A DNA stretch of 44,361 nt, from contig MEWP01000068.1 in NCBI GenBank assembly GCA_001775395.1, forward strand, positions 27,049-71,409. Reading direction: 5' to 3'. Numbering within the stretch: the first letter of the stretch is position 1; each line of letters opens with the position of its first letter. Source of the DNA: a candidate division Zixibacteria bacterium RBG_16_53_22. Lineage in GTDB: Bacteria > Zixibacteria > MSB-5A5 > UBA10806. The notes beneath the pieces are model-generated. The model was not told the DNA's origin, made no database searches, and saw only the letters and a list, made by a program, of their open reading frames with translations. A program made the translations under genes and the position numbers. Of this stretch, positions 1-44,361 are shown piece by piece.

Positions 1-239
1 GCGGCGCGCTCGGCCTCCTTCTCGCTCAGTTGCGACGAGCCGAAAAATCCCCAGGCGCCATCGGCCATGACACGCACACCCAGGCCGGTGTCGACAGTAG
101 AACTTACGGCCTCGGGGGCGCCGTCGGAATACCCGAGCGATTCACTCCTGGTCTCGACGAAACGGCAGTCGGCATATGACGCTCCCAGCGACTGCGCTTT
201 CTTAATCGCGGCCTGCGCGATTTTTTCGATGTTTGCCAT
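1..239 (-). CDS. TldD/PmbA-family metalloprotease, N-terminal part (runs off the window)
   Basis: Translation of the minus strand from the ATG at 239 gives 79 residues beginning MANIEKIAQAAIKKAQSLGA and continuing off the window edge. The stretch TGLGVRVMADGAWGFFGSSQLS, around residues 48-69, is the N-terminal signature of the TldD/PmbA (peptidase U62) family. Family members form TldD/TldE heterodimers that degrade unfolded peptides and mature modified peptides such as microcins. The metal-binding HExxxH region would lie further downstream and cannot be seen. The ATG lies one base after the stop of the upstream membrane-protein gene, so the two are almost certainly co-transcribed with prfA. 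TldD and the non-catalytic TldE/PmbA look alike at this end, so I cannot say which subunit this is. Confidence 0.8.
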   Translation of the reverse strand, partial: MANIEKIAQAAIKKAQSLGASYADCRFVETRSESLGYSDGAPEAVSSTVDTGLGVRVMADGAWGFFGSSQLSEKEAERA

Positions 240-240
240 A

Positions 241-1047
241 TCAGATCGAATGCGGAATTAAAAAGGTTATCAGGGTTATTACGAAACTTACAGCGACGAG
301 CGAGGCATAGGATTTCGGAGAAATTTTAATTGCTCTTGCGCTCAAGCCCTGGGCGGCCAAAATGAATGTCACGAGCCAGAAGAGGAAGAGAATGACCGTC
401 TTGTTGTCGGTGATGTCCCAGCCGATCGGGATGCCACTCCAGCCCTGGCCAAAAGCCTGGTAGGCTACGGCGTATCCCAGCGGGAAACCACCCAGGAAAG
501 CGAAAATGACTGTTATAAGCAAGAAACGGACGGTGCGCTGAATTTCGCCCTTACCACGGGCAAAATCGATGGCGGTGAATACGGTCAGTATACCAAAGAA
601 GATAGTGGCGAACATGCAGATAATATGGGGAATCAGGATGGCCGGTGAAACATGCCCCTTGAATTTGATAAACTGATCGTTTGCCGGGGGAAGCTGGGCA
701 ATTTTCATATTATCCTGCATGACATCGATATGATAAAACCACTTTTTCCCTTTTTCCAATGCCGGAAGGTCGGTGACGTAGCCATGGCCGGTAACGGCCA
801 TCTCCATTTTTCTATAAGGCCCGCTCTTAGTTTCCGAATAATTGACGATGGCTCGCACCGTGCTGGTGGACGAAGCCTGGAGTCTGATTACAGGCGTCTC
901 CCCGAAGCTCTCGGTCACGCTTCTGTGAACTAAAGTGATGCCGTTGGCCTTGACCTGAAATTCCTCGGGATGCCGGGTCGAAGTCCGTCGGGCGACCGCC
1001 AAGAGCAAAATAGTCAATAAAAAGGCGATAACATAGCGCAACATCAT
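241..1047 (-). CDS. Hypothetical multi-pass membrane protein
   Basis: A 268-residue protein that I do not recognise as a named family. An N-terminal hydrophobic segment (residues 2-19) is followed by a soluble stretch of about 110 residues rich in beta-type sequence. Four predicted transmembrane helices follow, at roughly 135-160, 172-193, 213-233 and 246-266. The soluble part resembles a small Ig/fibronectin-like extracytoplasmic domain, which is inference from its alternating pattern only. Its ATG overlaps the prfA stop (TAATG) and its own stop is one base before the tldD-like start, so it is a middle gene of the prfA operon. No catalytic motif is visible. Confidence 0.7.
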   Translation of the reverse strand: MMLRYVIAFLLTILLLAVARRTSTRHPEEFQVKANGITLVHRSVTESFGETPVIRLQASSTSTVRAIVNYSETKSGPYRKMEMAVTGHGYVTDLPALEKGKKWFYHIDVMQDNMKIAQLPPANDQFIKFKGHVSPAILIPHIICMFATIFFGILTVFTAIDFARGKGEIQRTVRFLLITVIFAFLGGFPLGYAVAYQAFGQGWSGIPIGWDITDNKTVILFLFWLVTFILAAQGLSARAIKISPKSYASLVAVSFVITLITFLIPHSI

Positions 1048-2129
1048 TATTTGGCCTTCTCCTCCAATTGAAGTTGATAAGCGGCCTTCTTGGCCTCCTC
1101 GATAAGTTGGTCCAGGTCGCCGTTGAGAATATCCTCGAGGTTGTAAAGAGTCAGGCCGAATCGGTGATCGGTGACTCGGTTCTGAGGGAAATTGTAGGTC
1201 CGGATCTTCTCGGAGCGATCGCCGGTGCCGACCTGCGTTTTCCTCTGCCTGGCGATACTGGCCTGTTGTTCCATTATAGCGCGGTCGAGCAGCCTGGCGC
1301 GGAGGACTTTGAGGGCTTTATTCTTATTCTTAAGCTGTGATTTTTCATCCTGGCAAGTGACGACTGTTCCGGTGGGGATATGCGTGATCCTGACTGCGGA
1401 ATCGGTGGTGTTGACCGATTGCCCGCCCGGACCCGATGAGCGATAGACATCCACTTTTAAATCGTTGGGGTCAATCTGGATATCGACTTCCTCGGCCTCG
1501 GGCAGGACGGCGACGCTGGCGGCCGAGGTGTGGATTCGGCCGGAGGCCTCAGTCTGCGGCACGCGTTGGACACGATGCACACCCGATTCCATCTTGAGCT
1601 CACCATAAGCCCCTTTACCCTCGACCATGAATATGACTTCCTTCAGCCCGCCGATCCCGGTGTCGTGAGTGTTCATAATATCGATTTTCCAGCCCTTATT
1701 TTCGATGAATTTGGCATACATGCGGAAGAGGTTTGCGGCAAAAAGGGCGGCCTCTTCGCCTCCGGTGCCGGCGCGAATTTCTACGATGGCGTTTTTTTCA
1801 TCGCCGGGGTCCCTGGGAATCAACAGCAACTCGAGCCGCGATTGGACAGCCTTTAGCCTTTCCTCGAGTTCCGCAGTTTCGGTTTGCGCAAGTTCTACCA
1901 GTTCCTGATCGTTGGAAGAACTGACAATTTCCCTGTTCTCCTCGACCTGGCTGAATAGATAACGGAATTGTTTTCCGACCTCGATGATCTCCGCCAGGCT
2001 GGAATGCTCCTTGGTCAACTCCCGATAGCGGTTTTTATCGGCGATGGTCCTGGGATCGGCCAAAAGCTCGGTGATTTCGGCAAAGCGCTTTTCGTTTGTC
2101 TCTAGAATTTTAAGTAAATCAGACGACAT
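1047..2129 (-). CDS. prfA: Peptide chain release factor 1
   Basis: This 360-residue protein has the usual length of bacterial RF1. It recognises UAA and UAG stop codons in the ribosomal A site and triggers peptidyl-tRNA hydrolysis. The universal GGQ catalytic loop is present as [15 protein letters not shown] (around residue 235). The codon-recognition PxT tripeptide appears as PQT in [19 protein letters not shown], instead of the commoner PAT or PVT; HTSA follows as expected. RF1 rather than RF2 is supported by PxT in place of SPF and by the absence of a programmed frameshift. It lies between the DUF1385 gene and a small membrane protein, an arrangement (DUF1385 next to prfA) seen in many bacteria. 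The gene is intact. Confidence 0.97.
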
Positions 2130-2154
2130 ATGATTTCTATTTGGTCAGCTTAAT

Positions 2155-3153
2155 TTAAGCCGGCCCGATATCGAGCGACGTGCCCTCGATGGAACTGCGC
2201 AGGGCGGTCATGGCGACCTCGACCTGGTCATCGGAGGGCTCGCGCGTGGTGATTCTCTGTATCCAGAGGCCGGGGGCGATCAATATCCGGGTAACGGCGC
2301 TGTTGCGGGTCTTGCCGGATAACTTGAGAAGTTCGAATGAGACGCCGGCAACCAGGGGCAAAAAGACGAGGTGCGTGGCGAAGCGTTCGAAGACATTTGG
2401 GCCGTGTCCAAAGACGACAGCGAAAAAGGTGTCGGAAATGGAGTAGGTGATTATTGCCAGAACGGCTACGATCAATATGAAACTGGTGCCGCATCGGGGA
2501 TGAAAGGTCTGGAAGCGATGAGTGGATTCTATCACCAGCGGCATGTCGGCCTCGAATGCGAAAATCGATTTGTGCTCGGCGCCATGATATTCGAAGAGCC
2601 GGCGGAAATCTTTAAAGTGAGAGAGGGTCCATACGTAAGCAATGAAGGTAAGCACTCTGATTGCGCCGGCCACGAGATTGAATCCCATGGCTTTCTTTTC
2701 GATCGACAGCAACTGGGTCACCAGGATAGGCAGGAAAAAGAAAATAGCCAGCCCCAGCCCAAGCGATATGACCACGGCCATGGCGATGGCCAAATTGGTC
2801 TTGCCGGAATCAGGGGTGGCCTTATGTTTTTCCGGAATCGGGCCAGTGGTGGCCATTTCGGCGGAATAATTGAGGGTCTTGATTCCCAGGGCCAGCATCT
2901 CAAAAAACGACAGGATTCCCCTGATTATCGGCAGGCCGAATGCCTTGCGCCGACGGGTCAGCGAAATGAAGGGCTCGGTCCTGGTAACGATGCTGCCGTC
3001 AGACAGCCTGACCGAGGTGGCCACTTTCTCGGGCGACTTCATCATGACACCCTCAATAACAGCCTGCCCGCCGACATTCTTGTCGATCGTCTCGGCCGCC
3101 AGGAGCGGATATGATAATATCTGCGCTATTTCTTTGACGAAGCCGTCTTTCAT
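2155..3153 (-). CDS. DUF1385 (YqhQ-like) integral membrane protein
   Basis: A 332-residue protein with the DUF1385 hallmarks: an N-terminal GGQAVIEGVMMKSP segment, an internal YHGAEHKSIFAFE motif and HPRCGTSFILIV. Predicted membrane helices lie near 85-105, 122-147, 160-180, 220-245 and 250-275. The family is widespread, usually beside prfA or rpmE, and has no firmly established reaction. The surrounding order (bL31, DUF1385, prfA) is the common one. The start codon follows the terminator of the bL31 gene closely, so expression depends on read-through or on a promoter I do not recognise. Confidence 0.85.
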   Translation of the reverse strand: MKDGFVKEIAQILSYPLLAAETIDKNVGGQAVIEGVMMKSPEKVATSVRLSDGSIVTRTEPFISLTRRRKAFGLPIIRGILSFFEMLALGIKTLNYSAEMATTGPIPEKHKATPDSGKTNLAIAMAVVISLGLGLAIFFFLPILVTQLLSIEKKAMGFNLVAGAIRVLTFIAYVWTLSHFKDFRRLFEYHGAEHKSIFAFEADMPLVIESTHRFQTFHPRCGTSFILIVAVLAIITYSISDTFFAVVFGHGPNVFERFATHLVFLPLVAGVSFELLKLSGKTRNSAVTRILIAPGLWIQRITTREPSDDQVEVAMTALRSSIEGTSLDIGPA

Positions 3154-3168
3154 ATCCCAACGTAAAAA

Positions 3169-3195
3169 TAAAAAAATAGGCCCCGCGCGAGGGCC
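3169..3195 (-). terminator. Rho-independent terminator after bL31
   Basis: On the minus strand a GGCCC/GGGCC stem with a TCGCGCG-type loop is followed by TATTTTTTTATTTTT, directly after the bL31 stop. It probably attenuates rather than fully blocks transcription into the DUF1385-prfA genes that follow on the same strand. Confidence 0.65.
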
Positions 3196-3214
3196 CAGTC
3201 ATGTCTGTCCCGCG

Positions 3215-3424
3215 TTACTTGCCGGATTGGCCGCCATATTTGCGGCGGAATCTTTCAACGCGTCCAGCGGTGTCGATCAGCTTCTGCTTACCCGTGAAAA
3301 AGGGATGGCAGTTGGAGCATATTTCGACGTGGATATCTTTCAAGGTCGAGCGCGTCTCGATAACATTGCCGCAGGCGCATTTGATCTTGGTTTCATAGTA
3401 TTTGGGATGAATACCCTGTTTCAA
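3215..3424 (-). CDS. rpmE: Large ribosomal subunit protein bL31, zinc-binding type
   Basis: A 69-residue ribosomal protein, the normal length for bL31, starting [19 protein letters not shown]. The four zinc-binding cysteines of the C+ form are at about positions 16, 18, 36 and 39 (CAC and CSNC), so this is the zinc-containing rather than the zinc-free paralogue. The start is TTG at 3424, chosen because AAGGAGG sits six bases upstream and no ATG is available. A sigma70-like promoter precedes it and a hairpin terminator follows it. Confidence 0.96.
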
Positions 3425-3449
3425 GATTCCTCCTTCAGAATAATCTTAT

Positions 3450-3478
3450 AGTATAACTGACAATCGGCAAGTTTGCAA
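3450..3478 (-). promoter_or_regulatory. Sigma70-type promoter of rpmE
   Basis: On the minus strand TTGCAA (3478-3473), a 17-base spacer and TATACT (3455-3450) lie upstream of the AAGGAGG ribosome binding site and TTG start of bL31. This is a sequence match only. Confidence 0.5.
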
Positions 3479-3504
3479 CTTGAAAATTGGCCCTCCGGCA
3501 ACTA

Positions 3505-4812
3505 TTATTTTACATAGACCATTCTGATGACATTGCTACGGTTATTGCCAATTGCCTCTCCGTCGGCCCGGGTGACAAGCACTGCATGGTAAATGCCCGC
3601 CGCGCAGACCTCTCCGCGATAGTTAGTACCATCCCAAATGACGCGATTTGAGCCGGCATTAACGGCGATGCTGTTTATCCGTCTTCCCAGGATGTCAATG
3701 ATCTCGATATTGGCCCTGGGGGTTCCCATAAGGCTATATTTAATAGTCGTTTGGGTGTTGAAAGGGTTGGGGTAGCTGCCGATCAACGAAATCTGCAATG
3801 GAGCGGGAACATCATCATTCACCCCGTTTATCCTGGTATCCAGAATAACGATCGATTGTGGGCCGTCACCAACAGCAAAGGGCATGTATGGCGGTCCCTG
3901 CAGGCTGATCTTGGAAACCGTATCATCGCCGAAATTACAGGTGTAGATGAAACCAACCGAATCGACGGCCACGTCCATAGCCCCAAGGCCAACAATTACG
4001 GGATTGTCGATTCCATTGATAATTTGACGTGTTTGCGCATTATATGCCAGGAGGAATCCGTGGTCAATCCATCCTCCGGCCGCCAGAAAGACTATGCTCC
4101 CCGGCGCTACCGCCCCGTTTACAGGCTGTCCGCCGATAAGAAGGGAGTCGACAACGGCGCCGGCGGCGGTATCGTAAATATAAACCGATCCGGCCACATC
4201 AGTGTAATTCCCGGTGCAGATAACATGAAATATGCTATTGGAAACTCGAACGAACGACTGAGGATTTTTGCCGACATCGATCTCGTCCTCCAAAATCATA
4301 TTGATGGGATCTATTCTTGCGATTTGTCCCTGACCGTAGGAGAAGTCGTTTGGATTGAAAGCTGTCTGCGCGGCATATAGCTTACCACCCAACACGATTA
4401 AGCCCTCGGGGAAGCCGCCGATCTGGATTTGGTTATCGACTTCGTTCGTGGCCAGGTTGACTCGATAGACGAATCCCGAAACCCATCCGGAGACAAAGGC
4501 ATAATTACCGTCGAAAGCGAAAGAATAAGGATTCGAGCCGATCACGAATGGAATATCGGCGACGGTTTGATAGTCGATCGGGCTGATTTTCAGCAGATTG
4601 GCAGAGATCGAATTTACCACATAAAGGTATCCGTCGTGAAATCCGACTTGATTGGGCGTATCGCCCAGCGTGGCGATATGATTCTGCACGACGCCCGTTT
4701 CGAGGTTGATTTTGGACAGCGTTTCAGCCAGGTTATTGATAATAAACGCCTCGGGGTCGGCCGAGACTCTTGCCGCTGATAACAGCGCCATGATAAATAA
4801 TAACTTCCTCAT
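3505..4812 (-). CDS. Secreted YncE-like beta-propeller with T9SS tail, candidate BtuG-type cobalamin-binding protein
   Basis: 435 residues from the ATG at 4812, chosen over an in-frame ATG 12 bases upstream because GGGAGG lies five bases before it and it overlaps the receptor stop (ATGA). A signal peptide (MRKLLFIMALLSAARVSA) is followed by about 320 residues of repeated blades of the YncE/NHL kind (examples: DTPNQVGFHDGYLYVVNS, NPYSFAFDGNYAFVSG, GPQSIVILDTRING). The last ~85 residues are a T9SS sorting domain (SYPNPFNTQTTIKYSL to RMVYVK). It is co-transcribed with a BtuB-like receptor under a cobalamin riboswitch. In Bacteroides, BtuG is a surface beta-propeller lipoprotein that captures B12 and hands it to BtuB. 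By position and fold I infer the same role here, with T9SS export replacing the lipid anchor. B12 binding itself is not visible in the sequence. Confidence 0.75.
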   Translation of the reverse strand: MRKLLFIMALLSAARVSADPEAFIINNLAETLSKINLETGVVQNHIATLGDTPNQVGFHDGYLYVVNSISANLLKISPIDYQTVADIPFVIGSNPYSFAFDGNYAFVSGWVSGFVYRVNLATNEVDNQIQIGGFPEGLIVLGGKLYAAQTAFNPNDFSYGQGQIARIDPINMILEDEIDVGKNPQSFVRVSNSIFHVICTGNYTDVAGSVYIYDTAAGAVVDSLLIGGQPVNGAVAPGSIVFLAAGGWIDHGFLLAYNAQTRQIINGIDNPVIVGLGAMDVAVDSVGFIYTCNFGDDTVSKISLQGPPYMPFAVGDGPQSIVILDTRINGVNDDVPAPLQISLIGSYPNPFNTQTTIKYSLMGTPRANIEIIDILGRRINSIAVNAGSNRVIWDGTNYRGEVCAAGIYHAVLVTRADGEAIGNNRSNVIRMVYVK

Positions 4813-7040
4813 GTACCCTCCCATAGTCTGGTTATTTGAATTTTCGCGTTTAACTCTCTTGGCCTCTCGGGAACGCGTTCTAAGATTTCGTAAGGGCGGT
4901 CCGAGGCATTGAGAACATCGATCCTGGGAACGAGCTCGAGCCCGGCCAGGCGGAATGTATAATTAATCGAGATATCGAGAATGTCGACCGGCGCAAGGGA
5001 CTTGGTGTTTTCCTCAGTCATGAATCGTCGACCGATATGCCGACCCGAAACCGAAAGATTAAATTTGCCGAGGCCCAGGACGAGATCGACCCGTTGACTT
5101 CCGACCGGCCTGAAAGTCAGATATTTGCTGTAATAGACAGTATTCCCCTCGCGATTCACCGGCCTGATGAAACTGCCATTCCAGGAAATACTAACCGGGC
5201 CTGCAAATGGCCTCAGGGAGGCTCGCATTTCCCAACCATCGATTTTGGCGGCCGAGAGGTTAACCGGCTTAAACTTATCCCCTCCCCATCTGCGCCAGAC
5301 GATGATATCATCATACCATGTCTCGAAACGCGCGACACCAAACGCAGATTGCCACGAGGAGCCCGGTTCGATTCCAACTCCAATCTCGTAGCCGGTCGAT
5401 CTCTCCGGCAGCAGCCCGGGATTGGGAGTCGCAAAAACATCTTCTTTCCAATATAGGTCGGTGAGATTGGGCAGGCGCTGGGATCGGAAGAGGGCGAGAT
5501 TCAGGCTGGTCCGAACCGGCAAGTTCAGAATCAAATGCATGGCAATCGATGGTCCCCAGAAAGTGTTGTCTCCGGCGCGCTCCGCTTTAAGGCCAATATT
5601 AGTTGTTGAATTTTTCATGAAGCCGCTGAGCGCGGGAAGGGCAACCTGAGCTCCCAACCCGGAGATAACAATATCCCGTGAATGATGGCCAAAGCTCGCA
5701 TCAGGCCTTATGCGATCGGCGCCCTCGAGTGTCTCACGCCGAATTGACGCGGCGCCATTCAATCCTACCCGGCCATCGCGACTGATTTCGATCTTGAGAT
5801 CATGCGCTCTCTCCGAAAAATCGGAATCATAGGGGATGAAGTTTGTCGGGGTGGCAGGTGATCGGTAGCTAATCGTGCGGGAGAGAATCCCGCCGTCGAT
5901 ATTCACACTGAACCTGTTGCTTGATCTGCGCTCGGCAATAAAGTAAAATTCGCGCTCGAATTCGCCGGACGTGGCCAGGGGAGTATACTGGAATACCGGC
6001 CCGGGGATTCCCGACCGGCGCTCGAAATAGCGGCCCTTGACCGCAAGCGAGAAGGCCTTCCCCTCATATCCGGCCTGACCGAAAAGCTTGCGGTCTCGAA
6101 GATAATTATTCTCTCGCGTTTGAATCTGCCCGCGGGGATCGATATAAGCGAAGTCGCCGCGCGAGAAAACGCCGACAAGATCCAGACCGGCAAAGATTTC
6201 CGATTTGAAGCTGTTATTGAGATTCAAGGAATATGACTCGCGTCCAAAACTACCCCGTTCGGCAGTCGAGGAAATTATATTTTCCCGAGAGGACCTGTTC
6301 GTAATGAAATTGACGCTGCCAGCCAACCCCGATCTGTCATAGTCGCCGCCCCTTATCATCTCGACCTCGGATATTGCGGCCAACGGTATGCGAGAAAGAT
6401 CGCCGGTGGATGTCAAAGCGGAATTTTGGATTCTACCATCCAGCATGACCAAGACGGCATTGGCCTGCGATCCCCTGATTCGCAACAGCCGTTGTTGCCC
6501 TGAGCCGACAAGCTCAAGCTCTGGAATGGCCTTGACGAGGTCCTCGATTGTGCTCAATTCGCCCGGCCGGATCGAAATCCTGGTGATATTGCCAATGCGA
6601 TCCGTGTGGATTTGTATCGGCCTTTGGGCAGATACAACCTGGTCACTAATCCTTATTGGTTCCGGACAAAGGGTGATATTCAATGTAGAGGGCAGATCTG
6701 AATTGATATCGGCTGCAATCGGACCTGATGAAACATATCCGATGCGACCGGCTCGAACAACATAATGGCCGCTCGGAATGCCAGCAAAAACAAAGCGCCC
6801 GGATTGGTCGCTTGATACGGCCCGCCCGATGCCATCGATTGTGACGGTAGCCCCCGCAACGGGCGCGCCAGACCGGAGATCAATGATCTGTCCGGAGATT
6901 TTTATATCTGTCTGAGCAAATAAGGCGGGCGGGCGAAATAAAGTTGTGGCCGATGCCAGCAAAGCCGCCAAAATAAAAATCCGGCCTCGAGATGTCCACG
7001 GGATCCAAGTGACCGGAAACAGGTTCTTAGTCTTTCCCAT
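4809..7040 (-). CDS. btuB: BtuB-like TonB-dependent outer membrane receptor (vitamin B12)
   Basis: 743 residues from the ATG at 7040. A longer reading frame exists upstream but it would run through the riboswitch, so I reject it; GAGG lies close before this ATG. Domains in order: signal peptide (about 1-43); a carboxypeptidase-regulatory-like beta-sandwich (45-125; ISGQIIDLRSGAPVAGATV); a TonB plug (about 155-250; LRIRGSQANAVLVMLDGRIQN and ISEVEMIRGGDYDRSGLAGSVNFITN); then a beta-barrel to the C-terminus. Substrate assignment comes from the cobalamin riboswitch immediately upstream and the BtuG-like propeller downstream, not from barrel residues. The extra N-terminal domain is typical of FCB-type receptors. 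No btuCDF or cobalamin biosynthesis gene is in the window. Confidence 0.85.
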   Translation of the reverse strand: MGKTKNLFPVTWIPWTSRGRIFILAALLASATTLFRPPALFAQTDIKISGQIIDLRSGAPVAGATVTIDGIGRAVSSDQSGRFVFAGIPSGHYVVRAGRIGYVSSGPIAADINSDLPSTLNITLCPEPIRISDQVVSAQRPIQIHTDRIGNITRISIRPGELSTIEDLVKAIPELELVGSGQQRLLRIRGSQANAVLVMLDGRIQNSALTSTGDLSRIPLAAISEVEMIRGGDYDRSGLAGSVNFITNRSSRENIISSTAERGSFGRESYSLNLNNSFKSEIFAGLDLVGVFSRGDFAYIDPRGQIQTRENNYLRDRKLFGQAGYEGKAFSLAVKGRYFERRSGIPGPVFQYTPLATSGEFEREFYFIAERRSSNRFSVNIDGGILSRTISYRSPATPTNFIPYDSDFSERAHDLKIEISRDGRVGLNGAASIRRETLEGADRIRPDASFGHHSRDIVISGLGAQVALPALSGFMKNSTTNIGLKAERAGDNTFWGPSIAMHLILNLPVRTSLNLALFRSQRLPNLTDLYWKEDVFATPNPGLLPERSTGYEIGVGIEPGSSWQSAFGVARFETWYDDIIVWRRWGGDKFKPVNLSAAKIDGWEMRASLRPFAGPVSISWNGSFIRPVNREGNTVYYSKYLTFRPVGSQRVDLVLGLGKFNLSVSGRHIGRRFMTEENTKSLAPVDILDISINYTFRLAGLELVPRIDVLNASDRPYEILERVPERPRELNAKIQITRLWEGT

Positions 7041-7064
7041 CCTCAAACCTCGAAGGTAACAGGA

Positions 7065-7232
7065 ATTTAGATTTGCGATGGTATCCTGACTTTCGCCCCA
7101 TCTCGGGCGCCGCGCCTTCCCTCCGACATCTGCCGAATGTGGCCTCTGCGGCAATTAAGCGATTACAGTAGCGGGACTGTGGCGGATTTTCACCGCCTTC
7201 CCATCGGGGCATTAAACAACTGCCCTATTTTC
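7065..7232 (-). ncRNA. Cobalamin riboswitch
   Basis: The minus-strand leader of the receptor gene carries the conserved cobalamin core: GGGAAGGCGGTGAAAATCCG, then ACAGTCCCGCTACTGTAAxCG, and the 3' B12 box AGTCAGGATACC (7091-7080). A P2-like hairpin (GGGCA/TGCCC) lies before the core. These elements bind adenosylcobalamin or related cobalamins and switch off uptake and synthesis genes when B12 is plentiful. No U-tract terminator follows the B12 box. A short ACCT/AGGT hairpin overlaps the region just before the start codon, so control is probably at translation initiation (inference). The boundaries are approximate. Confidence 0.95.
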
Positions 7233-7237
7233 ATATA

Positions 7238-7267
7238 ATCATATTATCAATGCCGGGCGGTTGTCAA
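7238..7267 (-). promoter_or_regulatory. Sigma70-type promoter of the B12 uptake operon
   Basis: On the minus strand TTGACA (7267-7262), an 18-base spacer and TATGAT (7243-7238) sit a few bases before the 5' end of the riboswitch. The perfect -35 and 5/6 -10 match make this a good candidate for the single promoter of riboswitch, receptor and propeller. Confidence 0.7.
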
Positions 7268-7290
7268 GAAAAATAATAAATAAAGAATCG

Positions 7291-7472
7291 CCAGCGATGG
7301 CATTACCCAGGCCGGCTGGCCGCCCCCCTTTTCAAGGGGGGAAAGAAATCCGGGTTTCCATAATGCATGGCCTCAGAAGCGCGAACGACGCTGGTGCAGA
7401 CCGCGTCGTCGTGGATCGCAGCCGGATTTCTTCGAGGCCGAAAGGCCTCGGCGGCCAGCCGGCCGGCGCTGG
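7291..7472. repeat. Structured palindromic intergenic element A
   Basis: This region lies between the M6 protease stop and the btuB promoter. It folds on paper into nested stems: an outer 15-bp perfect inverted repeat GGCCGGCTGGCCGCC (7310-7324) with 7450-7464, extended by CCAGCG (7291-7296) with CGCTGG (7467-7472). Inside are a C-rich/G-rich hairpin (7325-7341), an inner 11-bp arm AAGAAATCCGG (7343-7353) with 7422-7432, a short central AGCG/CGCT hairpin (7378-7392), and a 7-bp hairpin with a GAAA tetraloop (7433-7450). The same plan recurs at 32265-32426 with different stem sequences. I know of no named family with this layout. Confidence 0.7.
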
Positions 7473-7481
7473 CTACAACTG

Positions 7482-10112
7482 CTATTTTTCCAGCGTCATT
7501 CGACCGCTTAAACTTCCCTGTTCCGTCGTCAAGCGATAGAAATAAACCCCGGATGGTTGCATCGAGGCATCCCATGTGATCAGGTGTTTTCCGGGCTCGA
7601 GCCTGGAATCGAGAGGGGTCGCGGCGATGCGGCCCAACAAGTCGAATATTTCAAGTTTCACGTTACTGGAATGGGCGATAAAAAACGAAATCCGCGTGGA
7701 CGCGTTAAACGGGTTGGGATAATTCTGGAATAGCAAGAAATCCTGCGGTAAAAAGTTGGGAGCCTCCGCAACCTGAACAGGCCCTCTTAAGAACCTCATG
7801 GCGGCATTCAGAAATTGCCGGCGAGTGCCATAGTAGAGCGGGAACAAATCATTAATTCCCTCAACGCCAAATCCCACTGTCAACGCTTTGTAAGCGCCAT
7901 CATATGCTGCGGCCGCAGGGCGATCTGAGCCATAAGCCAACAGCGTGATTCCGCCCGGGTAGACAGTCAGAGCGTCTTGGGAGGACTGATTGTTGGCGCC
8001 GCCCTGGCCGGCGGTGAAGAAATCCAGGCTATCGAAGACAGTACCGGGAAGTCCGACTGGGCGATGGTCGAGGTCGGCCCTGTCATATCCAACCTTGAGA
8101 TATTGATGAATCAATATCGTATCTTGCATGGTGCTGCGCTCGGATAGCCGCTGGACAAAATCCTGGCTTGTCATCAGCAGGTGGCCCGCGCCGTTCAAAT
8201 AGGCGGTCAGCGCCGTAACTCCGGAGACAGGCATCGCCTGGGCGCGGGTGTTGCCGGTGAACCAAATAACGTAGTCATACTGCGACAGCACTGAATCGGG
8301 CGAACCTAAGGACGATACATTCCAATAGGCATATGGCTCGTTGATAGAATCGAGGGCCTGGGTATAAAATGTATCTATCGACATGCCGTTGTCGTCATCG
8401 ACGAGGAGTAGATCGGGGGTTCCGAGCACTGAGCGCCTAATGAAATCCTGGGTGTAGAGACCACCGCGCGCCACGAATCTCAGGGTGAAATTCGCGAAAT
8501 TGCTGGTATATCCTTGCGGGACTGTGAATGAAATAGGATCTGCCGCATTGGAAAATGGCTCGTCGACCGGAATAGTCCCGAATACTGATATCGAATCGCT
8601 AAACGTAATCAGGGGATCACTGCAGGATGCTGTGACAGTGAGATCATTTGTCAGGGCTCGAATGTTTCGGGCGGTGAAGATCAGGTCGCAAGTTTCGCCA
8701 GCTTCGGGCTGTCCATTACCGTTCCCGGCGGAATCGTCGAAACTGAAATTCAGAAGCTCATAAAACGGGTCAATGTACATCACTGCCAAATCGGCAATCA
8801 TGGTCGAATCGGAGTTGCTCATTTCATATACTCCAACCTCCGAGTAGGCGCCGTCGTAAAAATTCGAGTTGGGCGCCGAGAAGTCATCGAAAGTTCTATT
8901 ATCGAATGTCCCCGGCCAGGGATCGCCGGCATCGGAACCACGGTTATTTTCCAGGTCGAATCTGCCATCGGCTTGCTCGACCGCTACTTTGTAGTGGTTC
9001 TGATTGTTGTTGTCGGGCACCGTCTCATCGACATGGAAAATCACGAGCCCGTCGCCGGGCAGGCTGATGTCGAAAGATATCCTCTGTCTGTTTTCGACCA
9101 GGAAATATTCGTAGTGGGGGATTCCATAACTGTAAAGTCGGTATATGTCTGGGCTGATTTCGACAGCATCAATTTGCTCATCATAAAGATTAATACCGGG
9201 ATCGGTCGGCATGACCCAGCCAAGTTCGGTTTTGCACCAGGCATCGAAATGAACGGGCCTGGCTCCGCCGCCGCCCCAGGATCCGCCGGCCATTACCGAC
9301 CATGAACCAACACCGTCGGAATCATAATCGTAATCATATAGGTCTGGCAAACCCAGAACATGCCCGAATTCATGGCAGTAGACCCCAATAGTGGCAAAGC
9401 CGCCCGAACCGGTTTCCTCGGGCTCCATGGAATAGCTGTATGCTTGAACACCATCGACCGTCATGGGATTGCTTAATACCCAGGCATGAGAATGGATATA
9501 GTTCAAGTCGCCGGTATCCTCGTAACCTGGCCCGGCATGCACCACAAATAGCGCGTCAACCCAGCCATCACCATCATTGTCAAAAACTGAAAAATCGATA
9601 CTGGGATCAGCGGCGCTCACGGCATCTTCCGCCAGACGCTGGGCGTTATGCGGATACTGCCCGAAACCCCTCTGGCCGTCAACATAGTAAGCGTAGGCCT
9701 GCGGCATCCTCAGCCATTGAGTTACCTGGCCGACCAGGAACGCCTGGTTGTAAGATGTTTCGAAGTAGTAATCGGTCATACTCCCGGGATAGGTGATGCC
9801 GGTCGAAAAAAGGAGCGTATCGAAATCGCCGGGTTCGGAATGAACTACCCATTCGTGCTGCATATCGATGAAATCGACCAGGATAATCAGGCAGTGAAGC
9901 GTGTCGACATCAGTAGCCGCGTTTCCGAATCGAATGGGATCTGGATGGGCCTGCCATACCCCCCTTTCCCTGGCCTGGCGGTCGGCCCGGACAATCGTCT
10001 GTAACTGCCCCGATTGCTTGAGCCTTTCGACGATCTCGGGTGCAATACTCACGGCGCCGGCAACCTGAAATGCCCCGAACAGAATCATTAATATTGCGAA
10101 TTTGTTTTTCAT
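7482..10112 (-). CDS. Secreted M6-family metalloprotease with T9SS sorting domain
   Basis: 876 residues. A signal peptide (MKNKFAILMILFGAFQVAGA) precedes an immune inhibitor A-like M6 peptidase domain. The zinc site is HEFGHVLGLPD (about 247-257), with both histidines, the catalytic glutamate and the third ligand Asp257, followed by a downstream Met turn (SVMAGGSWG). Asp-rich putative calcium sites (DNDGDGWVDA, DYDYDSDG) surround it. A beta-sandwich region (about 440-560) and a further domain (about 560-790) lead to a C-terminal T9SS domain (NYPNPFNASTRISFFI, DLLGR, SGVYFYRL, ending GRMTLEK). It is expected outside the cell or on its surface, degrading proteins; the substrate is unknown. A TTGACA-type promoter may lie upstream. 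The gene is intact and apparently monocistronic. Confidence 0.93.
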   Translation of the reverse strand: MKNKFAILMILFGAFQVAGAVSIAPEIVERLKQSGQLQTIVRADRQARERGVWQAHPDPIRFGNAATDVDTLHCLIILVDFIDMQHEWVVHSEPGDFDTLLFSTGITYPGSMTDYYFETSYNQAFLVGQVTQWLRMPQAYAYYVDGQRGFGQYPHNAQRLAEDAVSAADPSIDFSVFDNDGDGWVDALFVVHAGPGYEDTGDLNYIHSHAWVLSNPMTVDGVQAYSYSMEPEETGSGGFATIGVYCHEFGHVLGLPDLYDYDYDSDGVGSWSVMAGGSWGGGGARPVHFDAWCKTELGWVMPTDPGINLYDEQIDAVEISPDIYRLYSYGIPHYEYFLVENRQRISFDISLPGDGLVIFHVDETVPDNNNQNHYKVAVEQADGRFDLENNRGSDAGDPWPGTFDNRTFDDFSAPNSNFYDGAYSEVGVYEMSNSDSTMIADLAVMYIDPFYELLNFSFDDSAGNGNGQPEAGETCDLIFTARNIRALTNDLTVTASCSDPLITFSDSISVFGTIPVDEPFSNAADPISFTVPQGYTSNFANFTLRFVARGGLYTQDFIRRSVLGTPDLLLVDDDNGMSIDTFYTQALDSINEPYAYWNVSSLGSPDSVLSQYDYVIWFTGNTRAQAMPVSGVTALTAYLNGAGHLLMTSQDFVQRLSERSTMQDTILIHQYLKVGYDRADLDHRPVGLPGTVFDSLDFFTAGQGGANNQSSQDALTVYPGGITLLAYGSDRPAAAAYDGAYKALTVGFGVEGINDLFPLYYGTRRQFLNAAMRFLRGPVQVAEAPNFLPQDFLLFQNYPNPFNASTRISFFIAHSSNVKLEIFDLLGRIAATPLDSRLEPGKHLITWDASMQPSGVYFYRLTTEQGSLSGRMTLEK

Positions 10113-10163
10113 CCTGTCACCCTTGCAGAAAGTCTAGATCTCGTCAATTCTATCTGGTCCGGA

Positions 10164-10191
10164 AAAATACCGGTAATAGGCGTATTGTCAA
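10164..10191 (-). promoter_or_regulatory. Possible sigma70-type promoter of the M6 protease gene
   Basis: On the minus strand TTGACA (10191-10186), a 16-base spacer and TATTTT (10169-10164) lie about 50 bases before the M6 protease ATG. The -35 is perfect but the -10 is weak. Confidence 0.35.
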
Positions 10192-10237
10192 GTTTTCTTA
10201 TAGGTTCAGGATTTGCCCGATCTACATGGTCGGACAC

Positions 10238-12373
10238 CTAACGCCGACGTCCACTATCGCCGACATTCAGCAGGTCCAGCATTTTGCCGATATCGTTAGT
10301 CGGCGTACTGCACGTATATTTTCGGCAGACATAGGCAGCGGCCTTACCATCGATCGATTTCAGGTCTTTGACGAATTGGGCGAAATTCGCGACACCCGGT
10401 AACTGCTTATCCTCAGGCTTGAAGATTACAATCTTGTTGGGTATGAACCTCGCGCGCAGCGCGGACAACATTTCTCGAGTATCGTCGGCCTCCGGATTGC
10501 CCGTAATTAGGACCTCGTACGCCGGCCCAACCGCAAAATCAAATGCTGTCAGAAACATGGCGAATGCCTGGGGGGCGCGTCTGACCTGGCCGGAAAAGGC
10601 GTTGAATACCTTATTGGCCATGGCATCGTACTTGGCATTTCCGGAGATGCGGCCCAACCTGATAAGATTTAGCGCCGCCACGGAATTCCCTGATGGTACG
10701 GCCCCATCATGAACTTCTCTTGTTCTGACCGGGAGCTTTTCTGTATCGTCAGCAGTGAAATGAAAAGAACCGCTATCGTCGTCCCAAAAATGCTCGAGCG
10801 CGATCGCATTAAGCTCGAAAGCATCCTTGAGAAATCCGACGTCGAAAGTGGCTTCATAGAGATTTATCAATCCCCAGATCAAATATGAATAATCATCTAT
10901 ATTGGCCGGAATCGCCGCCTGGCCGTCGCGATACCGATGCCACAGCCGCCCTTCCGGCGTGCTCATTCTGGCCATGATAAATTCAACAGCCTTACGGGCC
11001 AAATCGGCATAGCGGGGCTCATTAAAAGCCTGGGCGCCGAGGGACAAAGCCGCAATCATGAGGCCATTCCAGTCGGTCAAGACCTTGTCATCTTTATGAG
11101 GCCGGGGTCTCGTTTCCCTGATCTCGAAAAGCCTCCGGCGAACCTTCTCGATCCTCATTTTCAAATCAACCTCGTTAATATTTAATTCCCCGGCGAGCTC
11201 AGGCAGCAATGTAGTGAGGTGCAATATATTGGCGTCTGTTCTGCGTCCGGTGACCTGCTCATCGAAATTTCCGTTTGGATCAATACCAAATGCCCTGATT
11301 ACCAATTCGGCATCGTCGTGATTCAACTCGTGCCTGATTTCTTCCTCTGTCCAGAGATAAAATCGGCCCTCCTCACCCTCGCTGTCGGCATCCTCGGCGC
11401 AATAAAATGCCCCTGATGAATCGGTCATATCGCGCAAAACATATTCGAATATATCTCGCGCCGTTTCGCAATATAGATTCTTATGCGTAACCTGCCAGGC
11501 CTCTATATAAGCCATTGCCATTAAGGCCTGATCATAGAGCATCTTTTCGAAATGCGGCAGAAGCCACATCGGGTCAGTCGAATAGCGGTGGAATCCAAAG
11601 CCGAGATGGTCGTAGATACCTCCAAGCCTCATGGCCTTCAGAGTTTTCTCGACCATTTCGAGGGCCCTGGATTCTCCCGAGCGTCTCCAGTACCGAAGCA
11701 AAAACAACAGGTTGTGCGGCGTCGGAAATTTTGGGGCCCGGCCGAACCCGCCGAAACGCGAATCGAAGCTGGCGGTGAATTGCTCATAAGCCAATTTCAG
11801 AATCGGCTCGCTCAATTCCCCGTCGGAAAATGAAGCTGATGCCTGAGACAAGGCATCGGTAATTTTAATTGATGATTGAAGTATATCATCTCGTCTGGAC
11901 CGCCAGAGCTCCTTAATGCGCGGAATAAGCTCCATCATGCCAATATGTCCATAGCGTGAATCCCGCGGGATGTAAGTGGCGGCATAAAACGGCTTTTTGT
12001 CGGAGGTCATTATTATGGAGAGCGGCCATCCACCGCTGCCGGTAACAAGCTGGCAGACCCTCATATATATATTGTCGATTTCTGGATGCTCTTCACGGTC
12101 AACCTTAATTGACACGAAGGCATCGTTCATGAGATCGGCCACGGCTTCGTCCTCAAATGATTCGTGCTCCATGACGTGGCACCAGTGGCAGGTGGAATAT
12201 CCAATCGAAAGGAAGATCGGCTTATCCTCGGCTTTCGCTTTTTCGAAAGCCTCATCTCCCCAGGAAAACCAGTCGACCGGATTGGCGGCGTGCTGCAGGA
12301 GATACGGGCTTTTTTCCTCGAAAAGCCTGTTGTGCTGTTCCTTTGCCCTGTCTTTCCCGGTCTCATCGACCAT
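10238..12373 (-). CDS. DUF255/YyaL-type thioredoxin-domain protein (SPATA20-like)
   Basis: 711 residues from the ATG at 12373, chosen because AAGGAG (12386-12381) sits seven bases upstream; an in-frame ATG at 12415 lacks a ribosome binding site. The N-terminal thioredoxin-like DUF255 domain has [21 protein letters not shown], then a [14 protein letters not shown] redox-type motif (CxxC). The rest is an alpha/alpha six-barrel of the glycosidase-like fold (motifs include [31 protein letters not shown] and DWNGLMI). The family is conserved from bacteria to human SPATA20, but the reaction is not established. It is divergent from the KimA-like gene. Confidence 0.92.
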
Positions 12374-12431
12374 GGCAATGCTCCTTGATAGATTGCCCCC
12401 GGAAAACCAGGCCATCTGCGGTAGCGGCTGA

Positions 12432-12667
12432 TGCTGCCAATTTCATGAAAATATAATCCGCCTCATGCAATATTCGCCCGAAAGCATTCGAACTTGTCAT
12501 AAGTACTTGATGATCAAACATATCAGGTTACCAACCTGTTGGGCAGTATCAATGTTCCTATATGCACAAGGGAGCACCATCCGAATAAAAAATCTATTGA
12601 TTAAGTAAACCCAAGATGATAGATTCGCGCCTTGATTTAACGCGGCCGGAAAGGCCGGTGAACAATA
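12432..12667. other. Divergent intergenic region before the KimA-like gene
   Basis: This 236-base AT-leaning region lies between two divergent genes. The only clear structure is a short palindrome CAGGTT-ACC-AACCTG (12524-12538) that could be an operator or small hairpin. I looked for a ydaO-type c-di-AMP riboswitch, expected for some KimA relatives, and did not see its conserved core. No confident promoter was found. Confidence 0.4.
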
Positions 12668-14683
12668 GTGAATGATGAAAGCCTAATCACAAGAGTCCGC
12701 CGCAAGTTAATAGGTAAGCCCCGCGACGTAAACGACCCATCGATTTTCCACAAGATCGCCCTCATACCCCTTCTCGCCTGGATCGGCCTGGGGGCTGATG
12801 GCTTATCATCATCATCTTACGGACCCGAGGAGGCTTTCAAGGCCCTGGGTGAGCATACCTACCTGGCTGTCTTCCTGGCTGTGGGAACGGCCATTACAGT
12901 ATTTGTCATCTCATTTGCATATATGAAAATCATCGAGCACTTCCCTCAAGGCGGAGGTGGCTACGTCGTGGCATCACATATGCTCGGCGAAAAGGCGGGT
13001 GTGATTTCGGGAAGCGCCTTATTGGTTGATTATATGCTGACCATCACTGTTTCAATTGCAGCATGTTCCGACGCGCTTTTCAGTTTTCTTCCGATCGAAT
13101 TTCACCACTATAAGCTTGTTTTCTCGACTCTGCTGATTTTAGCACTGATAATATTGAATATCCGCGGAGTCAAAGAATCGATTGCCGTCCTGGCGCCCAT
13201 ATTCGTGGTCTTTATCCTGACCCATGCCATCCTCCTTGGCTATGGCATTCTGTCGCATACGAATCAGGTCGGACCGGTTATCGAAGATTTGGGAAACCAT
13301 TTCAGCTACGACATATCCACCATCGGGGTGGCCGCCATTTTGGCGATACTCCTGCACGCTTATTCCCTGGGTGGCGGCACCTATACCGGTATCGAGGCAG
13401 TCTCAAATGGCCTGCAGATAATGCGCGAGCCCAAAATTCACACCGGCAAGACGACGATGCTTTATATGGCTGTATCGCTGGCGGTGACAGCCGGTGGTAT
13501 TTTCCTCTGCTACCTCCTTTGGGACATGGCTCCGGTCGAGGGCAAAACACTTAATGCCAGCCTGGCGGAATCCATTTTTTCCGGCTGGGGCATCGGCCAT
13601 ACTCTGGCGGTGATCACCATTTTTTCCGAGGGGGCGTTATTGCTGGTGGCCGCTCAGACCGGATTCATCGATGGTCCGCGGGTGATGTCGAATATGGCGG
13701 TCGATAGCTGGCTGCCGCGGAGATTTGCCACTCTATCGGATCGCCTTACCATGCAAAACGGCGTGATGCTTATGGGCATCGCCGCGCTCATGCTGTTGTT
13801 TTTCACGGCAGGCTCAGTGGGAGCCCTGGTGGTCATGTACTCGATAAACGTGTTTTTGACATTCACGCTCTCGCAGTTTGCCATGGCCAGGTTCTATTTC
13901 ATGAATCGCGCGGAGGATCGGAAATGGGCACGCCATATCACGATTTTTCTAATCGGATTCCTGCTGTGCGCAATCATTCTGATAGTGACGCTGGTCTCGA
14001 AATTCAGCGAGGGTGGATGGCTGACGCTTCTGATAACATCGGTCGTGGTCGGCCTATGTTTTGTGATTCGGCGCCATTACCAAAGGGTGAAATCCGAGCT
14101 TGAGAACCTCGACCGCTTATTCATCGAACTGCCGACATCGGAGAAATACAACGACAAGCCCGTCAATCCCAACGACATGACCGCCATTCAACTTGTCGGC
14201 GGCTATAATGGCTTCGGGATCCATACATTCCTATCTATAATCAAAAATTTCCCAAATCTTTATAAAAATTTCATTTTCGTTTCGGTCGCGGTGATTGATA
14301 CCGGCTCATTTAAGGGGAAATCCGAAATAGAAAACCTGAAGGCCTCTGTACTGAAAAGCCTGGAGAAATATGTCGAATTGGCCAGACGGTTTGGATTTGC
14401 GGCCGAATATCGCTTCGAAGCGGGCACCGATGTCGTCGAAAGCGCAGTCGAGATCTGCACGGCCACGACCGCGACATTTCCGCGCTCGACAGTTTTCGCG
14501 GGGCAGCTGACTTTCAGCCTCGAAAAATTCTATCATCGCATTCTACATAATGAGACTGCATTCGCGATCCAGAGGCGATTACACTGGTCCGGTATCACTG
14601 CCGTGATATTGCCGATCCGAATGAAGGTGGGGAAATCAGGATTGAAAAAGGCGAAAAAGCAACCGCCATCACTTGACAATTAG
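12668..14683 (+). CDS. KimA-like APC-superfamily permease (probable potassium importer)
   Basis: 671 residues with about 12 membrane helices and a cytoplasmic C-terminal domain of about 200 residues. The N-terminus (RRKLIGKPR, LGADGLSSSSYGPEEAFKALG, FPQGGGGYVVASHMLGEKAG, LLVDYMLTITVSIAACSDAL) resembles Bacillus subtilis KimA (YdaO), a high-affinity potassium/proton symporter inhibited by c-di-AMP. Other APC permeases share parts of this pattern, so an amino-acid substrate cannot be excluded. The start is GTG at 12668; the nearby ATG at 12672 is out of frame, and GGTGA upstream is a modest ribosome binding site. The 3' end overlaps the convergent S8 protease gene by 15 bases. A PgpH-like HD phosphodiesterase in the same window fits c-di-AMP signalling. 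Confidence 0.82.
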   Translation: MNDESLITRVRRKLIGKPRDVNDPSIFHKIALIPLLAWIGLGADGLSSSSYGPEEAFKALGEHTYLAVFLAVGTAITVFVISFAYMKIIEHFPQGGGGYVVASHMLGEKAGVISGSALLVDYMLTITVSIAACSDALFSFLPIEFHHYKLVFSTLLILALIILNIRGVKESIAVLAPIFVVFILTHAILLGYGILSHTNQVGPVIEDLGNHFSYDISTIGVAAILAILLHAYSLGGGTYTGIEAVSNGLQIMREPKIHTGKTTMLYMAVSLAVTAGGIFLCYLLWDMAPVEGKTLNASLAESIFSGWGIGHTLAVITIFSEGALLLVAAQTGFIDGPRVMSNMAVDSWLPRRFATLSDRLTMQNGVMLMGIAALMLLFFTAGSVGALVVMYSINVFLTFTLSQFAMARFYFMNRAEDRKWARHITIFLIGFLLCAIILIVTLVSKFSEGGWLTLLITSVVVGLCFVIRRHYQRVKSELENLDRLFIELPTSEKYNDKPVNPNDMTAIQLVGGYNGFGIHTFLSIIKNFPNLYKNFIFVSVAVIDTGSFKGKSEIENLKASVLKSLEKYVELARRFGFAAEYRFEAGTDVVESAVEICTATTATFPRSTVFAGQLTFSLEKFYHRILHNETAFAIQRRLHWSGITAVILPIRMKVGKSGLKKAKKQPPSLDN

Positions 14684-16348
14684 CATCTTCCTCGAAATCG
14701 AGGACAGGGCCTCCAAACGCGCGAAATAGATGCCGGTCGAAACCAGCCTGCCCCTATCGTTGGAACCATCCCACACAACGCTCCCGCCGCCGGTAATCCT
14801 CAAGTGCCGAACCACTCGCCCGGTGATATCATAAATGTCAATCATCTCACCCGAGCGTACCCGGGGATCGAAAGTGATGGTTGTAGCGCCGTTGAAGGGG
14901 TTCGGATAGTTGGTGAGAATTCCCGATATGACGGGCAGCCGGTTATCGACGGCCGGTGTCGAACCGGGAAGCAGGTAGACGGCCGTCCAGATATCGATGA
15001 CTCCCCAGCCGTAGCTGTTATCCTCGCCCTGCGGCCCGTAATCGACCGCCGAATTTAGAAGCGCCGCCTTGATCTCTTCGGGAGTCGCATTGGGATTGAC
15101 CTGGCGTAGAAGAGCCACGGCGCCCGCTACGTGCGGGGTCGCCATCGAGGTGCCGGAAAGCGCGATATAACCGCTATCGAGATATGATGAGCGAATGGCC
15201 ACCCCCGGAGCGGTAATCTCGGGTTTGATTGTGGTATGGTCACATCCTGATGGTCCCCGGCTGGAGAAGTCGGCAACGATAAATGTGTCACCGATTGTCG
15301 ATACTGCTCCTACAGAAAAGGAATTAAAGGCAGAAGTGATCCTGTCGGCCGGCGTACGCATGGTTTCGGCGCCGGGGCCTTCATTACCCCCGCCGAAAAC
15401 CGCCACCACCCCAGCAGCCTCGAGATTGTCGATTGCTTCCCAGAAGGTCTGATCGCAGGCAGGGAAATAACCCGCCGGAATACCCCATGAGTTGTTGACG
15501 ACGTCGGGCACGTCATGGGTGGTGGCCGGGTTACAGTCTGGGTCTGCCGCCCACTGGAACGCACCTAACAGATCGCTGATAGTTCTCAGTATTCCGCCAC
15601 CTCCGATCGCCCTGGCCGCGATCCACTGCGCTCCCGGCGCCACGCCGATCGTATCAGGGCCGTCGGATCCGACCATGATACCCATCGTATGGGTGCCGTG
15701 GCCTTGCAAGTCATAGGGCCGTTGCTCCTCGTATCCGGCGGGGTCGAACCAGCATTCATTGGGAGGGGCCCCATTGTTGCCTCGGTACTTGTAGTAAAGG
15801 GCAGGATGATCGACATCGACGCCGGTATCGAAATTACAAACGATGGAACCGGTTCCATCGATCCCCATTGCCCAAACCGCGGGCGCCCCGATGACTCCCA
15901 GGCCGGGTTCATGGCCGGAATTGACAGGCGGGACATCTCGGCTTTCCACGGGCGCCACAAGCTCCACGGGAACGTTCTCGAAAGCATATTCGACGTCGGG
16001 ATGTCCCTTCAAGCCTTCAAGAACGCCATGATCGGCGGTAACCACGACGGCATTTATAATCCAGAGTCTCTTATAAGAATCGATTTCCCCGAATTGGCTC
16101 AATTCATCCAGGCGCGAAATAAAACCGGCCTGAGATATGGTGGCCTTGTTCATGAGATGTTCCACCACTAAATGATGGCTGGAGACCTTGTCGCCCAGCC
16201 TTGAGCCGGCCGGCAGCGGCGGCCCCGACGAGCGCAATTTGAAAATCATCGTCTCGGCATTTGAATCGATGAAAAGAAGGATTATTGCGAATATTATCGA
16301 GATGACTTTCGCGAATAAGTTGAATGGGGCATTTTGAAATTTATTCAT
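14669..16348 (-). CDS. Secreted S8 (subtilisin-like) serine protease with T9SS sorting domain
   Basis: 559 residues from the ATG at 16348; an in-frame TTG lies 18 bases upstream and neither has a strong ribosome binding site. A signal anchor or peptide (about 10-31) is followed by an inhibitor-I9-like propeptide region and a subtilisin domain similar to bacillopeptidase F. The triad is Asp in CNFDTGVDVDHP (about 174), His in QGHGTHTMG (about 217) and Ser in SGTSMATPHVAG (about 401); VNNSWG carries the oxyanion Asn region. The last ~85 residues are a T9SS domain (TNYPNPFNGATTITF, YDITGR, WDGSNDRG, STGIYFARL, RKMLIVK). It is expected outside the cell. The gene converges on the KimA-like gene. 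Confidence 0.94.
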   Translation of the reverse strand: MNKFQNAPFNLFAKVISIIFAIILLFIDSNAETMIFKLRSSGPPLPAGSRLGDKVSSHHLVVEHLMNKATISQAGFISRLDELSQFGEIDSYKRLWIINAVVVTADHGVLEGLKGHPDVEYAFENVPVELVAPVESRDVPPVNSGHEPGLGVIGAPAVWAMGIDGTGSIVCNFDTGVDVDHPALYYKYRGNNGAPPNECWFDPAGYEEQRPYDLQGHGTHTMGIMVGSDGPDTIGVAPGAQWIAARAIGGGGILRTISDLLGAFQWAADPDCNPATTHDVPDVVNNSWGIPAGYFPACDQTFWEAIDNLEAAGVVAVFGGGNEGPGAETMRTPADRITSAFNSFSVGAVSTIGDTFIVADFSSRGPSGCDHTTIKPEITAPGVAIRSSYLDSGYIALSGTSMATPHVAGAVALLRQVNPNATPEEIKAALLNSAVDYGPQGEDNSYGWGVIDIWTAVYLLPGSTPAVDNRLPVISGILTNYPNPFNGATTITFDPRVRSGEMIDIYDITGRVVRHLRITGGGSVVWDGSNDRGRLVSTGIYFARLEALSSISRKMLIVK

Positions 16349-16530
16349 CGCAACAAATGAATTCAAAAGGCATGCCCGAATCGAGATTGGTTTCCCAAAT
16401 GCCTACGTAGAGAACACAATCAGCGACAATGGCTTATAGGGAAATTTCCGATGCGCATGGCGTGCACAACACAAACCATGAAAAAAATGCGCAAGGCGAT
16501 GCGCATTAGCTGAAAGCCCGGAGTCAAGAT

Positions 16531-16560
16531 AAAAAAAGCCCCCGGCTTTGGGCCGGAGGC
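16531..16560 (-). terminator. Rho-independent terminator after the beta-rich T9SS cargo gene
   Basis: On the minus strand GCCTCCGGC, a CCAAA loop, GCCGGGGGC and seven T residues follow the stop at 16581. The stem is 9 bp including G-T pairing. This is a clear intrinsic terminator. Confidence 0.88.
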
Positions 16561-16580
16561 TTAAATAGGCGCGGAGGCTG

Positions 16581-18458
16581 TTATTTAATCAGTACCATCC
16601 GCCTGGTTTCGGACAAGTCGCCGACACTTATCTTGTAGAAGTAAACGCCGGAGGCGACATTGGAAGCATCCCAAATGATGCTGTTATGGCCGGCGGCATA
16701 AAGCCCGGATACAACATCAACACGCTGGCCAGCGATGTTATAGATATCGAACCGCACATCCGATTCGCTCTTCAATGAGAAATTGATGGCCGTTTTCGCG
16801 TTGAATGGGTTCGGATAGTTCTGGGCCAGGCTGAACGCCTTGGGCACGGGGGTTTCATCGATGCCGGTGATTGTGACGGTATCGGCAAAAACCTTGAACA
16901 TGATATCGGAGGAGCCGCGATCACGATCCTGGGCCAGGCCGCCGGTGTATTCCCATCCCCTGTTGGAGAGCGGAACGGAATTATCCATGGCGAACGAAAA
17001 TGTGCTCTGCAGGGCATGCAGGACAACCAGGTAGAATTTGGCATTGGGGGCAAATATTAGATTGTCGGCCCAACTGAAGTCGACATCGACAAAAGTGCCT
17101 GCCATACCGGTGGTAACTTGCATAGTATCACCCGCCAGAATGTTGTGCTCCCAGGGGTGGCCGGCGCTGTCCGGCATTATCCAGATATACGCTGGTCCTT
17201 CTGCCGTAACGTCAGAGACCATGAAGCTGCCGCGCGTCATCCTGACAGCCTCGGGAACTTCGAATTCCACACCAAAGCCGGAGAAATCGCCATTCCAACT
17301 GCGGCCGGAACCGCCCGGTATATTATCATCGTAGCGGAGCTCTTGCGGCAGCACGTAAACCGGCATTTCAATGGTCTTGACATTATTGAGATTGTTGGCG
17401 TCACCGCCCAGCATCGTCGTGAAAGTTATTCGCCAGGTCCCAGTCTGGGTTGGGGCGAAGTCGACGAAGTCCATCCAAACTTGCGCGGCGGGCTCAATTG
17501 CGGCTATGGTGTCGTAATGGTCGTAGACAGGAGTGCTGGAGCCACGCCTGATCTGGCACCTAACCGGAACATTGGTTTCGGCGCGGTTACCGAAGTTTTT
17601 GAATAAAGCTCGCGGCGTAATGGTGCTGTCGTCATGCACGAAAATAGCCCCTGACGATTCATTCATACCCTCGAACACGCCCATGTCATGCACCACATAA
17701 CTGGGATTGGGAATAACCGTGAACCTGAGCGCCAGATTGGCGTGCCACATGTGGCTCGACGGCAGGTTATCCTCGAGGTATTCCAATCCCACCTGGCCAT
17801 TGACGTTTTCGATGCCTATGACATCCTGCAAATTGCCGTTCTCGTTGAAATTGCCATGATTCTCGCCGTATTGAAACGTGATCGACGAATCAACAGAGGC
17901 GAGGATCATCTGGAAAGTATGGGTCGAGTCGTCGAGCCCATGATCGGCGCTGAATTGCGGCACGGCTATCCAGGATACGATGAAGGAGTCGACGTTGTTG
18001 CTGTAATACCAGCATTGGCCGCCGCGGGTGAAATCGAGATCGCCTGTCAGCACCGCCAGCAGGTCGTTGGGTAGGGTGTCGGGATCGGGGATGCTGGTGA
18101 AAGGATGGGCATAGTTGTTGCTGAAACTGAATGAAATGTAGCCGTTGGATCCGATCCACATGTGGTTGACAGTATACCAATAATAAGGGAATTCAAATCC
18201 CATGGAGATGGGGCCGACATTGTTGTCGTCGGCCAACCCGAGCAGGCGGGTGCCGTTACCTGTGATGTCGATCCAATTGAAGGTCGGGCCGCCGCCGCCA
18301 TCATTATCGACCCACCTGTAGCCATAGGCATCCGGGCCACCCTGATCGAAAGGCGTCGGATCGGGGATGGCGGGCGCGCTGGGATCGGCGCCCGGCATAG
18401 CCAGAGCGACCGAAACCATGGCCAACAGCATGATTGAAACCATAAAAGCTTTTCTCAT
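16581..18458 (-). CDS. Secreted beta-rich protein of unknown function with T9SS sorting domain
   Basis: 625 residues from the ATG at 18458, preceded by AAGGAGG (18470-18464); an upstream in-frame TTG lacks support. A signal peptide (MRKAFMVSIMLLAMVSVALA) is followed by about 210 residues with repeated Gly, Asn and aromatic residues (DAYGYRWVDNDGGGGPTFNWID, MWIGSNGYISFSFSN). This resembles the beta-sandwich N-terminal module often found before other domains in FCB secreted proteins. An adhesion/CARDB-like segment (about 270-370) and a further beta domain (about 385-530) lead to the T9SS domain (NYPNPFNAKTAINFSLK, IYNIAGQRVD, SGVYFYKI, RRMVLIK). No catalytic site was found. I suggest a surface structural or binding role, with low certainty. 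Confidence 0.8.
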   Translation of the reverse strand: MRKAFMVSIMLLAMVSVALAMPGADPSAPAIPDPTPFDQGGPDAYGYRWVDNDGGGGPTFNWIDITGNGTRLLGLADDNNVGPISMGFEFPYYWYTVNHMWIGSNGYISFSFSNNYAHPFTSIPDPDTLPNDLLAVLTGDLDFTRGGQCWYYSNNVDSFIVSWIAVPQFSADHGLDDSTHTFQMILASVDSSITFQYGENHGNFNENGNLQDVIGIENVNGQVGLEYLEDNLPSSHMWHANLALRFTVIPNPSYVVHDMGVFEGMNESSGAIFVHDDSTITPRALFKNFGNRAETNVPVRCQIRRGSSTPVYDHYDTIAAIEPAAQVWMDFVDFAPTQTGTWRITFTTMLGGDANNLNNVKTIEMPVYVLPQELRYDDNIPGGSGRSWNGDFSGFGVEFEVPEAVRMTRGSFMVSDVTAEGPAYIWIMPDSAGHPWEHNILAGDTMQVTTGMAGTFVDVDFSWADNLIFAPNAKFYLVVLHALQSTFSFAMDNSVPLSNRGWEYTGGLAQDRDRGSSDIMFKVFADTVTITGIDETPVPKAFSLAQNYPNPFNAKTAINFSLKSESDVRFDIYNIAGQRVDVVSGLYAAGHNSIIWDASNVASGVYFYKISVGDLSETRRMVLIK

Positions 18459-18567
18459 TAATTCCTCCTTAAGATTTTTATATTTCGCGCTCAAACAGAC
18501 TAATTTTCTCTAAGCTCACCTCCTTATCAATCTTTCTAATTAAGTGAAATGTGCTTTTTACGTTCGC

Positions 18568-21500
18568 CTATTTTATCAAAGTCATTCTTCTGGTCAAGAC
18601 TTCTTCACCGGCCTGAAGACGGTAGAAGTATATCCCCGACGAAACCGAGACGCCCGACTCGGACCGGCCATTCCAGATCAGATCGTGCTCACCGGGTTCG
18701 AGATACCCCTGATGGAGCAGGCGGATTCGCCTGCCGAGCAGATCGTAAACGGAGAGGGTCACATCGGATCCCGACGGCAATGAAAAACCAATCCTGGTCT
18801 CAAGATTGAACGGATTGGGGTAATTTTGATCGAGCCTGATCGATAAGGGCAGCGGCACGTGACCGTCTTCGATTCCAGTCAGGAAAAAGCCATAGTAGCC
18901 GTTTCTGCCGATATCCTTGCCAAACTGCGGCCAGGGGAAGGGCTGCGATGTGAGGTCGTCTTTGTAATCGATGACCTCGAGGTTGTTGCCGGCGATCTTC
19001 ACGCCGGTGATAATTTCGCAATCGCCGTCGTTATCGATATCGGCCAGCGCGGCCGAACCCGGTATCTCGGCCGGATTGCTGACGGTGATGGGGAAGTTAT
19101 GGAGCGCCTGAGCCTGATAATTGACAGCGTAAATTTTTCCGTCGTAGTCGCCGAAAACGATATCGGGGTAATTGTCGCCATTTATGTCACCGATGGCGGG
19201 AGACGAAGTGATCATGCCGCCGGTTTGCAGCGGAAATCCGCCCTGCGGGGTGCCGTCATTGTTGAAGACGTAGAGCCGCCAGTCGTTGCAGCCCACCACT
19301 ATTTCCAGCCGGCCGTCGCGATCGATATCGCCGAGCGATGGTGAGGAATAGATCGCTGATCCCGCGTGTTGCGGCCAACCCGGCATGACCGTGCCGTCAT
19401 TATCGAGCACAAAGAGGTCGCCGCTGCCCGTGCCGACAACAAGATTGAGATTGCCATCCCCATCGATATCCGCTACAGCCGCGGCTGTTCTTATCTGGCC
19501 GGTAAGCCTTCGAGGGAATCCCGCAACGTAGGTCTTATCGGCGTTCCACACATGGACGCTGGAGTCGAGGTCGCAGTAGATAATCTCTTTCAAGCCGTCA
19601 TTATCTATGTCGGCCAGGGAGGCAGCGCCGTAGAAATAGCCGATACCCTGATATGGCCATGTGCCGTAATCAGTGCCATCGCGCCGAAGCACGTGCACTC
19701 TCTTGGTGGTGAAGGTGCCGGCGATTATTTCCATGAGCGAATCGCCGTCGATATCGCCCACCACGGGGGTGCCGAACATGACGCTTCCCAGGCTGCGCGG
19801 GAAACCGGCTACGGAGGAACCATCGGCGTTCCACATATAGATATTGCCGTTACGCGCCATGCCAACTACCTCGAAATCGCCGTCATGGTCGAGATCGCCG
19901 GCGGCGGCGCCACCGGGCGCCTCATGGGCGACCGTCACGGGCCAGCCGGCTGTCAGTGAGCCGTTTGACTCAAATGAATAATAATTTCTATCGCCGGCCC
20001 CGACAATGATCTCCTTGCCGGCATCGGAATCGAGATTCGATACCAGGGCCGGTGATTCTATGTTGCCGGGGATATTGCCGGGAAAACCGGCTTGTTCGAG
20101 GGTGACCGATACCGCGAGGGTGATCTCGGAGCTGAAGCCGGAGCCGGTGGTTAGTTGAAGCGTGAACTCATGGCTTCCGATCACGGCGTCCTGATTGACC
20201 CGAATATCAAACGGGTTCGAGGCGTTGTTCCCCTGCCCCCCATTGCCCGGAATAGCGCCAAAAGTCGCGACCGAATCCAAAATTGTGAATTGACCGTCAG
20301 ATCTCAGGACCCCGGTGACATTCGAGGCGCTTTGCCAGGCGTTTGAAACGGTCACCGCGAGATTAAATCGCTCGCCCGGATTCAGCAGCTGATCGCCGTC
20401 GTCCTCGGTTTGAGTGATACTGATGCCGCCGAGGAGAAACCGCGGAAAGTACTCTCGGCCCACCGCCACCGCGGCGTTAACTCGTCCCCGTCCCAGCATG
20501 CCGCGATAGCTCGGATTCAGATGATCTATGGTGTCGGCGCTATTTTGCATCAGGTTGACGACGCTATCGACCGAGATGCTGGGACGCGCCGCCCGGATCA
20601 GGCAGACGACACCGGCCACGATCGGCGAGGACATCGAGGTGCCCTGAAGAGAGGTATAACCGCCGTGGTCCCATGTCGAATAAATACCCTCGCCGGGAGC
20701 CGAGATGTCGACCCAGATGCCATAGTTGGAGAAATATGATTTCACATCGTTGCCGTCAACGGATGCCACGGCGACAACGTGATTATACCCAGCGGGGTAA
20801 GATCGTGACGAGGTGTCGTCGTTTCCGGCGGCGGCCACAACCACGATACCCATGGCATAAGCGGAATTAATAATATTCTGTTCGAATTGCGAGGGGCTTC
20901 CAGGCCGGCCCCAGCTTAGATTGATGACAGTGGCGCCATTTTCGACTGCGTAGACGATGCCGTCATAGCCGTAAGGCACATATTCCGGATTGCTGCCGGA
21001 GCATTTCAGGGCCATAATCCTGGCCCCCCAGGATATGGCGGCGCCACCGATACCATTATCGCAAGCCATGGTGGCGCATCCGGCGACATGGGTGCCGTGG
21101 TATGGGTATGGCTCGAAGGGAATATTATCGTTATTTCCGAAATCCCAGCCAACGACATCATCGTCATAGCCATTGGCATCTTCATCCAGATAGTTTATGT
21201 CGGCATCGGTAAATAGGCCGTCGTTGTTTATATCCTCGGGCTCGTTGATCCACATATTGGGCTCGAGTTCGGGATGGTCATAATAAACGCCGGAATCGAC
21301 AATACCGAGGATGGGCCTGCTGGTCGTGTCGCCGCGGATGAAATCCCACGACATGTAGGCCTCGATCTTATTCAGATGATACCAGGCCCCGATGAGAGGG
21401 TCATTGGGCAGATAATATGCGCGATGGATGTAATATGGCTCGGCCGACTCGATACGGCCATCGGCCGACAGAGACTCGATTGCCGATTCGAGGTCACCGC

Positions 21501-21828
21501 CATCGCCTATGGTGAATATGTACAAACGATCGACAACATCACGCAGAATCTCATGGCTGATCTGTCCCTTGTAGAATCTCTCTATACTGGTGACTCTTTC
21601 GGCAACGATTATGCGATCGAGGTCGGCATAGCCGGTCGAGATCGAGCCGGTAGCTGTCGGATCGACCGGGACCAGTTCCACGCCCCGTTGAATCGAGACC
21701 ACTATGCGGTCCGCAAAGAAATCGACGCCGGGAATACCGTCTATGGCGTAAGGATTGGCGGTGGGAATCAACAAGGCCAGGCCAAGCAAAAGAGCCGGCC
21801 TTTGGAATCCGAAACAGGATTTTATCAA
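18568..21828 (-). CDS. Large secreted S8 serine protease with FG-GAP repeats and T9SS domain (copy 1)
   Basis: 1086 residues from a TTG start preceded by GGGGGAG; no ATG lies nearby and the signal peptide (about 1-28) fits. The subtilisin-type catalytic domain spans roughly 170-460, with Asp178 (GIVDSGVYYDHP), His244 (YHGTHVAG) and Ser398 (QGTSMSSPIVAG). An Asp/Asn-rich insert (NNDGLFTDADINYLDEDANG) looks calcium-binding. A beta-sandwich (about 465-590) is followed by seven or more FG-GAP/VCBS-like repeats (about 600-960; DIDGDGNLNLVVGTG and similar), which suggest a beta-propeller. The C-terminal T9SS domain (NYPNPFNLETRIGFSL, DLLGR, SGIYFYRL, RRMTLIK) completes it. It is paralogous to the gene upstream with the same domain order. 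It probably acts outside the cell or on its surface. Confidence 0.95.
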   Translation of the reverse strand: MIKSCFGFQRPALLLGLALLIPTANPYAIDGIPGVDFFADRIVVSIQRGVELVPVDPTATGSISTGYADLDRIIVAERVTSIERFYKGQISHEILRDVVDRLYIFTIGDGGDLESAIESLSADGRIESAEPYYIHRAYYLPNDPLIGAWYHLNKIEAYMSWDFIRGDTTSRPILGIVDSGVYYDHPELEPNMWINEPEDINNDGLFTDADINYLDEDANGYDDDVVGWDFGNNDNIPFEPYPYHGTHVAGCATMACDNGIGGAAISWGARIMALKCSGSNPEYVPYGYDGIVYAVENGATVINLSWGRPGSPSQFEQNIINSAYAMGIVVVAAAGNDDTSSRSYPAGYNHVVAVASVDGNDVKSYFSNYGIWVDISAPGEGIYSTWDHGGYTSLQGTSMSSPIVAGVVCLIRAARPSISVDSVVNLMQNSADTIDHLNPSYRGMLGRGRVNAAVAVGREYFPRFLLGGISITQTEDDGDQLLNPGERFNLAVTVSNAWQSASNVTGVLRSDGQFTILDSVATFGAIPGNGGQGNNASNPFDIRVNQDAVIGSHEFTLQLTTGSGFSSEITLAVSVTLEQAGFPGNIPGNIESPALVSNLDSDAGKEIIVGAGDRNYYSFESNGSLTAGWPVTVAHEAPGGAAAGDLDHDGDFEVVGMARNGNIYMWNADGSSVAGFPRSLGSVMFGTPVVGDIDGDSLMEIIAGTFTTKRVHVLRRDGTDYGTWPYQGIGYFYGAASLADIDNDGLKEIIYCDLDSSVHVWNADKTYVAGFPRRLTGQIRTAAAVADIDGDGNLNLVVGTGSGDLFVLDNDGTVMPGWPQHAGSAIYSSPSLGDIDRDGRLEIVVGCNDWRLYVFNNDGTPQGGFPLQTGGMITSSPAIGDINGDNYPDIVFGDYDGKIYAVNYQAQALHNFPITVSNPAEIPGSAALADIDNDGDCEIITGVKIAGNNLEVIDYKDDLTSQPFPWPQFGKDIGRNGYYGFFLTGIEDGHVPLPLSIRLDQNYPNPFNLETRIGFSLPSGSDVTLSVYDLLGRRIRLLHQGYLEPGEHDLIWNGRSESGVSVSSGIYFYRLQAGEEVLTRRMTLIK

Positions 21829-22012
21829 AAACTCCCCCTGACTTGGCAGGTGCTTCGAATGAGGCTTTGTATCACAAGATGCGACTTTGTCTTACGTGAA
21901 CGATCCACAGCATGCATCAAATTACCCAAAGTAGCTTAGCCCCTTAATTAGATTTATTAATATAGCTACCTGTTGTCAAGGAAAAAACGGCGCGACAATC
22001 CCTAATTCTCCA
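21829..22012 (-). promoter_or_regulatory. Intergenic leader between the two large S8 protease genes
   Basis: This region holds a TTGACA -35-like hexamer on the minus strand (21979-21974) followed by AT-rich DNA without a clean -10. It is the likely promoter region of the downstream protease gene, because a strong terminator precedes it. No riboswitch or tRNA was seen. Confidence 0.35.
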
Positions 22013-22058
22013 GCTTAAAAAAAGCAAAAGCCCCATCCAACAGGAAGTTAGATGGGGC
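22013..22058 (-). terminator. Rho-independent terminator after S8 protease copy 2
   Basis: On the minus strand GCCCCATC (22058-22051) pairs perfectly with GATGGGGC (22037-22030) and is followed by TTTTGCTTTTTTT. It separates the two paralogous protease genes into independent transcripts. Confidence 0.88.
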
Positions 22059-22078
22059 CCTGCGTGTCAAATCATAAA

Positions 22079-25000
22079 TTACTTGAGAAGGACCATCTTG
22101 CGCGTTAGAACGCCTTCGGTGGTATCGAGTCGGTAGAAATAAATGCCCGAAGTTACAGCAATCCCAGAATGATCGGTGCCATTCCATATGAATGAGTGCT
22201 GTCCGGCGGTCAATCGTCCCGAACTCAAGGCCTTGATCCGCCGTCCGAGGAGATCGAATATCGAAAGGTCGGCCTGGCCATCGCGAACCAGCGAGAAGCT
22301 AATCGAGGTAGTGGCATTGAACGGATTGGGGTAATTCTGGGCCAGTTCAAAGGTCGCCGGCAGGTCAACATTATCGTAAGCGGAGACGAGAGCTGTTTCG
22401 TAGTTGCCGCTGCGGAAGGAATCATGGGCGAAGACAGACCACTGCAGATATGAAAGGCTGGCTTGTGACTTGTAATCGATCACGACGAGGTTAAACCACA
22501 AGCCCTTGATCGGAATGACGATTTCCATATCGCCGTCGTTATCAAGGTAGCCTATTGCCGCCGTAGCGCTAATCGGACGCGAGGCGCCTGTGGACGGTAG
22601 CGGGAAATAAGGCAGGACGCCTCCGTTCCTATCCAGGCCGTAGGTGGCGCCGTTGGAAGAGCCGATGATTATATCTGGCTGGGCGTCACCAGTAATATCG
22701 CCCACGACCGGGCTGGCAGTGAAAGCTCCACCGAGAGTCTGCGGAAATCCCGTCAATTCCGCACCGGTATAATCCACAACGTGAAAGATACCATTACCGG
22801 AACCGAATAGCATTTCCAGATCGCCATCGTTATTCATATCGGCCAGGGACGGTGAGGAACGAAGAGAGGTCCCATAGCTGATCGGGAAGCCGGGAGCTAT
22901 AGTTCCGTCATGATTGATCAAGTACAGGTTTCCATTATATGTTACGACCGCTATCTCGAGTTGCAAATCATTGTCGATATCGCCAACTGAAACGGAACAC
23001 CACATTTGTCCGCTAAGATGAACGGGGAAGCCGCTGACTTCGGAGCCGTCGGCGTTCCAGACATGAACCAATGAATCATAGCCGGCATAAACGATTTCGG
23101 TGCCTATATCGGAATCGAAATTGCCCGAGGCGGGTGAACCCATCCACCTGTTCATCGGTGCGGTCGGCCATCCCGCATGATCGGCGCCGGTGTGATCGAG
23201 GGCGTAAACTCTAAAGTCGGTGAAAGATCCGGCAATTATCTCGAGGTCGTTGTTGCCATCGATATCAGCCAGAAGCGGGCCGGAGAAAAATGTGCCGCCT
23301 TTGTAAACCGGGAAACCGGGCATCAGGGTGCCATTGGCGCGCCAAACATAAAATCTGCCGTCTTTTGTGATAGCCACAACCTCGTTGGCCCCATTGTTAT
23401 CGATATCTGCGACCGCGGGGCCGGAGACAATTTCACCGGCGACACTCTGAGGCCAGCCGGGGGTATCGGAGCCGTCCGACTCTATAACGAAAATATAACA
23501 ATCATTTCCGGGCCCTGAATTTCCCACGACAATCTCCCCGCTGCCGTCACCGTCGACATCGGTAAGCATGGGGCTGCAATCGATTTCAGTGAAGCTTCGC
23601 GGGAAACCGGCCTGATAAAGCAGAACCGGGACCTTCACTGAAAGCGTATCGAGGTACGCCGAATCGGCCGTGACGATGACATTCAAGGGCAGGCTATCCG
23701 GGATGATATTCAGCGGGGCGATTAAGCTGAATGGATCCGCTTGATTATTGGCATCACCGTCATGAGCAATATCCCCAAAACTGGCGGTCGAATCTATCAG
23801 AGTGAAATTCTGACCGCTGACCTGAACGTTCACATTAAAGGCATCGGCCCACTGGTTGTGAAGGTATAGCACCATGCTGAATGTCTCACCAGGATTGATA
23901 ATAGAATCGCCGTCACCCTGCGTCACCGCCAGAGTCATCTGCGCAATTTGGATATTGGGAATGCTGCCGGCCCCCAGGGCGGCGACAGCGTTGATCCTGC
24001 CGGAGCCGAGCTGCCCGGCATATTGGGGATTGAGGTAGTCGATAGTGTCGGCGCTGACGAGGATGGTGTTGACTATATCCTCATTGCTCCAGGAGGGATG
24101 GGCTGCTCTGAGCAGTCCCGCCAGGCCACAGGTAATCGGGGAGGCCATGGAGGTGCCGTCGAGATATAACATGCTGTTTTGACCCCAGGTGGCATAGATA
24201 CCGACACCGGGCGCAGAGACATCGACCCAGGTTCCATACGAGGAAAAGTCAGGCTTGTGGTCGGACGAGTTGGTGGCGGCCACAGCCACCACGTTATTGT
24301 ACGCCGCCGGATAGAACATCTGACTGTTATAGTTGTTTCCTGCTGCCGAGATTATCACGACACCGGCATTCCAGAGGCTGGTGACGAGATTCTGATTGGT
24401 CTGGCTATATGACGGCGAGCCCCAGGAGCAATTGATAATGTGGGTTCCGTTATCGGCGGCCCACGACATACCCTGGTATACAGCGGTGAGCTGGCCGGCG
24501 GCGTTAGTGCCCTTAACCGCCATCAGCCGGACAGAGAATCCGAGGCCGGCGCCATTCAAATTGTTGTCGGTAACCTCAGAGGCGCAGCCGGCCACGTGGG
24601 TACCGTGGGTCGGCGTAAGCTCGCGCGGGTCGTTATCATTCTGACCCATATCCCAGCCGATGACATCATCAATATATCCGTTACCGTCATCATCGGAGCC
24701 ATTATAATCGCCGCTATCCATGGTGCCATTGCCATTGATGTCTTCCGGCACGTTTATCCACATGTTGGCGGCCAGATCGGGGTGCATCCAATACACGCCG
24801 GTATCGACAATAGAGATTATGGCATAGGCGGTGGTATCTCCGCGGATGATATCCCAGGCCTCATAGGCGCGCACGCGGGTCAGATGCCATTGAGAGGAGC
24901 GCTGAGGATCGTTAGGATTATAGGTCAGATGCGGAATATCGTAAAGATCGGCGCATTCGACTTCATCCGCTGTCCTGAATGCCTGGCGCGCCGCCATGAC

Positions 25001-25324
25001 TTCCTGCCCCGGGGCCACGTGGAAGATGTACATTCTCTCCAAAAGCTGGCCAAGGATAGGATTCCTGGGTCGGGTCGGATAGAACGGCTCGATCATCGTA
25101 ACCTGTTGATCGGCGCAGAAGTTATCGAGGGTCGGGATACCGGTTTCGGCAACTCCGGAGAGCGTTTGCCCGACCATCAGGGGCGGGATTCCCGGGCGGG
25201 TGGTGACGATAAAGCGATCCACCAGATACTCGCCGCCATCGGGTAAGAAGGCCGTTTCCAAAGCCTCGGCAAAGACTGCTGCCGGAATAAACAACAGCAA
25301 TGCCCAGATTAATGTCGTTTTCAT
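22079..25324 (-). CDS. Large secreted S8 serine protease with FG-GAP repeats and T9SS domain (copy 2)
   Basis: 1081 residues from an ATG preceded by GAGGAG. The order is signal peptide (MKTTLIWALLLFIPAAVFA), propeptide region, S8 domain with Asp174 (SIVDTGVYWMHP), His240 (THGTHVAG) and Ser392 (DGTSMASPITCG), an Asp-rich putative calcium loop (DINGNGTMDSGDYNGSDDDG), a beta-sandwich (about 460-580), FG-GAP-like repeats (about 590-955) and a C-terminal T9SS domain (NYPNPFNATTSISFSL, DLLGR, SGIYFYRL, RKMVLLK). Length and layout match copy 1, so the pair arose by tandem duplication (inference). Sequence drift between them is large, suggesting an old event or divergent substrates. Confidence 0.95.
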   Translation of the reverse strand: MKTTLIWALLLFIPAAVFAEALETAFLPDGGEYLVDRFIVTTRPGIPPLMVGQTLSGVAETGIPTLDNFCADQQVTMIEPFYPTRPRNPILGQLLERMYIFHVAPGQEVMAARQAFRTADEVECADLYDIPHLTYNPNDPQRSSQWHLTRVRAYEAWDIIRGDTTAYAIISIVDTGVYWMHPDLAANMWINVPEDINGNGTMDSGDYNGSDDDGNGYIDDVIGWDMGQNDNDPRELTPTHGTHVAGCASEVTDNNLNGAGLGFSVRLMAVKGTNAAGQLTAVYQGMSWAADNGTHIINCSWGSPSYSQTNQNLVTSLWNAGVVIISAAGNNYNSQMFYPAAYNNVVAVAATNSSDHKPDFSSYGTWVDVSAPGVGIYATWGQNSMLYLDGTSMASPITCGLAGLLRAAHPSWSNEDIVNTILVSADTIDYLNPQYAGQLGSGRINAVAALGAGSIPNIQIAQMTLAVTQGDGDSIINPGETFSMVLYLHNQWADAFNVNVQVSGQNFTLIDSTASFGDIAHDGDANNQADPFSLIAPLNIIPDSLPLNVIVTADSAYLDTLSVKVPVLLYQAGFPRSFTEIDCSPMLTDVDGDGSGEIVVGNSGPGNDCYIFVIESDGSDTPGWPQSVAGEIVSGPAVADIDNNGANEVVAITKDGRFYVWRANGTLMPGFPVYKGGTFFSGPLLADIDGNNDLEIIAGSFTDFRVYALDHTGADHAGWPTAPMNRWMGSPASGNFDSDIGTEIVYAGYDSLVHVWNADGSEVSGFPVHLSGQMWCSVSVGDIDNDLQLEIAVVTYNGNLYLINHDGTIAPGFPISYGTSLRSSPSLADMNNDGDLEMLFGSGNGIFHVVDYTGAELTGFPQTLGGAFTASPVVGDITGDAQPDIIIGSSNGATYGLDRNGGVLPYFPLPSTGASRPISATAAIGYLDNDGDMEIVIPIKGLWFNLVVIDYKSQASLSYLQWSVFAHDSFRSGNYETALVSAYDNVDLPATFELAQNYPNPFNATTSISFSLVRDGQADLSIFDLLGRRIKALSSGRLTAGQHSFIWNGTDHSGIAVTSGIYFYRLDTTEGVLTRKMVLLK

Positions 25325-25528
25325 TTAGGGCTCCTCTTTAGAGTACAATAAATCGATGAGAAAGATTTCCCGGCAAGATACGTCATATTAAAAAAAATAA
25401 TGCAAATCCGGGGCAAAATCAAGTTAAAAGCACGATCATTGAATTACTCAGCTGATTCCGGCCCCTCAATTCGACCCTGCTTTTCGACAACGCGAGACCG
25501 GGCCCGCAAACCAATCTAATAACCGCGC

Positions 25529-27934
25529 ATGGACATGAATAATTCCATTTTTTTCACAACCCTGACGCGGACATCCGACCCGGATATTCGGCTTGCCGGA
25601 TATGTGCTACAGTTGTATCATGTTATCATGAGGAGGTTTAATTCGGAGTTCGCCTGGGCGATGGCGATATGCGGGTTGGCTTTGATGGTCAGGCTAATCT
25701 ATTTTTTTCAGGTGAAAGCAAGTTTCCCGGGTTGGGATTCTCCGACTATAGATCCTCTCTACCATGACCTCTGGGCCCGGCAGATTGCCTCCGGCAACTT
25801 GCTGGGATCGGGTCCGTTTTTCCGGGCGCCTTTTTATGCTTATTTTCTCGGACTGATTTACGCCATCTTCGGACCATCGCTGGCAGCGGCCAAAATCATT
25901 CAGCACTGCATTGGAGCCGTTACCTGCTCGGTGATTTTCCTTTTCGCCAACAGGTATTTCGGGCGCAGGATCGCGGTTCTGTCGGGTCTGGTCTCGGCAT
26001 TTAGCTGGGTCCTGATTTACCACGAGGATGAACTTCTCCTCGATTCTCTTTTGGTATTGTTTTCCGTCGCCCTGATCTGGCAGCTCATGCGAGCCGCGCA
26101 AAAGCCATCATTAAGGCGTTTTTTCATTTCCGGGCTCTGGCTGGGACTGGCCTCGATTACAAGGCCCAACTACCTGGCTTTCTTGCCCGTGATCTTTATC
26201 TGGTTTCTCCTCTTATGGAAAACAGACTACAAGACCAGCCTGAGGGGCCTTTTGGCCATATGTATCGGAGCGGTAATATTGATTCTACCGGTAACCGTCA
26301 GGAATATCATCATTGGTAAAGACGTCGTCCTGATAGCCTCTCAGGGGGGAATTAATTTCTATATCGGCAACAACCCTCACGCCGATGGGGCGACGGCGGC
26401 CTTGCCTGAATTCGGCGCCACCTGGCAGTATTCCGACGCCGAATTTCTGGCAAAGGAGGCCTCGGGGAGAATCGGACAGGCGATGAAGCAATCGGAGGTA
26501 TCATCGTTCTTTTACAGGAGAGGAATCAATTACATGATCGAGCAGCCCTCTCAATGGATCGGCCTGGTGATAAGAAAGCTCGATTATTTCTGGAACGGAT
26601 TTGAGATATCTAACAATCAGAATCTTTACTTCTACAGGAGGTATGCATCGATTACGACAATTCTCCCGCCATTGTTTTACATCATCTCTCCCCTGTCGCT
26701 AATCGGCCTGGCGCTGATTTTCAGATATGACAGAAAATACCTGATCATTCCTTATTTTGTGATAACATATATGCTGTCCGTTCTGGCGTTTTTCGTAAAC
26801 AGCCGTTTCAGGCTTCCGGTGCTGCCATTCCTGATCATTCCGGCCTCGCTGGCATTCTGGAAAATTGTGGATTATATCAGGGCAAGGGAAAAAGCCAGAG
26901 TGGCGGCATTTGCGATCGCATTTGTCTGCATTTTTGCGCTGACATCAATTGACTTCTATGGCATATCGAATGAATCGTACGCGATGTCGCATTTTTCGTT
27001 GGGGAATATCTACCTGAAAAAAGGCATGCATGAAAAGGCCCTGGAGGAATATTCGACAGCCTTGGAGATGGCGCCGTGCGTGCCAAAGGCCCATTTGAAC
27101 AGGGGTGTTATTTTTTTCAGCCAAAATGATTTCCAGCGGGCCGAGGAGGAGTTCGATCTCGAACTGGAGAAATGCCATATCTCGGCCGAGGCGCACAACA
27201 ACCTCTCGGTGCTCAAGAGGCTGGGCGGCGATCCCCGGGAGGCGCTGCGACAGGCTGCTCAGGCGATTGCCCAGAAGTTCAATTATCCCGAGGCCTACCT
27301 CAATAAGATTCTGGCGATGCGGCAGTTGAAGGAGGACAGCGCCGCGTATGAGACTACCAGAGAATTGGTCACTTACTTCCCGGATTTTTCGGCGGGTAGG
27401 TATTATTTGGGGAAAGCGCTGATTGAGCGCGGCCGCGTCAACGATGCACGAAGGCAACTCGAAATTGTGCGAAATTCGCCGGCCGCCAATGTGGTCGAGC
27501 GGTATGATCTCTCGACGATATACGCCGCACAGGCGGGGTATGGCTATCGTCCGGAACGCCTGGCCGGCCTGGCAAATTACGAGCTGGGGCTTTTAGAGGT
27601 GAAATCCGGCAACATAGAAAAGGCTCTGGGTTTTTTCAAAGCCGCGACAGAAGCGTTGCCGGATTATGCCGAAGCCTGGATAAATCTCGCGCTGTCGTAC
27701 GATAATCAGAAAATGTACCAGGAGGCTTTGGCGGCATTCCAGACCGGGATACAACTTGACCCGGCAAACGCCGTGGCCTACTACAACTGCGGCTTAACAC
27801 TCGGAAAATTGGGCCTGTTTCAAGACGCAGCGGATTTTTTCAGGAAGGCCCTGGAATTAAATCCCGGCCTGGTGCAGGCCAAGGAGAAGCTCGAGCTAAC
27901 GGAGTCGATTCTGAATGGCTCCGGCCAGAAGTAA
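25529..27934 (+). CDS. GT39-like integral membrane glycosyltransferase fused to TPR domain
   Basis: 801 residues. The first ~470 contain about 10-12 membrane helices and the early DPLYHDLWARQIASGN...FFRAPFYAYFLGLIYAIFG region of the dolichyl-phosphate-mannose mannosyltransferase (GT39/PMT-like) superfamily, with acidic residues in the first periplasmic loop. Residues from about 485 to 795 hold several tetratricopeptide repeats (for example HFSLGNIYLKKGMHEKALEEYSTALEMAP and AYYNCGLTLGKLGLFQDAADFFRKALELNP). Such enzymes transfer sugar from a polyprenyl carrier to lipid or protein; the acceptor is unknown. The start is uncertain: no candidate has a good ribosome binding site, and ATG 25628 would place the start close after a TTGCCG-N17-TATCAT promoter-like sequence. 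The 3' end overlaps the convergent heptosyltransferase gene by 39 bases. Confidence 0.82.
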   Translation: MDMNNSIFFTTLTRTSDPDIRLAGYVLQLYHVIMRRFNSEFAWAMAICGLALMVRLIYFFQVKASFPGWDSPTIDPLYHDLWARQIASGNLLGSGPFFRAPFYAYFLGLIYAIFGPSLAAAKIIQHCIGAVTCSVIFLFANRYFGRRIAVLSGLVSAFSWVLIYHEDELLLDSLLVLFSVALIWQLMRAAQKPSLRRFFISGLWLGLASITRPNYLAFLPVIFIWFLLLWKTDYKTSLRGLLAICIGAVILILPVTVRNIIIGKDVVLIASQGGINFYIGNNPHADGATAALPEFGATWQYSDAEFLAKEASGRIGQAMKQSEVSSFFYRRGINYMIEQPSQWIGLVIRKLDYFWNGFEISNNQNLYFYRRYASITTILPPLFYIISPLSLIGLALIFRYDRKYLIIPYFVITYMLSVLAFFVNSRFRLPVLPFLIIPASLAFWKIVDYIRAREKARVAAFAIAFVCIFALTSIDFYGISNESYAMSHFSLGNIYLKKGMHEKALEEYSTALEMAPCVPKAHLNRGVIFFSQNDFQRAEEEFDLELEKCHISAEAHNNLSVLKRLGGDPREALRQAAQAIAQKFNYPEAYLNKILAMRQLKEDSAAYETTRELVTYFPDFSAGRYYLGKALIERGRVNDARRQLEIVRNSPAANVVERYDLSTIYAAQAGYGYRPERLAGLANYELGLLEVKSGNIEKALGFFKAATEALPDYAEAWINLALSYDNQKMYQEALAAFQTGIQLDPANAVAYYNCGLTLGKLGLFQDAADFFRKALELNPGLVQAKEKLELTESILNGSGQK

Positions 27935-28921
27935 TCTGCCGGTCTCCAGTACCTTTTCCGGTGAAAGTTCATTCATGCATTTGAAATGCCCTCGCGGGCA
28001 TTTTCTTGTGCCGTGACTGGAACATGGCCGGCAATCGAGATGGCCGATATCGACAACTGCCGAATTCTCGGAATATGGGCTGAACCCAAAAGCAGGCACA
28101 GTAGGCCCGAAAATTGCCACCACCGGAGTGCCGAGAGCCGCCGCCATGTGGGCCGGTGCGGAATCGTTGCAGAATACGATCCTGGCCTTGGAGATAATCG
28201 CGGCCGACTGCATGAGGCTGGTTTGGCCGCATAAGTCGTGAGGCATGTGGGCGACCGACCGTGTCACGAAAGCCGCCAGGTCATTGTCATCGGGGCCTCC
28301 GACGAGGACAACGGGCAGGTCGAGCTTGTCGTATATCAGGTCGATCAAGGCGGGATAATGAGCATATCGCTTTGTGGCCCAGACTGAGCCGGGAGCGATC
28401 ACCGCAAAATTGTATGTAATGCCCTTTTGGTTGAGAAGTTCATCTGCCTTTAGTGAAATTTGCCGATCGATATATATGCGCGGCCTGAATCTGTTATCGG
28501 GATCATTTTCGCCTATCAGGTCGAGACATCTTTTGACCTCGTGTTTCCGGCGGTCATATTCTATTCTGGAAGTAAACAGCGGCCTCGCAGCCGAATTATG
28601 GAAACCAATTCTTTGAGGGATTCGCGCCAGAAAAGGGATAAGAGCGGAACGGAAATATCTTTGAATCACTATCGCTCTATCGTACCCCTTAAGGCGGGAG
28701 GCGACCTTAAAAAGCCCCGAAATTCCCTTATCAGCGCCATATTTATCAAAGATAAGGATATTATCCACAAACGGATTATTCTCTAAGATAGATGCTGATT
28801 CGGGCCGGACGATTGCGGTCGTCAGGCAATCGCGTTCTCGATATTTGAGGGCCTCGAAAACCGGGCTGGCCAGGATAACATCGCCGGGGAAAGCGGTCTG
28901 AATGACAGCGATCTTCGTCAT
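27896..28921 (-). CDS. GT9-family heptosyltransferase (WaaF-like)
   Basis: 341 residues, the usual size for ADP-heptose:LPS heptosyltransferases. The N-terminus IAVIQTAFPGDVILASPVFEALK and the C-terminal CNDSAPAHMAAALGTPVVAIFGPTVPAFGFSPY match the GT9 signature. A cysteine-bearing segment (LDCRPCSSHGTRKCPRGHFKCMNELSPEKV) is typical of WaaF-like members. It would add heptose to lipid A-core on the cytoplasmic face of the inner membrane, implying an LPS-type outer membrane. The start overlaps the murJ stop (ATGA), so the genes are translationally coupled. Sugar specificity is inferred from the family only. Confidence 0.88.
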   Translation of the reverse strand: MTKIAVIQTAFPGDVILASPVFEALKYRERDCLTTAIVRPESASILENNPFVDNILIFDKYGADKGISGLFKVASRLKGYDRAIVIQRYFRSALIPFLARIPQRIGFHNSAARPLFTSRIEYDRRKHEVKRCLDLIGENDPDNRFRPRIYIDRQISLKADELLNQKGITYNFAVIAPGSVWATKRYAHYPALIDLIYDKLDLPVVLVGGPDDNDLAAFVTRSVAHMPHDLCGQTSLMQSAAIISKARIVFCNDSAPAHMAAALGTPVVAIFGPTVPAFGFSPYSENSAVVDIGHLDCRPCSSHGTRKCPRGHFKCMNELSPEKVLETGRLLLAGAIQNRLR

Positions 28922-30525
28922 TGTTGAAGCGTCCTGTCAGTTGGCGCTGGCGGCGATGAAAGGGATTTTCGCGAAAAGAGCTTGAATACCTGGCGAAGCT
29001 CTTCTACACCAGTCAAGAGGCAGACGACAATATATATCGCCGCCGAGACGACGAAAGTCACAATTACCACGGCCAGGGATCTCCCAAGGCCGCCGAATCC
29101 GTCCGGTTCTTGAAATAGACGCATTGCCCCAAATGCTCCGAGGCCGGCAAGACCAGCGGCAAGTGCCATGTTTACCGCGTATCTGAGCAGACCCAGCCTG
29201 TCGGGAGCAGGGGCTTTCCTATGCGAAAAAAAGTATAGAAACGAGAAGTTGACAATGGCCGAGGCGGAAGTCGCCAGCGCGAGGCCGGCAAACGATAGCG
29301 GTCTCATGAGCAGAAGGCTCAAGGCGATATTGGTCGCTACGGCCGCCAGTGAGATCTTCACTGGTGTGGCGGTATCCTTGAACGCGTAAAAAACCTGCGC
29401 TGTCACGCGCACCAGGCCGAAAAAGACCAGGCCGATGGCATATGCCCGCAGAGCCAGGGCGACATTGATCGTATCGGTCCAGGCAAACTGCCCGCGCTGA
29501 TAAGCAAGAGCCACGATCGCCTCGGCGGCTCCTATCAAATATGCGGCCGACGGCAAGAGAAGGAATATGACCATCCGCGATGAATATCTCTGAGCCTCTC
29601 CGGCGCCCTTCAGATCCCCGCCGGAAACGAGGGCTGAGAGATGCGGCAGCGATACGGACGCCAGGGCAATGCCAAAAACCCCCAGCGGAAAATGCATCAA
29701 TCTGAGGGCATAGTAGAGATTCGCTATGCTTCCGGTTTCGAGATATGAGGCAATTATGGTCCCTACTACGACATTGACCTGCCAGGCGGCTACGCCCAGC
29801 GCCGCCGGCAGAAGGAGCCTCAAAATGCGGCTGACGGCCTCGTCTTTGAAAGCCAGCCTGAAATGGAATTTGTACCCGGCCCTGATAAGTTGCGGAATCT
29901 GAATGCCGAATTGACCAAGTCCCCCGACTATTACTCCGATGCCAAGCACCATTATGGGCGGGTCGAAATACTGCGAGAATAAGAGGGCCATGATTATCGT
30001 TATGATATTGAACGCTGCCGGCGCTACCGCCGGAATCCCGAATCGCCCCAAAGAATTCAAAGTCCCCATGCAGGCGGCCGCGACAGCAACCAGGAGCAGA
30101 AACGGGAACATGATTTGGGTCATGATGACGGTCAGGCGCATCTTGGCGGGATCATTGGAAAAACCCGAGACGTAATATTTCACATAATAAGGCGCCAGAA
30201 TTATGCCAAGTAAGACGATTATCCCGAGCACGAGTATTAGAATCGAGAATATGGCCGAGGTCACCTCAAAGGCGCGCTCTCTGCCCTCTTTCTTAAGTTT
30301 ATCGGTGAAAATAGGGACATAGGCGGCGGAAAGGGCGCCCTCGGCGAATAAATCCCGCAGCAAGTTTGGAATTCGGAAGGCCGCCACAAAAGCATCCATG
30401 CCGCCACCCGCGCCGAATAGGCCGGCCAGAGTAGTCTCGCGCAGAAGGCCGGTGATACGAGATATGACGGTGGCAATCGAGAATCGCCCCGTGCTCTTAA
30501 GGAAGGATGTTTTTTCGGTTGACAA
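28918..30525 (-). CDS. murJ: Lipid II flippase MurJ
   Basis: 535 residues with about 14 membrane helices and the MurJ/MviN N-terminus (TVISRITGLLRETTLAGLFGAGGGMDAFVAAFRIPNLLRDLFAEGALSAAYVPIF). It moves lipid-linked peptidoglycan precursor across the inner membrane. The start is TTG at 30525, supported by AGGAG four bases upstream; no ATG is near. It is followed with ATGA overlap by a heptosyltransferase gene, so two envelope-building steps share a transcript. It diverges from rpsT, whose -35 box lies at the murJ start. Confidence 0.95.
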   Translation of the reverse strand: MSTEKTSFLKSTGRFSIATVISRITGLLRETTLAGLFGAGGGMDAFVAAFRIPNLLRDLFAEGALSAAYVPIFTDKLKKEGRERAFEVTSAIFSILILVLGIIVLLGIILAPYYVKYYVSGFSNDPAKMRLTVIMTQIMFPFLLLVAVAAACMGTLNSLGRFGIPAVAPAAFNIITIIMALLFSQYFDPPIMVLGIGVIVGGLGQFGIQIPQLIRAGYKFHFRLAFKDEAVSRILRLLLPAALGVAAWQVNVVVGTIIASYLETGSIANLYYALRLMHFPLGVFGIALASVSLPHLSALVSGGDLKGAGEAQRYSSRMVIFLLLPSAAYLIGAAEAIVALAYQRGQFAWTDTINVALALRAYAIGLVFFGLVRVTAQVFYAFKDTATPVKISLAAVATNIALSLLLMRPLSFAGLALATSASAIVNFSFLYFFSHRKAPAPDRLGLLRYAVNMALAAGLAGLGAFGAMRLFQEPDGFGGLGRSLAVVIVTFVVSAAIYIVVCLLTGVEELRQVFKLFSRKSLSSPPAPTDRTLQQ

Positions 30526-30547
30526 TTGACTCCTGACTTTCTTAATT
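30519..30547 (+). promoter_or_regulatory. Sigma70-type promoter of rpsT overlapping the murJ start
   Basis: TTGACA (30519-30524), a 17-base spacer and TTAATT (30542-30547) lie 36 bases before the S20 start. The -35 box overlaps the first codons of the divergent murJ gene. This is a sequence match only. Confidence 0.45.
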
Positions 30548-30582
30548 GCCGATTAAACCAAATTGGACTAAAGGAGACGTAA

Positions 30583-30834
30583 TTGCCTACACACAAATCT
30601 GCGGCCAAGCGAATGAAAACTGCCGAACGTGATCGTCAAAAAAATAAAAGGGTGAAATCCAACCTTCGTGCCGCAATAAGAGACTACAAGGCTATAAAAT
30701 CCGGCCAGGAAAAAGCCGCCGAATTCAAGGAGTTGACCAGTGTTATCGACAGCGCCGCCAAGAAGGGTGTCATCCACAAGAATAAGGCCGCCAGGACCAA
30801 ATCGCGCCTTTCGAGGCTCATCAAGACCAAGTAG
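30583..30834 (+). CDS. rpsT: Small ribosomal subunit protein bS20
   Basis: 83 residues, Lys/Arg-rich, with the S20 pattern (MPTHKSAAKRMKTAERDRQKNK...LRAAIRDYKA and a C-terminal IHKNKAARTKSRLSRLIK). It binds 16S rRNA early in 30S assembly. The start is TTG at 30583, preceded by AAAGGAG with a six-base gap; non-ATG starts are common for this gene because S20 regulates its own translation in E. coli, although that is not demonstrated here. It converges on the reductase gene with a two-base gap. Confidence 0.97.
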   Translation: MPTHKSAAKRMKTAERDRQKNKRVKSNLRAAIRDYKAIKSGQEKAAEFKELTSVIDSAAKKGVIHKNKAARTKSRLSRLIKTK

Positions 30835-30836
30835 AT

Positions 30837-32012
30837 TCATCTTGCTATCAGATGCCTTGCCATTTTTAAAAGGTCGGGGTTTCTGAAAACGAGCCTTAAT
30901 ATAATGTCCGGGACATTAACCTCCCGGACTTTTCTTTCGGGAAAGAAACTATCCAAAGCCTCCAGGATGCGACAAAAATCGCCATCATCGGCCCGGACAA
31001 AAATCGATCCACACATGCTGTATGCGTTAAGCTCCCGCGATTTGAGTTGCATGAACCGACGGGGATACTCCGGCAGGTCTGCCTCTCCCCTGATATATCC
31101 CGCGGCCACCTCGCCGGCTATCTTGCCGGACAAAAGCGCATTTGAAATGCCGGCGCCCGTCAAAGAGTCCACCAGCCGGGCGGCATCCCCCACCACCATC
31201 AGGTTGCCTACCGTGAGCGGCATACTACGATTGAACTTGGGCACCCCCCCAACCATCGTTTTCAATATTCTCGATTCCGGAAACTGCCTCGCCATGAACT
31301 TATCGAGATAGCCTCTGGCATTCTGTCCGCCGGATCTGGCAGGGCAAATCGAGACCCCGACATTGGCGCGTTCGGCAGACTTCGGAAAAACCCATGCGTA
31401 CCCTCCAGGCGCGATTTCATTCCCGATGAATATCGTTATCAATTCCCGGTCAATCTTGATATTATCAACCAGGTACTGGCAAGCGGAATCGATGTTTTGC
31501 AGAGATACGGTAGTATCAATCCCGGCCATATGCGCTACCCTGGACTCAACGCCATCGGCTGCGATAAAAATCCGGCCCTCCACCCTGATCCGGGCACCGT
31601 TGATATCGACGATAACTGCCTGGATCGTTTCCCTCTTCTCAAGGCCAACCACCGGTGCCGACTTGATAATATCCACCCCAACGTCTGCGGCCATCTCCGC
31701 CAGCCCGTTGTCGAAGATCTCCCTGTCAAGAATATAGCCTGCTTTTGGATGATAAACCGTAACCGACCTGCTATCCGGCCCCACGATTGTGGCGCCCTCG
31801 ATGACATTTGCTATCCATTCGGATTTCGGCTCGACAACCCGCTCAAGACCAAAGGTGGTTATACCCTCCGCGCAACAAACCGGCAATCCAATCGCCGCAT
31901 GCTTTTCGAGGAGAACCACACTGGCCCCGTTCGCCGCAGCCGCATGGGCCGCCATACACCCCGCCGGGCCGGCTCCGATCACAACGACGTCGCAGGTCCT
32001 GTCGCTAAGCAA
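30837..32012 (-). CDS. Geranylgeranyl-reductase-family FAD-dependent oxidoreductase
   Basis: 391 residues. The N-terminal Rossmann FAD motif is VVVIGAGPAGCMAAHAAAANG. It is followed by PVCCAEG (the family's Cys-containing motif), IAADGVESRVAHMAG, GYAWVFPKSAERANVGVSI and the second FAD motif GDAARLVDSLTGAGISNALLSG. These define the geranylgeranyl reductase family, which saturates prenyl chains of archaeal lipids, chlorophyll or quinones. The start is TTG at 32012, overlapping the ferredoxin stop, so the pair is translationally coupled. A ferredoxin partner is documented for the Methanosarcina enzyme, which supports an electron-transfer pair here. The prenyl substrate in this organism (menaquinone tail, polyprenol or lipid) is unknown. 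Confidence 0.88.
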   Translation of the reverse strand: MLSDRTCDVVVIGAGPAGCMAAHAAAANGASVVLLEKHAAIGLPVCCAEGITTFGLERVVEPKSEWIANVIEGATIVGPDSRSVTVYHPKAGYILDREIFDNGLAEMAADVGVDIIKSAPVVGLEKRETIQAVIVDINGARIRVEGRIFIAADGVESRVAHMAGIDTTVSLQNIDSACQYLVDNIKIDRELITIFIGNEIAPGGYAWVFPKSAERANVGVSICPARSGGQNARGYLDKFMARQFPESRILKTMVGGVPKFNRSMPLTVGNLMVVGDAARLVDSLTGAGISNALLSGKIAGEVAAGYIRGEADLPEYPRRFMQLKSRELNAYSMCGSIFVRADDGDFCRILEALDSFFPERKVREVNVPDIILRLVFRNPDLLKMARHLIAR

Positions 32013-32193
32013 AGCTCAATGATCCTATCGGGCAAAAATCGATACAATCTCCGCAGAGGGTGCAAACGGCGTCATCGATTTCCAGCCTCACCGAGCCCAA
32101 ATAAATGGCATCGACCGCGCAAACAGGCACACATCCCCCGCAATTGCCACAGAGATCCAAATCTATCGAGATCGCAGATCGCGTGTCTATCAT
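32005..32193 (-). CDS. 2[4Fe-4S] ferredoxin
   Basis: 62 residues from the ATG at 32193; a longer frame upstream runs through structured non-coding DNA and is rejected. Two complete cluster motifs are visible, CGNCGGCVPVC and CTLCGDCIDFCP, each CxxCxxCxxxC. It is a cytoplasmic low-potential electron carrier. The stop overlaps the start of the geranylgeranyl-reductase-family gene by 8 bases, pointing to a dedicated donor for that enzyme. The ribosome binding site is weak (GGGGC). Confidence 0.9.
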   Translation of the reverse strand: MIDTRSAISIDLDLCGNCGGCVPVCAVDAIYLGSVRLEIDDAVCTLCGDCIDFCPIGSLSFA

Positions 32194-32630
32194 ACAGCCC
32201 CATTTTAACTTAGCTCTGGCCGGACGGCAAGCATTTTGTATTGGGCAACCGTCGTTATCGCCTGCTGGGCCGCCGGGCCGCCTCCCTCGCCCCCGGCGAG
32301 GGCAAGAACCCCCGCTTGGCCGTTGAGGATTGTGCGGAAGCGCCGCCCGAGGCGCTGTGATGGACACAGGGCCGGCGAAATGGGGGGTTCTTGTCGCCCG
32401 TTAGGGCGGGCGGCCCGGCGGCCCAGAGTAGACTGGGGGAGGCGGGGATATTAAAAAATATGGTTTTCCCTCTAAAAAACGCAATTTTTTTGTTGAATTT
32501 TCATACCTTTACCCCCTACAATTTCAATTAGAGAGTATAATCGATTGCTGATGCGATTTTACAAAAAGTGCATAATAACATTCACGACTTGATAATTAGA
32601 ACAGGCTCAACCCAAACAAAGGAGGCGTAG
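32194..32630. other. Divergent intergenic region with structured element B and AT-rich promoter DNA
   Basis: This 437-base gene-free stretch lies between the ferredoxin (minus) and SWIB (plus) genes. Its left half is very GC-rich and holds element B (32265-32426). The right half (about 32450-32580) is AT-rich and includes TATAAT (32536-32541), a likely -10 for the SWIB gene, though without a matching -35 at 17 bases. No tRNA or other gene was found. Confidence 0.5.
32265..32426. repeat. Structured palindromic intergenic element B
   Basis: The outer 18-bp perfect inverted repeat CTGGGCCGCCGGGCCGCC (32265-32282) pairs with 32409-32426. Inside are hairpin CCCTCGCC/GGCGAGGG (32284-32302), an 11-bp inner arm CAAGAACCCCC (32303-32313) with 32383-32393, a central 6-bp hairpin AGCGCC/GGCGCT (32339-32356) and hairpin CGCCC-GTTA-GGGCG (32395-32408). 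The order of stems matches element A at 7291-7472, while most stem sequences differ on both sides, as expected for a conserved fold. Short shared blocks (TGGCC, GAAGCGC, GCTG then TG then GAC) also occur near the centre of both. Confidence 0.72.
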
Positions 32631-32999
32631 ATGCCTGCTAAGAAGAAAGCGAAAACAGCCAAGAAGAAGACCGCCAAGAAGGCCAAAAAGAAAGTTGTAA
32701 AGAAAGCGGCCAAAAAGCCGGTCAAGAAAGTGAAACCGAAAGTAAAACGGAAACCAAATCCGGCGTTCATGAAACCGTTGCAGCCTGACAATGCCTTGGC
32801 GGCCGTAATCGGCAGCAGGCCGATGCCCAGGACCCAGGTCGTTAAAAAGATATGGGACTATATCAAGGCCAGAGGTCTTCAGGATAAGACCAACAGACGC
32901 ATGATCAATGCTGACGAGAGTATGATGGCTGTATTCGATGGCAAGAGACAGGTCAGCATGTTTGAGATGACGAAACTCGTTAACAAGCATCTCAAATAA
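32631..32999 (+). CDS. SWIB/MDM2-domain protein with histone H1-like lysine-rich N-terminus
   Basis: 122 residues. Residues 1-45 are almost wholly Lys, Ala, Pro and Thr (MPAKKKAKTAKKKTAKK and so on), like a histone H1 tail. Residues about 48-121 form a SWIB domain (PLQPDNALAAVIGSRPMPRTQVVKKIWDYIKARGLQ...KRQVSMFEMTKLVNKHLK). Bacterial SWIB proteins are known from Chlamydia and several other phyla and are thought to be DNA-associated. I infer a nucleoid protein. A strong AAAGGAGG ribosome binding site lies before the ATG and an intrinsic terminator follows. Confidence 0.92.
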   Translation: MPAKKKAKTAKKKTAKKAKKKVVKKAAKKPVKKVKPKVKRKPNPAFMKPLQPDNALAAVIGSRPMPRTQVVKKIWDYIKARGLQDKTNRRMINADESMMAVFDGKRQVSMFEMTKLVNKHLK

Positions 33000-33027
33000 C
33001 CAGTTTTCTTTTTTAATCGAACAATAA

Positions 33028-33053
33028 GCCCTCCATCCGGGAGGGCTTTTTTT
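33028..33053 (+). terminator. Rho-independent terminator after the SWIB gene
   Basis: GCCCTCC-ATCCG-GGAGGGC followed by seven T residues, 28 bases after the SWIB stop. On the other strand the stem is followed by TTATTGTT, so it may also slow transcripts of the convergent corC operon. Confidence 0.88.
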
Positions 33054-33076
33054 CTAAGCTGATTCTGCCAGGATAT

Positions 33077-33958
33077 TTATGACACTATCTGCCCGCCTGG
33101 CGGTTTTTTCTTGATTATGACTTTGACCTTGACAATCCGCTGACCCTCGATCCGCTCGGCAATAAACGTGATATTGTGATATTCGATCGCTTTGCCCTTT
33201 TCGGGGATTGAGCCCGCCAGGTCGTACATGAGTCCACCGACAGTTTCGAATTCCTCTTCGGGGAGATCCAGCCCGGCCTCGTCGTTCAGGTCTGCGATAG
33301 TTACCGAGCCGCCGACAAGGTATACGCCGGGCGACTGCCTCAGGATAGCCGGCGGTTCGCCATCGTATTCATCCTCGATCTCGCCGACTATCTCCTCGAG
33401 GATATCCTCCATGGTTACTAATCCGGATGTGCCACCGTACTCATCAACCACTATGGCGATATGGAGCCGACGTTTCTTCATGTCGCGGAGCAGCTTGTCA
33501 AGCTTGATATTCTCCGGTATGAAATATGGTTTCCTGGCAATCTTAGTGAGGTCGATAGCGCCACTGTCGACGAGATGCGGCAGGAGGTCCTTGGCGTAAA
33601 GGATACCTCTTATATTATCCAGCGATTCCTCGAAAAGCGGAAAACGGGAATGACCCGATCTCCGAATTACCTCGACCGCATCCTGAATTGGCGATCCGCA
33701 TTCGATACCGACAATCTCAACCCGGGGAACCATGACCTCCTTAACCTCCGTTTGGCCTAATTCCACAACGCCATGAATCATCTCGCGTTCGTCTGCCTCG
33801 AGAATGTTCTCGGGAGTGGAGAATTCAAAACCGAGTTTCTCAATCGATTTCTCGAGCTCTGCGTGACGATCTCGTAGGCCGAAAAATCTCTGCAGCCAGC
33901 GTCGCTTGCCGGTTTTCGACCCGTCCGGCTTTTCTTCCTTATCGTCCATTGCCGCCAT
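33077..33958 (-). CDS. CBS-domain protein of the CorC/HlyC family
   Basis: About 293 residues from an ATG at 33958; another ATG at 33949 is equally possible and a longer frame upstream overlaps ybeY too far to be likely. A charged N-terminus is followed by a CBS pair (about 55-185; VMVPRVEIVGIECGSPIQDAVEVIRRSGHSRFPLFEES and MKKRRLHIAIVVDEYGGTSGLVTMEDILEEIVGEIEDEYD) and a C-terminal CorC_HlyC domain (about 200-290). It has no membrane domain, matching short CorC-type members rather than the CNNM-like long ones. CorC is linked to magnesium/cobalt efflux and membrane integrity. It is the last gene of the hisS-aspS-phoH-HD-ybeY cluster, a neighbourhood common in bacteria. Confidence 0.9.
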   Translation of the reverse strand: MAAMDDKEEKPDGSKTGKRRWLQRFFGLRDRHAELEKSIEKLGFEFSTPENILEADEREMIHGVVELGQTEVKEVMVPRVEIVGIECGSPIQDAVEVIRRSGHSRFPLFEESLDNIRGILYAKDLLPHLVDSGAIDLTKIARKPYFIPENIKLDKLLRDMKKRRLHIAIVVDEYGGTSGLVTMEDILEEIVGEIEDEYDGEPPAILRQSPGVYLVGGSVTIADLNDEAGLDLPEEEFETVGGLMYDLAGSIPEKGKAIEYHNITFIAERIEGQRIVKVKVIIKKKPPGGQIVS

Positions 33959-34367
33959 TTCCCAGATAATTTTCCTGACATGCCCACATGCGAGCCCGCG
34001 ACGCTTTCGTGTCATCCCTGAAACCAAGCAGATGGAGCACACCATGAATAGTCAATCTCTTCACTTCTTGAGAATACGATACTCTGAAGAGCCTGGCCTG
34101 CCGCCGGGCCATCTGAAGATTTACATAGATTTCGCCAAGATAGTTGTCACTTCCCCCATCGGACAGATTGAACGCCAAGACGTCTGTAGTCTCATTTCTG
34201 CCCTTGAACTCGCGATTGAGGGCGGTAATTTCCCGGTCCCGACAGTAGACTATATCGATGTCATTACCACCGGCCCGCTCCCCCCGCATTACATCCCTGA
34301 CGGCGCGTTTGACTCCACCGATATCGATCGCATATCTTCTGTCTACGAGGTTGATGTTTATTTTCAT
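33939..34367 (-). CDS. ybeY: Endoribonuclease YbeY
   Basis: 142 residues, typical for YbeY, which acts in 16S rRNA 3' maturation and 70S quality control. The metal motif is HGVLHLLGFRDD (about 108-119). The first two histidines match the consensus, but an Asp replaces the third histidine of the E. coli HGxLHLxGYDH motif; as I recall, this is the usual form in the Bacteroidetes/FCB group. Upstream motifs (DIDIVYCRDREITALNREFKGRNETTDVLAFNL and GEIYVNLQMARRQA) fit the family. The start overlaps the HD-protein stop (ATGA) and the end overlaps corC. Translational coupling in this operon is expected. Confidence 0.94.
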   Translation of the reverse strand: MKININLVDRRYAIDIGGVKRAVRDVMRGERAGGNDIDIVYCRDREITALNREFKGRNETTDVLAFNLSDGGSDNYLGEIYVNLQMARRQARLFRVSYSQEVKRLTIHGVLHLLGFRDDTKASRARMWACQENYLGNGGNGR

Positions 34368-36598
34368 ATTTCGATCTCTTCGTGATCGGTCTCGGGATAG
34401 GCCACGCGCCTGTGGAAAATACCGGTCAGCACGCGCACGAAGCTATCCTCGATGAGGTGCAGCTCCCTCATGGCGATATCGCAATCATCGAGCTCGCCGG
34501 ATTCGAATTTGGCCGAGATAATCTTGTGTACCAGGCTCTTGATGCGGGCCGGCTTGGGCTCATCGAGCGTGCGCGAGGCCGCCTCCACGGAATCGGCCAG
34601 CATCACGATAGCCACCTCCCGGCTGCGCGGCCTGGGGCCGGGATATCGGAATTCGTTTATGTCGACCTCATCGCCATCCTGGCTTTTGGCCTTGTCATAA
34701 AAATAGCTCATGACAGTGGTGCCATGATGGCCGGTGATAAATTCAATTATGCATTCGGGGAGCCCGTTTTTCTCGGCCAGCTCCTTGCCCTCCTTGACAT
34801 GGGCCTCCAGAATCAACGCCGACATCGAGGGGGCAAGCATTTCATGCTTGTTATGCCCGCCGACCTGGTTTTCCACGAAATACTCCGGCTTGAGCATCTT
34901 TCCGATGTCATGGTAATAGGAGCCGACCCTGGCCAGCAATGAATTCGCTCCGATCGACTTGGCGGCCTCCTCGGCCAGAGTCCCTATCATGATCGAATGA
35001 TGATAAGTTCCGGGCGCCTCGATTGCCAGTCGTTTGAGGAGAGGCCGGTTGAGATCGGAAAGCTCCAGCAGCGTGATGTCGGTGGTCAGGCGAAAAGTGG
35101 TTTCGAATAGTGGCAGCAGGCCGATGGTCAGGATGGGAGAGAGAAAACCGTTGATAACCGCAAATCCCACATGACGCCAGAGATCCGGCGCGGGGGTCAA
35201 TTTCAGCGATTCAATGATATAAACCATGCCGAAATACACGACCGCCAGATAGAATATGGCTCGGTAAAACTCATGCCGATGGCGCACCTTTCTGACCGCG
35301 AAAGTGGCCACGGTGCCGGCTACGATCGCGACAAATGCGATATCCATCTTGAATCCCGAGAGTATCCCCATAAGCATGGCGGCGGTGAATGTCAGAAACA
35401 GACCCGTTTCCAGGTCGAATGCAATTGTGACAAGCATGGAGGCTATCGTTATCGGCGCCAGGTAGCCGGATAATAGCTGCTGCGACATAACGATCTCGAG
35501 AATAATCACGATTCCTGCCAGGAGGATAGAAAACAAAATCAGCGCCGAGTTTGAAAGAAAGATATTCATTCTGAAATAATAGAGGTACATGCCGAAAAAG
35601 AGAATTGGGAAGGCGACGAAAAACAGCCGTCCCAGGGGCGGCAGAAGAAATTGAACCAGGTCGTTATGGAAAAGCCGGGTTCGCTTGTGATGCGCCAGGG
35701 AATTGAGCTTATCCTGATGAAGGCGGGTTATGCGTTCATTGGCCCTGACAACGGTTTGATCCTTATAAACCCAACCCTTATCCGACCTGATGGCGGCAAG
35801 TTCGGCATTCTTGTTGTTCTCCGTCATAGCCTGGTCGAAAATGAGGTTGGGCTCGAGAAACATCCAACTGATCTCCCGGCCGGCCGATCGCAGGGCCGGA
35901 CGCCTGGAAAAGGAGTTGTTGGCCTGGACCGTCACAAACCAGCGGGCCTTTTCGAGATCGAAAAGCTGCTCTCTGATGATCGTCCGCATTTCGCCCCGCT
36001 CATCTATTATCACCAGACCGGACTCCTCGAGAGGAAGATTGCTCAGGCTCGGGAAAATACCGGCGCCGTAAAGGCTGTCCAATACGACACTGACGAATTG
36101 TCTCAACGATCTCACGTAACTGGGATTTCGGAGTGTCGGCAGGACATGGTCCGGCAGGCCGGGGAATTGGGCCCTCAGCTCTTCTACAAAAGACACAGAA
36201 TCAAGACGTAGGGCATTCAACGAATCCGCGATAACGAAAAATGACTCCAACCGCCTTTTCGATTGTTCGGTCACAGCCACGTCATAGCTTAGTACAGGTT
36301 TCAGGTTTGCCATCACCAACTCGCGATCCCTCTGCAACTCATCCTCGGATTTCATGATCGGAAAATCGAATGGGGCTACAATGTCACGATCGGCTATCTC
36401 GCCGATGGCCGGCACCTGAATCGGTTCATAAATTTTATCGAGCGGATAAAGGAATGTAATCCCGAAAATCATGATCGCGGCCAGCGCGATCCTGAATGCC
36501 AGTCTCTGGTTGTCGATCGAGGCGCGGGAATTGCGGCCATTGCCGTTCTCAATATTCTTGAGAACGGCGGCGTGTTTTTTCCTGAGAGGATTCCTCAT
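34364..36598 (-). CDS. 7TM-HD family phosphohydrolase (PgpH-like, probable c-di-AMP phosphodiesterase)
   Basis: 744 residues. The order is an N-terminal membrane helix (about 33-52), a large extracytoplasmic 7TMR-HDED domain (about 60-310), seven membrane helices (about 315-505) and a cytoplasmic HD domain (about 520-700). The HD metal motif is GSYYHDIGKML, with the upstream TYHHSIMIG and downstream EAHVKEGKELAEK and FITGHHGTTVMSYFY. Listeria PgpH of this architecture hydrolyses c-di-AMP to pApA. That activity is inferred here from architecture. The gene overlaps phoH upstream and ybeY downstream (ATGA on both sides), the standard neighbourhood for this family. Confidence 0.92.
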   Translation of the reverse strand: MRNPLRKKHAAVLKNIENGNGRNSRASIDNQRLAFRIALAAIMIFGITFLYPLDKIYEPIQVPAIGEIADRDIVAPFDFPIMKSEDELQRDRELVMANLKPVLSYDVAVTEQSKRRLESFFVIADSLNALRLDSVSFVEELRAQFPGLPDHVLPTLRNPSYVRSLRQFVSVVLDSLYGAGIFPSLSNLPLEESGLVIIDERGEMRTIIREQLFDLEKARWFVTVQANNSFSRRPALRSAGREISWMFLEPNLIFDQAMTENNKNAELAAIRSDKGWVYKDQTVVRANERITRLHQDKLNSLAHHKRTRLFHNDLVQFLLPPLGRLFFVAFPILFFGMYLYYFRMNIFLSNSALILFSILLAGIVIILEIVMSQQLLSGYLAPITIASMLVTIAFDLETGLFLTFTAAMLMGILSGFKMDIAFVAIVAGTVATFAVRKVRHRHEFYRAIFYLAVVYFGMVYIIESLKLTPAPDLWRHVGFAVINGFLSPILTIGLLPLFETTFRLTTDITLLELSDLNRPLLKRLAIEAPGTYHHSIMIGTLAEEAAKSIGANSLLARVGSYYHDIGKMLKPEYFVENQVGGHNKHEMLAPSMSALILEAHVKEGKELAEKNGLPECIIEFITGHHGTTVMSYFYDKAKSQDGDEVDINEFRYPGPRPRSREVAIVMLADSVEAASRTLDEPKPARIKSLVHKIISAKFESGELDDCDIAMRELHLIEDSFVRVLTGIFHRRVAYPETDHEEIEI

Positions 36599-37596
36599 CT
36601 TCGCCCGACCGACTTTCCCTCAGGTCCCTTGAGCGGCTGGGATATCTTGGCGTAAGCCTTGATGATATCCTGCACCAACTTGTGGCGGACTATGTCTTTT
36701 TCGGTTAAGCTGATGAATCCAATACCCTCGATATGTCCCATTATCTTCTTCGCCGGCAACAGGCCGGAGGCTTTTCGATTATCGAGATCTATCTGGGTGA
36801 TATCGCCGGTGATCACGGCCCTCGAGCCTTCTCCCAGCCTGGTCAAAAACATCAGCATCTGAGCGGAAGTGGTATTCTGAGCTTCGTCCAGAATCACAAA
36901 GGCGTTGTTCAGCGTGCGACCTCTCATGAAGGCCAGCGGGGCGATTTCGATAACCCCCAATTCCATCAGTTTCTTAACCTTGTCGAACGCCATCATGTCG
37001 GCCAGCGCATCATAAAGCGGCCGCAGATAGGGATCCACTTTGGCCCGTATATCGCCCGGAAGGAAACCCAGGTTTTCGCCGGCCTCCACCGCCGGCCGGG
37101 TGAGAACTATTCTGGCAACCTGCTTCGTCTTGAAAGCCCTGACCGCCATGGCCACCGCCAGGTAGGTCTTGCCGGTGCCCGCCGGCCCGATTGAAAACAC
37201 GATATCCTTATTCTCGATAAGATCTATATAATTTTTCTGGCCCACCGTCTTGGGTTTGATAAGCTTTTGCGTGACCGCCGAGATAATCAGCCCGGATTCA
37301 ATGTCGATCTCCCTCGATGGCGGCATTCCGTTTTCCCTGACAATCGCAATGGAATAGAGGATATAGCGGTCATTGAGCTCCCCGGTCGCCTTAATATGAT
37401 CGATGATATCCTTGACGACCTTTTCCGCCTGGAGGACATTCTCGGCATCACCCTTGATATTGATCCACACGCCCCTGGAGACTATTTCGACATCCAGCTC
37501 CTTTTCGATCAGGTCGGAGTGGGAATTGTCCACGCCTAATAGCAGGCGAGGATCAATATCATCGAGGCTTATAGTTTTTTGGATATTGTTCGTCAT
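36595..37596 (-). CDS. phoH: PhoH-family ATPase
   Basis: 333 residues with an N-terminal KH-like segment (about 15-75) and a RecD-like P-loop ATPase domain. Walker A is GPAGTGKTYLAVAMAV (about 138-153) and Walker B is FVILDEAQNTT, followed by FLTRLGEGSRAVITGDITQIDL. The family is tied to RNA metabolism and usually sits beside ybeY and a 7TM-HD gene, exactly as here. The start overlaps the aspS stop and the stop overlaps the HD-gene start, both ATGA. The biochemical activity in vivo is not settled for the family. Confidence 0.93.
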   Translation of the reverse strand: MTNNIQKTISLDDIDPRLLLGVDNSHSDLIEKELDVEIVSRGVWINIKGDAENVLQAEKVVKDIIDHIKATGELNDRYILYSIAIVRENGMPPSREIDIESGLIISAVTQKLIKPKTVGQKNYIDLIENKDIVFSIGPAGTGKTYLAVAMAVRAFKTKQVARIVLTRPAVEAGENLGFLPGDIRAKVDPYLRPLYDALADMMAFDKVKKLMELGVIEIAPLAFMRGRTLNNAFVILDEAQNTTSAQMLMFLTRLGEGSRAVITGDITQIDLDNRKASGLLPAKKIMGHIEGIGFISLTEKDIVRHKLVQDIIKAYAKISQPLKGPEGKSVGRR

Positions 37597-39443
37597 TTGC
37601 TACTTCTATCGAACAATTTGAGCTCGATCCCCAGTTCCTCCAATTGGGCCTGTTCCACCTCCGCCGGCGAGCCGTCCATAAGCGATTGGGCGGCCGTGGT
37701 TTTCGGAAACGCTATGACCTCGCGAATGGACTCCGACCCGGTCATAAGGGCTACGATTCGGTCAAACCCCGGCGCGATCCCGCCATGCGGCGGCGCTCCA
37801 TATTCGAGCGCGCGAAGCAAGAATCCGAACATCTTCTCGGCCCTTTCCGAATCAATTCCAAGAACCGACAAGACCTTTTCCTGCATCGCTCTGTTATGAA
37901 TGCGGATACCACCAGAGGCGATTTCGACACCGTTCAGGACCAAATCGTATTGATTGGCCCTGATTTTTGCCCAGGGATGGCCCGGATTATCGAAAGGTGC
38001 GTTGGACATGAATCCGTCATCGAGCTTGCTTATGTCCTCGGGCATGGGTGATGTCACGATGTTATGCATGGCGTCAAAACGCCCCAAATCCTTGTTATAC
38101 TCAAATAATGGAAACTCGCAAACCCACAGAAATGCCCATTTCCCCTGTTCTTTCTTCGGCAAATCCTTGCCAAGCGCGCGTCTTAGAATATTCAGCGACT
38201 CGCAGGTCGTTTTCCAGCTATCGGCGATAATGAAAAGGATATCACCCTTCCTGACGCCGGCGCGCTCCAGGCAACGGTCGACCTCCTCCCGGCTCATATT
38301 CTTGGCTACCGGGGAGCGCAAGCCTTCCTCGGCGACAGCGACATAAGCCAGTCCCCTGGCGCCGCTCTTGCGGACAATCTCGGTCAGGTTATCGATCTGC
38401 TTTCGCGACAATGTGGCGCCACCAGGATACCTAATCGCGCGCACGACCCCGCCGGAATTGACGACATCTGAAAAAACCTTAAAATTAGAATTCGATAAGA
38501 TATCGGTTAGATCGATAATTTCCAGGCCATATCGAAGATCGGGTTTGTCGCTGCCGAATTTATCCATCACCTGTTGATAGGTGAACCTCGGGAATGGAGT
38601 GGCGACATCGATGTCGAGCACTGTCTTGAAAAGATGTCGCATCATGCCCTCAACCACGGCGAAAACGTCATCGGTGGTGACAAAGGACATTTCCATGTCG
38701 ATCTGGGTATGCTCCGGTTGCCTGTCGGCCCGCAGATCCTCGTCTCGAAGACATCGCGCCAGTTGGAAATAGCGATCGAATCCGGAAACCATCAGTATCT
38801 GCTTGAACAATTGGGGCGACTGCGGCAGGGCGTAGAACTTGCCCTTATGTTCGCGCGATGGCACAATGAAATCGCGGGCGCCCTCGGGCGTGGAACGAAT
38901 CAAGAGCGGCGTCTCGATCTCAAGAAAACCCCGGGAGCCCAGGTATTTGCGCACCTCCATCGCGGCTTGATGGCGAACTACCAGCCTGTCGCGAAGCTCC
39001 GGGCGACGCAGATCGAGATAGCGATACTTAAGTCTCAGTTCTTCGGATGCCGACGTCTCATTCTCAACCAGGAATGGCGGCGTCCTGGACGGATTCAAAA
39101 TGGTTAGATTTGCGGCCTCCAACTCTATCATGCCGGTTGGCATCTCCCGATTTTTCGAGCCGTCGGGCCTGAGCCTGACTGTGCCCTCCACCCTGACTGA
39201 ATATTCATAACCCAGGGAGCGGGCGCATTCCATCGTATCCGCGGCCACGGTGGCGGGATCGAAAACCACCTGCGTGATCCCATAGCGGTCGCGCAGATCG
39301 ACAAAAAGGAGTCCCCCCAGGTCGCGATGCCCGTGCACCCATCCGCACAAGGCCACATTCAGACCAATGTTTCCTTCGGCCAGCTCGCCGCACGTGTGCG
39401 TTCGAAGAGAGGTTTTCAAGACGTTATTATTCTGATTGTTCAA
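37593..39443 (-). CDS. aspS: Aspartyl-tRNA synthetase
   Basis: About 616 residues. Starts are all TTG: 39455, 39443 and 39419 are possible. I choose 39443 because GGAG lies six bases before it. The N-terminal OB-fold anticodon-binding domain (LRTHTCGEL...LCGWVHGHRDLGGLLFVDLRDRYGITQVVF) precedes a class II catalytic core with motif 2 (FQLARCLRDEDLRADRQPEHTQID) and motif 3 (GIAPGFDRIVALMTG), plus a bacterial GAD-type insertion (about 300-410). It charges tRNA-Asp in the cytoplasm; bacterial-type enzymes may also serve tRNA-Asn where Gln/Asn amidotransferase exists. It overlaps the hisS 3' end. Confidence 0.96.
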   Translation of the reverse strand: MNNQNNNVLKTSLRTHTCGELAEGNIGLNVALCGWVHGHRDLGGLLFVDLRDRYGITQVVFDPATVAADTMECARSLGYEYSVRVEGTVRLRPDGSKNREMPTGMIELEAANLTILNPSRTPPFLVENETSASEELRLKYRYLDLRRPELRDRLVVRHQAAMEVRKYLGSRGFLEIETPLLIRSTPEGARDFIVPSREHKGKFYALPQSPQLFKQILMVSGFDRYFQLARCLRDEDLRADRQPEHTQIDMEMSFVTTDDVFAVVEGMMRHLFKTVLDIDVATPFPRFTYQQVMDKFGSDKPDLRYGLEIIDLTDILSNSNFKVFSDVVNSGGVVRAIRYPGGATLSRKQIDNLTEIVRKSGARGLAYVAVAEEGLRSPVAKNMSREEVDRCLERAGVRKGDILFIIADSWKTTCESLNILRRALGKDLPKKEQGKWAFLWVCEFPLFEYNKDLGRFDAMHNIVTSPMPEDISKLDDGFMSNAPFDNPGHPWAKIRANQYDLVLNGVEIASGGIRIHNRAMQEKVLSVLGIDSERAEKMFGFLLRALEYGAPPHGGIAPGFDRIVALMTGSESIREVIAFPKTTAAQSLMDGSPAEVEQAQLEELGIELKLFDRSSK

Positions 39444-40719
39444 GCAATTCTCCAAGCTGCATCATGGATTGTATGTTCATTAACTTCACCAGTTCGACCT
39501 CAAACTGCTTCGAGTTTACAAGGTCTTTTATTATCACGCGCCCCCCGGACATTTCATTTTCGGCCAGGATAACGGCGAAATTGAGGCCGCTGCGATCGGC
39601 CTGCTTCATCTGGCCCTTCATCGAACGGCCCAGGTAATCGGTCTCGGCCGCGGCGCCGATATGTCTTATCCGATGCGCCAGGAAATAAGCTTGAGGCCGG
39701 TATTGCTCGGAGGCCGCCACAACGAATACCCCTTGCCTGACCGTTTTCGCGGCCCGTCTTGACTCGGGCATGGCCATGATTATTCGCTCGATACCGGCAG
39801 CGAAACCGATACCCGGGGTCGGTGGGCCGCCAAGCTGCTCGACCAGCAGATCGTAACGCCCGCCGCCGGAGAGAGAATCCTGCGAACCGAGCTTGTCGGA
39901 TCGTATCTCCCAGGCGGTGCGGGTATAGTAATCCAGACCCCGAACAAGCCTCTTGTCGACATTGAAGGGAACGCCGGTTTTGAGAAGATATTGCTGCACC
40001 TGCTCGAAATGCGCCCGATTATCCTCTGAAAGATAATCGAGAATGATGGGGGCGTCGGTTAAAAGCGCCTGGCATCCTTTTTCCTTGCAGTCGAACATCC
40101 TGAGGGGATTTGTCTGGAATCGCCTCTGACAGTCCGCGCAGAACTTATCGAGAATCGGTTCGACGAAAGCCGAGAAGGCTCTCTTATGGGCCTGGCGATC
40201 CTCGGCCATGCCAATTGAATTGATAAATACCCGCATGCCATCAAGTCCGAGAGCGGAGAGGATGCGATAATTCAAGTCGATGACCTCGGCATCGAGCGCC
40301 GGATTGAGCGAGCCGATCGCCTCCACGCCGAATTGGTAGAATTGCCTGAGGCGCCCGGCCTGCGGCCTCTCCTGCCGAAACATCGGGCCGGCGTACCAGA
40401 CCTTGACCAGCCCTTCTTTGGCGCCGAGGGAGTGTTCCAGATACGCCCGCACCACCGACGCCGTCCCTTCCGGCCGCAGTGTCAACGAACGGTCGCCCTG
40501 GTCTTTGAAAGTGTACATTTCCTTGCTGACAATATCGGTGGCCTCGCCGATACCCCGGGCAAACAACTCGGTGGCCTCGAATATGGGGGGATGAATGAAA
40601 CCGTAGCCGCAATCCGAGGCCAACCTCGAGACCGTATCGATGACTCTGCCCCAGGTCGGGGCCTCGTTGGGCATTATGTCGCGAGTGCCATAAATGGCCT
40701 TGAACTTCTTTTCAGACAT
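39427..40719 (-). CDS. hisS: Histidyl-tRNA synthetase
   Basis: 430 residues, normal for the bacterial enzyme. It has the class II motif 1 region (KFKAIYGTRDIMPNEAPTWG), motif 2 (FRQERPQAGRLRQFYQFGVEAIGS), the histidine-specific LVRGLDYYTRTAWEI and GGGRYDLLVEQLGG, and a C-terminal anticodon domain from about residue 325. It charges tRNA-His. It is the first aminoacyl-tRNA synthetase gene of the operon leading into aspS, phoH and ybeY. The ATG at 40719 lacks a clear ribosome binding site. Confidence 0.97.
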   Translation of the reverse strand: MSEKKFKAIYGTRDIMPNEAPTWGRVIDTVSRLASDCGYGFIHPPIFEATELFARGIGEATDIVSKEMYTFKDQGDRSLTLRPEGTASVVRAYLEHSLGAKEGLVKVWYAGPMFRQERPQAGRLRQFYQFGVEAIGSLNPALDAEVIDLNYRILSALGLDGMRVFINSIGMAEDRQAHKRAFSAFVEPILDKFCADCQRRFQTNPLRMFDCKEKGCQALLTDAPIILDYLSEDNRAHFEQVQQYLLKTGVPFNVDKRLVRGLDYYTRTAWEIRSDKLGSQDSLSGGGRYDLLVEQLGGPPTPGIGFAAGIERIIMAMPESRRAAKTVRQGVFVVAASEQYRPQAYFLAHRIRHIGAAAETDYLGRSMKGQMKQADRSGLNFAVILAENEMSGGRVIIKDLVNSKQFEVELVKLMNIQSMMQLGELLEQSE

Positions 40720-40767
40720 AGATTTTCTGCTTGCTAAATAAATTATAAAATCGGGACAATATCAAGA

Positions 40768-41175
40768 TTATTTAGTGCCTTCTATGTGAGAGCCCCAGGG
40801 GATGACCTTGAGCAATTTTTCTTTCAGCCGCAGGTAAAGGGCCGCCCCCATTGCGGCTCCGATGGTATCGGCGATCAGATCGAACGGGTCGCTCGACCGG
40901 CCGGGAACGAAATATTGATGAATTTCATCGGCCGCGCCGAACAGAATGCTGAGCAGAATGGTGGCTGGGAAGATCGAACGGACGGCGCCGGACCGATGCA
41001 AGCCAAAAGCCAGAGCGGCCCCGAAGATGAAATACTCGGTGATATGAGCCAGTTTGTCGGTGAATGTCAGGCCTATCACTCTGGCGGCGGAGAGATGCGG
41101 GATCGCCGAAACGACCGTGATAACCGCCGCCCAGGCAACGATGGGGATGAAATACTTGAGCCGGATTTCTTTCAT
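40768..41175 (-). CDS. VanZ-like membrane protein
   Basis: 135 residues with four predicted helices and the VanZ-family pattern (TDKLAHITEYFIFGAALAFGL, then FGAADEIHQYFVPGRSSDPFDLIADTIGAAMGA). VanZ itself gives low-level teicoplanin resistance in enterococci; most homologues are uncharacterised envelope proteins. It lies just before hisS on the same strand with a 48-base gap, and downstream of a terminator, so it could be the first gene of that transcription unit. No resistance function is implied. Confidence 0.85.
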   Translation of the reverse strand: MKEIRLKYFIPIVAWAAVITVVSAIPHLSAARVIGLTFTDKLAHITEYFIFGAALAFGLHRSGAVRSIFPATILLSILFGAADEIHQYFVPGRSSDPFDLIADTIGAAMGAALYLRLKEKLLKVIPWGSHIEGTK

Positions 41176-41213
41176 AAGGAATATACTATAATATTAAGCT
41201 CCTAATGTTCCAA

Positions 41214-41242
41214 ATAAAAAAGTCCGCCTCCCTCGGCGGACT
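41214..41242 (-). terminator. Rho-independent terminator closing the sigma54-driven operon
   Basis: On the minus strand AGTCCGCC, loop GAGGGA, GGCGGACT (8-bp stem) followed by a T tract, 25 bases after the microprotein stop. Confidence 0.88.
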
Positions 41243-41266
41243 TTATCTCGCAATCGAGCAATTATA

Positions 41267-41335
41267 TTACTTGCCCTTCTTAGCGGTTTTCTTCTTTGCG
41301 GTTTTCTTCTTGGCAGTCTTCTTCTTGGCCGGCAT
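41267..41335 (-). CDS. 22-residue lysine-rich microprotein
   Basis: A short frame of 22 codons plus TAA, starting MPAKKK and made of repeated T-A-K-K-K blocks ending KKGK. Ten or more residues are lysine and none is acidic. AGGAGGTG (41348-41341) lies five bases before the ATG, among the best ribosome binding sites in the window, which argues for real translation. It starts 22 bases after the GxxExxY-family stop and is followed by an intrinsic terminator, so it is the last gene of a two-gene operon. The first residues copy the N-terminus of the SWIB protein (MPAKKK). It may bind DNA or RNA as a histone-tail-like peptide (inference). The frame is too short for routine gene calling. Confidence 0.78.
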   Translation of the reverse strand: MPAKKKTAKKKTAKKKTAKKGK

Positions 41336-41357
41336 TTTTTCACCTCCTCTCAGCGAG

Positions 41358-41753
41358 TCAACGTTCAACGGTTCTTATCTCCAAGATGTCCTTGGAAAAA
41401 TTTATGATGAGTCCCAATTTCATGCGAGTGGCTTTGAGGATGCTCTTCATCTTGGTCTCATCCATGTATGTTAAGCGGTCTTCGGACAGGACCGAGACGA
41501 CGACGGAAGCGAAGGCGACGAAATCCAGGAGATATTGCCCGGCGATAGAACCCTTGTAGGATAACTCGATATTCTTGTCTCTTTCGAAAGGGATTTTTTC
41601 CAACTCGAATTCGTGAGCCATGGCGCGGCAGTATTCCTCTTTGCCGAATCCGAGGCCCATATTCCTATGTACCTCCAGGGCCACATCCATTACTTTCGAC
41701 TGTATCTCTTTTTCAGCCTTATTGGGCTTGACTGCTAACTTCTGATCTTTCAT
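41358..41753 (-). CDS. GxxExxY-family protein with degraded nuclease motif
   Basis: 131 residues. The layout (VMDVALEVHRNMGLGFGKEEY, then AMAHEFELEKIPFE, ELSYKGSIAGQYLLDFVAF, and KATRMKLGLIINF) matches the GxxExxY family, a PD-(D/E)xK-like group usually beginning LGPGLLESVYEEAL. From my memory of the consensus, the GxxExxY Glu is Lys here (GFGKEEY), and the ExK of VIVELKA is replaced by SVL (VVVSVLS), while the upstream Asp (LLDFVAF) remains. This points to loss of nuclease activity. The gene follows a sigma54-type promoter and precedes the microprotein. Its role is unknown. Confidence 0.8.
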   Translation of the reverse strand: MKDQKLAVKPNKAEKEIQSKVMDVALEVHRNMGLGFGKEEYCRAMAHEFELEKIPFERDKNIELSYKGSIAGQYLLDFVAFASVVVSVLSEDRLTYMDETKMKSILKATRMKLGLIINFSKDILEIRTVER

Positions 41754-41775
41754 AGTGTTTTCCGTAACTATATAA

Positions 41776-41793
41776 GCGCAAATCTTGTGCCAA
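41776..41793 (-). promoter_or_regulatory. Sigma54 (-24/-12) promoter of the GxxExxY/microprotein operon
   Basis: On the minus strand TTGGCAC-AAGAT-TTGCGC: TGGCAC (41792-41787) and TTGC (41781-41778) with the strictly required ten bases between GG and GC. The expected transcription start is about 12 bases before the ATG at 41753. The match to the TGGCAC-N5-TTGC consensus is essentially perfect. A sigma54 activator gene lies directly upstream. Confidence 0.85.
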
Positions 41794-41890
41794 AATCAGA
41801 CAATTAAGCGTTCTTTTCCTATCTCATTGTATAACAAGTAGTTATCGATAATACCTTAAATCTTATTATCAGGCAATAAGATAACAAAGC

Positions 41891-41906
41891 GCGACAGCAA
41901 TGTCGC
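41891..41906. promoter_or_regulatory. Palindromic upstream activator site 1
   Basis: GCGACA-GCAA-TGTCGC, a 6-bp-arm palindrome centred about 130 bases upstream of the predicted sigma54 start site. Identical arms recur at 41959-41974. The distance and dyad symmetry fit binding of a Fis-type activator dimer. Binding is inferred. Confidence 0.72.
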
Positions 41907-41958
41907 ATTTTTTATATAGACTTAGCCAATTCTGGAATTTTTCCCTGCAAGGACTGAT

Positions 41959-41974
41959 GCGACAGAGATGTCGC
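41959..41974. promoter_or_regulatory. Palindromic upstream activator site 2
   Basis: GCGACA-GAGA-TGTCGC with the same arms as site 1 and a different N4 centre. The centres are 68 bases apart. This site lies between the activator stop (42001) and site 1, about 200 bases before the sigma54 start. Confidence 0.72.
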
Positions 41975-42000
41975 GAAATCGATGATTTTCCTAATTATTT

Positions 42001-43800
42001 TTACGATTTTTTTCTGTCGGATTTAATCTCGGCATTTAATTTGTGTCTTTTCAAAATCCGCTGAAGCTGTTTCCTGTGAAGTCCCCCCAGCCTGGCAGCC
42101 TCCGAGATGTTCTGGTTACCGCGTTCCAATAGCCCAAGCGCAAATTCCATTTCGATCGGGCCGATCGTCTCGCGCCAGAGCTTCCTCTTGAGCTCGTTGA
42201 ACTCCCTTACATTCACCGGCGCGTCGCTTTTTTCGACACCCCGCCGCACAACCGATTCCGGCAAATCCCCGATAGTGAGCCTGTCCCCTTTACAGAGAAC
42301 CACCGCCCGCTCGATAATATTCTCGAGTTCCCTGACATTGCCCGGATAGCCGTAGTTTTTCAGGTAGGCCATGGCGGCCCTATCTATGCTGGCGACATTT
42401 TTCTGATTTTTCTGGGCGTACTTCTTGAGGAAATGCTCGGCCAGGACCTCGATCTCACCGCCTCGCCCAATCAGTGGCGGAAGCTTTATTGCGATGACGT
42501 TGATCCGGTAATACAGGTCATCGCGGAATTCGCCGGCCTCGACCATGCCGGCCAGGTTCTTCTTGGTGGCGGAGATTATGCGAACATCGGCCTTCTTCAC
42601 CGCGGTTGAGCCCAGCGGCTCGAACTCGTGTGACTGCAAAAATCGCAGGAGCTTGACCTGCAAAAATTGCGGCAGGTCGCCGATCTCATCGAGAAAAACG
42701 GTGCCGCCGTCGGCCATTTCGAATTTGCCCGGTTTGCGTCCGACCGCCCCGGTGAATGCCCCCTTTTCATAGCCGAAGAGTTCCGATTCGAGAAGCGTTT
42801 CGGGGATGGCGGCGCAGTTGATAGCCACGATGGGAGCGCTCTTGCGATTCGAATTCACGTGCAGGGCGCGCGCCAGGAGTTCCTTGCCGGTGCCCGATTC
42901 GCCCTCGATAAGGACGGCGCTCTCGGTCTGGGCAACGTCGGCGACAATGCTCAGCACCTTGGCCATCTCCGGCGAGTTGGTCACGATCTCGCTGAAATCG
43001 AAACGGCTCTTCAAATCCTGGAGATCTATGCCGTTATGGTTTTCGCAAGGCGGGATTGGAGCGCTGGCCTTCAAAGATTGCCAGATCCGTTCCGATAGAG
43101 TCTTGAGTTGCTCCATCTCAAACTTGGAAAAAGGCCCCTTGTATCGCATGGCGTGCAGCAGCCCCGTAACCTCATCGTCGGTTTTGAGCGGCACACACAG
43201 GATGCATCCGATTGAAGAGCCCATGACCGATTCGATCATGACAGGATCACCGGTGCTGAGGACGGCGTTGGTGACCTGCTTCGATGGCGCGAATTTCGAA
43301 ACACCGTTGCCGCTGGAGGCGGCGTGTTGACCCGCGATCTTGCCATCGACCACGATCTGGAGCAGGGCATGGTCGCAGGAGAGTATATCGGCGGCCGCGC
43401 GGGCGATAGCGTCATAAACAATATCGTCGCTTTGTTCGGCGAGGATCAGGCTGGAAAGATCGTAGAGCGCTTTGAAAAGCTTTTTCTCGCGCCCCAGCGT
43501 ATCGACATCCGATTTGAGCTTTTCGTATTCGCGAATGAGCCGCGCCACACGATCATTCAGCGAATCCTCGAAACGGGAAAGTTTCTTCTCGACCGATTCC
43601 AGCTTGGACACCAGTTTGGCGTAGCGATCCGACTGGGAGATGCCCTCGTTTTCAGAGAGGAAATCCTTGATAGTAACGATTGAATCGAACGAACGGCGGA
43701 TATGGTCGGTCGATTCTTTCTTGAGCTGTTCTAAGTCTGATGCGAATTTTTCGCTCTGGACCCGCGCTGGGTCGCTGGTTCGTCCTACTGATATTTTCAT
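42001..43800 (-). CDS. Sigma54-dependent transcriptional activator with GAF and Fis-type HTH domains
   Basis: 599 residues. Residues 1-110 are coiled-coil-rich, about 110-245 form a GAF-like sensor domain and about 268-500 an AAA+ domain. Walker A is GESGTGKE (300-307), the sigma54-contact loop is GAFTGA (347-352), Walker B is VFLDEIGDL (368-376) and the arginine-finger region is FRDDLYYRIN. A Fis-type helix-turn-helix closes the protein (about 552-588; NISEAARLGGLHRKQLQRILKRH). No receiver domain is present, so the signal is probably a small molecule or protein sensed by GAF. The likely targets are the paired palindromes and sigma54 promoter immediately downstream. A consensus promoter ends only about five bases before the ATG, so translation may be leaderless. 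Confidence 0.95.
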   Translation of the reverse strand: MKISVGRTSDPARVQSEKFASDLEQLKKESTDHIRRSFDSIVTIKDFLSENEGISQSDRYAKLVSKLESVEKKLSRFEDSLNDRVARLIREYEKLKSDVDTLGREKKLFKALYDLSSLILAEQSDDIVYDAIARAAADILSCDHALLQIVVDGKIAGQHAASSGNGVSKFAPSKQVTNAVLSTGDPVMIESVMGSSIGCILCVPLKTDDEVTGLLHAMRYKGPFSKFEMEQLKTLSERIWQSLKASAPIPPCENHNGIDLQDLKSRFDFSEIVTNSPEMAKVLSIVADVAQTESAVLIEGESGTGKELLARALHVNSNRKSAPIVAINCAAIPETLLESELFGYEKGAFTGAVGRKPGKFEMADGGTVFLDEIGDLPQFLQVKLLRFLQSHEFEPLGSTAVKKADVRIISATKKNLAGMVEAGEFRDDLYYRINVIAIKLPPLIGRGGEIEVLAEHFLKKYAQKNQKNVASIDRAAMAYLKNYGYPGNVRELENIIERAVVLCKGDRLTIGDLPESVVRRGVEKSDAPVNVREFNELKRKLWRETIGPIEMEFALGLLERGNQNISEAARLGGLHRKQLQRILKRHKLNAEIKSDRKKS

Positions 43801-43811
43801 ATTGCAAAAAG

Positions 43812-43840
43812 ATTTTATTACTTTCTTGAAATTCTGTCAA
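43812..43840 (-). promoter_or_regulatory. Sigma70-type promoter of the sigma54 activator gene
   Basis: On the minus strand TTGACA (43840-43835), a 17-base spacer and TAAAAT (43817-43812). The predicted start lies about five bases before the ATG at 43800. An inverted repeat GCGAAAA (43861-43867) with TTTTCGC (43879-43885) sits just upstream and could bind a regulator. Confidence 0.75.
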
Positions 43841-43947
43841 ATAAATTCAGATGATTTTCCGCGAAAAATGAAAAATAATTTTCGCATCATACATTATGGT
43901 TAAGATGAAATGGACCTGATTGGTTCCGCAAAAAGATGGTTGAATGA

Positions 43948-43996
43948 GCGAGTAGTGAGTAGCGAATAGCGAGTAGTGGGTTGCGAGTTGCGTGAA
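43948..43996. repeat. Degenerate 7-base tandem repeat
   Basis: Seven consecutive heptamers: GCGAGTA, GTGAGTA, GCGAATA, GCGAGTA, GTGGGTT, GCGAGTT, GCGTGAA. Such heptameric repeats occur in intergenic DNA of several phyla. The copies are imperfect and it is not a CRISPR array (no spacers). Confidence 0.8.
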
Positions 43997-44051
43997 ATGC
44001 GGAATGGCGAAGAGGAAGGAGTGAGTGCTGAGGACAGAGGGCGGGAAGCTA

Positions 44052-44183
44052 GTAGGGTGCGCCGCGCGCACCGGACGATCTATGTGGTGTCGGGTCCCCG
44101 ATTCCGACACTTCATTACCGGGTGGCGTCAGGTCATCAGACCTGACGCATACATGTAGGGTGCGCCACGCGCACCGGATGATC
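44052..44183. repeat. Hairpin element bounded by 29-base direct repeats
   Basis: Two copies of a 29-base sequence (44052-44080 and 44155-44183; 27 of 29 identical) start GTAGGGTGCGCC and contain a GGTGCGC/GCGCACC-type dyad. Between them lie a 7-bp hairpin (GTGTCGG 44087-44093 with CCGACAC 44104-44110) and a perfect 10-bp hairpin GCGTCAGGTC-ATCA-GACCTGACGC (44125-44148). It looks like a small dispersed palindromic repeat. The right copy reaches the stop codon of the adjacent gene. Confidence 0.75.
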
Positions 44184-44361
44184 ACCTCAAATAGATGAGC
44201 TTGATATTCGCCTTGTCGGCGCTGTTGGGGTCAATGATACGCGCGATATACACCCCCGACGACACCGCCTCCCCCGTATCGTCGTCGGCATTCCAGGTTA
44301 CTGAACCGGACGATTTATCCAATTCCAGCGTCCGCACCAGCCGCCCGACGATATCATATAT
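44182..44361 (-). CDS. T9SS-sorted protein, C-terminal end only (runs off the window)
   Basis: Reading in from the right edge on the minus strand gives 59 residues and a TGA stop. They form the second half of a T9SS sorting domain: IYDIVGRLVRTLEL, then VTWNADDDTGEAVSSGVYIARI, ending NIKLIYLR. The rest of the protein is outside the window, so its function cannot be told. The stop codon overlaps the 29-base repeat that borders the upstream element, suggesting the element inserted at the gene's 3' end (inference). Confidence 0.82.
   Translation of the reverse strand: MYDIVGRLVRTLELDKSSGSVTWNADDDTGEAVSSGVYIARIIDPNSADKANIKLIYLR

Follow-up and report, generated by a model that had tools for sequence, protein, structure and literature searches.

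A riboswitch-controlled BtuB-like receptor and a BtuG-like propeller with a T9SS tail form a probable corrinoid uptake operon in Zixibacteria

Candidate division Zixibacteria bacterium RBG_16_53_22 encodes what is probably a riboswitch-controlled corrinoid uptake operon, in which a propeller protein with a predicted sorting domain of the Type IX secretion system (T9SS) would serve as a BtuG-like lid or trap for a BtuB-like receptor; we give this reading roughly three chances in four. The locus lies in a stretch of 44,361 nt (hereafter the window; GCA_001775395.1, contig MEWP01000068.1, positions 27,049-71,409), and positions 3505-7267 had been the subject of an original prediction made from the sequence alone, without database searches. 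The gene order, the riboswitch, the family relationships, the domain tails and the presence of SprA, PorU and PorV in the genome were observed. We propose that low intracellular cobalamin allows the riboswitch to permit synthesis of the receptor and of the translationally coupled propeller. The propeller would be exported by the Sec pathway and would then use its C-terminal sorting domain, which is probably cut off by PorU, to cross the outer membrane via the T9SS and be held at the cell surface. There it would act as a BtuG-like lid or trap, binding corrinoid and passing it on to the BtuB-like receptor, which would import it in a TonB-dependent manner. B12 binding, the surface location, the lid-like complex and the handover to the receptor are the steps that we infer.

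The minus strand carries, from 7267 to 3505, a promoter-like site and, as predicted, the riboswitch, the receptor ORF and the propeller ORF:

7238..7267, minus strand: promoter-like site TTGACA-18-TATGAT (consensus scan, 11 of 12 matches; alone no evidence of function)
7059..7251, minus strand: cobalamin riboswitch aptamer RF00174 (68.1 bits, E 7.9e-15; gathering score 31.5)
4809..7040, minus strand: BtuB-like TonB-dependent receptor, 743 aa (Pfam domains, NCBIfam, PDB profile search)
6669..6899, minus strand: CarboxypepD_reg-like N-terminal domain of the receptor (PF13620, E 1.1e-14, residues 48-124)
6342..6584, minus strand: plug domain of the receptor (PF07715, E 2.1e-8, residues 153-233)
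4950..6140, minus strand: beta-barrel of the receptor (PF00593, E 8.8e-12, residues 301-697)
4809..4812, minus strand: ATGA shared by the receptor stop codon and the propeller start codon (sequence; translational coupling likely)
3505..4812, minus strand: predicted BtuG-like secreted propeller protein, 435 aa (AlphaFold2, Foldseek)
4759..4812, minus strand: Sec signal peptide, residues 1-18, AxA-type cleavage (by inspection)
3829..4758, minus strand: seven-bladed YVTN/YncE-like beta-propeller domain (sequence and profile matches, AlphaFold2, Foldseek)
3508..3774, minus strand: T9SS type A sorting domain (Por secretion tail/FlgD-Ig-like), YPNPFN...RMVYVK (TIGR04183, PF18962, PF13860)

Riboswitch control and the BtuB-like receptor

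The cobalamin riboswitch that had been proposed to precede the receptor was recovered as a full-length match to the covariance model (model positions 1-189), above the curated threshold, and is the sole RF00174 match of the whole genome. The promoter-like site at 7267-7238, just upstream of the riboswitch, accounts for the outer boundary of 7267 in the original prediction. The riboswitch ends 18 nt before the receptor ATG and, since no terminator-like site was found between the two, control is likely to be translational. The overlap of receptor and propeller was likewise seen, at 4812-4809, and the exact 4-nt form recurs in 11 of 56 homologous receptor-propeller pairs. An upstream in-frame ATG at 4824, which would give a propeller of 439 aa, was set aside because the ribosome-binding site GGAGGG is better placed for the ATG at 4812.

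The receptor has an N-terminal CarboxypepD_reg-like domain, which is typical of Bacteroidota-type TonB receptors, and both the plug and the barrel score above cut-off. Its top NCBIfam matches, TIGR01779 (68.9 bits) and PRK10641 (68.8 bits), fall far below the cut-offs of 599.7 and 836; these equivalog models appear to describe the proteobacterial BtuB type. When a profile of the receptors was compared with all PDB chains, the top ten were all B12 receptors, i.e. BtuB1-3 of Bacteroides thetaiotaomicron and BtuB of Escherichia coli (E 1e-40 to 1e-35), with XusA, Cir, FepA and PqqU behind them. The receptor thus lies nearer to the known B12 receptors than to those for other ligands, and the concern that it might belong to a clade for another ligand did not come true. 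The structure model is weak (pLDDT 67, pTM 0.58) but shows barrel strands, and the BtuBs still come first in its structural ranking, with PqqU at rank 6. The best single-sequence PDB match is XusA (9gbc), through the N-terminal domain and plug shared with this component of the lipoprotein-assisted XusA-XusB system of Bacteroides; XusA-XusB is, however, a siderophore system and the receptor profile places XusA behind BtuB. The sequence comparisons support assignment of the receptor to the BtuB type, with cobalamin as the putative substrate.

Fold, export signal and tail of the propeller

The AlphaFold2 model of the propeller has a pLDDT of 77, with most propeller blocks at 82-97. The propeller has a conserved face of loops, marked by the motifs PN, NP, PEG, NPQ, CTGNY, GGxP and GDGP. 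In Foldseek, ranks 2-17 are held by 16 BtuG chains (for instance 8ptf, TM 0.77, rmsd 3.1), the next family reaches only TM 0.57, and rank 1 is the archaeal S-layer propeller 1l0q with an rmsd of 13.9; the structural comparison therefore did not yield the lack of similarity to BtuG that would have spoken against the original prediction. A phmmer search of the PDB with the single propeller sequence returned BtuG chains as best matches (E 2e-7). Profile searches found BtuG at E 1e-19 to 1e-24, where a profile of propellers from outside the phylum (1e-24) did better than the Zixibacteria profile, which placed 1l0q on top and BtuG chains next. For BtuG1-3, a BLAST E < 1e-10 has served as the homology criterion (PMC6143338). 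B12 binding is not readable from homology, since identity to BtuG is 18-19% and 1l0q scores equal to or above BtuG for the window propeller. The YncE-like propeller that had been placed in the BtuG position thus proves BtuG-like in sequence and modelled fold and adjoins the receptor; it is a putative cobalamin binder.

The propeller was expected to carry a signal peptide and no lipobox, and this is what was found: a Sec-type signal and cleavage site can be recognised by inspection (MRKLLFIMALLSAARVSA/DPEAF), and a lipobox scan found no lipobox cysteine in the window propeller and no convincing lipobox in any Zixibacteria propeller. Its tail scores 27.9 bits with TIGR04183, above the cut-off of 23, and 23.1 and 25.7 bits with PF18962 and PF13860, both below the gathering score of 27. 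Being above the TIGR04183 cut-off yet under that of PF18962, the predicted T9SS type A sorting domain is, judged by its profile scores, real but divergent. The window propeller resembles type A cargo in its C-terminal Ig-like sorting domain and Sec signal, and differs from typical cargo in the low Pfam score of its tail. The tails of relatives (loci L031, L033-L035, L037 and L041) score 24.8-45.5 with TIGR04183, and the genome has 109 matches to this model. It also encodes SprA, PorU (697 bits over a cut-off of 420) and an adjoining PorV, with eight proteins of the PorV family over cut-off; the motor component GldM gave no match in the genome, in a search equally without match in controls. In the literature searched, we found no B12-binding T9SS cargo.

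Spread of the locus and exchange of anchors

A relative of the propeller is present in 73 of 132 Zixibacteria genomes, and the receptor adjoins it in 56 of 61 loci, the remaining five being contig ends; the order of receptor and propeller is more than chance because it recurs in this way across the phylum. All 22 homologous Zixibacteria loci tested with Rfam have a cobalamin riboswitch. Outside the phylum, 22 of 156 genomes encode a relative of the propeller, with a cobalamin riboswitch in 19 and a receptor homologue in 15 of the 20 loci examined. The riboswitch lies directly 5' of the propeller in some loci, for example L134, L143 and L148. A generic T9SS exoprotein standing beside btuB by chance is rejected on this linkage to the receptor and on the riboswitch association outside the phylum.

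The arrangement of riboswitch, receptor and propeller is thus found in many lineages, but its T9SS tail is not general. Among the Zixibacteria propellers, 47 have a dockerin tail, 11 a T9SS tail (in the order of the window's genome and in one other family) and one a transmembrane tail, so that a T9SS tail is one variant among others and a minority solution within its own phylum. Some propellers outside Zixibacteria are lipoproteins, and a lipobox-like motif occurs in all nine propellers that lack a C-terminal module as against 4 of the 72 with one. In the propeller tree, which was built without full-length BtuG sequences, lipoprotein, T9SS and dockerin tails are intermixed across lineages. Given these tails and the homologous loci in many lineages, repeated anchor swapping on one old, widespread BtuG-like system fits better than a separate origin. 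The claim that a different phylum had reached the arrangement separately was accordingly not upheld: recruitment of a YncE-type propeller beside btuB by convergence in Zixibacteria and Bacteroides, which would be compatible with a B12-lid function, is favoured by the identity to BtuG of only 18-19% and the missing BtuG sequences in the tree, yet it is weakened by the intermixed anchors within one propeller family and by the better detection of BtuG with the out-of-phylum profile (1e-24), as expected for a continuum. We regard convergence as rather unlikely and not as the best reading.

In two Zixibacteria groups, the pair is followed by a gene for a small lipoprotein that contains DUF4430, the C-terminal domain of vertebrate B12 carriers (PMC4350170); a profile of these lipoproteins had no match in the PDB. 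More speculatively, and in our view doubtfully, BtuG-like capture may be an old and widespread trait of SprA-bearing (FCB-type) bacteria, with the propeller as a detachable cartridge to which a lipid, T9SS, dockerin or membrane tail has been added. Propellers with a dockerin or T9SS tail would then perhaps be displayed on scaffolds or released, trapping B12 at a distance from the receptor as a 'cobalophore', which a transcobalamin-like DUF4430 lipoprotein might accompany.

The tails also bear on whether the propeller stays with the receptor. It could be a secreted trap and not a lid, cut by PorU and released, or kept off the receptor on cohesin or LPS, capturing B12 in the surroundings in the manner of a siderophore and docking to the receptor only once loaded. 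Type A T9SS cargo may indeed be released instead of held at the surface (PMC10202324), and the dockerins of most relatives in the phylum, with cohesin domains in 118 of 132 genomes, would suit a scaffold placement away from the receptor. Translational coupling and the presence of lipoprotein relatives at the equivalent place in other loci, however, suggest a 1:1 partner near the receptor, and we consider the secreted trap improbable.

Other functions for the pair and relation to known systems

YncE-like propellers are functionally diverse. The receptor might therefore import corrinoids beside a propeller that is a generic YVTN/S-layer surface protein, serving in adhesion, shielding or protease protection and binding no B12, as the first places of 1l0q among the profile and Foldseek matches could suggest. 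This is hard to reconcile with a propeller that is strictly linked to a cobalamin riboswitch and a BtuB-type receptor over many lineages, with the riboswitches directly before the propeller in some loci, and with a fold for which BtuG is, 1l0q excepted, clearly the nearest match, so we give it little credence.

In E. coli, the TonB receptor PqqU (YncD) has a YncE-type propeller encoded nearby, its ligand being PQQ and a cobalamin riboswitch being absent. Import of such another ligand by the pair is scarcely credible and PQQ is rejected on receptor profile and riboswitch, for although the propeller weakly matches the PQQ-associated family TIGR03866 (27.9 bits, cut-off 287) and PqqU is among the structural matches of the receptor, a cobalamin riboswitch is present in the window and in every phylum locus tested, PqqU (E 1e-19 against 1e-40 for BtuB) and YncE score far behind BtuB and BtuG, and DUF4430 lipoproteins occur as neighbours.

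The preferred reading, a BtuG-like lid or trap at a BtuB-like receptor, has its closest counterpart in BtuB-BtuG of B. thetaiotaomicron, with which the window locus shares the cobalamin riboswitch, a BtuB receptor adjoining a seven-bladed propeller, and the fold. BtuG is, however, a lipoprotein with a lipobox and an export signal (PMC6143338, PMC10404256), whereas the window propeller has a Sec signal peptide and a T9SS type A tail. BtuJ, a DUF4465 B12 binder, belongs to the B12-capture proteins of B12 transporter loci in several clades, which are mostly lipoproteins (PMC13398666); the window propeller is of another protein family and is alike as a protein of putative B12 transporter loci in several clades. 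If the proposal is true, lipoprotein-assisted B12 capture is one version of a general strategy, with no fewer than three means of anchoring the lid. To our knowledge, published descriptions confine BtuG to lipoproteins of Bacteroidetes and treat it as an adaptation to the gut; the riboswitch-controlled BtuB-propeller pair occurs in a large part of an uncultured phylum and in several other lineages.

A search of the genome for a BtuC-type permease (PF01032), positive in 13 of 14 controls, gave no match, a point against the preferred reading at the inner-membrane step. No BtuH/J/K-like genes were recognised beside the window pair; proteins with B12-binding domains are present in the genome. A conserved third transport gene is rejected for the window's own lineage, as the downstream genes, common to eight loci, are unrelated to B12. 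They encode a prfA-like peptide-chain release factor and a membrane protein named by eye as DUF1385-like.

Receptor and propeller genes under a cobalamin riboswitch

The original prediction described a cobalamin riboswitch before a BtuB-like receptor gene, which overlaps the gene of a propeller protein through an ATGA. This arrangement was recovered as follows.

7267-7238, minus strand: promoter-like site in front of the riboswitch
7251-7059, minus strand: cobalamin riboswitch (RF00174, 68.1 bits)
7040-4809, minus strand: TonB-dependent receptor, 743 aa
4812-3505, minus strand: propeller protein, 435 aa

The riboswitch, the only RF00174 match in the genome, ends 18 nt from the receptor ATG, and the receptor TGA overlaps the propeller ATG. 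The propeller protein starts with a Sec-type signal peptide that lacks a lipobox, continues as a beta-propeller and ends in a T9SS type A sorting domain, in agreement with what had been read from the sequence. This tail scores 27.9 bits against TIGR04183 (cut-off 23) and slightly under the thresholds of the Pfam models; the equivalent tail in close relatives reaches 25-46 bits. The genome encodes the export machinery, i.e. SprA (a 1990-aa frame), PorU (697 bits) and eight PorV family proteins over cut-off, one of them adjoining PorU, together with about 109 sorting-domain matches. The surrounding region is itself rich in T9SS cargo: a T9SS-tailed M6 metalloprotease (7482-10112) lies directly upstream of the riboswitch, and three subtilase-family proteases and one further protein with T9SS/FlgD-like tails stand in a row at 14669-25324.

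Kinship to BtuG and BtuB, and the proposed mechanism

Searched against PDB sequences, the window propeller matches BtuG chains best (E 2e-7). With a profile of 21 relatives, the archaeal S-layer propeller 1l0q comes first and BtuG chains follow (1e-19 to 1e-12), and a profile built outside Zixibacteria reaches BtuG at 1e-24. AlphaFold2 predicts a seven-bladed propeller, with the blades at high confidence, and the proposed structural comparison with BtuG was favourable, as Foldseek ranks 2-17 are all BtuG (8ptf, TM 0.77, rmsd 3.1, identity 18%); the first rank goes to 1l0q, whose rmsd is 13.9 over two domains, and after BtuG the TM falls to 0.57 for the next family. A receptor specific for another ligand was also considered. 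When a profile built from seven Zixibacteria receptors was run against the whole PDB, chains of vitamin B12 receptors took the first ten places (B. theta BtuB1-3 and E. coli BtuB, E 1e-40 to 1e-35), ahead of XusA, Cir and FepA. Among NCBIfam families, the BtuB models rank first or close to first for the window receptor and its relatives, at scores far under the equivalog cut-offs, and the five best structural matches of the weak predicted model (pLDDT 67) are BtuBs.

The most likely mechanism is a BtuG-type surface capture of corrinoids and their transfer to the receptor, with T9SS export replacing the lipoprotein route. The exported propeller would bind corrinoids at the cell surface and, in complex with the receptor, would pass them on. 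The invariant positions of the family fall in short blade-starting motifs (PN, NP, PEG, NPQ, CTGNY, GGxP, AAGGW, GDGP), which may line a putative corrinoid pocket. Since T9SS type A cargo may be surface-fixed or released (PMC10202324), the main rival explanation is that the propeller acts as a released or scaffold-held B12 trap. Wexler et al. 2018 reported no BtuG homologues outside Bacteroidetes under their BLASTP parameters (PMC6143338). Among the open-access journal papers searched, BtuG and type IX secretion are mentioned together in a single one, which deals with the BAM complex.

Distribution and exchange of anchors

Among the 132 Zixibacteria genomes, 73 encode a relative of the propeller. 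Of 61 loci, 56 have the receptor gene immediately upstream and in the same orientation, and the remaining five stop at a contig edge; 51 of the 56 pairs overlap or sit at most 60 nt apart. A motif screen placed a B12 box before 45 of 48 receptors (none in shuffled DNA), and each of the 22 loci scanned with Rfam carries RF00174. Outside the phylum, 22 of 156 genomes hold a relative (E < 1e-20). The suggested search for the same arrangement was productive here, with a cobalamin-type riboswitch in 19 of the 20 loci fetched (RF00174 in 18, RF01689 at threshold in one) and a receptor homologue in 15. SprA is present in 18 of the 20 genomes, which points to FCB-type bacteria. At one out-of-phylum locus (L149), the pair is preceded by an AdoCbl-II riboswitch (RF01689, at threshold; L149:3903-3969) instead of the classical cobalamin class.

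The tails of the classified Zixibacteria propellers are a double repeat (47; Dockerin_1 by Pfam in five of six scanned), a T9SS-type domain (11, in the window's order and family f17) or a transmembrane helix (one). In this last protein (L084:596-1777), the predicted helix is followed by basic residues and there is no dockerin; its sister L090 is dockerin-type. A lipobox scan of the Zixibacteria propellers gave no convincing lipoprotein. The out-of-phylum propellers comprise nine with T9SS- or FlgD-like tails, two dockerin-like and nine lipoproteins (ten with L146), whose chain ends at the last blade. By one permissive pattern, a lipobox-like motif is found in 9/9 propellers without a C-terminal module versus 4/72 with one. 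SprA (117/132) and PorU over cut-off (116/132) are widespread in Zixibacteria; therefore, the dockerin-bearing majority does not lack T9SS. Cohesin domains in 118/132 genomes make dockerin-cohesin attachment possible. Most of the secreted propellers L040-L090 carry a dockerin, and neither a T9SS tail nor a lipobox is recognisable in them, despite the near-universal T9SS machinery.

The propeller tree, a quick one with long branches flagged, requires 12 tail-type changes, and starred clades hold both dockerin and T9SS tails (L133 with L132b/L135/L136) or both dockerin and transmembrane tails (L090/L084). Two propellers flank one receptor at L138:4672-10881 and L132:3422-8868, and at L138 a lipoprotein propeller coexists with a C-terminally tailed one. 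The T9SS tail, originally seen as another anchoring route for a propeller in the BtuG position, thus stands as one among several interchangeable means of attaching the same part.

Independent hints of a link to B12

Several B12-binding-domain proteins are encoded in the window's genome. No FecCD/BtuC permease was found in this assembly (96% complete), and 13 of 14 control genomes matched. In two Zixibacteria groups of loci (L042/L043; and L044, L049, L057, L058, L074, L076, L080 and L082), the gene after the propeller, overlapping or at most 13 nt away, encodes a small DUF4430 lipoprotein (up to 64 bits, threshold 23.8), for example:

L042:5449-5799, DUF4430 lipoprotein gene
L043:5506-5853, DUF4430 lipoprotein gene
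L044:7194-7646, DUF4430 lipoprotein gene
L049:7161-7577, DUF4430 lipoprotein gene

In vertebrate transcobalamins, this domain makes up the C-terminal portion (PMC4350170), and the lipoprotein is possibly an additional B12 binder. Another B12/methionine-linked neighbour is a homocysteine S-methyltransferase gene (L078:7180-8121), which starts 1 nt past the propeller stop.
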